From positions 21,434,501-21,498,500 of the forward strand of contig NC_036447.1 of NCBI RefSeq assembly GCF_002775205.1: 64,000 nt of DNA, given 5' to 3'. Source of the stretch: Xiphophorus maculatus. Taxonomy: Eukaryota; Chordata; Actinopteri; Cyprinodontiformes; Poeciliidae. Below, piece after piece: positions 1 through 64,000 of this stretch. The notes beneath the pieces were generated by a model. It saw only the letters and a list, made by a program, of their open reading frames with translations, did not search any database and had not been told where the DNA came from. The translations under genes and the position numbers were made by a program. Numbering within the stretch: position 1 is the first letter of the stretch; each line of letters begins with the position of its first letter.

Positions 1-2150
1 CCATCTGATAAAGTTTATAAATTATTAGCAAAGTTAATTAACATTTTCTCTAATCACAGAAACATCATTTGCAGGGTCATTTAGTTCTGCTACTAAGTGA
101 GCTACAATCATTTCTATAATCCTATCATTGAAGGGAGGCAATGAAGTTGTTTTGTCTATGTCTTACTCACTGAGTTAAATGAGCAGAATGATTGAATCTA
201 AAGGGAGTGGTGCTTGAAGAAAATTCTTTTCTTTGTGATAGCCTCAGAGGAAACTTGCTTTCATCATTTCTTTGCACCAAAAACGTTTCACGGGAAAGAC
301 TTATTGCTGCAACTAAAACTGCACCCAAATCGGCCACTTATCAAATCATCACAAACTTCAACAGGAAGACCAACAACTGGACTAAGGAGAAGTTATTTTC
401 TTTAATGAAGCCCCTCTTCACACTGTTTGGGACATTTTGAAAATACGGTTGTCCGTAGAAGGAAAAAGTCCATCTTTGTGTCCATAGTAAAGCAAGTACT
501 TTGTCTTTTGGCCCTTACTTTTGTTGGAACATGTCAAAATGTTTATTTAAACTTTTATTTCCCCCCCCCCTCTCCCAAGGGTCCCTGGAAGATTTTGTGT
601 CTGCTTTAGCTGCTTGTCCCTCATTTTCTAGTCATTGAACATTACCTAAAGTGCAGGTTATTGAGTTATTTGTTTTGGTAAGCCATTTATCTTCAAGCTA
701 TCAGTCACTCTAGCAGAAAAGCTGTTAAACTGAAAGGATGAATTTTGTGTTAACACATGACAGAATAACATAACAAAACGTAACGTAACAAAACAAAACA
801 GAATACTCAGCAAAGAGACAACTGTAACTCAGAACTTCAGGCATTTTTTCTGTCACATTTTATTCAATTTTGTTCTATTTTATTTAGAAAAAAGTGACAT
901 CAGTAATACATGGTATGGATCAAATTTTTTGTTTCGCTCCAACAAGGTGATTCTCAACCAACTAAAATAATCCATTCTCATTTACTGAGAAGAATTCAAA
1001 CGGTCTTAAAAATAATTTTAAATATTTTATTTATTTATTCATTTTTTCACAAGCGATGTTTTCATTATTTATATTCCTCTTTAAAAAAATGTTCTTGCTT
1101 TTTTGGGATAAAAGTGATTCCATCTGTTTACCGTTGTTTACTTTACAAAATGTATACTTTGAACTCCACAGAGTCACATGGCTGTGCAATCTGTGTGATC
1201 CAATACAAACACTGAGCAAAGTCATCGGTCTGATCACTGGGAATCTTTGCTCAAGCTGATAAATTTTAAATAAATATATCACAATCATAAAACTTTCTCT
1301 TTGTTTTGTTAGTCAAATGAAAATGAAAACCTTATTTGTTTCTTTAAAAAAAACAAACTCTAAACAGTCAAATCACACATAGTGATCTGAACTCCTCCAG
1401 CTTCACATTATGTTCTATCTCCTGTCAGCAACCAAAGCGCAAACAGATAAAGTGAAAACTCTTACGTCTTTCTTCATTTCCATCCAGTGCATCGTTTACT
1501 TAGACAGAATACCTCGGATTGCTGCGAAGGAATAAATGTGACCACCATCTGCTGAGGATCTGATCTTTAGACTGCAGAGTCTCGCTGTGTACACACATTG
1601 TTCACGGCTGAATCAGCTGCACAACACCTTTTGCTTGGTGTTTTATCAGGCTGGATTTTGGACATCAGGGGAAGAGAAAACAAAAGAGGAACAGACGATT
1701 GTGGCCGTTTCTGTTCTCTTCTCAACTTGCAGCTGCATTTCAGGAACTGAGAATGTAATGTGATCTAATATCCAACAATTTAGAGAGACCAACTAACCTA
1801 ACAGTATTGTTGCATGAACAGGGAGAACATGCCAAATCCATTCAGGAAGACCCAAGGCTGCGATTTGAACCCATGACCTTCTTGCTACAAGGCATCTGTG
1901 CAAGCCCTTGTAAATTATATGTTGTTTATATAGATTTTCTACAAAGCCTTAAATTATGAGAACAGATATAATATCACCCTCTACTGTTGCATTGTTTGTG
2001 TCCTATTTTAGCTGCTATGCCTTTTTCAGATATTTCTGTTATAGACACTAAGTTTCTCTTTTAAGTGATTTTTCTTTGTAAGGATTACTGGGAGTTGCTG
2101 TAAAGGGATTAGATTAACACGCTAAAATCCATTCATCTATCTGAGAATAG
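1..2150. other. Intergenic DNA left of tk1
   Basis: No coding exon could be supported here; the open frames are short, lack family resemblance and overlap AT-rich simple sequence. The stretch holds a C run near 560-570, an AACAAAA-rich low-complexity patch near 765-805 and a degraded repeat near 1775-1915. In human the next gene beyond TK1 is AFMID, but no exon of it is recognisable in this interval. Confidence 0.6.
1775..1915 (-). repeat. Degenerate dispersed repeat (SINE-like or tRNA-like body)
   Basis: The stretch reads like a reversed copy of a common fish repeat. It has the motif for 'loss of heading, aligned cargo' seen as ACTGTTAGGTTAGTTGGTCTC on the minus strand, followed by a GGTTCAAATC-type B-box-like segment near 1866-1876. 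It is too decayed for family assignment. Confidence 0.4.
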
Positions 2151-2303
2151 CAACGATGATAAGAATTAGTTCGAGAGCGGAAAAAATCCGGTTCTTTCGA
2201 GTGCCAAGTGAATCGGATCTTGGAAAGGATCTTCAATTCCCACCACAAAAAAAAAAAAAACACGTCATAAGCAGAGGAGGGGGTGAAGACGCTCTGTAAT
2301 TTG

Positions 2304-2437
2304 ATTGGTCAGGAGTGGCGGGAGCCTGCCCAGCTGCAGCTGACAGCTGAAGCTGATTGGTCCGTAGTGACACGTGACAATAAGGCTATTGGTGGAGATG
2401 TCGAATAAATGGCTGACATTAGCGCGCCGCATTCAAA
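2304..2437 (+). promoter_or_regulatory. tk1 proximal promoter: three inverted CCAAT boxes plus CDE/CHR-like element
   Basis: ATTGG (inverted CCAAT) occurs at 2304-2308, 2356-2360 and 2388-2392, the last two 32 bp apart. An E-box CACGTG lies at 2371-2376. A GCGCGCCGC block (2422-2430) is followed at once by ATTCAAA (2431-2437), the reverse complement of the CHR core TTTGAA. Paired NF-Y sites about three helical turns apart with a CDE/CHR are typical of vertebrate cell-cycle promoters, and tk1 is S-phase regulated. The start codon is about 100 bp downstream. Site identity is seen; use in vivo is inferred. Confidence 0.6.
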
Positions 2438-2540
2438 GTTTTACTGTACATCCTTTGTTAGCAACTACAAGGAGCATAGCATATTTTTATTTTAACTTAT
2501 ATTTATTGTAACATATCATTAAGTGTGTATTTAAATCAAA

Positions 2541-5500
2541 ATGGACTTCTATGATTCGCCAGTTTGTCCAATCAGGCTACAAAACTCACCGAGGAAATCC
2601 CAAGGACAGATTCAGGTTCGTATCAGCTGGAGAAAACCTAAAATGTATCAAAAATTGAGTAAAATTCAGCTGTAGATGTGAAACGGAATCTAAGCCTCTT
2701 CCTCAGTTTAACAGTTACACAAATTTTCTTGTTTTTAGATTATATTTGGGCCGATGTTTTCAGGCAAAAGGTGAGTTATTCTTTTATAACTCTTACCACA
2801 AAGTGTGTGATTTTTACATTGCTTTAATTGACGTACTTATTCAGTTTTGCCCATCCGCAGTGTTCAAAATGAGAATGAAACACGATCTTTGCTTTGATTT
2901 CCGCTTAAACATCACCATCCCGCCAATTCTGCTTTGTTTACTCTACTCCCATTCATTCACATCCTTCTTGTGCAAAGCACACAATTGTTATGCTTTTACA
3001 TTCAAATTGGCAAGTTTTTTAGGACTTAAAAAAAGCTCTATATTTTATTTATTTAGATTGCACTACGTTACAACAAATGTAATCTCCAGACACTTCAGTC
3101 CAAATTCAGTCAATTTTAAACTAGTACCATCATATAATAATCACGTTCAGATCTTGTTACTCACAGTGCAGTTATATTATTATTATTATATAGTTGAATC
3201 AAAAATAATTTAATAAATGCTTGTGCTGCATAACTATGTAAATGAATGTTCCAATTCTAATATGTCTTTGTTGACCAGTGTCTTGGTCACAGTATTAATT
3301 ATTCTGCTTTTAATGAATAATTTTGCAGCACTGAACTGATGAGAAGAGTGCGCCGTTTCCAGGTGGCCCAGTACAAATGTTTGATCATCAAATATGCCAA
3401 AGACATCCGGTATTCAGACTCAGGTGTGGCCACACATGACAAGTAAGCTTCTGTTTTTATTTTTTATTTTGCAAATATTTTTTTATCTATGATTGTAAAA
3501 CTTGATGCGATGAAGAATATGAGATTTATTCTGTTCACAGCTAAAGGGGGAAAAAAGAGGAAAAAAATACACCCAATTATAACGCAGTCGAGATTCAGCG
3601 TGTTGGGTTCCTTGTTTGCGTACAACAATGCATGTATTATTATTATTATTATCATAAAAAATGATAGCTTTATGCATAAAGCTTAAAGTTCAGAAGTCAG
3701 TGGCTGCTGATGAAAATAGTTTGGCAGGAATAACTGAGCCTGAGCTGACCCCTGCTGGTGATATTCTTCAATCACAGCAGCTTTTCCTGTCATGTCACTG
3801 ACCACTAGATTAAAATGAATATGCTTAATAACAAATATTAATTTTGACAGTTATTAATACTCCATTATCACAGAACCGCTTGTCAAATAAAAAGCAGAGA
3901 GAAACTGACCCGGCTTTTCCTGGCCGAAGACGATATCTGGTTTTCTTTGAGGTCTGACCTCAACGATCCAGTCGTAACTACAACCACCGTCTCCCTTAAG
4001 ACGTAGTAGTTTTCCATCAAAACGAAAAAAATGAAAATATTCTAACTATTGTATACAAACATGTATGTTCATGACCTTCAATTGATTTCAATCCCTGGTG
4101 CATTTTTAGTAAAAGATGACAGAATAAACTGCGTCAAATCATCCTTGTGCGGTATGAACAATGAAGCATTTACAAACAACAGCAACCTTTTGATTAAGAT
4201 AAAACCACACACACCTTCATATTTTTTCCATATGTACTGTTTGACCATATGTTAATTTTCTTTTGTAAATTTCATTCATTTTAATAAATTGTTTTGTTTT
4301 TTTGCCACGTCATAGCTGCAGTTACTGAATTCAAAAATTCAGCATTTAAAAATCAACTACTGCTGCTTTGTTTCAGAACGTTAAAGGCAGAAAAATCCTC
4401 GAGTTTCCATTTTATAATGAAACATTTTTTTTTGCTGAATCTTGCTGCCGTTTCAGAATCACCATGGAGGCCGTGCCTGCCACCTGCCTAGGAGACGTTC
4501 GCTCCGCCGCTCTGAAGGCCTGCGTCATTGGGATTGATGAAGGACAGTTTGTAAGTTTGTTTGCACAGAATCTCCTATAACCTTCAATCATCTTAATAGA
4601 AATCAACACCTTTGGGGAAGAAAGACATCTTTGTGTTTTGACAGACGACACAAAAGTGTAACTCTTTTTGGAAAGTAAACTACGTAAAACTGAAATGCCA
4701 TTTCAGACAAAGAACAGCACGCTGACAGTCAGACACAGTGGCAGTAGTGTGATGATCTGGGGCTCTGTTGCTGCTTCGGGACCTGGGCAACTTTTTTTTT
4801 TAATCTCCATTCATCAGCAACCTTAATCTCCAATGGCACATGGGTAACTCCACCACTGAATTACTTGGAAACACACAAAGGGTTAGGACTGGCCTAGTTA
4901 AAGTACACCTTCAGATCCAACTGAGATGCCGTGGCATGACTTCAGACGTTTCAAAACCCTCCCATGTTGCTGAAATAAACAAACTGTGCAAACCAGAGCG
5001 TGCCAGTTCTCCTGCAGAAAGTTGTGAAATCAACCATCGAGAAGTGAGTTAGTCATCATCTGGTGAATTGTGACATAAAACCACAAGGCGGAGACGAGCA
5101 AACGGATGGGAGGAGAACTCGAAGACAAAATGACGGAGAACATGTTGAAAAGTTGAATGTGTTAAAGGTGCTACACTGCAATAGCATTTAAATCATGTTG
5201 TGTCAACTTTGGCTTTAGCTGTTTTGAAACTGAAATCGAATCGTAACTTTTATCTACGCTGCCTCTTTCCTGGTTTCGGCCAGATATTTTGTAACATAGG
5301 TTAGTTCATTTTTATTTATAATGCACCAAGTGAGAGCAAATATAATCTCAAGACAAACAGGTGAAATCCATTCACTGGAATGATCAACCATCTGCCGCTT
5401 CATCTTCGTCTAGAAAAGAAAACATGGTGGATTTAAGAAGCACTGATCCAAATGCACTTTCTATGGGCAAACTGGCTTGTTTTGCTGTATTTCTGTGGTA

Positions 5501-6763
5501 ACGGTGATATTTGTCACGCAGTTTAAAAATGTTGAGCTTCATGTGAGTGAGACAAACAACCCGTATCTGATCTGCTGCGTTTCCCTGGATGTAGTTTCCA
5601 GACACCGTGGAGTTTTGTGAGGAGATGGCCAATTTAGGGAAGACGGTCATCGTGGCTGCGTTGGATGGGACCTTCCAGAGGAAGGTGGGTGCTGACGCAT
5701 GCTGGGCAGATGTCACAAAACGTCCCACACAATGAACTCTTTTTCTTTTTTAAGGCAGAATCCAAACAATCGGCTGCAGCAGCAGATGAACGAGTGTGCT
5801 CATTATTCCACACACAATAGTGCCTTTCTTGTGATTGTAATGCTGTTAAGTCGCCATTCTTTTAGTGCTAGGCAATGTTTCTATGCTGTCTTTTGCGGTT
5901 TGTTTCTTCCTGCCTCTCTTTTTTTTCTTATTTGTACTAACAAAATAGCAATTATACATAAAGAAAGATCAGATATGTTCCCACCTGTTTGGATGTCCAG
6001 ATGTTTTTGGTTTTGACGACTTTCAGTCATTTTCTGTTCTTCTAGAGTTGGCATGTTGACCGCATTTTATTTCTTTGAAAATGCTACTAAGATGCCATCG
6101 CATTATATCCCAAAAACAGTTAAAATGTTGAATTAATAGTTACAGACATCAGTTTCTCTATCTAAGGCTCAGTCCAGGAAAAGGACAGTTAAACACAGAA
6201 CCACTGAGTGATGATGCTTGATACATTAGCGCAAAAGCTAGCTTGTACCGTTTCTTTCTTATATTTAGGATGATGCTACTTATAACCTGTTAGATGTTCT
6301 GCGTCTTCCTTTACGATTTTACTCTCTCAAACTGAACGCTTGTCCTTCCAGCCTTTTGGAAACATCCTGAACCTGGTTCCTCTGGCAGAAAGTGTGGTGA
6401 AGCTCCACGCCGTCTGCATGCAGTGTTACAAAGAAGCCGCCTACACCAAGAGGCTCGGAGCAGAGAAGGAGGTGAGGAGACCAGACAAACGGACCGGACC
6501 ATTTTAATGAGTTTTGGTCTAAATGGAGCAGATTCTATTACATCTCGTTATCAAACCCAACCGGATTCATTCCTCCTCTACAGGTGGAAGTGATCGGCGG
6601 TGCTGACAAGTACCAGGCGGTGTGCAGAAAGTGCTACGGCGGTCTGGTGGTGGACAAAGAGAACAACTCCTCTATCAGGAATGAAACGCCGCTTCACGTC
6701 CCGATGGGAAAACTCGCCGACCCCAACGTTCCCCGGAAACTGTTCTCCCCTCTGCACCTCTGA
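2541..6763 (+). CDS. tk1: Thymidine kinase 1, cytosolic (7 exons, 234 aa)
   Basis: It phosphorylates thymidine to dTMP with ATP in the S-phase salvage pathway. Exons: 2541-2615, 2739-2770, 3329-3442, 4457-4550, 5595-5684, 6352-6471, 6584-6763, all GT-AG, summing to 705 nt. The 234-aa length equals the human enzyme. The P-loop GPMFSGKS sits at residues 29-36 and the catalytic acid in DEGQF at E102. Zinc-binding pairs are CMQC (157/160) and CRKC (189/192). The lasso segment [10 protein letters not shown] is intact, and a KEN degradation box is at 200-202 (DKENN). The ATG gives an N-terminus that meets the conserved QIQ-IIFGP core in frame. Its neighbour syngr2 converges on it tail to tail. Intron 4 carries a Tc1 remnant. 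No damage is seen. Confidence 0.97.
3635..3652. repeat. (TTA)n microsatellite in tk1 intron 3
   Basis: A pure run of about six ATT units. A longer sibling of the same unit lies in syngr2 intron 3 and another in tmc6 intron 6. Confidence 0.85.
4705..5050 (+). mobile_element. Tc1/mariner-type transposase remnant in tk1 intron 4
   Basis: Broken reading frames still spell recognisable Tc1-like transposase pieces: [13 protein letters not shown] (about 4720-4760), then a stretch encoding a pattern like WP(S)...IQLRCRGMT (about 4890-4940) and SNVAEI-like text to about 5000. The frame is interrupted by a T run near 4790-4802 and by indels, so the copy is dead. No terminal inverted repeats were identified around it. 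Confidence 0.7.
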
Positions 6764-7159
6764 GCAGGAAACATAAGACTTGATGCAGTCTTGTGTTGAA
6801 TTTGAACAATGAACAATCTGCTGTGTGTGAGAAGTGTGTGTCCAATTTTCTTTGTTTTTCTTCTTTTGAGTGTTTTGATAACGTAGCGACTCAATATTCT
6901 AAACATTTTTTTGTCTGACGTGACATTTTGGATACTTGAAAGACATTAGGCACTTGATATCTTTGCATAATTTGTAACAGCTTACTATTTAATAACTTGA
7001 GGTTACATCTGTGCCTTTTAGTTTAATTCTGATATTTTTTACTGTGGTATTTGCCTCGACGGCTATAAAATCTTAAATTATCTTTAAGGAAAATGCACAT
7101 TTTGCTCTCAAATCCAGAATACATCTGTTTTATTCTGTGCTTAAAGTCAGAAATTGTAT

Positions 7160-7165
7160 AATAAA
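7160..7165 (+). terminator. tk1 polyadenylation signal AATAAA
   Basis: First clear canonical hexamer downstream of the tk1 stop codon, in an AT-rich 3' UTR of about 400 nt. Confidence 0.6.
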
Positions 7166-8117
7166 CTCAGAACTGACACTTTTATTGCTTTGTGTCTACG
7201 TATTTTTGACAGTAGCTGTAGGAACCTCAAACATGTTTTACTTTCATTTGACCTCTTCACCCCGAGATGTGTAATCTAACTCCTCACCGCAGCAGCGTGA
7301 GGATAAAAATAAACGGTTTAAATCTTAGCGACCCACCACACTGCAGTGAGCCGCTGGTTTGCAGTGAGCAGGGTCGAAAATGTCATGTCTGTGAAATGGA
7401 AACAAATTTTGACTTCCTCATCTAATTACTCTTAAGTTGCTCTCATCCTCCTGTACAGGGTGTGGTTTTCATCGGTTCTGCATTTAAAGTCCGAGTTGTG
7501 TAATGTGCTGTAGAAGAACATCGCACAAAACTGGACGTTTTGAACTTTACCTTAAAAATATAAAATGCAGAATGTTAAATGGGATTTTCAAAATGTAATT
7601 AGCTGGTACTTACTGGTTAAATAGCTGGTGTGGCTAGCCTGCAGCTAGCTGAGTGAAATGTGGCTCAACTTCAGTCTCCACAGTTTTAGTTTGAGTTTTT
7701 ACTCAATTAGACATTATTGAGACAAAGCATAGTGACATTCTTTCAGTCAGCAGTGCTTGGTTTCTCCACACAACTGGAGAAAACGTACTTTCTCTGACAT
7801 CTCAGGATTCTATGCTGAGTTAGCCTGACCATTGTATACAAAGCATTAACTGGCTATTAATGGTTGTTAATGGTTTGTAAAACGTAAATGGCAAGTCCAC
7901 TCATTGATCTAGTGGATTGGACATCATGTGACTGTGCGTGGCAGTGCTTTACATGCGCCATTGTTTTACATTCAGTCAGGAATATCAGTGGTGGCGAAAT
8001 CAAGCAAAGAATCTGAAAAAGGGACGCAAAGTTTTGATATTAATTGTCAAGACTTCGACAGCACGATGACAAGGTCCAAATGGATCACATTTCACAGGTC
8101 AGTAAAAAGGTTTGATT

Positions 8118-8150
<33 letters not shown>
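8118..8150. repeat. Poly-A plus (TA)n microsatellite
   Basis: Seventeen A residues run directly into about eight TA units. It is simple sequence in the tk1-syngr2 intergenic region. Confidence 0.9.
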
Positions 8151-8152
<2 letters not shown>

Positions 8153-9004
8153 GAAAGTGAGGAGTAGGTTAGCTATGCTAGCTTAACGTTTATCACCTTA
8201 ACATGTGCTATTGCTGCGCAGTTCGGAGTATTTCGGTTCAATTTACACAAAAATAAGGCGACCTACATTTTCTGGCAGATAATCAGGAGACCAAGTTAGC
8301 TAATCAACCACCGTGATTTTTCCTTCCTATTGATCGCAAAATGAAAATTCAAAAAACATAAATCTGCAACGGACAGAATGTTTTGTTCGGTGTTTTTACT
8401 TTTTTGTGTGGGAAATGTTTTTGTGTTTGTTTGTTTTGATTCCTGATGCACTCGAACGTACGGTAATCTTTGCTCTGTGCTTCCGGGACTGTTTATTGGT
8501 TGCCCTGGCAACGAGTCACGCACGGTGACCTTAACGTGAAGTTCACCCACTGAGAGAGAGAAATAATACAACCAGCCGTTTTTTTTCTACATTGTCCCAG
8601 AACATCATTGCATCATGTGTTTGTAGAACGTGGCGAGATTCAGAGCAGTCATCAAATAATATGAAATATTTCATAAAGCATAAAGAGCCAAAGTTTGTTC
8701 AATTTTAAACCAGGGCTCCTAAAGCGACAATTAAATTTAATTATTGGTCAATATAAACGAGAATTCGCTTTGTTCTCTCTTGTATCTTTACAGAACTGAC
8801 AGAAACCAAAAACTATTTATAGATTTATATGCAGAGAGAATATATATATTTTTACATATCCAAACATCAGCATCTCAGCTTTAAGTCACATTTTATTTTA
8901 AGTCACCTGTAATATCGATGGTCACTAACCAACTGCCCCAACCAGACCCAAAACAGGTTTTTGCGTCTTTAATATTTGCTAAAAGCAAATATACTCAGCA
9001 AATA

Positions 9005-9105
9005 CAGACTCATTCCATAAATTGGAATATCACTGAAAAGTTTCTTTGTTAGTAATTCCATCACCATCAAGTGAGAGACATTATATAGACTAATTAGATT
9101 ACGTC
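9005..9105. repeat. Fragment of a dispersed fish repeat (ATTCCATAAATTGGAATAT type)
   Basis: The text resembles the end of a common teleost element whose body contains 'aattcaattcaa...ttatatagattcatta'. A second piece of the same body is visible near 56505-56600 inside tmc6. Family name not determined. Confidence 0.4.
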
Positions 9106-9544
9106 CATTTTAACATATTTAGATTTCGTAGTATGTTTAATACTACAAAATCTAGTAGCATTTCTAGTTATTTGTTACTTTTACTCTGACAAGCCTGATC
9201 AGGACATATATCCTAATTTATTGAATAAGATTTGTCTGGCATTCACATGTAAATTTTGCCTTTATTCTTAGCACTAAAAAAAGAAAAGGTCTTCCAGAAA
9301 CTCATCCCCCCCACCCGCTCCTTCTCATCCCCACCAACTTGGAACACAATATTGGAGGTTAGCAACCTCAACACTGTCCACGTCTCCAGGAAGCAAATGT
9401 TTCTCAATATCTGAGATCCCAGATCTTCTGTACGATGCAAACATTAGGACAGGGAGTTGATTATTACCAGGCTACCATTGAATACACAACCAGAGGAAAC
9501 TAAAACATGCCATGTCGATGTTTTTTTCATTCATTAACCACTTG

Positions 9545-11181
9545 TTTATTATTTTAAAGCAAGAATCAAACAAGGTGCACATTATTTACACATATTTCAG
9601 AGCTCATTTGCTACAATTATTCAGTAAATCACAAATCCTTGGCCACATCACTTTTACACTTTTAGGCCCACATCATTTACGGCACTTTTGGGAAAGAAAA
9701 CAAAACAAAAACAAGCTGTTTAAAGTGAGAAATTAAAAGAAGCTGCTTTAGATGTCACTGATCCAAGAACTAGATTTTCAGCATTTGACACAGCTGTTAC
9801 AACTCAAAAATATTACCTCAAGATTTAATCACATTTTAAACTCTTCGGTTCCCAAATTAGCTTAGGAGTTGCGATCCTCCTACAACCTACACCCTCAGGA
9901 CTCCAGAGCATCTTAGCAAGATTTAATGGGATGTATGAATACCTCTGCAGGGCGCAAGCGGTTTTTAAAGCGGAGGAACTCTCCTGGATTTGTTGTCTTT
10001 GACCAAAAGAATGATGTTGCAAGGCAATTCTCAGTACAAACGAAGTCGTCTCTTCCTTTTTCTCTGAACCAGTTACGCACATTTTGCATGAAAAATGACA
10101 GACGTCACTCCACCGTTTTCACAGATGACTCAAGAAAAACATAATCTGCTCACAGGTCTAAATTGAGCTCACACAACGAACCAAAACTGGTCTCTGATCT
10201 GCACCAGAAAGAACTGGCGAAGCAAATTAACTGCAAGCTCAGAGAGCAGGTTTTGGTGATCTGTAGTTGTACCTTTGAAGCCTGTTAACTAACAGTCTCA
10301 GAAAACTAAAAATGTCAGTATTTAACCAAGGAAGGGTGCTGTTGCTCTGTTTTTGGGCGGTGGAGGAAGAAATGCTGCACAGAGGGAGAGAAGAAGAAAA
10401 CATTCAGTGGACAGACTCGTTCAATAAGTGCCGCGTTATCTCCAAGCTCCTCCCTCTCCATCAGAAAGTTAGCTGCAAGTTCAAAGGTCAGTTCAGCACT
10501 TGTAAACCTTTTCAAACCAACACACGTCTGTTACAGTTAGTACAGTCAGTCTGGTGGAAATGCTCAATCATTATGGCTTTAATGAGTTTAAGCAGCAAAG
10601 AAAAGGTAAACCTTTTCTGATTATTTATCAGAGGATTTGTGTTACTTTTACAGAATCCATGATTATAAAATATAACTTAAATTAGGTTTTTTTTTTCTCC
10701 ACAAACCTTGTAACCCATTTGGTAAATTCTATTACTATAGCTTTTTGAGCAATTTAAAGAAACAGAAAAAAATCCTGAAAATCAAAACAACATGGCACGT
10801 GACCGTCCTGTCTTTAGAATAAAGAGAAACACACGTTTGGCCTCCTCCGCGCTGATTGTTGCTCCTCTACAGGATTGTTTCCACTGCAACGCCCCTCTCC
10901 CCTGCAGGTTCAGCTCGTCTGAGGTAAATGTTGCTTTTGCGCACAGGTGAAAGGTCACATTGCTCAAGCCTCTTTCAGTGTCTTCAGATCTGATCTCAGG
11001 CCCGTTGGCGTAAACAGCGTTTGCTCGTCGTCTCCAGCCTGCCGCCGTGAGGCTCACGTCCTCCCGGACACTTTGAACAGTGTGTTGACTTGAATGTAAA
11101 ACCGCATCGATACGACAGAGCGCTGTCGCTCAGCAGCGCCCCGTCATCCGTGAAGACCCCCTCCCACCCCCTTCCACTGCG
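9545..11181 (-). other. Probable syngr2 3' UTR
   Basis: This is about 1.6 kb downstream of the syngr2 stop with no supported exon. TTTATT on the plus strand (AATAAA on the minus) occurs at about 9545 and again near 9258; the true poly(A) site is undecided. Confidence 0.45.
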
Positions 11182-14100
11182 TCAGTATTTGGGCGGCAGG
11201 TAGCCGGTGTCGCTCTGCGGCGGGAGGTTTGAGGTGAAGGTGGGCTGCTTCTGGGATTCGGGCATGTTGCTGGGGTAGGTGTAGGTGGTGGGGGTGTAGG
11301 TGGTGGGAGCATAGGTTGGGGGGTACGGGGTGTGGATTTCCGGGGCTGGATCCGTGTAGGTGGGAATGCTGACGTCGTCCACGCCCCGACGGAAACGGCC
11401 CAGGGCGAAGTAGGTCAGGATTCCCTGCAGGAGGAGAGGATGATCAGTAAGTCATATACTTATTTTCCAGCAATAAGTCAAAGACGGTTAATAATGTAAC
11501 CATTCTGGATTTAATGCAGATGAAAGCTTGGAAAGATGCTTTTAAGAGCCGAAAACTTTAGCCCATTGAGCTAAATGTGACTCTACGTGCGCTGGTGTCA
11601 GATACCGTGTGATATCTGACACCAACATGTTTCAACTTATCTGTAAAATCCTGTGAAAGCTGATATATTCACAGCTTCCTGTTCATCTGGAGGAAACCAG
11701 CAGGTCTCGTTGTCCCAGATATCACACAACTCTGGTGACATCATTCAGTCAGACTCACTCAAATCCCTGAAAATTTCTCCCCGTTGTGCAACACCTTTTT
11801 AGACCATGTTGTTCAAAGGAGACATCCATAGAAGTGGAGGTTCTTGAATTACAGTTTGGTGCATGTTTTCATAAATATACATCAATAGCGCCAATTTATT
11901 TAATAGAGGCACAGGAAGTAAATACAGAATATGGGTCTCAAACCAGTTTAGGTCAATCCCAATTCACTGCTCACTGGCAGGGCAGCCTGATTCAACTAGC
12001 AGGAATATTTTTTGGACATATTTTAAATGATGGCCAATGAGTTAGTAGTAAAATATTTTCTCAGTCAATATTAAGGGGCACCAATAACCGTAGCAGAGTT
12101 TGGATCACAGCAGCTAGCCATCAGGGGACATCCAGCTAAAGGTCATGGTTTCTTTTTGATTACACAACTGTACCACAACCAGTATACTTTATTTTGACTG
12201 GGTTTGAACCTGTGTTTTCCATTACAGCCCATGTTTTTTTCCATTGTTAACAATAACGCGACTGTTTTGGCTGCTGCAGATTCTCATCTAATCTGTATTA
12301 TGTAATAACCTGCTGCCTATTTGCTTTTCCTGCTCATGCTATGCTTTTATAAAGCTTTTATAAAGCATAGCATGATGTTCATAAAGCAGGAGAAAACAAC
12401 CTTTTCTGTAACCTTACTCTGCACAGAATTAATAAGCCAGGAACGTGTGCCTGACACCAGACACATTTATGGATGTAAATACAGACATAAATGTATGTCT
12501 GTATTTACAGAAAATTCTGTTTCCCAATTAATAATTAAACTATTAGTAATCACGATACATTTCACTAAAGTAAACAAACACATGAAATCTTACTATTTAT
12601 AGAGAACTCTGAAAGGGCTGGAAATGAAATCTTGTGTTTTGTGTCTCAGACTCGGCTTTCAGCAGCACGCGGAAGTCAGACAATGTTGACTTTGAACGCG
12701 GTTATCACACTAAGGACTTCTTGTTCTTTCAAACCCGTCTGCTTAGCTTTCAGACCTGCTACAGTCTGTGAGATATTCTCAAAAAGGACAGAAAGGCCAC
12801 AGCAGATAAATCATCATTGAATTTACGACTTTAAATAAGCAACAATTTCACATGCGTTTGTTTTTTACCAACTGGTTTAAAGAGGTTTAAATATTTTGCT
12901 TTTCTTTACAAGGCAAGATGTTTTCAAGACCTGAGAAAAGTTGAGCCATTATTGCTCAACAGGTTAGAGAAGTAAAAAAGCTTCCAAAAATATCCAGAGG
13001 TAGCCTGGATTTCAACATACCTTAGATGTTTTTCTTTTTTCTTTTTTACAAACAGAGGAAGTTCAACACCATTGTTAGCCTCCACAGGAGCGACCAATGA
13101 GGTCATAAAGAGGCAACAGCAGAGCAGCTAAACCTCACAACACGACTCGTCTATCAGGAGAGAAGTGAAACAAGGATGTGGGAAAGGAGAGAAAACTGCT
13201 AGCTAACACAAATGTTACAGCTAATGTAGGGTTTAATCACACAAAAGAGATTCAGGACCTTTTGTTTGGAAAGAGCTTTAACAGAAATGACCCAAACTTA
13301 AGCTTTTTCTGAGTAAAATGGAGCAAGAACCTCTTTCAAATCCAATCATTATTCAGTCAGCGAACACAGCATCCCAAAGCGCTACCAGGTGACCAAACGA
13401 CAGTAGCTTTCAATAATACTGTGCAAATAGGACTAGCTGTTATGAGTATTAAAATATAGTCAAACTAACCACAACTAACAAGACTTGTAATAAGAAGCCC
13501 AAGAATGGTATATTTTCTCTGCGTTATCTCCGAGTTTTCAATCTCTGTTGCCGAAAATGCTGGACTTGGAAATGTTGGCTTTATTTTGGAAACCTTTCTT
13601 GGGGAGACATATGGAAGCTACTGATGCTAACCGTGCTAACCACTAATAAAGGTTGTAAGGCGTGGTTTAAAATGTCAAATATTTAATCAGTTTGTCAAAC
13701 TGGTAAGATTAAAATGAATAAAACAGTCATGGCTAGAAATATATTTTAAATTATATTTTATATATTGTTATGGTCTAGGTCTTTAAGGACAAATTGGCGA
13801 CACAATTTGGAGTGTTGGGTGCGTCTCTATTCAGAACAAAATGTCTCAGCAGTTACTAAACAATATATAAATATAAATTAATTCACATGTAATTACCTGG
13901 TCAGAATTTTTCATCAGCTTTCTAACGAGGTTAGTTGGTAGTCATGAATGTAAATGATTCAGAGATGTTTTCTTGCTCATAAACAACCACCGTCAACCAT
14001 TCCACTCAGAGTAAGATGTTTTTTAAACAGCACCCTCTCCACCACATAGTGGACAGTCAGCGGAGCACCTTCTCACATAGGCTGCTCCAGCTCCGCTGTC

Positions 14101-17100
14101 GTAGGGACAGATACAGGAAATCCTTCCTGCCACATGCCATCTCACTGTACAATAAAAGCTAAATCATTGTTCTGCACTAATCAGTCCAATTTTGCACAAC
14201 TGCACTGTGGCACACTTGTTGTACATATATTTACATATACATATCTGCATTTTTTGAATCCTTGCAAGGATTGCTCTTAAGTTGTTTCTTATATTAACAG
14301 CATTTTATATTTTATTTTTATTTTATCTACAACTACTACTCAGTGGTAGTTGTTATTGTGTCTTGTCTCTATGCTGTAACTGCGAAGTAATTTCCCTGCT
14401 GGGATGAATAAAGCACTTCTATTCTATTCTATTTTTGCGGACCAACGTTTTTGCGAACCAAGCCTGAGAATACGTCAAGAAAGCAAACACAGTGGCCTTT
14501 GTGCTTACCCATGTGGCGATGGAGAAGAACGAGAAGGCAATGGTGGCGCGCGCAGCGTCCTCGGGGATCGCCCTGACATCATGAGTGCGAGACCACTGAC
14601 TGGCCAAAAGGCAGAAACACACAAGCCACAGGAAGGTCCACGCGCCTGGAAAACATGGAGAGAGCGTTTCAAAAACAGTCACTTGCTTTTTAAAGTAAAA
14701 ACTCTGAAATAAAGAGCAAGCAAGCTTGACATTTGCTTGGAAACAACGGCTAAAAGTCTATCCATCTGCTCAGTTGAGCACAAGCTGTTGTTTCTTCCTC
14801 AAACTAACACTTCTTTGTTTGCTTGAAGAATGGCCAACTGTGTGTTGTGTGCAGCTGATAAGCGAGCATTTCATCAGAATCTGCCGGGTCATCCTCCCGC
14901 CGCTCCACCCTGCTTCTCAGTAAGTACAGAGTTAAGCACAGAAAAACTCGCTATTATATTCAGGAGATGATGATGATGCCAGGAGATTTAGCTTCACAGA
15001 AGAGTAACACATTTAGATTAATTAATTATTATATTAATTATTGACATGGAGGTAAAACTACAGCTGGCTACTGACTGCCATCCTCCATTATTATTATTAT
15101 TATTATTATTTGTATCCAAGTATATTGAAGTATTTTTGATGAATGAATCAGAGGCAAATAATAATTGAAGAAAAAAAATCTAAAATGTATTTTAACATTC
15201 ACTTCTAGTTAACTGCATGTGATTTTCTGGAGATTTTAATTTTACACCCTGTTCCCACTGTCTCCGGTTCTGATCCTTGATTAATCCAGTTGACTTTATG
15301 GAATATGACAGATTATTATTCCTGGTCAAACCTTGATAACTTTGAGAAATATCCTACTGGAGCATGTTAATCAATAGAGTCATATATCCACATTTCCTAA
15401 CAAAAGACTAACGGCAGATAATAAAAGGATACTTAAATCATCTGCTGACAAAGACAAAGCAAAATATTTCCTAAAGTGGGTAAAACACAAAATATCTATG
15501 TGCAGATAGATTTCATTACTAAAAATGTCGAAAACAAAACACAGCAACAATAAAAAAAAAAAAACTACAAAGCTGCAAAAAGGTAAAAGTATAATTACAA
15601 TTTTTTGTGCAATATTGAGTGCGAATGTTCACACATGCTCTCTATATTATACAAGGACTCAGTCTCATCGCCTGCTTTCAGGAAGGGACAAAAATCCTAA
15701 TAAAACAAAAATACAAATAAAGTTACAACGATGTAGATTCTCAGAAATCCATGACCTAAAAACTTTGTCTTTTTTTTCGTTTTTGCTTCAATGTGTGATT
15801 GCTGTTTTCCTGTTTCTTTCTTGTTTAGCGTTATGTCAAGGACCGTGATTGGTTGACTGACTCATTGATTGACATAGATATCAATGCTGTTGATCTGATC
15901 GGTTGCCAAGCAGCAGGTCTGGTCTTTATGTGAGGGTTGACCTGATTAGAGCTGATGACGAGCAGAGAGGGAGGAGTTTTCCCCTTTGAAATAGAGGGCA
16001 AAATGTTTACCAACCTCCTCTCATGGCCCACGTTTACATGGCCACTTTATTAGGTACACATCTTCAAACGTGAAGGCGAAAATCGGGAGAACGAACTGGC
16101 TTTGATTGTGGCGTGGCTCGTGGTGCGAGGCGGCCTGGTGTGAGAATTTAATAACTGAGATTTTGACTGTTTGTTGAGTATAGAGAGAACGGTCCGAAAA
16201 GACAAATCACCCAGTCAGCAGTAGCCGTGTTTGCTACATGTGTTGATGTCTGAGCAGTTAAAGAAAATATAAAACTCAACTATAGCTCAAATAGCCATTT
16301 GTTGGAGCCAGGGTAAGAAGAATCATCCTGTCTTTCAGCAAATGTTCAGGCTGGGGGAGGTATAATGGTCGGGGGGGGGGTCATTTCTTGGGACACTTTA
16401 GATCCGCTAATACCAGGTGAGCATCATATAAAACACCACTGCTGACCGGAGTATTGCATCTGATAACCTCTATCCCTGTATGACCATCAGAAGAGTGTAC
16501 CCCTCTTCTGATGGGACAGCGAGTTCACTGAACTCCAGTTACCTCCTAAGTTACCAGATCTTGATCCAACAGAGCAGCTTCACCAACAAAAGAGGGTCCA
16601 ACCCCATGATAAGAAGGTGTTTCTAATAAAGTGACCAGTTAGGAGAAAATCCAACAAGTTCAACAGCAGCTTTTGTTATTTCAAATTCACAGCCGTGGTG
16701 CGAATGAATCGAGCATAAGTTTGAGGTCAGGGGATGCGGCTCTCCCCAGACTGCTGGATCTAAAGTATGAACCAACTGCATCGTTTTTATAAAATTTACA
16801 AACAGATCCTCTTATACCTACATGTAATCCATATAATGGAGACCAACTTACTGGATTAACAATTGGCCTAAAAACTAGAGAGGATGGGAACAAAATTAAC
16901 AACAACAACAACAAAAACCCACTGATTGATGCAGCTGTTGTACCTAACAAAGTCCACCACTCACCTGAGAATCCAAGGTCCGCCATGACAGCGTACTTCC
17001 TGTCCTGGGCGTTGCTCATAAAGGGAACGTAAACATCCAGCATGAGAAAGGCCACGCAGGCCAGGAAGGCGATCACCCCGACTCCCACGGCATACTGACA

Positions 17101-20100
17101 CGTCGAGTCGCTCTGGTTGAAGATGCACTTTGCCTGGGAGCTGCTAGGAGGGTTGACGTACCCCTCCGTGGTGATGCAGGCAAACACCACCAGGGCAAAC
17201 ACCTTCAGAAGAGAAGAGAAACAAAGAGGCCATCGTTATGAAAATACTGTATATATTAAACATAAAATACATTTGTTTTTGAGCCCTGACACTTTAAAGC
17301 TGGCCTCTCTCCTGCTCTTTCTGACACTCCACCTTCAGCAAGTCATCACAGCGTTCCTCCATCCTGCTGCTTACAACCATTCTTTAACGTTTGACGGAGA
17401 TGATGAGCTCAGCCGGCGCACAGTTCCACCAGGTGTGTGCTAATTGCTGCTGCCGCTAGTCTGGAGGAGCTTTGTGGAAATTGTGAAACCAAGCGTTGCT
17501 GCACCTCTGAATGGTTGCCATGGGAAATTCAAAGATTTTCTCAAACATGCATGAAAGAATCAAAGCAGCAGCACTCCGTTTATGTTTTCGATAAGGGAAT
17601 AACATCATAACATGATATAGAGCTAAAATAAAAGGTCAATTTTATTTTAGCCTTCAGGCAGTCATATGGTTCATTTTATGAAAGCACTAAAGGAAATGTC
17701 TAAAAAGAACTGAATTCAATGTATGTAAAAGATTGAATTCAGATTGAATTCATGTAAAAGAATGAGGAATTTGCTTGGCTTTCACATTAGCAACATAATT
17801 TTATGTTTTGTTGTTCGACAACGGGAGGCAGGACTATAAAAGCATCTTGTATTTGCTTTCCACAGTCAGGTAAAAGAATAACAAGATTAAACTGCGTCAC
17901 AAACAGCCCCGTTTCTCACTGCCGACACTTTAAATGCCCCTCCCGTTCCCCTTCTGCCCCGTGGTTGCGGTCGGCCACTATCCGCTCTGATTACTCGCTG
18001 CACCATGTGACCTCATTTTGGGTGCAGCTGCTTGCCATGTGATTCCTGAGATGCCACCAGCTCCCTCCACAACGCTCATAATGGGAGCGGAGAGGGGAGG
18101 AGAATGCAGCAGGAGCTGGAAAATGGAGGTTCAGGTTGAAGCTTAAGGTACATAACAGGACAGACAGTAAATATATCATTTCCCTTGAAAGGATCATGAT
18201 TTCCTCTTTAAAAACATGTATGTCTAAAAATCTAAACTCAGATTTTTCCTACGTCTAAAGCAACCTCCAACTGATAAATTATTCAACACTAACTTTTTAA
18301 ACTGGCTTTACAAAACATTACACTTACCTTTACATGTGCAGACCACTAAAACTGCTGAAACTTTTAAATCTTTGCTCAAAACTCATTTTCATTCCCTGCC
18401 GTTTGATTCAAAAAGAGTTTGCGATTCTTTCATAGTAACAGTTTGTGTTGTATCTTTGTATTTTGTTTCAACCTTATTTTTTGCTCTCTTGTTCTTATTG
18501 TTGTTTAGCATGTTTCACTTTATTGAATGGTAGCACGTTGGCAAATGTCTGTGTTTTTTATGCCCAGAGGGCTTCCCTCAGTGTAATATAAGCCTGGCGG
18601 CCCACCAGGCTTTACTTCTGCTCCCACCAGGTTTGGCATTGTTAGTTTATCTTAGTTTTTTTTTTATTACTGCCTTTTTCAAGACTTTATAGTTGGTGTT
18701 TAGGCATTAATCTTCCAGTTTTCCAATAATGCATAAATATCAAGTTATATTTTCAAATTTCCTGTCCTGTGATATTTTCAAACTTTAAACATTTTTTAAC
18801 TCAAAAACATGACGTTCTGCGGGACGACTGCCTTAGTGCCCTGACCACCGGGCTTAGCAAGTCTTCTGGGGGTTTTCTGCTTGTCAGGAAAGTCATTTTT
18901 AACTAATGACTTTATCACTGAGCATAATCTCTGTGTTATGTTTTTAACAGAAACATAGTTGGATGAAAACCGTGATCAATATCTAATATCAAACATGCAA
19001 CACACAATCGAGGACACATGCTGGACTTATCAGTAAGGGAGTTAATATTTAATTGATCTCTGTAATTGATGTCTAATTCACATGGAGAACTACTCTAGTA
19101 AGAAGAGAAAGAAGTGATTGTCGAAAGGTTAAACAAAAATGGCTAAAAACTCAACTTTGCTGGAAACTCTTGAAAGAAAGGATGAACATATGTCACTTAA
19201 CCCTGAAGCATGCAAGAGAATCATTCTTCTTTGAAATCATTAATGAACATATTGACCCTGCTTGTGTCTTGTTTGCCATAGTTGAGTGACTAACAAACCC
19301 TCCTGCGACTGCAATGAATTCGCTTCTTACAGAGAAGATTCTGAAAATCAGAGGGTTAATCATCATTATCCAACCCATTACTAATATTATGTTCAATCAA
19401 TATCAATCTAGAGACAATACTGTTCTACCAACTCAACCCCCCCACACTCCCAAAAAAACTAGAAGGAATTATAAATCAGTTAAGCTCCTCTTCTTGCTGT
19501 CCTGATATCATACCCACAACTTTTCTTAAGAAAGGTCAGCCTGTCATAAGCTCATCCCTCTCATCAGGTGTTTTAAAACAGCAGTTATCAAGCCTTTTAT
19601 AAAAAAAAAACAAACAAACAATCAATCTGGACAAATCACTACTGCAGAATTACAGGCCAATCTCCAACCTCCCATTCATCACCAAAATCATTGAAAAAGT
19701 TGTTTTAATAGTTAAATAGCTTCCTAACAATAACAAACCGCTTTGACGTCTGAGTCCGGTTTCCGTGGTTACCACAGTACTGGGGCCGCCCTCGTCAAAG
19801 TGTTCAATCCACATAAATACAGACTGTGGAAGAACCACAGCGCTAGTTCTGTTGGACTTAACGGGAGACAGTGGTAGGAGTTCGACCTGTAACCCGGTGG
19901 GTTGTGGGTTCGAATCCCCACTCCATCTTTCTCAGTCGTCGTGTCCATGGGCGAGGCACTTCGTCGGCCTTCCGAGTCTCTGTTGCCCGATTATTACAGC
20001 TAGAAAGTACTGATCAGGCCCCAAAATGTGGATGACACATGAAGACAATTACAAAGTCGGTCTTCTATCACCTGAAGAACATTTTCAAGATTAAACGTCT

Positions 20101-22364
20101 CAGCAAGATCTAGAGAAAGTCCTCCATGTGTTTTCTTCCTCTAGTGCTTTGTTTAGTCACATTGATTACTGCAATAGTGTCGTCACAGGTCTGATTTGAA
20201 AGAAAAAAATAAAATAAAATCAGACAGCTGCGGCTGATCCAGAACGCTGCTGCGAATCTTCTTACTAAAACCAAGAAGCTAGAGCAAACCATCCCATTTT
20301 TAAAGTCCTTACTCTGGCTCCCTGTAGCTCTGAGAAGTAATGATTCTAACTTTTAAACATCTGCAAAAGGTAAACTATGCTTGCATGAACCATCCACATT
20401 AGTAGTTGACTTTTGCAGGTTTTCTTCATTTCAGATCACAATAGTCCTTATAATCCAGTGGCTACGATCCACCGTATGGTGACTTCTCTTAGTCCTAGAC
20501 TAGCTAAAGCACATCATGGGACCCGGAGGTATGTTTCCAGAAAACAAAAAACAAAAACAAGATTAAAGTTAGGTTTAAATCACCAGATATAGACTCTGAT
20601 CTGGTATGAAGGAATTGCAAATGAGTTGTACACAGCCGCAGCAAGCATGCACTGCATTTACCCAGGGAGAGCAGTAGCTGACCAGGAGTAACAGGAAAGG
20701 GTCAGCAGGTGGGGGGAGGTATCACCTTACCTGCCCGTTCAGAGCCCCTATTTACCACCAACACTCTTCATCTCCCTCACACACACTGTGTTTCACATAA
20801 ACAACGATGGCAGCCAAGGGCATGTTCTGTCCTCAGCCCTCCTCTGATAGCCTGAATGCAGAACTTTATCTGCATCAAAATACACGTTTTGACTCCTCTG
20901 AATCTGGAGGATTTCATTTCTCAGGAGTATCTCAATTAGACAAAGAGAGTTTGGAAGGTTTTATTCCACCAGGGGGACGGAAACCGTCCCACTCAAAGTC
21001 TGAGTCAGACCCAGGCAGGCGAAGCCTGGGACGCTGTGGTTTTAGAGGCCTCAAAATTGTGCAAATGATCATTTTAGTAACCGATTAATTTAATTATTTT
21101 GACGATTAAACTGATATGAAAACACACATATTCTACATTTTTGTCATTTAACTTCTTAAGCCCTTTATATCCAATATTACAAATACATTAAATAAATGAT
21201 TCAATTCCTTTTTTAAGTAAGGAAAACATTTTATTGCCTAAAATGCAACGACATAGCATTCTTTTAGTAAACCTGAACCAGGTGAAGATAAACTAGAGCA
21301 CTTGAGGAGTTTTGGCTTAAATATATTTACAGACAAAGATGTTTTTGTCCTAAATGCAAACGTATATATTTTTAGTACAGTTCTGGCTTAATTAATGCCG
21401 TGAAAATACCCCCCCCCCCCAGATAACGATGAATCGATGAATCAGTTTCTAAATTTGTTGACGGTTGTTTCAATAATCGATTAATCTAATTAATTGTTTC
21501 AGTCATAATCACAACTGCTGGCAACAGTGATGTCACAGTCCCTCCTCTAACCTAACCTTTGACCCCTGGGCACTGACAGAGAGCTTTAACTGCATCCTCC
21601 ACATCTCCTACTGTGTGTTTGGTCAGTTTCAGTGACTGTGTTACTCCATTTAGGTTAACATGGTTACAGTCACATTTTCAGCAAAAGAGAAAAGAAAGAA
21701 AAAAGAGAATATCCAACATAATCCATAATCCAACAACCCTGAAGATCATGCTACCAAAACTCCTGAATTAGGCCCTGCTCACAGTAAATATTACTGTTTC
21801 ACGAGACACAATAATACAAATTTATATTTAATAAAATTACCTAGCAACAGGTAATTTTACACACAAGCATATCCCCCTCAGCATGAGTTACCATAATTTC
21901 TCCTCATAAGCGCCTCAACGTATAATATAACTACAGTCGTTTTCTTCCATTGCACAACATGGAAGTAGGACAGAGTTAAGGTCAGAGACTAACAGCAGCG
22001 TTCAGACGCTCAGTTCATCCCGGAAGTGAAAATCTACATGACATTTGTCTGCCTTTTGTCTTGAGTGTTGATCTGTCACCGCGCAGGCTGCAAAAAAAAA
22101 ACCCACCACGCCTGCTGGAGACGCACCACGAAGAACCAGTTTTAACTCTCCAGCTCATTTATTTATTTAAAACCAGAGTCCACCTGTTTACACATTAGGT
22201 TAAAATCTCCACCGGCTCTGTTTAAGTCCGAGCTCCTCCAGCCTCTCACTCACCCAGCTGAGGACCCGCACGATTGTTTGCGGCTGTCGGACGAACTTGT
22301 AGAAGTCAAAGCCTACTCCAGCCAGCGCGACTCCGTATGCACTTGCACCTCCGGTCTCCGCCAT
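11182..22364 (-). CDS. syngr2: Synaptogyrin-2 (cellugyrin), 4 exons, 242 aa
   Basis: A four-pass MARVEL-domain protein of small vesicles, broadly expressed and involved in vesicle trafficking. Exons (5' to 3'): 22254-22364, 16965-17202, 14509-14645, 11182-11424, total 729 nt with consistent phase. The N-terminus ends in FDFYKFVRQPQTIVRVLSW as in the family. TM1 spans the exon 1/2 junction, TM2 is GVIAFLACVAFLMLDVYV, then SNAQDRKYAVMADLGFS, TM3 WTFLWLVCFCLLASQW and TM4 IAFSFFSIATWGILTYF. The cytosolic tail is rich in Pro, Thr and Tyr (TYAPTTYTPTTYTYPS) and ends in YLPPKY. I chose the ATG at 22364 by similarity; an upstream in-frame Met would add 23 residues. Intron 1 is about 5 kb and repeat-filled. 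The neighbour tk1 is convergent; a dense CpG promoter lies upstream. Confidence 0.96.
11593..11624. repeat. Perfect 12-bp hairpin, 8-nt loop (syngr2 intron 3)
   Basis: TGGTGTCAGATA (11593-11604) is followed after CCGTGTGA by its exact reverse complement (11613-11624). Confidence 0.9.
12335..12374. repeat. Near-perfect hairpin with tandem 11-mer (syngr2 intron 3)
   Basis: CATGCTATGCTTT at the left pairs with the right arm ending GCATAGCATG; 13 bp are perfect, then one bulged T and about five more pairs. Inside, TTTTATAAAGC is directly repeated. Confidence 0.85.
12474..12509. repeat. Perfect 16-bp hairpin, 4-nt loop (syngr2 intron 3)
   Basis: TGTAAATACAGACATA (12474-12489) is followed by AATG and its exact reverse complement (12494-12509). 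It is the longest perfect short-loop stem noticed in the window. Confidence 0.92.
14025..14434 (+). mobile_element. 3' end of a non-LTR retrotransposon with (TATTC)n tail
   Basis: The segment around 14085-14150 encodes, in the plus frame, the LINE-type C-terminal pattern RRDRYRKSFLPHAISLYN. It is followed by an AT-rich 3' UTR and the ending TGGGATGAATAAAGCACTTC with a TATTC repeat tail (to about 14434). The tail ends about 75 bp from syngr2 exon 3. It is 5'-truncated, as usual for LINE insertions. Confidence 0.75.
15087..15110. repeat. (ATT)n microsatellite in syngr2 intron 2 region
   Basis: Eight uninterrupted ATT units between syngr2 exons 3 and 2. Confidence 0.9.
16039..16637 (+). mobile_element. 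Internally deleted mariner/Tc1-like element in syngr2 intron 2
   Basis: Terminal inverted repeats are TGGCCACTTTATTAG (16039-16053) and CTAATAAAGTGACCA (16623-16637), 14 of 15 positions complementary. The inside keeps transposase scraps: a GGHFLGHF-like stretch near 16375-16400, a TTSSDG-related segment near 16490-16515 and PDLDPTEQ-like coding text near 16555-16580. At about 600 bp it is much shorter than an autonomous copy and its frames are broken. Confidence 0.8.
16484..16514. repeat. Perfect 12-bp hairpin inside the mariner remnant
   Basis: CCATCAGAAGAG (16484-16495) pairs exactly with CTCTTCTGATGG (16503-16514) across a 7-nt loop. Confidence 0.88.
17526..17640 (+). repeat. Dispersed repeat copy related to the 52-kb element
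   Basis: The pattern TCTCAAACATGCATGAAAGA, then an AGCACTCCGTTTATG-like stretch, then ATATAGAGCTAAAATAAAAG reappears on the minus strand of about 52640-52775. This shows a multi-copy element within this one window. It lies in syngr2 intron 1. Confidence 0.6.
18330..18600 (+). mobile_element. L2-like LINE 3' fragment in syngr2 intron 1
   Basis: The plus strand encodes TAETFKSLLKTHFHSLPF, the usual C-terminal pattern of L2-type LINE polyproteins. AT-rich 3' UTR-like sequence follows. It is separate from, and lies before, the larger L2-like copy to its right. Confidence 0.65.
18850..20410 (+). mobile_element. Decayed L2-like LINE spanning endonuclease to reverse-transcriptase regions
   Basis: Pieces appear in the correct order with stops and shifts. 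An endonuclease start like NDFITEHNLCVMFLTET lies near 18900-18960, an NEFAS-type linker near 19312, and RT text around 19630-19700 (pattern for 'YRPISNLPF'). A segment like HIDYCNSVVTGL is near 20160-20195, and a QLRLIQNAAANLLTKT-like segment near 20225-20275. Two short foreign stretches interrupt it, including a SINE at about 19862. No intact ORF remains. Confidence 0.75.
19862..19990 (+). mobile_element. tRNA-derived SINE inserted in the LINE remnant
   Basis: A box A-like AGTGGTAGGAG near 19873 and a perfect box B-like GGTTCGAATCC (19908-19918) are spaced as in a polymerase III promoter. The body then has TCTCAGTCGTCGTGTCCATG, a motif common in fish SINEs. It does not fold as a usable tRNA. 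Confidence 0.7.
21065..21510. repeat. AATCGATTAAT-rich dispersed repeat with facing ends
   Basis: The left end has CCGATTAATTTAATTATTTT and the right end has AATAATCGATTAATCTAATT, with a C run near 21411-21420 between. It resembles a common fish MITE whose ends carry CGATTAAT blocks. Family and exact borders are undetermined. It lies in syngr2 intron 1. Confidence 0.45.
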
Positions 22365-22439
22365 GTCTGACCCTGGGAGTGGAGCCGGGTCCCCCGGACA
22401 AGTGAAGGCAGCCTGTGGGCTTAGAGGAACCAAAGCTAA

Positions 22440-22560
22440 AAAACGCTGCCACCTCCTGAGAGCGTTTCCCTGAAGTGACAGCCGCAGCAGGAGGCGGAGA
22501 GCGGCGCGGTGAGGGGCGGAGCTGCCGGGGAGCCGTCCGCCTGGAGGACCGACAGACTGT
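22440..22560 (-). promoter_or_regulatory. CpG-dense syngr2 promoter region
   Basis: A sharp local rise in G+C and CpG in otherwise AT-rich DNA lies just upstream of syngr2 exon 1. It includes GGGGCGG (Sp1-type box, about 22514-22520) and GCGGCGCGG. No TATA box is visible, as expected for a broadly expressed gene. Confidence 0.65.
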
Positions 22561-22564
22561 GTTG

Positions 22565-23770
22565 CTTTTTCACAAATACGTTTCTTTTTTTCTTTTAAAA
22601 AAAAATCCTTACACCAGAATTACAGTAAACTTTGGCCAGCTTGACTAATTTTGGATGAATTTTGGCTTCTTAAAGCTGAAGTTGCAACAATTTCCCTCAA
22701 AGGAAACTCACAGCAGAGATTCAGGGACCGAATCGTGAGGTTTGTCCTTTCTTAACCTCGACAATATTATGAACTCAAAGCTCTTGTTCTAAGCATCATC
22801 TCTGATCGTACCAAATTATTCCCTCTCCAGATTTTGGCTGACACTGCATGCAACCTGCAGCAGGCATGGAATGGTGCATAAGAGGATCTGATTTTTATCT
22901 CAGTTAAACAAAACTAGGTTTTCACTGAGGGACAGCAACGCCGCAGCTGCTTTCAGTCAAACTTTCTGAATTAAATTTCACCTCTTTGATTTCTGGCAAT
23001 TAATGCAGGAAAACGAGAACAGCTTTATTATTTCTAGCCAATGTGAAATGCAGTTTGTTTGCAAAGAGAACAAAAGAGAGCTAAACACAAGTGCATCAAT
23101 GAAATAAGACCGGATTGCAAATTCTGTACTACTCACAGGATAATTGAGATGTTTTATTATTACTTTAAAACGTGATGAATTAATAAAACGTAGTTTGTGT
23201 CGAGTCAAGTTTATTTGTGTAGCATATTTCAACAACAACAGGGCAGTTCAAATACAGTAACCAATTATGAAACCGGTTAACAGTCTTTAGATGATATGAA
23301 CATGGATGATTCAGTTTCAACAGATTTAACTTCTTGTTCTTGTTAGTTACACAACACTGGTTGGTGCGCACATTTAGGACGCTCAGAAAATTATGACCAA
23401 ACCAAGTGCAAACTCAGTAGAAATACAAACTCTTTCGGTTGTCTCCTCTGCAGTTTAGCAATGGTTGGTCAATGCTTTAGGTACAGTCTAATTCCTGGCC
23501 GTCCATTGATAGGTTTCAGGGAATTTCAACAGCAAAGCACAGTTACAAATGCTAAGTATGTGATTTTTTTGTATGTAGAATTGTGTATAATATCCAAATT
23601 AAGTAAGTTGATGTTATGTTACAAAATGTAAGAAAGACTTCAAGATATTTGACAAAAAGACACTGCTTATTTTATAAAAATACCTTTAACATCATTTTGC
23701 TAAAACTATTACTACAAATATCTACACTAAAATGGCACCAGGGTATAGATAATCAACTAAGCTATAGTGT
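22565..23770. other. Gap between syngr2 promoter and receptor gene IgA, with probable IgA 3' UTR
   Basis: No exon is supported. Minus-strand AATAAA candidates (TTTATT on the plus strand) occur near 23019 and 23210, suggesting an IgA 3' UTR of roughly 550-750 nt. Confidence 0.5.
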
Positions 23771-26700
23771 TCAGTTTGAGTCTTCATCAGCTTCATTCTC
23801 CAGTGTCCTTCTTTCCTGCTCGATCTGAGGCCATTCGTCCTCAGAGGCTTCAGATTCCTGACCAGGATATGAGAAAAATAGTTTGAATATTTGTTAACAA
23901 TGGCTGAATATTGAACTGAATGATGCCGTCACCTGATAAAGTTCGTCCTCTCTTGGTGCTTTCGCTACGTCTGGGTCCTCGTTGTACTCTGTCCAGTCCT
24001 ACAGGAGAAGATTTATATCGGGCGTTTAGGCTGGTGGTGTGATGTAGTGGAAACCTTCAGGTTTTGTAGGAACGCTGACTTACCACCTCGTTCTCAGATA
24101 CGACAAGTCTTTCGTCCATCGCCAAACTCGATCTAACAGTGAGTTTAAACACAGTTAGCTTGTTAGCATTTCAGAAACTTTTTATGTAAGTTTCAGCTCC
24201 TGACAGACCCAATCTGCATGATCGTTTGGGAAAATACAACCAAACAAATTTACAGTGTGATGAAGATTTGCAGGGTATTTATTATCGGCTGGAACTCAGG
24301 TGGGAGGTGTGGCATGTGGTAAAATGTTTTATTCCAGAAGAAGCAACAAAGCATACAGCGTTACTTCGTCTTTGAACGAAAATGCAGCTGAAACCAGATG
24401 TTTACATGCAGTTTTTTTCCTTTTCTTAAATCTGACATCAAATCAGACTAAACACCTCGCTGTTTTAGGTCAGTCAAGATTGCGAATCTGTTTGCAAAAA
24501 TTTTAGATTAGTTTCTATTTCACTAGATCACAAGACATGTTTGCAAAAAGCAAAAGATTTATCCCTGAGTCCTTTTGCAATTGTAACCTTGTTTTTCTTA
24601 TCCTGCTTGTGGACTAATGGCATCTTCCTCATTAAATGGCCTTTCAGCCCATGTTAGTACAGGACTTGTTACACTGTGGCTAATAAGTAACAACACTCTT
24701 ACTAGGTTCAGTCACCTTCTTTTGATTTCATCTTTAGGTTCATAACAAAAAATATTCTGGCAATTAGTAATCCTAAATCTCCATCACTTTATTCTCGTAC
24801 TGAATTATGGTCAAAACTAATGAGGGAAGTTCTGAATGAATTTTGTGGGAGCTGGATTTAACCCACATGAAGATGGCAAGAGACGAATCTACGGTTTATA
24901 ATATTTTAACAGAACCTCGCTTCACAAACTGCGATCTATTCTTTTAAAAGCAGCTGTGACGCTTATAGAAAACTGGAATAGAGACTTTTTAATTTTCACT
25001 TTGAGTCTATGATGTCATTCATTATCTTACCCCAAAACATTTTGGATTATTTTGTTTTCCAATAAATGAAAAAAAAAAACACACTCACTCTGACTTCTGT
25101 TGAGACAGTTTCCACCCTGAAAGAAGAACGGACAAATGTTCAGCATCTCCCCTTCACAGCAAAGGAAGACAAACCAAGATATGAAATCAGGCGAACTTAC
25201 TGAAGATGACTCCTGACAGACAACAAAACAACACCAGGAAAATCAGGAGCGCGAAACAGTTGAAGACCACAGCCACCACTAAGGTTGGAAGGCGATTCAG
25301 CACTAGGTAGAAAAATGGAAATCAGTCAGTGATTTGTCTCCAGGAGACGTTGCTCAAGCAACATTCAGCGTCTACCTTCTTTGTCCACATAAAGCCCTTT
25401 GCTGCTTATGACCGTGCTGTTGTCGAAGCTGTTCCACACTTCGCAGCGGTACTTTCCAGAGCTCCGTCTCCCCACGGCCATCAGCAGGACGGACTGTTCT
25501 GGCAGATCCACCACATAGAAGAAGCTTCCCTGCTCACGTAGAGGCATTTGGTTGAGGTACCACTGGAAACGTGGGTGAGTTCCCGCTGCCGCCTTGCAGT
25601 AGAGCCTGAGGCCAATGACGGCATAGTTATTTCCCATGTCGTATTCGGATTGGACCGTCACTGGGCCAGCGACTGACACTAGAGAAAGGAGACACAAAGT
25701 CAGAGGGATTGTAACCGTTGACGTATTTTGACCTTATGCTGTTCTGCCCACTTTTACTGTCTCAGTTTGAATTAAACTGTAAGTGCAGTTCTGGTTTACT
25801 GTTGATCGGCTTAAACCAAACCCCGACCCAGCAGAAATCCTTGTCTTAATAGAGTTGATGCATCGCACTGAGAGCTCATGAACTCTGAACAAAATGTATT
25901 TAACATTCCACGTAAAAGTAAATGACAATACAAAGTGCAATAATCTCCTGTACACTCTTCTTCTTTGGCGCCTTACACCATTTCCAGTATCACATATAAA
26001 AAAAACAACAAACAAAACAACAACAACCATATATTTTATCAAATCAAACTGTTTTTTAATAATTTGAATTTTGCATACATTTATTTAAGTTTAAAAACAC
26101 AAAAACAAAAAAAAACACAAGTTTTTTTTTTTGTTTGTTTTGAAACAGAAAAACCAAAAGACGAATCTTAACGGATTGGGTTTCTTCCATCTGCAGCACG
26201 TAGCTGAATGAAACGCTCCCCAATGAATGTAAACACAATGAAGTAATACCATGAACTCCTAATGTTGATAGCATATGTACTGCAGCACAGCTAACAGCAG
26301 GAAGTTAGCAAAGAGTCTGGATTTTTCATGATAAAAGTCTTTTTTGGGGGAAGGAAGGGGTATGAGGCTCTTATTTTGGTAAGTACTTATTGCAGATCTA
26401 CAGAGTAAGAAATACACAGCAGGGTTTTATGTTAGCCCAATTACCTACCAACTTCAAGAGGCAACCATCGACTGTATTCAGTCTGGTTCCCGTTCCTGGC
26501 CTGACACTGCAGCCATCCAGAGTGCTGGTCCAGGACCACTGGAAGACTGAACGTGGCGTGTCTCTCTGAAACGTTCTTCCTGACCATCAGCTCCATGCCC
26601 ATGTAGAGCGAGAAGCTTATCGGAGGATCGCCTCTCTCAGACTGGCAGGTGATGCTGGCTGAATAGTTGCCATCATCCTCCTTCACCACGGTGAATGAGA

Positions 26701-29513
26701 TGCGAGGGGTCGACACCAGATCTGAGGAAACAGAAACGAGGAGAACGTTTGATCTGCCGGGCTGAAATGCGGCGCCTTACAAGAGTATTAAACCCCTTTA
26801 AGCTGTTCCACATTTTGTCACGTTACACATTTTAAATGCATTCGATTGGAATTGTACTCGAATCACAAATTTCTTTCACAGAACGGCTGGATTTGAGATT
26901 AGACGACTCACTTTACTAACGACTTCTGAAAGAAACAGGTTGGACTGAACTGATTTAAAAAAATCTCCCCAATCAAGTACATTAATGTTTGTGGTTGCAA
27001 CATGACAAAATCTGAGAAGTTCAAGTGGTTTAGCTACATTTGCAAGCCACAGTGTAATCAAACACGTGCTGCGGATGACTTCCAACCTTTCACTGCGATA
27101 ACGAGGTCGGAGCTGTTGGAGGCGAACCATCTCGTTTCGTTGAAGACGTTTTTAGCCTGACACATGTAGGAGCCGCCATCTTTAGAGGACACTCTAGGAG
27201 AGACGCAGGTCATATAAACTATAACCAAGCAAACAAAGACTTCTGATACACTTTACCCTTAAAACTGTACTGTGTTTTGGTTTGAATGAGGTAAACGTGT
27301 CATGAAACAAAGACTGATGGTTAAAAAAAAACATCAAGCAGAAGTCTTGAATCATTGCAAGTTTTAAAACCCTTTCTTGTGTTTCAGAAAGGCAGAACTG
27401 AAACAGATTATCACCAAAACAGGTGACATTGTGCCTTATATTTCCAGTGATGACAGGAAAAGCTACTGCGCTGATTGCGTCCAATTACATCAGCTAAACT
27501 TCGGTCTTGTTTCAGCAACAGTGCAGATGTTGACATGTAAGATGTTTAAAGTAAAAATAGGAGGTAATTCACAAAGAACATCAATTTTCTCTGTTTATTT
27601 TGTGCTATTTTTCATCATTCAGTCATAATTTCTTATTTACGGAGCAGATTTCACTAAATAAGTGCAGATGGAAATACACCCATGAAATGCAGCTAATGCA
27701 AGCGGTTCACACCTGTTCTCACAACAGGCTGCAGCTGTCCCGTCTTCAGCCACAAACACAGCAGATGGAAAATTAACCAGAAAAACAATTATTTCCTCAC
27801 AAAGACCCCATGTCATTAATTGACGATTTTCTTCACCAAAACGTAAAAATGACATAAAAACTGTTCTGAATTTTTAAATCAATAAGTATCATTCAGCACT
27901 GCTGTAAATTTCAAAAATCAATTGACATTTGGAGAATTAGATGGAGGCACAAACATGGGTTTGCCCACATTTAGCAGTCAATTTAAAAAGCTCCAATACT
28001 TTAGCGCTCGAGTCTTAAAGGATTTCTTTTAAGACTCGAGCCATGTTCTTTTAAGCCATGTTTTATGCCATCACAGACCTGGTGATTATTAACCGGTTGT
28101 CTCCAATCCAGCGGACAGGAGACGGAGAGACGAGGCGCCCATTGAGAAACCAGTTGTAGGAAACATGATTTCCAGATTTAATTTTGCATTGCAGCTCTAT
28201 CTTGGTTTCCTCATAGATCTCTGTTGGACCTGTGTAAACAATCGCAGCGCCTTCGACTGGCACTGCAAAACAAACGAAAAAAAACAACAACACATTAACG
28301 TCACTACCACCGCTGTCAGAAAAGAGAATATGCAAAGATTTAATCTTTCGAGCTCCTGTATTTGAATGGTTTTTTATTTGTCTTTTCTGTACTCATTTAG
28401 CAGATTGTAACCAGATTATTTCAGCGATATTCAACCTGTTCCCCATGAAACCACACAATATTGTAATTGTTATAGTGCAGCCCTATTTTATAAAACCTAA
28501 ATAATGTGGACTTCAATAACTAATCAACAACATGCAAAGATATGATCTTAGTATGGATGTATTTCGTTTACACAACTGTGTATTTTTAATTCATTGGATG
28601 CTTGTGTTAAGGTATGATTATGTATTTGTGAGGTATCCTAAAGCACCTTCCTGAAGATAAAAAAACCGTAAATTTCCCCACTGCAAAACAATGAAAGGAA
28701 GTTCTATTCTATTCTATGAATTTAACAGAGTGTATATAAATAAGACATTCCTGCCATTGATGGGTGAAATTAACCAGAGTTGAACTGTTGCTGAGTGTAA
28801 AATAGTTTTTTGACCTTATATTTTAAGGAGACAGTTTTTAATGTGTAAAACAATGCATAATTCCTCCTACTCAACAGGACTTACCAATAACCCTTAAGAA
28901 GTGTACTTCGCTGACAGTCTCATTTATCTCCGTGTTGTTTTGTGCGCTGGCCACACATTCGAAGTAGCCCTCATGCTCAACTTTGATAACCTGGGGAAAG
29001 ATTCCCATCTCCTCCCCGGCTGAGAGGGTGTACTCTCCAAACATTTGTTTACGGTCATCCTTCCTGAAGACAGGAATTACAACGCGTCTCTTGTTGCTTT
29101 ATTTCTCCGAATGCATTTAACTCCAGTTGTAACCCGACTCCACTTACCTGTATAATGTCAGAAGAATCGGTTCATTACTTTCTGAACTGGGAATTTCACA
29201 CACCAAGGGAATGACATCGTCTACCAAAGCTTGCGAGGGGCCGTGGAGTCGTGGCTGGTCCAGTTGGAACTGATCTGTTGAAACAAACAACAACAAAAAA
29301 AAGAAATCCCAAAGAGCCATCAGCTTTCATCACCGGACGGCACACAAATGATCATGAAAATGTACTTACTGCTCTCTTTTGTGCAGCAGCACAACCCTGT
29401 AGGAATGGAGACGAAATCAGATGAAATGTTAGATTATTTCAAAATCCTTGACACTCGATTGAGTTTCTGCTGGCTTGCTTACCCAGGACGACCAAAAACA
29501 CAGAAGCAAACAT
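23771..29513 (-). CDS. Four-Ig-domain type I membrane receptor 'IgA' (FcRL/PECAM1-like; at the C17orf99/IL-40 position)
   Basis: 13 exons: 29483-29513, 29370-29396, 29148-29274, 28885-29063, 28079-28262, 27087-27193, 26449-26721, 25376-25678, 25201-25302, 25089-25116, 24084-24132, 23933-23998, 23771-23857; 1563 nt, 520 aa. The leader is MFASVFLVVLG plus a 27-nt mini-exon. Ig domains with cysteine pairs: D1 residues 20-121 (LVCEI/FECVA), D2 122-218 (LQCKI/YMCQA), D3 219-309 (ITCQS/LQCQA), D4 310-410 (LYCKA/YRCEV). The TM (411-444, uncharged) has LVVAVVFNCFALLIFLVLFC. The acidic tail (to 520) has tyrosines in TEYNED and ELYQES but no ITIM or ITAM. About ten N-glycosylation sequons are present. 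D1 and D2 are each split by an extra intron, unlike its neighbour IgB. The intron 5 donor is CAG/GTCTGT. The leader mini-exon and one-exon Ig modules are usual in FcR/FcRL/PECAM1 genes. Ligand and function unknown. Confidence 0.88.
26765..26885. repeat. Fragment of GTATTCATACC-type dispersed repeat (IgA intron 6)
   Basis: The text AGTATTAAACCCCTTTAAGC then CCACATTTTGTCACGTTACA matches the terminal motif of a family of which several other pieces occur in this window (32.5, 37.8, 42.5, 58.2 and 62.4 kb). Superfamily uncertain, possibly Tc1-like. Confidence 0.5.
28006..28041. repeat. Perfect 14-bp hairpin (IgA intron 5)
   Basis: GCTCGAGTCTTAAA (28006-28019) pairs exactly with TTTAAGACTCGAGC (28028-28041) across 8 nt. 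It lies about 40 bp from the donor of IgA exon 5. Confidence 0.9.
28560..28718 (+). mobile_element. LINE 3' tail with TTCTA repeat (IgA intron 4)
   Basis: The ending AATTTCCCCACTGCAAAACA followed by TTCTATTCTATTCTATG resembles the last bases of the LINE at 14025-14434. Only about 150 bp are recognisable. Confidence 0.55.
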
Positions 29514-29813
29514 GCTGAAGTCGTTTGTGCAGCGGGAGGCTTTGAATGGTGCAAAATCGGAGGGAATAAGTGGCAGTTGTAACTGGGTGGGTGAAACCGT
29601 GCGTCTGATGGCCTTACAGACAGAGTCAGAGAAACGTGCAGGCGACTGATAGAGCTGCAGGCCAACGCCTCCCGAGCTTCAGCGTCACTTCAGCTGGGAG
29701 AAATAAAACCGTCCTGCTGCAGTTCACTGAGTCAAACTTAGACTCACAGAGAAGCAAGGAAACATTGTTTTCTTTCACTTAATCGATGAAAACAGACGTT
29801 TACATCTTTAGAA

Positions 29814-29819
29814 TTTATT
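29814..29819 (-). terminator. IgB polyadenylation signal AATAAA
   Basis: TTTATT on the plus strand lies 170 nt past the IgB stop and about 300 nt before the IgA start codon. The two receptor genes are therefore packed head to tail. Confidence 0.55.
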
Positions 29820-29988
29820 TGCAAAACGACAAAGTACAGTAGTGGTTCAACACATTTTATCACTCTTTATACAGGAATAGCCCACTCTTAGAACATTTTA
29901 TAAAACATATCAGATTATTGAAAACAGAAAGTTGGTTACTTCATAAATAAATAATAATTAGCATGAATCAGGATCTTCTTGGATGTTT

Positions 29989-32900
29989 TTATACTGTGAT
30001 TTCAGCGATCTGAAACAGAAACAAAGACAGAATTAGTATGCCTTTTATTGTTCATAAGTTATATGTTTTTTATATTGTAAAGTTTATAGTCTGCATGGGA
30101 GCCAAAATAGAGCACATGCTAAAATATTAACAAAAATAAAATAAAAATAGTACACTCACATTAAGTCATGTAAAAATATATATTTTGCACCTACAGTATT
30201 TTCTTTTTCTTTTCAGAAAATGAAAGACCTTCAGAAATATATTTGAAAATTGTGTCTATTTGTGTTATTGAAAATTAAAAGTGTACAATACTAAAAAAAA
30301 TCACAGTTTAGAGGTGACAAGTAAAATAAAATTTATACTAAAATTACGACAGATAAACAAATAAATTACGTGGGTGACGTGTGACAAAAATCTAATTATT
30401 CAGATGGAACAAAAACTTTTTAAGACGTGACAAATAAAAAAAAAACCAAAACTAAAATGTATCAAATTGACAAAAAAAAGGCATTCATTGTATTTTTGTT
30501 CAGAAGGCGACAAAAATACAAATCATAAAATTACAGAGGAAACATATTGATAACAATATGGGAAAGTTGAAATTATATATAATTAATTATGAATGTGATC
30601 TATTTAGACATTTTCAATTGTCAAAGGGAAAAACATTCAAAATGAATGAATTATTCAAAAAATATGAAACTCTGTTATTAGTAGCAGTTATTTTTAGAAT
30701 CCATTCAAATCTGACTAAACTACTTAAAGAATCTAATTGCATTTAAAAAAAAAAAAAGTAAAGATGAAATGTATGAAAAAAAAAGAATAAAAAGTTGACT
30801 GAATTGTTCTTGCTGCTGTTGTTCCTGCAGCGCCAGTAATAACAACAGGAGGCGGATCGCCTCGCTTTGCCTAAACTCCGCCCACATTTTGAGCTCCACT
30901 GACGGCTAACAGATAAAACAGGCTTTACTCAGCGAATTCAAAACCACCAAACACTATCACCAGACCTGCATGTAACTCCTGCAGCTGTTGCTCTCAGAGA
31001 TCACATGTCATCACAAGGCGGCTGACATGCTGTGGTTGTTTTTCTGCTCTAGCAAATGAGCAACATGCATCCACTGATTAAACTGTGAGATATGAAGAAG
31101 AACTGATGCAACCGAAAGCTTAAACTTTAGCCAAAATCACATTTTCTAAGACGTAGGAGCATATTTTAAGCATCTAGGGCTGAAAGACCAAAGACCAGCC
31201 TGAATGAAGAAGCTTAAAGTGCTCTTGGCTGATTTAAACTGTGTTCAACCTGCAAGCAAACCTCAAGATGATGAGTGGTTAAAAGCTGAAACAAGCAGGT
31301 AACAGATGGCCGACATGTTCACATCTGCTGCAGAGCAAAAATATTTTATGTTATGCATTTACAAATACAACAGCGATAAGTGTGACTTTAATGCGTCCAT
31401 GCTGTAGCTGTGTAGATATAACCTACATAACAGGGAAGCATTTTTTCCAGTGCACTACTTTATTTCTAAAAACTTTTGTTTATTATTCTTTATTTAACCA
31501 GCAGGTTCTTTGTGATTATCATTTGTTTTTTGAGGGAGACCCAGCAGACACGGCACACGGGTCATTGCGAGAAAAAGCACAAATTGAATTAACATTAAAA
31601 CACACAAAAATAATAATTTTGCTTAATCAACTGTAACAATAAAGGACCTCCACTAATTTTATTGGTAACATTTCTTTCCAGAGAGCAACAACATGCTCCA
31701 GCCTGGAAACATTACAATAGACTTAAGTGCACAGTGTAAGTGCACCCTCTATTGATTACTTCTGTATCATTTTATGAAAGTGCTGCAGAGAAAGTATAGC
31801 TGTTACTACAGCTTTAAATAAAAATAAAAATATGGGGTTTTGAAGTAAAGTATTCTATCAACATGTCAGAAAACTTGATTAACTCTGGTGTATTCTAGGT
31901 TTACCTGGTTCCGGACATGACGGGACAAAGTATCCGTCTGAGACTCCGGCTCAGAGAGATGAAATGGTATTGTGCTGGAATCATAGAAAATATGCATTTC
32001 GTGCGCATAAAGGAGGCGATTTAAATCAAAGAAACGATAAAATGACTTTAAGTGGAAAAACTTACTTAGCTGCAGAAACATTGGTAGGAGCTGCAAATAA
32101 GGCACATACAGAGAACAAAACATGAATACCGCATTTCAGTCTGACAGATTGCACGCATGCTTTGCTGCACAGACCTGGGGAGTGGTCAAGCAACTTGAAC
32201 AGACAGGCGGAGGCCACTGCCAGCATCAGCAGGAAGAAGCAGCAGAACACTAAGGTGATAACTTCAGTAAGAAACCCTGCGGGTCAGAAGATACAAAGCA
32301 GTTAATGTAACACATCTTGGCTTTATGGGAGCATATTACTAGCGCCGTATATTATTTTTTACTTTGTGAAGTTTCACTGCAGAGTGATGCTTGAGCCACC
32401 GAGTTGCGGTTTTCCTCTGGTTGACGGGAAAACAAGCAGAATAAAAATTATAATCGCTCATCGTTACATCCGCAAAGTTCAGTGTGTTTTATTTAGATTT
32501 CATGTGATAGAAAACAACAAAACGATGCATGAATGTGAACTAGAGGGAAAAAAAAATTATGCATGGTTTTTGACTTTGTTTTTGAAGTAAAAATGTAACA
32601 ACTGTGGTGTGCATTTGTATCCAGCATCCCTGTTTCAAGTCTAAAAAAATTTACATTTTGGTCCATTCCTCTCTTCATAATATCCCAAAGTCAATCAGAT
32701 TGGATGGAGAAAATCTGTAACAAGTACTGTAAGTAGTACTTATTTTACTTCTGTTTTGAATGCAAAACCAAAGTATATAACATTAATATGGCATAAATCA
32801 GAAATGTTACACATCTATTTGTTTCCTTTGGCCTGACTGTTTGTATCCTAGACATCTGGTGACTACGTTGCCTAAAACTGTGCAGGCTATGTGGGACAAT

Positions 32901-35900
32901 GATTGGAAACGTAAGAGTGCATCTCCAACTTTTCATTTATGATAAATATTTTTTTTACTCACCGGTGATTCGGATAAGTACAGCGGCGCTTTCGGCCCAG
33001 GGCCCAGAGTCCTCGTAGCTGTCTCTGGCCCTGCAGCGGTAAGACCCAGAATCCTCTGCGCTGAGCTGAGTGAGGAAGAGGACTTTCTTTTGGTGGGTCA
33101 GGACAGCCTGAGGCTGAATCTCCTCGGGCAGAAGAACGGAGTCGTTGAGGAGCCAGGAGAAGAGTGGGAACGTCCCTCTGCTGATGTGACAGCTCAGCCT
33201 GGCAGCGGTCAGCGTGGCCTCAGCGCTGTACAGATAGTCCACTTCCACTCTCACATCCGCCCCGACCGGGACTGGAGACACAGTTAGAGGACAACAGGAA
33301 GGCTATGAGCTCAACAGGAAGGCTCTGAGCTCAATGGGTATGCAGAGTAAAATAATAATAAAAATAAACCCCAATATTTTTGATTGATTTAGCTCCTCAT
33401 AGAGAAAAAATATGGGTGTTCATTTTTCAAAGTCATATTTTCAACTTGTTACACATTTTTTTATTAATGTATTAATGTCAGTGAAGTCAGAGTTTCAAAC
33501 TAAACATTTAATTCACAGGTTAAATATTTAGTACACAAACTAAATATTTAGCTTTCAAATTAAATATTCAGTTTAGAAAATATTTAGTTTGAAACTATCT
33601 ACCAGTTAAATATTTAGCTCAGACTTAAACACTTAGTTGGTAAACTACATGTTTAGTTTGCAAAACATTTAACTGCAAAATAAATATTTATTTTGCTAAG
33701 TGAATATGTAGCTCCAAACTAAATATTTAATTTGCAAATTAAATCTTTAACTTGCAAAATATTTAGTTTGGATCGCTGACATTTATAAATGTGTAAACAA
33801 CATGGTGAAAATATGACTTTGAGAAATTATTACTCACATTTTGTTCTCAAAATATAGCAGCCTGTCGTAGAGAAAGATTGATGATGAGAAATTAAGAAAT
33901 GGCTCCCCGTCAACAAGGGAACCAGGAGTGTGGATCACAGAATGGCGTTGAACCTGAACACACATCTCACCTACTTCCAGAGCGAGGGCCTCACTCTTCA
34001 GGTCCTGCACCTCCGTTCTCCCTCGGCATCGGGCCTCTCCCATGTTCAGCCCGATCACAACAGGAACATCGAACCAGGCGGCGAGGGACTCTGCAGCTGT
34101 AGCAGACCTCACCTCCCTGTCGTCCAGCAGCAGAGAAAAGCTCACAGGCGGACTTCCTCTTGAGGACCGGCAGGTTACATTTCCATGGTAATCCTCCCCG
34201 TCTTTGAAAACGGAGATGGAAATTTCCGGTTTTGAAATCTTGACTGTGGAAAAGGAGGAGAAAGAAACGTAGAGAGAGACAGAGAGTGAATGTATTTTAG
34301 AAGAAACTCAACCAAACCAACAATTTCACACAGCAAATCCATCCAACACCCAGGGATGAAGTTAAAAAAGAGTCCAAACTTGTCAGGTGCTGGGTTGCTT
34401 TGGGGTTTGGTTATTTGGTTCTAGTTTTGATTTCTGTTCTTTGTTCACTTTAGTCTCATACTTTCGTTAGATCAGCCTTGTTTCTGTTTCACTTTAGTCC
34501 TTCGTAGTGATTCTAGTTTAATTCTGTTTATTTATTCCTAGTGTCTATTTTTTTTTACCAGCTCCCATGCTAGCGCTCTCTCTCTCCCCTCACACTGAAA
34601 CCTGTTTCTAATCAGCCACTGCTCCTTGTTTTGTAATGAAGCTCCTCAGTATTTTTACAACTCATTCTCAGTCATTACTTTCCTGTTACACCTGGCAGCT
34701 TTGTGCCTAGTTCCTGTGTTTTTGTTCTGCTTTGGCTCCCTGTGTTGTTTTTTGCAAGTTTTTGTTATCAATTTTCATTAAATATGAAACCAGCTCTCCG
34801 CCTCGGCCACATCTGCATTTAGGTCCGACTTCACCACCACACGTCATGACAAAGCCCTTCATACGAAGACATGCAACATACATGAAATATCGTTTTGTTG
34901 GCATTTACCTTTGACTGTCACCTTGACCTCTGCGCTGGTTGAATACCTGCTGATGTCTCGCACCACAGACCAAGCAACGCAGCTATAGCTTCCCTCCTGG
35001 TCCACAGTCACCTCCTCCATCACAAGTTTGTTCTCAGCGATAACGAATCCAGCGGTCGATGAGGTCACTTCCTTCCTGTTACGGTGCCAGGTGTACTTAA
35101 GGTCGGAACCTCTCTCAGCGTCGCAGCTCATGACAATTCTTGACCCCTCGTAGGCAACCGGCGGAAAGGGCTCAGAGGTCACCCTTGTGTTTGATGGCGG
35201 AGCTAGAAATAAATAAGGTGAAGCGCATTAGACTGAGTGTGAAGCTTGGGAACGTTCAGTAGAACCCAGACAAGTCCAAAACTTACTGACTACAGTCAGT
35301 TTGATCCTGTTGCTGAGTCCCGTTTTTCTTCCAGCAAACGCCCTGCACTGATATGAGCCACCTGCAGCTGTGTTGACTTTCAGGGGAAACGCTGTAGGTT
35401 GGTCCCCTTTGGGGCTGACTTCTGTCGCGACCAGGACACGACGATCCCTTATCAGCCTGTAGGCGACCCGAGAGGACAAGCCGGGGGCAGAACAGCGGAA
35501 GACCACCCTGGTGTTGAGGTAGGCTCTGTCAGGGCCAGACAGCACCGGACGGAGAGAACCTGGCTCACCTGGAGATTCAAGTCAAACTTATCATAAAGAA
35601 TGGAGCATAGCTAATGTGTATATAGCCTCAAAAATCTTTATGACAAACTAGCAGAAGGGCCAAGTTGAAATTAGCAGACTCACTGCAGTAAAAGAAGGAC
35701 AGTTGTTCTTGAAATCACATGTTCTTGGGTTAGTAATGGTTAAAATATGATATGCTGACAATCTGAGAGAGTTGATTACAGGTGTCATGGCATTATAGAC
35801 TAAGTCTTAATGTTTTAGGATTTATCTTGAAATTGTGCATTCGACCTTTGATCTTTCCTACGTTTTGATTTTGGTTTCCTATTTTAAAGTCGGTTCTCGT

Positions 35901-36618
35901 CTCTCTGTGCAGTGATTGTTTTTTAGTGATGAATGTACAACAATTTCCCTTCTTGTTTTTACTTGATCTCTTTATGGACTTAAGCTCACCTGCCACTTTA
36001 TTCTATGCTAGTGCTGGATTGGCAACTAAACCTTAATCCTCCATAGCACAGATTAAGCATTGAAGCTTCCATTATACCAAATTGTAGCTGCTGAGTTGGT
36101 TGGATTTTGTCAATATTTGCTACATGCACTGTCAAAGGTTGCTACCGGTTACTCGCCCTGTGTTTTCTGTCTAACAGCTATAATGAGATTTTGTTTTTTG
36201 TTGATAATCAGCAAGCCAAAGTGAACCCAAGAAGTCAGAAAATCAGTAATCCATATTGTACATTTTGACTGGATATTTTCTCACAAATCCCTTTAAAATG
36301 CCAGTTTGAGACGTTTTTCCCAGTTCACCATAGACGCATTAAAATGTTGTGTCCTCCTGAAATCTAAAGTTTATAAAGTGCACCGAAGTGTTTGAAGAGT
36401 TTTCACTGGTTGAGAGTAAACACTGCTCCATATCTGAGCGATCACACTCACCTATCGTGACGGGCAAACTTGCTAGAGCTAAAGGAACAAATTAAAAAAA
36501 GCAAATCAACAACATGAGTCAGAAGGAATGTTAGCCCAGTAAATAAACCATTCAGATCTTAAGTCCCAAGTTACTCACCCAGGATTGGCAGTAAATATAA
36601 AGTGAGATGGTTCTTCAT
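29989..36618 (-). CDS. Four-Ig-domain type I membrane receptor 'IgB' (tandem paralogue of IgA)
   Basis: 10 exons: 36579-36618, 36452-36478, 35287-35568, 34909-35202, 33971-34243, 32963-33271, 32175-32276, 32066-32090, 31905-31974, 29989-30009; 1443 nt, 480 aa. The leader (MKNHLTLYLLPILGALASLP) again uses a 27-nt second exon. Ig domains, each on one exon with phase-1 borders: D1 23-116 (FRCSA/YQCRA), D2 117-214 (MSCDA/YSCVA), D3 215-305 (VTCRS/ARCRG), D4 306-408 (LSCHI/YRCRA). The TM exon is 102 nt (EVITLVFCCFFLLMLAVASA). The tail is short, has no tyrosine and ends QIAEITV, a possible class II PDZ ligand. The last 21-nt coding exon is the weakest call: it lies 1.9 kb from exon 9, but has a good acceptor, the right phase, a prompt stop and AATAAA 170 nt beyond. 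Exon 2, D3 and TM exon lengths equal those of IgA. Ligand unknown. Confidence 0.85.
30010..31904. other. IgB intron 9, AT-rich
   Basis: About 1.9 kb with no further supported exon. It is A-rich low-complexity sequence from about 30120 to 30800 (AAATAAAA runs). Confidence 0.5.
32440..32690. repeat. GTATTCATACC-type dispersed repeat fragment (IgB intron 6)
   Basis: The text CATGTGATAGAAAACAACAA, then ATGCATGGTTTTTGACTTTG and GTGTGCATTTGTATCCAGCA follows the order seen in this common fish repeat. It is a longer piece than the copy in IgA intron 6. Confidence 0.6.
33495..33775. repeat. Degenerate minisatellite of about 20-bp units (IgB intron 5)
   Basis: Roughly a dozen imperfect repeats of AAATATTTAGTTTGCAAACT, which is itself nearly palindromic, so copies can be read on either strand. 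It sits about 200 bp from the IgB exon for D3. Confidence 0.75.
34370..34850 (+). repeat. Probable retroelement-derived repeat (IgB intron 4)
   Basis: T-rich sequence with TTAGTCTCATACTTTCGTTA and ending TGCATTTAGGTCCGACTTCA-CCACCACACGTCATGAC. This resembles the 3' part of a repeat common in fish genomes. Superfamily not determined; similar T-rich text recurs near 35800-35990. Confidence 0.4.
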
Positions 36619-36619
36619 A

Positions 36620-37137
36620 ACAAGACTATGAATGTGTCTTTGGCATGGTCCCTTCTGCATGTATGTCTCATTGCATGTGCATGTGTAGGCGTGAGTCAAG
36701 GCATGGTGCTAGGACACATATGTTGTGTGAAGATAACGTAACAGAGGGGATGTTTTGCTATGATGTCATACAAAGAGCCTGAAAAACATGCAATTAGTGT
36801 AAAAAAAGTTTAATAAGCACACAAATAAAAACATTTACAGCCTCTTGAATAATATTAAGTTAACATGTAGGAATACTACCAAGCTCTATTTTTCATATAA
36901 AGAGGTTAATGTGCATGTCACTAATGTCAACACTGATAAAAGATCTTCCAGCAGTCTGCACGCTGTTATTAGCTTTAACACAGGTGTATAAAATGCTTGC
37001 GAGGAAGGCTGCAAGAATAATCTGAAAATGTCTTTTTACAGAGTTGGTTTTCAATAGGTCACTCTGCTTCTTTGTGAATAATTCAACATGTGTCTTCTTG
37101 TTTTCCATCATTTCCAGAGGAGAATAAACTGGGAGCC
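36620..37137. other. tmc8 3' UTR and short IgB upstream region
   Basis: About 500 bp separate the tmc8 stop and the IgB start codon, both on the minus strand. A minus-strand ATTAAA (TTTAAT at 36809-36814) is the likeliest tmc8 poly(A) signal. The IgB promoter must therefore lie in roughly the last 200 bp; no TATA box is evident. Confidence 0.45.
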
Positions 37138-40100
37138 TCAGGGAGCGCCATGGAGGAGCTTTTTCTGTTCCACAGCAGCAGGACGGGCTCTGCTTGAGTT
37201 CTTAGGACCTCTCAGTAAGGTGGCATGCTGCTTCACCAGGAACCGTTTATCTGAGCTGCACTGTAGGGGAACAACAACAAGAATCCACACATAGCATTAA
37301 CACAAACAGGACAGAAGCTCACAAAGCGCAGATAAAAGTTAAAATGACGAGAGCCAAGTTAAACGAATGTTTCTTTCTTTCACAAAAATGAACCGAATGC
37401 TCAGTTTTCTTTGCTTCATGCTAATCCTGACATTGAACAGGATTAAAATGAAATGTGAAATGTTACCCACTTTTTACGACTAGGTAAACCCTGTACATTT
37501 CATATCGGGATGCTATAAGAATCATACAAATATCAGAGTTAAAAATGATTTGGAAGCTTACCATAATCAGCATATCTTTAAGCCTTTCGATTGCCTTCTG
37601 GTTGGCGCGTCCTCGTGACACATACGATGTCAGGATGATGCTGAGGACACAAAATGTTACATTTTCATTTCACATCATATCTAATCTCCAGTGGATCCAA
37701 TCAGATTAACGTAGAGTTGATGGACAACAACCACACAACATGGTTGGCAGCTTGCGAAAGTATTCATACCTCTTCCAAATAGACTTCAATGGATTTTATT
37801 GGGATTTTATGTGATGTAGCAACACAAAATCAATCATCATACATAAAGTAGAAGAAAGGGGAAGCATAGTTTTTGAAATTGTTGTACAAATAAAAATCTG
37901 GAAGCTTTTATAGTTACTCCGCCATTTTGAATCAGTACTTCTGAAGTTGCTTCCACTGAATTACTTTATGAAGTTTGTAACATGATAAAATATGAAGAGA
38001 TGTTCAGGATGTTCTGGTGCCACCTGTTGGTAGTAACTTATTCTTCAAACAGGTAAAGCTGCATTCCTCATTGTGCTAAAAGATGACGTCTAATGTAACT
38101 TACATCTCAGCTAGCAGGAGAGGCAGGGCAAAGGCTTGTGAGGACAAGTACTTGAGAACATTCTGGACTGAGTTGGGAAGACTTGTCACGCAGGTGTTTG
38201 TCACAGTAAGCACAGTTTCATTTTTAAGCGGACCACAGGAGATCCTGAAGCAGGAGACAGAGAGAAAAATCTGTATCAAAAAAAGGTTAATAAAATAAAA
38301 AAAAAAAAAAAACACGCACAATTTGAACAATTTTAGATAGAAAGCTGTTCCTGAAACATATAGTGTCATATTGAAAATACTGAGAGAGAGTAATGGAACA
38401 ATGTGTACTTGTTTGTTCCCTCGACCAGGTGGAAGTCAATTATCGGTGCGGCTGCAGCCATGAGGAGACCCAGCAACAGCATGAAGTGGAATAAAACCGA
38501 AGAGCTGGAGGCTCGAAACATCCGCTGCTCCGCCTCGCAACACTGCAGAACATCAAACTGAAGGAACACGGAAACACGCAGAGATAGGAGTTTTATTCCC
38601 ACTTCACCGCCGCCAGTGCTTTAAGGCTGCAGATCAAAAAAGTTGCAATCAATTACAAAAAGTAAAATTTGGACTTTTTTTTTAGTGCCAAATGTTTAAG
38701 AAAAGGGTAATATTTATCTCCATTATTAGGATAAACATTTTTGTATAATTTTTTAGACATCGTCTAAGAAACAAGAACAGCAGCAGCTGTGAACACAAGC
38801 CAACATTGCTAAGCTAACTGGTTGCTAGCTTTATAACAAACTGTGGACTTAGGAGGTGGTAAAGGAACTAGAAACATCTTTAATCATATACACTTAAATA
38901 AAATATATACATATTACTGCATGAAACCCGTTTGCCTGCCATCCGGTCTCCTGGTTTCATTAGTTAGATTTTTAAAAAGTTACATAGGAATATTAACAAG
39001 ACAAGTGGGATGCATTAGTCAGGCATAACATTACGACCACCGGCAGGTGTAGTGAAAAACTTTTAAGTGATTATCTATTCATGACAGGACCCTTCTAGTG
39101 GGTGGGATGTGTTGAGCAGCAACAACGCCTGCGGATTAAAATGATAAAGAGGTTTGTGCTGTTTATGAGACAGAAAATGCACCTGAGTTTGTTGAATGCA
39201 GGGCTGCATAGCCACAAACCAATCAGGGTCCCCACCCTGGTCATAATGTTATGCCTGATCAATTTATTTGATCATGCGAATCTCTTGTTTCGCTCTGCTA
39301 CCTTTTGGATGTAGAATATCACCAACAGGCTGACTACTCCGATCATAGGCAGCAGGGGGCAGTAGTAGACTCCAACCCACAACACAGTTTGGATGTAGAC
39401 CAGATCCAGAACTTTGAACGGGATCAGAAACCGCTGCCTCCCGCACAGCCGGACCAGAAAGCAGGTTGGGTGCTTCTCCTGCAAAAGCCTGCCAAACAGC
39501 AGGAACACAAGCACATTCGTCAGCGTGGTAAAACAAACAAAAACAAAAAAACAAACATCGAGCATGCGTGGGCTTTCTGTAGAAATCATCACAATGACTA
39601 TGAAAGAAACCGAGTGATCTCAAGCAAACCCACTTCCTGGGGTAGTTCACCAAAAAAGTGTTGCAGAAAGTGGTGAGGAAGTTGAAGATGCACAGATTGT
39701 ACATCTGAATGCCAATCTGGTTTTCCCTGCACAGACGCTGCAAAGAAAAAACACAAAACAACAAAAAAATTAAGTCAAAAGGAGAATTTTTTCGTTTGTT
39801 TGTTTGCTTTTTGAAAAAAGTGCCAGTAGTTCAAACAAAGAATTTACTAAGGGCTTGAAACCGAAGTCAAACCGTAGTTCACGCTCATAATCTATGCCAA
39901 TAAATTCCAAATATTTAAATCATTGCCAAGTTTAGCAGAATAACTCAGATCTGGTTGGTTTTATGAAGGTAAAATATTACCTATTCCTTTCACTTTCACT
40001 TACATTTTCGACTGATGTTTTGAAGAGGAAAACTAAGTAGATCCCCAGGGAAGCCAGCTTCAAGAAGATACTCCTGAATAAAAGACACGGTGAACCCTTG

Positions 40101-43100
40101 TGGCCATGTGTGTGTAACCTTTACAAGGTGTTTGTCTCCTGCTGCCTCTCACCTCACAAGTGTTACATTTACTTGAACAGTTAGAGAGTAGTCCTCGAAA
40201 GATGAGATCTTGCGGAATATCTGAGGGAGGACTAGGTCCACAAAGGTGATGGTGATGGGAGAAAGATACTGAAGGATCAGCTTGAGAACCAAAACTTCGT
40301 TCGACTATGAAAAACAGACATTAGCCATTTTTTTTTCAAGCAATATTTATTCATGCATTTGCTGCAGAAATACAAAACTTCGGGCTGAAATCCTTACCTC
40401 TTTGAGGGACATGTTTGTGGACAAGTAGATGAGGGTAAAAGCTCCACCGAGCAGAAAGACAACAATCAGGTTTAGGATGAACCTCAGCAGGTAGAGGCGC
40501 AGCTTTTGTCCCAGAGTCCTTTGAGCCTTTTTCAAGTTAAACTTCACCTCCTCCAGGAAGAGCTGCAGCATAAATGTCTAGATCAATATTTACTGCAGGT
40601 CAACAAGATGCACAAGAGTAACTTCCTTTTATGTGATTTTTACATAGTAACAAAGATCACACCTAAATGTGGCTACATGTCATTTGAATTTGTTTTGGAG
40701 ATAAAGGGAAGAAATACTTTCCTAGTGAGGCTTGAGGTACAAATTCAGGTGATAAACAAGCAATGTTTGTGTTTTTTTAAAAAAGGTATTAAATACTTTA
40801 AATTTTTAAAAATATGTTTTTTTACATATCATTATGCCCTGACAGTATGAAACAGATAACCTGAGTCTTCCACCTCCTCCCTGTGCTACCACTGCCATCT
40901 CTCTGAAACAACCAGTCAGAACCAGGAGGAGGGTGTTAGAGCTGTCAATCATACCTGTGTATGCACCACTCACACCCTCTGCCCTTTCTCTCTGCCATGC
41001 ATTAGGTCCCATCAACAGAGCTTGTTGTGGATGCTCAGACTAGTCAGCGTAGCCACTGATGACGGTGGATAAACAGTTTTTATGTAGCTGTAAGTTGTTT
41101 CGCTGCCATTAGCACATTAAGCATAGGATGCACAAGACCCTCCTACTGCTTCTGATTGGTTGTTCCTTCCAAATGGAAATAGTAGCACTGGGGAAGAGGT
41201 GGAGAAACTATATGTTTCCATAGATTATCTGTCTCTTGTCATGCTGTCAGGACGTATGAAGACATTTATTTTTTTTAAAAGTTACGTTACATATTGCAGC
41301 TTTAAGTGGTTCAAAGGTCTCCCGAGTGACACATTCGGTCAAATCATATATAAAGAAGACAACAGCAGAACAAAAATGTCAATAGAAGAAAGACAAGTCA
41401 GAGTTAATTTAACTGAGAATGAAAGAGGGACCTAAGCTTCAAAATAACAGAAAAATAAAAATATTCAGACCACACTTATTTGAAATAATCAATGGTCTAA
41501 AGTATGTTTGGACAGTTGTATATAGAAGGGTAGAGCTGTACCTTGTTGTTTCTTTTGGCCCATTGACAGGCATTGTTTTGTTTTGGGGTTTTTTAATACC
41601 ATTAAGCTGTATTACTAACCAGCTTCTGATTTCTTAGTTTTCTATGTATTTTGGATCTGCAAAACATTACACGCCTCTGCAAAAAGATTTCCATCAGGAG
41701 TATTGAAATGGTTGCATTCTGGTCAGATGCATCTTAGCTTTCTAACATTCGGTTCACAGAAGAGTTTCAAACCGTTGCTGTGAAGACTATACTGCTTCAT
41801 ACACACTGTGTGTTGCCTCCATTTTGTTTTCTAGCATCAGGTCGGCTGCTGTGAGCATGGCAGAACAGGAGGCTGTTATCTGCAGGTGCATCTCCTCACT
41901 CACCTTCAGGTCATTCCTGATGAAGCTCTGCTTGAGCTCTGCAGACTCTGGATGATGGATGCTGTAGTCCCAGCCACAAAAGACCTTAAAGCTCACATTC
42001 ATGCTGGTTCGCTTCTCGAGCATCCAGGTGTGCTTGTAGCCAACAGTTGTTCTGTAAGAGGAGAAAAAACGTACACAACCAGGATTAAATGTCTGAGAGG
42101 TTTATGTGATGTAGAAAAATGTTATTGTTACACGTCATTTTTCCACCTTCTGTTTGACATTATCCTGCAGAAATTAACAGTAGCTTGATTTGACAATATT
42201 TGTCCACTTTATACAAAGGTTTTCTAAATCTGTGAAACTGAGAGCAAACCTCTGGTTCCCAAGTTTTCCATCATATGTAAATATTTCCTCTGGTAAAACA
42301 CATTTCTGCTGGTTTGGTCGTATGATTGAACTCAGTGTTGTGCAGAAACGTAAAACCTCCCTTCATTTGTAGCGTTTTAGGAACTGAAAGTTTTGAATCA
42401 AAACTGCTCATATATTCCTCCACCCGGCCAAAAAAAATGGGCGTTCCATCTGAAGAAAAGAGTAATCCCAAAGCATGATGCTTCCGCCACCGTGCTTTAC
42501 TGCGAGTTCTGTTATAGAAGCATGTTGCTTTGGTTCTGAGGCCCATCAGATGGGAGCATATTCTGAAATAGGTTTCTGTTTTTCAGAATGTTTTCTTGTC
42601 AAGGTCTGAGTGTTTTCTTTGGAAGAAAAGACATCTGTCTTCTGCTCCACTGTTTGGTGCAGAAAAATGGAAAATAGAGGAAATTGATGTCACAAGCAAA
42701 ACACAACCATCCCTGTATGCTTCTTCTCAGCCTCCTGGGCTAATTTTTCTTTTTTTTATATACTGTATATATAATTTTTGGAGAAACTTCAGGGGTTTTT
42801 TTGTATCCTATTTTCTGAAGTCATTGTTGACTAGCCTCTCTGTGGAGCAACAGCTACATAATGTAGGTTAAAAAAAATGAGCATCTTTCCCGTGACAGAC
42901 ACCGCTAGACAAAGAGACTGTTTTGATCAAGTCACATAGATTTTATCCTGTCAGCATTTGCTTTTCAGCTACATTTTACAGTCTAGCTAAAAGAGGCAAA
43001 AGTTTTAAAATGAGTTTTTGGGGTTTCATTTTTAAGGTCTGGCATTTTAACAGGCACATTTCTGAGATCCCATGTAAACGGAAGATGATTGATGTTTCTG

Positions 43101-45290
43101 CAGCATTGCTGTGGTCTACTAACCTGCGGACCACCATGATGAGACTAAGGAAGATGATGCTGAGGATCCCAGCCAGGTAAAGCAGGGGTGTGTTCAGGCA
43201 GTCGAGATTCAGAGAGCCTCTGGTGTAAAAGCCAAAGAAAACAGGCGAACGAGCCAGAAATCCCTGGTTTAAAAGAAGCAGAAGATGTGCTCATGTGTGG
43301 CATATAGCAGGTATCTTTTGTTTTAAATTAAAATATGTTTACGTGGCTTTTCTTCATGTCTGTAATTCTGTGCATGAATTAGCATCCATGCTCAGAATAA
43401 TAACTCCTACCGATCCCAGGAGGAAGTCTAACACAGAGTCGTTTCCGCCAAATCGCAACGATTCTGTGAAATAACCGAGATTTAACTCCACATATGTCTC
43501 GACTGCATTTCTGTTTTATACTTTATACCAGAGGTGGGTTAAATATAACTACCACTGCTGTTTGTGCCATAAAATCCTGTGGGCCCCAGGATGAAGCCCC
43601 CGATCAGAGCACAGTGCAGCAGGTTCAAGTAGATCAGATATCTGAGGAACACAAAGTAGGACTTCACTCCGACGCCAAACCTCCCTGAAAATCAACAACA
43701 ACAACAAAAAAACAGGATCAAAAAGGTGCGAAAAAGAAACACAGGTCTTCAAAGTTTCTGTTACCTTGAATTTTGTGGAGTGTCTGTTTCCAAGGCAACA
43801 AGCTGGCTCCCGCCTCCCTCATGTGAGCCCAGACTCTCTTCCTGTTGATGCTCTGGCTCCGCCTCCACGACTCCCAGAAACCAATATTGCTGATCTGAAT
43901 TTTCCTCCTTTCCCTAATTAACAGCAAATGTATATTTTTACATCCTGAACTGTTGCTGTCTGAAATTCACTCAACAGCAGGAATACGCCCAGAACTACAG
44001 CGGCCACTTCAGCTTCAAGATTCTCACTAAAGTTTGTTTAGAAAATGGTTTCTGACAGCACTGAACTAAAAACAGAAGATATATATTTAGCAAAAAACAG
44101 TAACTTTGTTCTACTTTGAAGAATGTTTTTTTAGCACCAACAACTAATAATATTTGAATCAAGTGCAAGTAGTGACCCCTTAAATTTACTTTACATTTAC
44201 TGCAGAAGTTCTTCTTTTAGAAAACAGGCTTTTACAGTTCTATGGGTTTTTAAACAAGTTGAGAATAAAACAATATTTGTTCATAACATTTTCCCACCTT
44301 GCGCTCCTCTTCCCCTGCATACAAATGGCCAGGTTCCGCAGTGGCTGCAGAGACAGCTTGTCTCTGGGTCCTCTTGACTGGTTCTCAGTGCTGAAGGCCT
44401 CCCCGGGTTGCGGGCCACCCTGGTGGACCTCGTTGGTTTTCAGCGTATCATAGCTGTCCTGCTGGGACCGGACAGCCTGGACACTGGGCAGCAGGTCAAA
44501 TATCTCTGTCTGGTAGTACTCACATGAGTCTGACGACAAGGTGGACTCGACGCTTTCATCTGTTAGGACAGCAAAAAGTAAATCATTGAATTCATGCAAA
44601 CCAGAAATCCATTTCTGCAGGATTTAGGGAAATTTATGAAAAATTGGTCACCATATCTCAGGTTTTAACAAAATTCTATCTTAGTTCAGATGGATAATGG
44701 CACAAGTCTGGGACAGGATAAAGCAAGTTAACAATATAGAGTCCTGCCAAAGTTTAATTAGTCTTGAACCTTTTGAAAAATCCCAAGCTTTGGTGTAATT
44801 TCCTGAGATTATTTCCTTAAGTCTGTCTGTGCAATAATAGCTATATTTTAGCTTTATATTGTTGTTCTATTTGTTGTTAAATACAACAATAATCAGAGGC
44901 TCAGTAGCAAATCTACATCTGAACAACTAAAAAGAAAGGAGTCGAGTCAAAGTCCAGTACATCTCCATCACCTTCAGCCACATTCTGATTAAAAGGAGAA
45001 AAGGTGACTTTAGGTTGTGACTTAAAAGTCTAGTTTTGAAAATAACTAAACACAGACTAACCAGCTCAACTGACAGCCAAGCACATAAACTTTTGTTTCA
45101 TGAAACACTGCAAAACACAGGCTTCCTGTGAACTTTATGCCTGTGAGATAATAATTCTGATCGCCTTACACACATTTGTAGAAAATACGAGCTCTCTCAT
45201 CTCACTTTGTCACACACACTGAGTTGAAAAATGTAGATTCTTATTACCTGACAAGAGTCTCATGAAGTTCACCGTTTTCTGGCCCTCCAT
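37138..45290 (-). CDS. tmc8: Transmembrane channel-like protein 8 (EVER2), 16 exons, 698 aa
   Basis: A multi-pass TMC-family protein of the ER membrane. In mammals it works with TMC6 and CIB1, affects zinc handling and acts in lymphocytes and keratinocytes. Exons: 45248-45290, 44298-44559, 43765-43913, 43553-43684, 43411-43463, 43124-43263, 41904-42051, 40398-40562, 40153-40304, 40004-40073, 39634-39737, 39302-39488, 38409-38557, 38104-38244, 37562-37640, 37138-37260; 2097 nt, phase-consistent. Landmarks: GVKSYFVFLRYLIYLNLLHC (first TM region), VFCGWDYSI, FLEEVKFNLKKAQRTLGQKL, YLSPITITFVDLVLPQIF, VNVTLVRSIFLKLASLGIYL and the TMC-motif region RENQIGIQMYNL. The tail is short and basic, ending LLHGAP. 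Length is close to human TMC8 (726). It is assigned TMC8 rather than TMC6 by position, short N-terminus and its divergent partner. Confidence 0.93.
37745..37935. repeat. GTATTCATACC-type dispersed repeat fragment (tmc8 intron 14)
   Basis: GCGAAAGTATTCATACCTCT starts it, then TTTATTGGGATTTTATGTGA, the most conserved terminal part of this family in the window. Confidence 0.65.
39020..39257. mobile_element. Mariner-type MITE in tmc8 intron 12
   Basis: Terminal inverted repeats CAGGCATAACATTACGACCA (39020-39039) and TGGTCATAATGTTATGCCTG (39238-39257) are complementary at 19 of 20 positions. The inside retains only subterminal and small transposase-region scraps of the parent mariner (for example ACCCTTCTAGTGGGTGGGAT). 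The right end is 45 bp from the donor of tmc8 exon 12. Confidence 0.85.
42420..42595. repeat. Tc1-like/GTATTCATACC-family internal fragment (tmc8 intron 6)
   Basis: Contains CCCAAAGCATGATGCTTCCG followed by CCACCGTGCTTTAC, a hallmark internal segment of common fish DNA transposons. Frames are broken. Confidence 0.55.
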
Positions 45291-45476
45291 TTTCACCCCG
45301 CACTTCCTCTTTAATTGCAAACTACGCTGTCCGTCTTCATAAGCTACACATACCGTCGACTTCTCTGCTTGAGCTGCAACTCAAAGTTTCAAGAAAGTGA
45401 AAAGTCACTTCCGAGTCCTGCATCAAAATACCCCGCTTCACGCCTCGCAGCGGACGCCATGCAGAAGTGCTTCTGA

Positions 45477-45512
45477 ACAGCTGACCGGCTCTGTACAGCT
45501 GACCGGCTCTGT
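45477..45512. repeat. Tandem 18-bp duplication upstream of tmc8
   Basis: ACAGCTGACCGGCTCTGT occurs twice without a gap (45477-45494 and 45495-45512), about 190 bp upstream of the tmc8 start codon. ACAGCTG is an E-box. Confidence 0.9.
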
Positions 45513-47914
45513 CTCATGCTACTGGGACTGCTTCCGTTTCTCAAGTTGGAGCAGGTGTAAAATTAGTCCAAACTGAGGCTGAAGTTTGACAGATCGCAGG
45601 AAGTCACATGACAGGATGCAGACTGTTGAGTTCACTTGACAAGAAGAAATACACAAAACACACAAACACATAATGGGCTGGTAGGAAAAAAGCACAAAGA
45701 GGTTTAGGGAAGTAATAAGATGAAGCTTTGATGTATGCAAACATCTTGACTCATTACTGACTGTGATGTGTTGTTTAAATTCAACAAAACGTTAGTAGTA
45801 ATTATCTTACACTGAATTTTTTTTAGCATAAGTTGCAGCTCTGTCTTGTCGCAGTGAGTAGTTTCCACTCTGGCTAAGTAGAAAAGTAGATCGCAAGCTT
45901 TTTAGGCCATAGCTCGACATCACTGCATCCTCTCAGGGAAGCTGTTCGCCGCTTACAGCCAGTGAGTGATGGGGAAAAAGGAGGTGATGAAACATGAAGG
46001 CTTTTTACACCCACTCTCAGGAGACCACAAAGACATTTGAGGTTTCCAGTCAATACATTCTTAAATGGGTATCAACGTCATTTCTTAGCTGCTTTTTCCA
46101 CATGATTGGTTTCCATTCTACTGAAACTGTTAAAGACGCACTCTGCTTGGCCAGAAACAAAGGGATGTTAGAGTTTAGCTTCGAGACAAGGAATGGAAAC
46201 AGAGAGGGGAGAAGTTGTTGAGCTTTTGTTCAAAGTATACTTGGAGAGGAAGTGGAGAGTTAGCAAAGAAAGTATTTACATATTTTTACACATGGAAGCA
46301 AAATAAAGGACAGGAAACCTCACATTTGTGTGTAGAAAAGATATGCTGGTCAAGTTTGTTTTGCAACTTCTTCTGCAAAAAAATAAAACAAGAATAAATC
46401 TATAAATTTGATCCATACTAATTAAAAGTTGTTCAAATGAATCTGCCCATCACCATTAGTAACCCCAATCACTGAGCCAGGTGAGGTACAATGGGAAGTT
46501 CAGACTTTGGTGGGCTGATTTCATATTCATCCCATACTTTTCATGTTCTAATTAAAATAATTAATCAATTTTACTCACACAATTATGCTCTCCTTTCTGA
46601 TTTGTTTAAACATTTTTCAAACACAGACATCAGGAACTGATAGATTAGGAGTGTCATGTGGGTCCTTTTGAAATAATGACACCTGTTTTCATTTTAAAAT
46701 GATTATTGCCTGGTTTGAAAATATCACAATTAAGGGCTCAACACCATCAATTAGGGTGGTAAAAGTGGGTCACTTCCGCAAAAACACACTATCTGCTGTA
46801 TAAGCGCAGCAGGTTTGTTGAGCCATCCTTTATGGTCTAATTTGATTTTTAAAAATCTGATTTAAAAAAACTTTTTTTTTAATAATTAGGTTGATGTGGC
46901 AGGGTTCAATCTGATGCCAAAAGCATAATCTTTGCTTGAGTGTGTCCCAAAAATTAGCGTAGTGAACTTGGCCCCTCTCCAAGATTGTTTACTGGAGCCT
47001 GTTCAGGGTGGGGATGTTCATAACAGGAAGAGGGCACAAAATCTAGTTCTGCTCAATGTCCCATACAACTCCGCCCTGAGTCACTTCGTGTTATGTTAAA
47101 GACTTATCGTTTGCAGGTCGCTGCTACTTTTCCACGCTTGAAAGCCTAAATTCAGCCTCTGTTCGCGTTCGTGTGTAAATTTACACCGGCTGGTCTGAAA
47201 TGGACCGAACCATCCGCCCCTGCTCTGCGGGGGTCACCTTTACATTAAGTCGATAACCTAACAAAATAAGATATTGACAACAAAAATATCTTGAAACTCC
47301 ACGAAGTCTACATTGGACATTTAAACAAATACACGTGGTTTTAAACCAGTGTCAAACCTGTATTGGTTTGTTTTAATATTAAAAGGCAATTCGATAATGG
47401 TTCCTCCCCCTCCCAGCCGTTGGCACACTACTGCAGTTTTGACTGACGGGCTTCCCAGTGAGGCGGTTGAACTGGTTGTCAAGTTAGCTGGTGGGTAAGT
47501 TAAACACTGGCTCGGTTTAATTGACATTTATGTGCTTTATTTGACCGCCTCTTTACTCTTTCGCGTTTTGAAAAGCGATTATTTTTTGACATTTAAAACC
47601 GTGTCAGGTTAGCAAAGAGTCTAAAACTAGTTGTCTCGTCGTCCGCCGCTGCTCGTTAGTTGCAGTTTGGGCGAGTGGGCAACTTTTAACAGGCAGGAGT
47701 CAGAGGAGAGTCGGTGTTGTAAGTGGTGAGGATGAGGGAGACTGTCCTCTGTTGTTGCTTGGAGCTGATTAGGCGGAGGAGGTTTCAGATTCACAATCTT
47801 GAGTTGGTCGGAGAGTTTCCCTGTTCTGTGATGGCAGGTAGCTTTGTTCTGCCCTCGGGTCAGAGTTCTTCTTCTGTCTCTGTTTACAACAGGAACTTTT
47901 TGTTACATTCAGTT

Positions 47915-48113
47915 CGGTATCTCTGAAAGACTCAGCAGCAAACCTATAATTTAGAGTCCCCTGCCCTGAGTGAGGGCAATTATAGGTCTGGAACGGAGTT
48001 CAGTATTGAAGTTAAGCTGTAACTGGATTCCTGCATTGTTGAAAAGTATTGTTGTTTTTGGTAATTGTCAACAGATGCTTGTTTAGGATGATAGAGCACT
48101 GCAACATCAGCGG
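47915..48113 (+). repeat. Direct duplication, copy 1 (with 49-bp palindromic extra)
   Basis: This matches 48547-48695 almost base for base, except for an extra of about 49 bp (47939-47987) whose ends form the inverted repeat CCTATAATT (47943-47951)/AATTATAGG (47978-47986). The inner GCCCT/AGGGC pair also complements. Confidence 0.9.
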
Positions 48114-48546
48114 GCTAGATAGATAACTATTTTATTCATTTATGTTTTAAACTGGCTTTTTATGAGCATCTGATTACACTGTAACAGAATGATAATCCCA
48201 TTGAGCTGTGTGTACATGACTGTAGACGTTGCAGCATGAAAGTATGTTGAGAAAGAAGATTATTAAAATACCTTTAATCTGTGTCATATGCATGCTTGTT
48301 TGTGTTTTAAATCCTGACGCTCTTGGGTCTTTATGTTGCTCAGTTTTCAATCTGTATTATGCAAAATGTTCTGATCCAACATCTCAAGAAAACTACTAAG
48401 TGGCTTTAGATATTGAAGCTTTTAATAAATGGCAGCGATGCTCTGATCAGGTTACTGCTGGTGATGCCGATATCCGTCTCCTCTTCTGTTAAACTGGTTC
48501 CAGTGCTAATCTGAAGACATGAGCATAAGCATAGTATCAGCTCACT

Positions 48547-48695
48547 CGGTATCTCTGAAAGACTCAGCAGCTGGAACGGAGTTCAGTGTGAAGTTAAGCT
48601 GTAACTGGATTCCTGCATTGTTGAAAAGTATTGTTGTTTTTGGTAATTGTCAACAGATGCTTGTTTAGGATGATAGAGCACTGCAACATCAGCGG
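48547..48695 (+). repeat. Direct duplication, copy 2
   Basis: Shares with copy 1 the ends CGGTATCTCTGAAAGACTCA and ATAGAGCACTGCAACATCAG. The separation is about 630 bp. Its right border falls exactly within a hairpin. Confidence 0.9.
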
Positions 48696-48717
48696 TTGCA
48701 GTGCTCCGCTGATGTTG
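48684..48717. repeat. Perfect 12-bp hairpin at the end of duplication copy 2
   Basis: CAACATCAGCGG (48684-48695) pairs with CCGCTGATGTTG (48706-48717). The 10-nt loop TTGCAGTGCT is itself the reverse complement of AGCACTGCAA just upstream, so the inverted copy has its two halves in swapped order. Confidence 0.9.
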
Positions 48718-48726
48718 TGAAATTAT

Positions 48727-48764
48727 ATATCACAACATATAATTTTCATGTTATGTTGTGATAT
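48727..48764. repeat. Perfect 12-bp hairpin
   Basis: ATATCACAACAT (48727-48738) pairs with ATGTTGTGATAT (48753-48764) across a 14-nt loop, immediately beside the previous hairpin. Confidence 0.88.
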
Positions 48765-49195
48765 TACTTGTCTTGAAGTTTAAGTAGATCACTGCGCTGC
48801 GCAGAGAGCTCAGCTCGCAGATATTTGCTGAAATTCACAAACATAATTTCCGACTCAGTTCTTTAGCAGCGTCTGTCTTTAGATGCCACCAGGGGATTTT
48901 GTGCTTTTAACCCCTATTCTCCAACAGTGCTGCAGATCCTTTGACTGTGATTGTGAAGCATGCAAAAGCACAACTTATTGCTAAAAATAGCACTAAAGAA
49001 TAAATCTGGGGATAATAGGGCTTCTGTTTGTGAAGATACTGAGATAAATAATATGTGTTGTGTAATTAAACTGTCTCTTTGCACTGTGATTGTCCACAAA
49101 AAGTGAAAAAAAGAGCTCTGGTTAAGCACCAGAACCACTTTGGTAGAAATGCCCCATGATAGGGCTTTGTTTGGCAAAAATAATAGCTAACATTA

Positions 49196-49228
49196 GGATA
49201 CAGAAGATGACATTTATCTTCTGTATCC
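49196..49228. repeat. Perfect 13-bp hairpin, 7-nt loop
   Basis: GGATACAGAAGAT (49196-49208) and ATCTTCTGTATCC (49216-49228) are exact reverse complements. Confidence 0.92.
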
Positions 49229-51875
49229 AGTCAAAATGACTTCCTCAACCTTTAGGTAATAACTCTATAAATATCAGTCTAGAAAAGTTGTGAATTTTTA
49301 AATTGAATTCTTGGAGTTTAGAGGCTACACATTAGTCTAAGTTAGACCTGTCGTCGTTTTGTCCGCTCTTCCCTCCTTGCCTTCTCCAGAGTTATCTACT
49401 TGAGCCCCTTTAAGATCATCCAGTGACCTCTTTGTCATTTTTACACCATGTTATCAGCTGTAATGTCCTGAAGAATGGTGAGCAGATTCAAACCTGAGTG
49501 AAGTGAACTGTGTAAGACATTTGCTTGCACAGTTGGATCTGTTAGTAGTTTTTCTAAGAACTGTGGGAACTGATTGACTTTCTAGTTGTCTAAAGCGGTC
49601 AGAGTTTACAGGACAGATGACTTCAAACTCCTTCCTTTTCTTTAGCCCCATGCTGCTGACTATATTCCTTTTGGTTTCTCTTCTGGATAATAAACATACT
49701 TATGATGCAAGGGATTGATCTTTAGTCAACATTAATTTGTTTTGCAACATCCAAGAGTTTTTTTTTCCATCATATTTGTCTGAATCCAGCCTAACCTCTA
49801 ATCTGTGTTTTGTAGTCAACCACTCCTCTCTTTGTTTCAAGTCTATTTAATTTGGCAGGAGAAGAGCTCAACCTTGACCCGTTCATGCACTGTGGCCCAC
49901 TCCCACAGTATCCGCCTCTAACTGTAGGGTCTCAAAAGGACTGCTATGTCTTGAGCTGCACAGAAAACGCTCGGAATATGGAAAAAAAAGTGCAACACGA
50001 TCCTAGAAAAGTCTGGTAATGGGAAAAGCCTGCTTGTGGGAGAGAGAGTAATAGGGAAAATCTGTTGGCTGTAGCTTGTTGTAACTTTACTTTACACGGA
50101 AGAAAAACAAGTTTCAGAAGGACATTTTCAAACTGTTTGGATATTTTCCTGGTGGATATTCAGAGCTCCACCAATGCATGTGCGCTGTGTGAGCTTTATT
50201 TACTGAGGACTCAACCAGCAATACCTTCACCCTGAGAAAAGGGTCTGGATCTTTGTCTTATCTCACAACATTCATACATAGCGCATTGACGAAGCTGAGC
50301 ACTGTGTGCATGTTGTTATTATGACAGGGGAAGTTACTTTTTATATATAACAACCTGTGATTGGGCACTTTAAAAGGCTGTTTGTGTTAGCTATCTTAGT
50401 GTGTAGTAGTGTTGAGTACAATGTACAGGTCACATCTTGACCTGAGTATTGACTCACTCTGCTTTGCAAGACTTCTCTAAATCTATGAGATTGTGAGGAC
50501 GTTCGTTTGCACCCTACCCCTCATTAAGTGACCTCATAAATTGTTTATGAATGTAGTTCTGAGCTTTGACTAGACCGTTACAGGACAGAAATGCTGAAAG
50601 TTAAAATATCACCCCCCCCCCTCTGACTCCCAGATATTTTGACTCCAAACAGAATGGTATGTAGAACAGTTCATATTTTCGATGACAAAAAGTTTAGATC
50701 CTCCAGTAATTATTCTGTTTTTTATTTTTGCTAAAAGCTACACCTGATACAACCTTTCTGGACTAGATATTTTTATTTAGAAAATAAATTGTTTCTAAGA
50801 CTGTCAGTGAATCTGGAACAGTTGCAAGATGTCCGATGAAAGGTCTTAAATTCATGCGTCTAAAATTAAGACCTATAAACATCTTAAATTCATTTTAAAA
50901 AGTAAGTTGAATGCTTTAAGAGCATATGTCATATCTTAAGTTTTGTCTTGACAGTTCTATTTAATCTTGTTCATTCCATGTGTATTTTTTTCTCACAGGA
51001 CTTTTCTGTCAGGCAAAATAATGAGCTCCACCCAGACGATTGAGGCTACCACTAATTAGCTGCTAATAGTCCTTTGCTAACTAGCCAGCTTCTTTTTTTT
51101 TGCATCTATTATAGATAAGTGCAAATTTACCACCAGTTTACTGGATGAGGTTTGTACATTTCTGTGGAGATATTGGTCTTAAATTAAAAAGCATGACATG
51201 TGAAGTGGTGAAATGTGCTGTGTTCTCTGTTGCTAGTTCATGTAAACAGGAAGTGGATGAGGCATTCATTGCATCAGCATACCAGAGCGTTCTGAAAGGC
51301 AGCAGAGGGACCGGCTCTTCAAAAGCTCATAAATTTTAAACTCGGATTAGTCAGCTCCATTTTGGATAATACCTGCAACACTAACTAGTCTTAAGTTCTG
51401 CAGTTTACACAGATTAAAACTGAATTAGCTTATTATCGTAATTCACCACCTAAGCTAAACTGACTTCCAACATTCACATTCATTCTCTTCAGATTTAAAA
51501 AAAAAAAAATTAAATCATATATTTTCCAGCTTTTTTACATCTGGTTCTCTCTATGTTTTTTTGATCACAACTTGGTATGTTCAGTATTGATGGTTAAGGT
51601 TCTGTTTTTATTACACTAAAGGCAAGGCGGAGGCATAAATGTTTGAGTGGCAATAATGGATTGGAGCATATCTTTAATGCGTAGATAGTGATAATCTAAT
51701 AATCCCTTTTTTCCTGTTGGATTCAAAACTACTGGCTCAGTCGAGGAACCTGCAGCTCATTTTGTTGTTTCATGATTAATGCTTGTTAATTTTTACTGAG
51801 GTCAATTTACCTTGTTTCAGTTCAACATAATTTTACTTCAGTAATCAAAGGAAATAAAGCGCATGTGTTATGTCT

Positions 51876-52158
51876 GAAGCCGAATAATAAATCTGCAGAT
51901 TTATGGAGGATATTTATACTCCTCTAATGTGGTTTTCACAAAATGGTTTTGATGTGGAAAAAATTATATAGCAAAATATAAAGCTAAATAAAAGGTCATT
52001 TTACATAATACTGCCTCTTTAATAAGACTGCGCACACAGAGAAAGACAAATGAGTTTGCATGAAAAAGTTGTGTCTAGTTCCACCTAATGAAGCCGAATA
52101 ATACATCTGCAGATTTATGGAGGCGATTTATACTCCTCTAATGTGGTTTTCACAAAAT
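51876..52158 (+). repeat. Pair of 69-bp direct repeats
   Basis: GAAGCCGAATAATA...CTGCAGATTTATGGAGG through TTTTCACAAAAT occurs at 51876-51944 and 52090-52158 with only a few differences. The two copies flank the left arm of the inverted repeat. Confidence 0.9.
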
Positions 52159-52711
52159 AAAGACTTGAGAAATCAAAACTCGCTGTCTTCTTTAGAGAGA
52201 AAGAAAAACCTTTGCAAATTCATACGATTATGATGCAAACATTTATAGCTTTTATTTTCCACCAGGGTTAGCTATTGCTAATTATTAAATCAAGTGTGAA
52301 TTGGCGTCAGTGTTGGTATGATGAAGTGGCTTTAGTTTAGCAGAGTCCAACATATTATTTTAATTAAGCTTTTATTTATTATTGGACAATCATTAAGTAG
52401 GGTACATTAATTAGCATAACTCCGTTTCTACCTGGGATGTGTGATTGATAGGAGCGGAGCAGGGTGTAGCTGCACGCACATTTATTTATTCTACACTTGT
52501 AACAGCCTAATGAGCATCTGCACCTGACTTTCTTTCCTTCCTCAACAAGCTACTTATTCCTTTTTTTGAAAAAGTGGAACTAGACACAACTTTTTTATGC
52601 AAACTCATTTGTCTTTCTCTGTGTGTGCAGTCTTATTAAAGGGGCAGTATTATGTAAAATTACCTTTTATTTAGCTTTACATTACGCTATATATTTTTTC
52701 CCACATCAAAA
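51947..52711. repeat. 138-bp inverted repeat (arms 51947-52084 and 52574-52711)
   Basis: The left arm runs TTTTGATGTGG to GTCTAGTTCCAC. The right arm is its reverse complement with scattered differences, and a 489-bp spacer separates them. Within each arm TTAA adjoins AGGGGCAGTATTATG or its variant, suggesting the end of a TTAA-targeting DNA transposon. Sequence similar to the region beyond the right arm (to about 52780) also occurs at 17526-17640. Confidence 0.8.
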
Positions 52712-53738
52712 ATATATAGACAACACAGAGTGTTGCCTTAATTCTTTCATGCATGTTTGAGAAATCTTTCAATCTCACATGTTAACCATTCATTTGTGCA
52801 GAACGTGCCTTTGAGACGCAGCTCCTCTTTGGAGCCTAAATTTCGTTTTGGATTTGGGCTAAATATATAGATCTAAAACCTAGCAAAAAGAGCATCCATT
52901 AACGAGTAATGTGATGGTGCATTCGAAGACTAACCAATCTGTATGTCATGTTAAAAAAAGCCTTTTCCTCTTAAAAAGAAGGTTTTTTAGACCTATTGTC
53001 GATACGAACACTTTTTTTCTCCTTCTCGAAAGCACCTTTTGATAATGGTTCTTGTAAGGAGATTTTATTGATCGTTAATTCACATCTGGCCTCAGTTTTC
53101 TTGAATGTTAAATTTCTCACTAATGCTTAAATTCACATCTGCGATTCATTTAAGCAACAGGGCATATTCTCTCTGGATGTTTGATGAAACCTTTAATGGA
53201 GCTGTAACACCTAAACAAAGCCAGATTTAAAGCAGAGCAACTTATTCTGTCCAAATGTCCCACAAAAGAAACTCTTTCCAGTTTGCCGTCATCGTTCTCT
53301 CATAAATATTCATTTCTGTTGTGGTGACTGCTGTTCTCGGCCACAATAGATCTATTATCGGTCTGGACAAAGTGACGCAGTCCATCACGACAAGACAGAA
53401 ACGTGAGTCATTATCATCATTCTAATCACAGAGGATTCTGAATATGGGCAGCAGAGACAAAAAAATAAGACATTTACAGCTTTAAACCAATATCTACTTC
53501 CTTTAAGTGGCTACACGTTTACTTTTGTTACTTCTGTTCCACAAAGATGTAGAGACACCGAAGATGGTTGACGTGAAGTCAGTATTTTCTGTTTGTTTTT
53601 GTGTTGGTAAAACCAGTTGAGACAAGCTGAGACACGACTGAAGCGCCGGAGTGAAAAGAACACTGTTGGCTTTTTTTTTTTTTGCTCTAGCTTAGTTCAA
53701 GCACACATCCTCCTGTAACATTTTCCCTCCTTCTACAG

Positions 53739-53834
53739 GCTAGGAAAAACTGAACGCCATGCTGGAAATGGAGTGCGAGTTCGATCAAGTGAGGGTGTGA
53801 CCACTCTTGAGATCGAGGGGGTGAGAGAAGAAGA
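53739..53834 (+). promoter_or_regulatory. tmc6 5' UTR exon segment with a short upstream ORF
   Basis: An acceptor (TTCTACAG at 53731-53738) starts the exon. An upstream ATG at 53759 opens a 13-codon ORF (MLEMECEFDQVRV, stop 53798-53800) that ends 34 nt before the tmc6 start codon. It could lower or regulate tmc6 translation; this is inference. Confidence 0.6.
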
Positions 53835-56800
53835 ATGGCTCACAATGTTAACTTTGACCTGAGTCACCCCAGAGTGGAAGCTGGACTGGAGTAAGCCTAA
53901 TCATTGTTCTTTTTATTCATTTTGCCGTTGAGTGTCTCTCCCCGCTCCCCTGCTCTCCCCCTTTGGTTTCTCAAGTTGGGTCTTGTTCATTCACGCTGTC
54001 TGCTGGTGGAGTGTGTCTCAACAAAAACGCCTGGGAGAAAGAAAAGACTAAATGTAAAGGAGAGACGTATTGAACTCTCTCCTGGTGATCTGTTGTTAAC
54101 ATCTAGTTCATTGTCCGTTCCTGGAAGAAATGCAGCTTTGGCAAAGTCATGCTTGAACGTGTTTCCTCCTTGTGATCTCTGTATAGAGAAAAACAAATAG
54201 ACTTCAATGGAAATGGACTTCCTGATGGCCCTGTTTACACTACATCAAGAAGGAGGACCACATAAACACTCAACACTGTAATCATTGCATTTCCCACCCA
54301 AGGGGCTTCTGATTCGTTGTGTTTTGTCTGGAGTATTTTTACTTGCTTCTTGTTTTCAAAGGACCCACTAATGTGTACTGAAACATCTAGACTGTGCTTA
54401 ACTCACTGTATTTTCACTTTTAATCCATGTGTTCCTCTGGTAGAAGCCCAGCAGATGAGGAAGGGGTTCATGATTCATTCAGCCAGCTGATTGCAGAAGA
54501 GAGTCAGAAGGAGGGACCGTCTGATGCCATCGAGCTGCAGTATCAGCAGAGGAATCCAGAAGACAAGGACCGAGGTACTCCATTAGAGTTTATTCATGCG
54601 AAATGAGAAGGAAATTAAAGGGAATGCAATTAAAGTTGACACTTTTGCCTTATAGTTGCAGTCCTGCTTGTGAATTGAGAAATATGCAAAAACCTGATCA
54701 GAAATGAAGACAAGAGAGCTGAGAAAACAACGGAAGTTGCTTTAGAGTAATGGCATTTTGCTTAGAACACCAAACTTGTGCATCAGAGCATAAAACAGAG
54801 GCCAACCTAGAGGAATAGTAGAGGAAAATAATTTTCAATCACTTCAAGCTAATGCTACACATGTGATTGATGGGAGGGAAGTAAACAAAGTCGACAGAAG
54901 CAGTCAAACGTTCTCTCCTTCATTTGGCCGGTTTACCTCAGACTCAGAAACAATTGAGACCCAGGAGGAACATCTGGTGGATTTGCCCATATAGGTTGAA
55001 AATTTTTGCTAACAGAGGAAAAATAATCAATTATTAATTAGTATTTTCTCACTTTATACACTTAATGCTCCCAACAACTGCAGTGGCCCAAGTGGTATCT
55101 GTTGACTTCCTGCTCAGTCAGTCTGCTGTAACCTTCAGCTTTATGGTGCGTTCACACCAAATACGAGCGTCAGGCCCATCTGGTTTACATTCAAAGTCAA
55201 TGTGGAGGCGCGTCGAAGGCCGTCACGGCGGGTTTTGAGCCTCTAGCACGGCGCTATTTGAACCGTTTGGAGCGTTTGAATGTGAACTAGACGCACCTGA
55301 CGCTCAAAACGCGTTTGGTGTGAACGCACCATTAGGTTTTCAGTTCCTTCAAATCTAAGATTCTTATTGTTTCACGGTCTTAAAGCAAAAAAATGTTTCA
55401 GCAGAGACTGTATTTGGTGGGTGAGCAGAAATGTGTCGTCTACCACTGAATATCATCCGTGTTTTCTGAACAGATGATGTTTGTTGCAAGAGTCTTAAAC
55501 CCATCCGCTTTCTGTCACCAAAAAGCCATCCACACATCCTATTCAATATATTTCACAAAAAAGTTATTTTTGTACACAATGAAAGCAATCTTTTGTGCAA
55601 TTACCCTGACAGACTTTTTCATTCTGACTAATATTATTTGATATATTTCCTCTTTTAAAATCAAAAGTCTTCTTTTCTCAGCGTTGCGTAGCAATACGTT
55701 CACTGTGTGCATGCGTGTGTCTACTCTGGCAGACAATGTGGCGTATTTGTCACCCTCTGAGAATCGGCGGTGGAGGATAGGAAGTGATAAAACTGGAGAA
55801 GAGGACAAAGGAAGACAAACGGACTCTCTCCTCAAGGATTCCTGGTCTTCAGCCACCCTGAAGATCCTCTCCTCCATGCCGAGCCGCACTATCGGTCAGT
55901 ACTGGTTAAATAAGTTCGCAACGAGGGGAGTTTTTTAGTTCCTCTGACAAACTGAGAAGAGGCTGTTCTCACATCACTGATTGTAAATAACCTTTCTGAA
56001 AATGTGTCTCCTCAGCAGCATTTAAATGTTGCAAGACAAAGTGTTGCAGTGTGCCACCGCCACACCCTGCCACAGTATGGTGAAACCTGATAAATATGTA
56101 ATGGCTGTGTGTGTGTTTTTTTTTTTTTTATTGTATGTAGCTGTCGTTTGTAAACATACATTATGAAGTGCTTTGTATCGCCCAACCCAGCCAGTGATAA
56201 GAGTTTCTTCTCACTTATTTGCTTAATTCACTATAAGCACTCAAGCTGGCAACGCTGGTGCCACAAGATATACATTTAAGAAAAAAATGGGTGTGTTGCA
56301 ACTGAGCAGAGCGTCATGAGGAAGCGGTTTGCCTTCCTATCAGATGGTGCAGCATGTTTTCAGAGATGATATGTTGGTTTGTGCCTAAAACCAACAAAAT
56401 TACCTCATTGTGTCACATGTTGCAATTTATCTTGTGATCATTTGGTTTGATTCCTCCGACTTTTTTTTTTTTATGTGTATTCTACAGCCTCATCTAAGTA
56501 ATTGATAGTATATTCCAGTTTCAGTAATTCAATTCAAGGAGTTAACCTTATATTATGAAATATAGATTTATTAAACTTATATTTTATTAATTTCTGATCA
56601 TCTTGACCATTGTTATTCAAAGTCAAAGCAACCTTACGTGCCATATCGATTCAAGGATTCCTGCAAAAGGAGCTATTGAGTGTCTAACCTGCACAGCAGG
56701 AAGACATTTCTGTATCAAAAATATCATTTTATTGATCAAATATAACTGAGTAAATAGCTGAGAAGTGATTTGCATCTTGATATAAAAATTATAAATTCTA

Positions 56801-59800
56801 CTATCTGGTTTGAAAAATAGAAGAAAATAGGAGTTTGACCTGAGATTTGGAGCTCAGTCATCTCAGGACGTTCAAGAACATCTGATTAAAATGTTCGAAC
56901 CGAAAAGACTAATTTGTCAGAATAAAAGCTCTTTTACTTTTTATTAAGCTCACATTGCTATATTATTATTTAGTTTTTTGTTGGTCTGACTTAATATTCT
57001 ACATGTATCCCAAATGTGTTTTTTTTTTTTCATGATCTGCATGCTGAAAATCATCATAAAGGTTTGATAACGTCAGTCTGTGCAGTTCATCTATGAAAAG
57101 TTTCACTTATGGACTATAGTTACTAAGATAAATAAATGTTTTAGCAATAATTTAACGTTTTGAGTTGCACCTGTCGATATGTTGTTCCTCCATATCAGAG
57201 CAACTCGGCTAAGGCGGTTTGAGCTCTGGATGTTTCCCTGGAGACATTTTTTCTGACATGCACCAGTGGGAAATGGACTTTGAATAGCCCCAGAGTTATG
57301 GGGGAGATTTCTCTCGGCTGTCATGGAAACGGCTCGCTGTCCCTCTGGAGGAACAAGACGAGCTTAATTTAACACATGGGAGAAGTAGACATTTTCGATT
57401 GGCACTGTTGCTTCCCTTTCTACTTACTTACATAAGCATCCCTAGAAATGTGTGAACCAAATGAAAATTTATCACAGGGTAGACCAGAATATATTTTTTT
57501 ATATTGTTGCAAATGTGAGATGACTTTGGTTGAAACACGATGATGAATTACACCACACACTGAAGAACCGGATCATTTTCACCCTCCAGGCCGCAGCCGG
57601 GGAGCCATCATCTCTCAGTACTACAACAGGACCGCTGAGCTTCGGAGACGCACGCAGAGAAGAGCGTCCATCAAAGACTTCTCTCGCTCCGCCAGACCCA
57701 GCATACGAGGCTACGGCGTGGAGGTGGACACTACAGACTCAGCAGGTGCAGAAACGTCTCCGCTGATTAAACCGTTTGCCAGAAATAAAGCATAACCTGT
57801 AAAACGGCCCTGCTGGATGTGTTGCAGAGAAGAAGCAGGAGCGATTGATCCAAAACCTGCAGAACTTGTCGGCGGTTGACCGAGTGAGGCTGCTCAAAGA
57901 AATGCCTCTGAATTTGTCTGAGAAAAAAAGCCTCAGGTACATTATTATTATTATTATTATTATTTTTGCTTTTATCGCTCCATTATCTTGCTGATAAATC
58001 TGTATAATTTTCACTTCTGTCTCTCATCAGAAGGTTGACGTTGCAAATGACTAAGCAAACACGTTCCAGCAGTAATCTTCGCTGTTGCAGTTATCTGAAA
58101 TTTCACATCATTTTAGTAAGTAACCTTATTAAAAATAAAATTGTTACATTGTTTCTCATCTCACTTGTTAGATATAACCTCCATGTACACATGGTGACAT
58201 ACATACTGTACAGCACCTTGCAAACGTATTCATACCAATTTTACTTCACACTTTTTCAATTTACTTTAACAAACTTCACTATATTCCTTTGGATCTTTAC
58301 TTGGTAGACCAACCGAAAGTAATTCGCACTTCTGAAAAGGAAACAGTCTGAAAAGTTTAGGGTACATTTCCCTCCAATTCGCATGTGTGTGTGTGTAACT
58401 AGTGAGTGTTTCTGCCATCTTTGTCCTTCTGGACACTAGAATTTTTGCCTGTTCGTCTTTGCAAAATGACTCAAACTCAGAATGGACGGAGCACACACGT
58501 GAGCTTCAGCTTTCGTCTCTTTCCAAAGATTCTCATTCATTCGGATTTAAATCTGGACTTTGACTGGACCGTTTTAACACACGAACATGCATTGAGCTAT
58601 TGCTTCATCATAGCTCTGACTGTGTTTGGGGTCATTGTACTGTTCCAGTTCTTCCCATTACGCCTGGCTAGTTTCCTGTCCATTCTGAAGAATGATGGGT
58701 GTGGAATGGTAGTTTTCCATTACGTGTAGTGTTTTGCACGCCAGCCAGAGGCTTGTTTTCAGCAGCAAACTTTCACAGCTCAACCCCTCTATACAAAGAT
58801 GCTCATATTAGTAATGCACACTATTGATATATCCATAATTTATGTCCTATAGTGCTTGCTGAACAGTGTGTGCTTTCCATGGCCTAATAAGAGTGTGTGT
58901 GTTTGTTCAAGACGCTGCTGCAGAAACTGTGTTGTTCACTCCTACAGCGGAAGATTCACTTTGAATATTCAGTGGCGAAAGCACGGCTCTCGCTATCAGG
59001 TCATGAAATGAGTTGCTGCACTCCAGCAACCTCATTTGTTTGTTACGATTGTTTTCAAATAAAAAATTATCTGCATAAAAAGGCGGCTCTTTGTTGATTC
59101 AGTTTTCTTGGCATTTTTATGCATTACTATTAATTCTGCATTTGATAACAATAGCAAAAGGGAAAATCGAGGCAGATATCCAGCACACAGACAACCAACA
59201 TGCTGAGTAATTGTAAATTCCTGCATAATCTGCTATGTATAAAACACTGGACAACTTACTGCTCGGGTTTTATCAGTGAACTACATCAGAATAAAAGCAC
59301 TTATGAGATTTTACTGTGAAATATAAGAGTTGCAGCATAGCATTGTCAATGTTAAGAGGTGAAGGGGAAATGAAGCCCAGGAGGTGAGATGATGGATAAT
59401 GCATTTTAAAGATGTTCTCCAACCTTTACAAAAAGTGTACCTTCTACACCCAGTGTATGAAGAAATGCTCTGAAACCAGGAAAAAAATGTGAATTATTTC
59501 CTTCATATTTAAATTATTTCTCTTGGTTTGCCATCAGATGTCAGCGCGTGTTTCCTGTAGGTGCTGCTGTCAGGCCAGCTCAGTTGCTCTGCTGTCCAAG
59601 CAGTTGCGAGCTTTGACTCACAAAACCACAAGCACTCTGCCTTAAATCTCAACATTGATTTTAACTTGCCTCTGTTTCTCTATCTCCTCTCAGGCCTTGA
59701 GGCACAGCTGGTACAACTGTTTATCCTTCCTGCACTCCCTGCACCTGTGGCAAATGCCGCTCAAGAGAGTCAGCGGACGCTTCGGCTCCGGGGTCCTCTC

Positions 59801-62800
59801 CTACTTCCTGTTCCTCAAGACTCTCCTCTTCTTCAACATGTTCCTTTTTCTGGTCTTGGGTTCGTTCTTGGTGGTTCCACAGGCAGTGTACCCCCCAGAG
59901 CAGCTTGAAAACAGAAAGTCCTTCACTGGACTGGAGCTCTTCACTGGAGGGGTAAGCAGTTCGAAGGAGCATTTGCCAAATCTTTCATTAGTTTGTTAGC
60001 TTTAGGTCTTCACTTAGCTTGTATAGACTCACTAAGCTCCACAGACAGCTGCAACTAACAAACTTATTAATAATTTCAACAGTGCAGGCTTCCTTGTTAA
60101 GTAAAGTGATTATTTCCCAGAGTTTCCACCCTGACACATAATTGATATCGCAAGATCAGTAGAGGATTGTAGCACTGACGGCTTGTTTAACGTGTCTGAA
60201 AGGATTCAGCAGGCACCAGCGGGGTGCCGCATTTCTTTAAAACCTAAAATAAGTTGAAAACGTACAACTGGAGCTGGATTTGTAAAATAGTTTGGTACAT
60301 AAGTGCTGTAAAGTCCTCTGACATTTCCCGTTCAAATCAGTGCATATTTAGTTTACGACAGCATTGACTCTTGAGCTAATTTAACTCAAATTTTCACTGA
60401 GGTCAGCTGATTTTTGTTTCCTTAATGGATTTGAATGTAAGCAGTGCAATATATTGATGCTTAATGTGAGTGACTGGGTTTGAGTGTTTTGCTACCACCA
60501 GCCCTGGTTACACTGAAACCACTTTGGTGCAAAACAAGTGAATATCTAAGACACCTTAGGAAAAACAATGCATTACAGAGAGGAATAATATGTAACTAAA
60601 AATAAAGACAGTGTTTTCATTAATGCAGAAGATTGTTGAGTAATCCACAGTGGTGGAGATGTAATATTTTAGCTGCATTTAAGTGACACAATTAGTCCTA
60701 ATCTAATGTTAACAAGACCGTCTTCCAGTTTTGGTCTTTCCATGACTGCCACAGTTTTTCCTGCTCATTTGTAATTACTCGCACTACTTCTTTAAAACGT
60801 TGGACTTTGCTGTCAATCGTCCTTCACTTAAAAGTGTTATCACTATGGAGGATGTGGGACATGAAAAGTTGATAGAGTACCGGTACATTTTTGCATGGTT
60901 ATCTCATCAAAGTGTAAAATTTCCTGTGTTGATCAGAAATCTCCTACGTGAGCCAGTGGAAACATTTCGAGTTAAATTCATTTATGTTCAGAAGTAAAAC
61001 CATTTATGTCCTTTTTTTGAAATGTGCCAAGCCATGGTTTTGCAGGTAGATTTTTCTTTGCAATTTTTTTACTTTTAGTTTAATCACACAGAGCAAAAAT
61101 AAAGCTTGAAAGGTTCTGTCTGAATCACATTTGTTCTGCCTTAGGGTTACTTCGCTAACACCCTGCTGTACTACGGATACTACAGTAACCACACACTTCA
61201 TAGCTGTTCGAAGAATAACATCTCCAGTCCCCCAAAACCGGAGTGTGACTCAAAGTCCCTGTCCTACAACATGCCGCTTGCATATTTCTTCACAATCGGA
61301 CTGTCCTTCTTTGTTACATGCATCATCCTTGTGTACAGGTGAGGTTTTCTGAATGAAATATTAGTAATTTAACTTTTAAATTAACACAGAGACTTAAATG
61401 TTTACATTTTATTTCCTGAAAGTATGTCAAAGTCGTTTGGTCAGAGCTTCAGGATCGATAAGTCTAACGGCATGTTGGCCATGAAGGTCTTCTGCTCGTG
61501 GGACTTTAAGGTCATCAAGAGAAGCTCGGTCAGGCTGCTGTCTGAAAACATCCGCACCCAACTCAAGGTACATGCAAACTCGCCACTTTGTTTGTAAAAT
61601 CACCTCCTTCTCCTTCCTCCCTTCCTACGCTGTCATTTAAAGGGTTGACGGGAGTCTGATGATCTGACGCATTCTTCTTCGGCCTCCGTCACCGTTTCCT
61701 TTTCCTGCTTTGTTTTGGATGTTAATATTTCACCACTCCCAACTTCGCCTCCCTGTAGGAGCTGCTGGGAGAAGCACATCACAGGCACATCAGGAGTACA
61801 ATCTCAGACAAGTTGGTCAGACTTGTGATGCATGGCCTGGGTTGGATACTCTGCATTGGAGCTACCGCTGGATGCGTGGCTGTGATTTACTACTTCTCAG
61901 ATTATATGCACAAAGAAGTAAGGTTGAGTGGATTTGCTTTTTTTTTTTGTACACGGGATGTTTTTGTTTCACTTCTGTTATGTAGGCAAATCAGTCACAC
62001 AAACCGATGCTTATCATTATTTACTGTTTTATTGATACTGCCCCCAAGTGGCTGCATGAAGGATATATTTAAATATTTTGGCAATTTAATTAGACTGACA
62101 AACAGTAGTTAACTTTCACATTTTGTGTGTTTTATTAAGGTTTTGTATGACAAACACAAAATGGAGCATAATTGTCAAGTCGATAAAGCTTGGTTTTGTA
62201 GTTTAATAAAGAGTCTAAATTAATAATTTGTAGAAAATCTTTCACTACAGTTACAATGGGAACTGTTTTGGTGTTTATCTCTATTTCCTTTTTCATCTAG
62301 AAGGAGGTTATTCTTCCTTCCAAACTATTAGTTTTTTTTACAAGCTGGACTTTGATTTAAATCCAGACTTTGCCCAGGACATTATATCACAATCATAGCT
62401 TCACATCTTTAGTGACTATTTGTCCATAAAAACCAAAGAGAGACCTTAAGAGTAATCGAATAGTCACTTGATGCATCATGGGTTTGTGGTAGGTCAAAAC
62501 ATGAAGTTCTGTGGTAGATTTATTCAAAGTTGGCAGGCAAACAAAACGTCTACATATTTCTATGTTATGTTTAGCTCCATCCAACATCCTCTCAACTCTG
62601 ACCATCTTTCTTGTACCTCGTAGTAACTTTCTCCATCTTATCTGCCTTTCTACAAAAAGCAGCTTAAAAGTTCACAAAATGATTCCGGGGATCCAGAGTT
62701 ATTAAAAGAAGCCAGCCTCTTGGCTCTGCCTGTCCTGGTCTCCTTCATCAACTTGATGTTACCGATCCTCTTCCAGTTCACAGCCTGGATGGAGAAGTAC

Positions 62801-63212
62801 AATTCTCCATCTCTGCGCACGTTTGTTTCACTCAGTCGGTAAGAGCAGTGGGATTCTTGTCGAATCATATCATAACTGTTTCAGTGCTAAGACAACATGA
62901 GGTATCTTTGGATTTGTCTGTTGTCTGTGTTTTATAGAAACTTGATATTAAAAGTGAGCGTGCTCGGCGTCCTCTGCTTCCATTGGTTGAAACGGGTGGC
63001 TGGCAGTGCCGATAATAACAAGGTAACTTTATCGGAAAGGGACTGCCTTTTGTTTCTTTTTGCAGAAGAATGCATTGCTTATCCTTCGTGATTTCTGTTA
63101 CGTAGGCATTCAAGTGCTGGGAGAGTTTTGTTGGTCAGGAGCTTTACCGCTTCCTAATCATCGACTTCATCTTCACTCTGCTGGCTACCCTGTTTGGAGA
63201 GCTGCTTTGGAG
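53835..63212 (+). CDS. tmc6: Transmembrane channel-like protein 6 (EVER1), first 13 coding exons, 3' end beyond the window
   Basis: The multi-pass TMC partner of TMC8 in the ER. Exons: 53835-53890, 54444-54574, 55733-55894, 57590-57745, 57828-57936, 58031-58115, 59694-59951, 61145-61338, 61423-61567, 61759-61917, 62663-62838, 62938-63022, 63106-63212; about 607 codons so far, phase-consistent. Landmarks: MAHNVNFDL start; [40 protein letters not shown], a TMC6 signature; [104 protein letters not shown]. Exon 3 has a second in-frame acceptor at 55681 that would add 17 residues. The remaining C-terminal exons lie to the right. It is divergent from tmc8. Confidence 0.94.
55143..55332. mobile_element. 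PIF/Harbinger-like MITE in tmc6 intron 2
   Basis: Perfect terminal inverted repeats TGGTGCGTTCACACCAAA (from 55144) and TTTGGTGTGAACGCACCA (to 55331) bound about 190 bp. They are flanked on both sides by TTA, a 3-bp target duplication of the kind Harbinger elements make. The interior has no coding sequence and is notably CpG-rich. Confidence 0.8.
56505..56605. repeat. Dispersed repeat fragment (same family as 9005-9105)
   Basis: TTTCAGTAATTCAATTCAAG and the following AT-rich text match the body of the family seen in the tk1-syngr2 gap. Located in tmc6 intron 3. Confidence 0.45.
57941..57963. repeat. (ATT)n microsatellite abutting a tmc6 splice donor
   Basis: Seven to eight ATT units begin only 4 nt after the end of the exon (57936), so the donor GTACATT runs straight into the repeat. 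Confidence 0.9.
58195..58835. repeat. Long copy of GTATTCATACC-type dispersed repeat (tmc6 intron 7)
   Basis: Begins GCAAACGTATTCATACCAAT and continues through ATTTAAATCTGGACTTTGAC and GTTTGGGGTCATTGTACTGT. It is the longest copy in the window at about 640 bp, with no intact ORF. A (GT)n stretch lies at about 58385-58397. Confidence 0.65.
62330..62655. repeat. GTATTCATACC-type repeat fragment next to a tmc6 exon
   Basis: Holds GATTTAAATCCAGACTTTGC and TTTAGCTCCATCCAACATCC in the order seen in the copy at 58.2 kb. It ends within about 10-60 bp of the acceptor of the exon at 62663. Confidence 0.55.
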
Positions 63213-64000
63213 GTGGGTCCATTGTTAACAGCTGAATTTTCTTAGTGCTGCTTTTTAAAGCATATCAGATTCCAGCAACCTTTATAATCCAAAAACCTCC
63301 TGCTGAATATCTTATTAGAGTTGCAATAAACACACCTGGAGGGTGGAGGTGTTCTCCTCCTTAGTGCTGGTGCCGGGCTGCAAATCATCCAAAAGGCTGA
63401 AGGTCACACGAACAAGTTAATATTTTATTAACACAACCTGCAAGAAGAAACCGTGATTTAAGAAAGTTAATCTATCAATTAGGAGAGCATCGCCAGTTTC
63501 TAAAATTGTAGAGCGACATGAGCTGGTAAGCGCATGAAGCTAACCAGCATCATGTGGCCAGCCGTAAAAAATAAAATAAAGAAAATTAACTAACTGTTGA
63601 TCACAATATGATTGTACATCGTTGTTACCAGAATCCTTTGCTACAAATGATCAAGCATGCCTGAAATGAATGGTACATTCTTGCATTATGGGCAATTAAT
63701 GTTTATTTTCTTTTGTTTTTAAAGGAACTAAATTATTAGTTTATTTCTAATATTGTATAAAAAGGCATAGATGAAAAAGCTGCAGAATGTAGCAATTTGT
63801 TTATTAGAATAGATGATCGATAACTAAAACAAATGGTTAGCTGAAGCCCTAAATATAATATTGATTATTACAAGCCATAGAAATGTTATCTGTTGCATTT
63901 GTTGTTTTAATTAGGACAAACTGAAGCCAAAAATAGAATAAGCAGCTTAACTTAGTGGCAGTTTCCAGCGCTGCGGTGGCACTCGCTAACTTTACATTAG
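63213..64000. other. tmc6 intron 13 (partial)
   Basis: No exon is seen between the donor after 63212 and the window edge. AT-rich with no identified repeat. Confidence 0.6.

Follow-up and report, generated by a model that had tools for sequence, protein, structure and literature searches.

What occupies, in a fish, the place between syngr2 and tmc8 in which the human genome carries C17orf99 (IL-40), and is it kin to IL-40? The question is raised by a 64-kb window of Xiphophorus maculatus DNA (the whole stretch that was analysed), in which two Ig receptor genes lie at this position. IL-40 is a product of activated B cells, and the human protein consists of two Ig domains and has no membrane segment. 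According to three papers published between 2021 and 2026 (PMC12967690, PMC10923619, PMC8566875), IL-40 occurs in mammals only and shows no high homology to any other protein or cytokine family; two of the three add that it has no known receptor. In the literature that we searched, outside which most subscription journals lie, no report linking fish genes of this slot to IL-40 was found.

Two complete receptor-type genes between syngr2 and tmc8

The order and orientation of the slot are tk1/syngr2/gene 2/gene 1/tmc8/TMC, where gene 1 and gene 2 are minus-strand neighbours and where tk1 and a further TMC gene lie beyond the syngr2–tmc8 interval (Table 1). For the flanks, syngr2 (minus strand) matches the Pfam MARVEL family with 84.4 bits, tk1 (plus strand) gives TK matches of 51.6 and 20.9 bits, and one exon of tmc8 (minus strand) matches TMC with 72.5 bits; a second tmc8 piece gave no TMC match in Pfam, and neither did the short fragments of the TMC gene on the plus strand, which is tmc6 by position. 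The duplicated slot on C16 shows no Ig exon across 59 kb.

Exon limits were picked by eye at GT/AG signals and then spliced by script. Both models stay open through the last codon, their splice sites are intact and they contain no internal stop, and the interval from the gene 2 stop to the gene 1 ATG covers 23771..36618. Every Ig domain of both genes starts and finishes in phase 1, and the genes have in common a second signal-peptide exon of 27 nt, a D3 exon of 273 nt and a transmembrane exon of 102 nt; D1 and D2 are each split by a phase-2 intron in gene 2, whereas no domain is split in gene 1. Hydrophobic peaks for the signal peptide and the membrane segment were found in both, and the best Pfam Ig matches of the two spliced proteins reach 5.4e-25 and 2e-27. 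With the general Ig models, gene 1 D3 scores lowest among the eight domains (14.6 bits or less with all of them, against 16.1 for PF17736), followed by gene 2 D1 (Ig_2 18.5 bits, under the cut-off of that model). When an Ig HMM was run over the 1,267 ORFs of the window, the ten Ig exons of these genes came out on top and no other ORF fell below E 0.1; because the training set included these very domains, the result speaks to the absence of a third gene and is not independent proof of the two. Genome-wide, gene 1 and gene 2 are mutual nearest relatives, and the nearest relative of gene 1 D3 is gene 2 D3. The tail of gene 1 contains a single ITIM-like motif, LEYTRV, while a motif scan of the spliced gene 2 protein found no ITIM in its tail; the membrane core of gene 2 is free of charged residues.

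Splicing, Pfam and the flank matches bear out what had been read from the bare letters, namely two phase-consistent four-Ig receptor genes on the minus strand between syngr2 and tmc8, and confirm both as complete: a split signal peptide precedes the four Ig domains of each, and a single transmembrane segment and a tail follow. One or both could instead be decaying pseudogenes from which no receptor is made, as might be argued from an alternative donor that is possible after 31905 in the last exon of gene 1, use of which would delete the ITIM-like motif, and from the derivation of the models from genomic DNA alone. We regard this as highly improbable in view of the intact splice sites of the nine plus thirteen exons, of the lack of internal stops, and of a polyA signal at 31663, 203 nt past the gene 1 stop. 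On account of the same signal, the longer last exon of gene 1 is favoured, although its limit is unsure.

Table 1. Features of the slot and its flanks, in window coordinates
Feature	Position	Strand	Description
Gene 1, whole coding span	31866..36618	-	486 aa in 9 exons; split signal peptide, four Ig domains, transmembrane segment, LEYTRV in the tail
Gene 1 exon 1	36579..36618	-	40 nt; ATG and beginning of the signal peptide; phase 1 at its end
Gene 1 exon 2	36452..36478	-	signal-peptide mini-exon, 27 nt
Gene 1 D1 exon	35287..35568	-	best family PF17736, 25.3 bits (just below cut-off 26)
Gene 1 D2 exon	34909..35202	-	Ig_3, 43.1 bits
Gene 1 D3 exon	33971..34243	-	IL-40/PECAM1-D5 type; best family PF17736, 16.1 bits, below cut-off
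Gene 1 D4 exon	32963..33271	-	spliced model and Pfam
Gene 1 transmembrane exon	32175..32276	-	102 nt
Gene 1 exon 8	32066..32090	-	juxtamembrane, 25 nt
Gene 1 last exon	31866..31974	-	ITIM-like LEYTRV (Y479)
Gene 2, whole coding span	23771..29513	-	520 aa in 13 exons; split signal peptide, four Ig domains, transmembrane segment, acidic tail lacking an ITIM
Gene 2 exon 1	29483..29513	-	ATG, 31 nt
Gene 2 exon 2	29370..29396	-	signal-peptide mini-exon, 27 nt
Gene 2 D1	28885..29274	-	divided by a phase-2 intron into 29274-29148 and 29063-28885; Ig match weak at 18.5 bits
Gene 2 D2	27087..28262	-	two exons, 28262-28079 and 27193-27087, phase-2 intron
Gene 2 D3 exon	26449..26721	-	PF17736, 35.8 bits (cut-off 26); top whole-genome match of human IL-40
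Gene 2 D4 exon	25376..25678	-	spliced model and Pfam
Gene 2 transmembrane exon	25201..25302	-	102 nt
Gene 2 tail exons	23771..25116	-	25116-25089, 24132-24084, 23998-23933, 23857-23771
syngr2	11182..22619	-	downstream flank; ORF limits 22619-22200, 17235-16687, 14757-14419, 11451-11182
tk1 3' exons	6286..6763	+	ORF limits; convergent with syngr2
tmc8 TMC-domain exons	39296..39731	-	upstream flank
TMC-domain exon of divergent second TMC gene	63115..63225	+	TMC, 39.8 bits

A domain type shared with PECAM1, FCRL5 and IL-40

PF17736, the IL-40 domain of Pfam, is the best family for gene 1 D1, gene 1 D3 and gene 2 D3, but it is also matched by human PECAM1 (74.3 bits) and by FCRL5, and since the family spans PECAM1 and FCRL domains too, a match by itself is no proof of kinship with IL-40. 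As a single domain, only gene 2 D3 passes the cut-off of 26 bits, which the two whole spliced proteins exceed with 48.3 and 41.4 bits. Across the whole fish genome, three of 28 scored candidate exons pass E 0.001: gene 2 D3 and, from pecam1, two D5 exons. A strand-C motif defined post hoc, P[ILVM]x[YFN][STQ]L, occurs in seven domains out of 36, namely the two of IL-40, the D3s of gene 1 and gene 2, and three PECAM1 D5s.

In human PECAM1, a D5 of the PF17736 type stands second from the membrane, one Ig domain and the membrane segment follow, and the tail bears ITIM-like tyrosines. The fish pair might accordingly be shortened local copies of pecam1, their D1–D4 corresponding to PECAM1 D3–D6, and otherwise unrelated to IL-40: a D3 of PECAM1-D5 type is followed by one Ig domain and a membrane segment as in PECAM1, pecam1 lies on the same chromosome, C5, about 4.7 Mb from the pair, and a grouping of the D3s with the PECAM1 D5s is not rejected (p-AU 0.28). 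However, the domains do not fall firmly inside PECAM1, a placement that the sequence-only reading had set against its own proposal. This fish has two separate pecam1 genes, pecam1a and pecam1b (C5:16.79 Mb and C16:16.6 Mb), both of which retain six Ig domains, against four in each member of the pair. Human PECAM1 searched against the whole fish genome has pecam1b, pecam1b and pecam1a as its top three matches, and the window is missing among all 33. Moreover, D2 and D4 of gene 1 join their counterparts in gene 2 (93/83 and 97/96) rather than PECAM1 D4 and D6. The tails differ as well, in that an excerpt of PMC4810170 gives PECAM1 two ITIM-type tyrosines, gene 1 has one ITIM-like motif and gene 2 none; fish pecam1b shows an ITIM-like VEYAQL. 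An origin of the pair as pecam1 copies is therefore quite unlikely in our view.

Position and similarity to human IL-40

The fish pair shares with C17orf99 both the place between TMC8 and SYNGR2 and the orientation; in human, C17orf99 is the neighbour of TMC8. Human TMC8, SYNGR2, TK1 and C17orf99 fall within a single 151.2-kb segment (PMC7801512), and from a C17orf99–SYNGR2 read-through (PMC7544212) it follows that these two are adjacent and on the same strand.

Human IL-40 (query sequence checked) retrieves gene 2 D3 from the whole fish genome as the first of four matches, yet with E 0.26. Against the 64-kb window alone, tblastn gives E 1.6e-4 with IL-40 and phmmer 2e-6 with IL-40 D2, and blastp against the two spliced proteins gives 2e-6 for gene 2 and 0.002 for gene 1. 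IL-40 D2 scores 24.1 bits with gene 2 D3 versus 18.8 bits with pecam1a D5; IL-40 D1 found no clear fish partner in the domain scoring and stays unplaced. The phylogenetic check returned the expected grouping at moderate support, IL-40 D2 joining both D3s in a first domain tree (85/80) and in a second with six rows removed (83/58), but AU tests on both trees reject no alternative.

Among solved structures, FCRL5 comes out best for both fish proteins (2.3e-27 and 5.6e-27) and also for human IL-40 (7.1e-11). FCRL5 D7 and IL-40 D2 match gene 2 D3 about equally well, and the AU test does not reject a grouping of the D3s with FCRL5 (p-AU 0.17). The pair could thus consist of FCRL5-like receptors that arrived independently, with mammalian IL-40 derived from another copy of the family and the common slot reflecting coincidence or a chromosome rich in such genes; zebrafish FCRL5-like genes are reported on chromosomes 3 and 7 in an excerpt of PMC4016189. 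Human FCRL5 D5–D9, however, do not retrieve the pair first, gene 2 D3 ranking 46th of 87 behind 45 better places in the fish genome, and in both trees it is IL-40 D2, not FCRL5, that adjoins the D3s. PF17736 comes first among the families for gene 2 D3 but for neither of the two FCRL5 domains that were compared, and the signal-peptide exons measure 40/27 nt in gene 1 and 31/27 nt in gene 2, against the 30/21-bp rule that part of PMC2413239 gives for mammalian FCRL1–6. We hold such an independent arrival to be rather unlikely.

A proposed receptor-type origin of IL-40

In our reading the fish genes probably encode type-I membrane receptors, arranged in tandem, that belong to the PECAM1/FCRL/IL-40 Ig family, and they are co-orthologues by position of C17orf99/IL-40. 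We assign a probability of roughly three in four to common descent of the fish slot genes and IL-40. It is favoured by the common slot, by the PF17736 matches, by gene 2 D3 as the top genome match of IL-40 and by the two trees. The original proposal is supported in part, since the tree support is moderate, the AU tests reject no alternative, PF17736 is matched by human PECAM1 and FCRL5 as well, and IL-40 D1 stays unplaced.

Gene structure, slot, family and similarity ranking are observed; the history that we propose for them would begin in the bony-vertebrate ancestor with a multi-Ig receptor gene, including one PECAM1-D5-type domain, between TMC8 and SYNGR2. The fish line would have retained the membrane receptor and duplicated it in tandem, and the mammalian line would have lost Ig domains, membrane segment and tail to arrive at a secreted two-Ig IL-40, a direction suggested by the fact that the relatives are membrane forms. 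The fish ectodomains may bind an Ig-family or antibody-type partner. Gene 1 would inhibit via the single tyrosine of its ITIM-like LEYTRV, presumably through SH2 phosphatases, and gene 2, having neither an ITIM nor a charged residue in the membrane core, would serve as a decoy or adhesion receptor or as a receptor partner. IL-40, on this reasoning, would be a soluble receptor ectodomain with an Ig-family protein as its partner. On balance we lean towards the full account, in which IL-40, rather than an orphan mammalian cytokine, is what remains in secreted form of an ancient PECAM1/FCRL-family membrane receptor, inhibitory or paired, which has occupied the place between TMC8 and SYNGR2 since before the fish–mammal split and of which fish keep the membrane form. 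Such an origin would give IL-40 a family, predict the kind of partner to seek and supply a fish membrane counterpart in which signalling is testable; if true, it would make IL-40 an example of a cytokine produced by receptor trimming.

Comparison with known systems

C17orf99/IL-40 resembles the fish pair in slot, orientation, PF17736 domain type and the best match of its D2, whereas it is one secreted protein of two Ig domains without a membrane segment, a form found in neither of the two fish genes, each with four Ig domains, a transmembrane exon and a tail. PECAM1 is likewise a membrane Ig receptor with a PF17736-type domain second from the membrane and ITIM-like tyrosine signalling motifs (one in gene 1), but it has six Ig domains, occupies separate loci and in its human form does not retrieve the pair. 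FCRL1–6, and FCRL5 in particular, share with the pair the Ig receptor type, the two-exon signal peptide, the best solved-structure match and the closeness of FCRL5 D7 to gene 2 D3, and differ in their published signal-exon lengths and in the rank of PF17736 in the two tested domains. Soluble FCRLS and intracellular FCRLA/B, as described in part of PMC4016189, illustrate that the FCRL family is able to drop the membrane segment. Further fish Ig receptors distantly related to FCRL, some of them with ITIMs, appear in an excerpt of PMC4810170. Finally, an argument made in part of PMC7916592, that PECAM1 derives from FCRL5, agrees with the single PECAM1/FCRL/IL-40 family to which we assign the pair.

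Two complete Ig receptor genes between syngr2 and tmc8

The sequence-only reading had placed two minus-strand genes for four-Ig-domain receptors between syngr2 and tmc8, and the spliced models, complete and phase-consistent for both genes, bear this out. The window spans C5:21434501-21498500. Each gene has its signal peptide on two exons, the second of exactly 27 nt, followed by four Ig domains in phase 1 (D1–D4 from the N-terminus, D3 being a single 273-nt exon), a 102-nt membrane exon and a tail. The C-terminus of gene 1, NLEYTRVNQVF, contains an ITIM-like tyrosine, a motif that is kept only if the last exon is read past a possible donor after 31905. The tail of gene 2 is acidic, and its two tyrosines lie outside an ITIM context. 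Judged from this anatomy, gene 1 would be inhibitory by way of its ITIM-like motif and gene 2 might be a partner without obvious signalling motif. In the whole genome, the two genes are each other's nearest relatives (36% in D3; 8e-8 and 5e-8). Phase-2 introns interrupt D1 and D2 of gene 2, whereas none lies within the Ig domains of its tandem partner; this difference would be an intron gain or loss after the duplication.

Genes of the slot, left to right, and further loci (unprefixed coordinates are window positions)
Feature	Position	Strand	Exons	Residues	Domain match
tk1		plus			TK
syngr2		minus			MARVEL
gene 2	29513-23771	minus	13	520	
gene 2 D1 and D2, each with a phase-2 intron	29274-28885, 28262-27087	minus			
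gene 1	36618-31866	minus	9	486	
tmc8		minus			TMC
TMC gene, tmc6 by position		plus			TMC
pecam1a exon	C5:16791537				PF17736
pecam1b exon	C16:16605574				PF17736
duplicated slot (L046-L050)	C16:11545053-11588151				
divergent TMC pair	C5:20430841-20450514	minus, then plus			
Ig-receptor exon cluster	C5:25588147-25709958				

In human, C17orf99 (encoding IL-40) occupies this slot. One 151.2-kb duplication at 17q25.3 takes in TMC8, SYNGR2, TK1, BIRC5, C17orf99 and AFMID (PMC7801512), and C17orf99–SYNGR2 read-through transcripts place both genes next to each other on one strand (PMC7544212). Both pecam1 and syngr2 are paired in the fish, with copies on C5 and C16, which together with the genes present would suit a teleost. 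The duplicated slot on C16 holds a second syngr2 on the minus strand and several TMC-domain exons on the plus strand, two of which score equally, suggesting tandem copies; no Ig exon was found within the 59 kb read. The divergent TMC pair on C5, about 1 Mb from the window, is arranged like tmc8/tmc6.

Gene 2 D3 is the first genomic match of IL-40

Searched against the whole genome, human IL-40 gave four matches (five candidates scored), the first being gene 2 D3 (18.5 bits, 33% identity, IL-40 residues 124–207). Its E-value of 0.26 is not significant alone, but synteny had named this place beforehand. Against the window only, tblastn reached 1.6e-4, the second match (0.006) also being gene 2 D3. 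IL-40 D2 reached 2e-6 by phmmer among 1267 ORFs of the window, and IL-40 D1 matched the gene 2 D3 exon at 0.001 and gene 1 D1 at 0.045; FCRL5 D7 gave 3e-6 and PECAM1 D5 merely 0.016. In the whole genome, the window is absent from the 33 matches of human PECAM1, whose top three fall in pecam1a and pecam1b, and gene 2 D3 ranks 46 of 87 with FCRL5 D5–D9. The latter search also revealed the Ig-receptor exon cluster on C5, in which several exons form opposite-strand pairs of equal score, as if part of it were an inverted duplication. Among 2899 ORFs from 62 sources, IL-40 D2 scored higher with gene 2 D3 (24.1 bits) than with pecam1a D5 (18.8), while IL-40 D1 showed no clear preference among pecam1a D5 (18.4), a C18 exon (18.2), pecam1b D5 (16.4) and gene 2 D3 (15.8).

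PF17736, Pfam's C17orf99 domain (cut-off 26 bits), is the top family for gene 2 D3 (35.8 bits), gene 1 D1 (25.3) and gene 1 D3 (16.1), and both whole proteins pass it (48.3 and 41.4). The human controls scored 242.4 bits for IL-40, 74.3 for PECAM1 (D5 38.9, D2 18.4) and 27.0 and 34.2 for FCRL5 D6 and D7; being common to IL-40, PECAM1 and FCRL, the family alone is no mark of IL-40. Three of 28 candidates scored across the whole genome (704 Mb) passed E 0.001, namely gene 2 D3 and one exon in each of two six-Ig genes; gene 1 is absent among these three. We identify the six-Ig genes as pecam1a and pecam1b because their D1s cluster with human PECAM1 D1 (94/93 in a tree of 36 domains) and human PECAM1 has its top three matches there. 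At the pecam1b locus (L027, around 1533), an open frame contains the ITIM-like VEYAQL, comparable to the PECAM1 motif VQYTEV.

Domain trees and a shared motif

The 36-domain tree groups IL-40 D2 with both D3s (85/80), within a weak group of eight (69/77) that adds IL-40 D1, three PECAM1 D5s and PECAM1 D2. With six rows removed, the grouping of IL-40 D2 and the D3s persists (83/58), the group of eight breaks up and the placement of IL-40 D1 is lost. AU tests rejected none of the alternatives. On the reduced tree, these joined the D3s with PECAM1 D5s (p 0.28) or FCRL5 (p 0.17), IL-40 D2 with FCRL5 (p 0.058), or both IL-40 domains together (p 0.11); on the 36-domain tree, they joined both IL-40 domains with the D3s (p 0.22) or PECAM1 D5s (p 0.10), or all seven D5-type rows (p 0.07). 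The motif P[ILVM]x[YFN][STQ]L, defined post hoc from these sequences, occurs in seven of the 36 domains (both IL-40 domains, both D3s and three PECAM1 D5s). It also occurs in 6 of 63 Ig-like fish ORFs: gene 2 D3, counted twice owing to overlapping loci, gene 1 D3, both pecam1 D5s and one C3 exon.

Origin of IL-40

The simplest account is that a single receptor locus, related to PECAM1 via a D5-type domain, stood in the TMC8–SYNGR2 interval of the common ancestor. PECAM1 and FCRL5 are membrane proteins; as all compared relatives (these two and both fish genes) are receptors, the secreted two-domain form of IL-40 is most simply derived, by parsimony rather than by a test. IL-40 is described as restricted to mammals and as lacking high homology to other proteins or cytokine families (PMC12967690, PMC10923619, PMC8566875), and as having no known receptor (PMC12967690, PMC10923619). 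A link between the fish slot genes and IL-40 was not found in the literature searched; the genes may already be in databases under automatic names, e.g. FCRL5-like. One source lists two zebrafish FCRL-type genes each on chromosomes 3 and 7, and describes FCRLS as a soluble protein and both FCRLA and FCRLB as intracellular ones (PMC4016189), so that loss of the membrane segment has precedents in the PECAM1/FCRL/IL-40 family.
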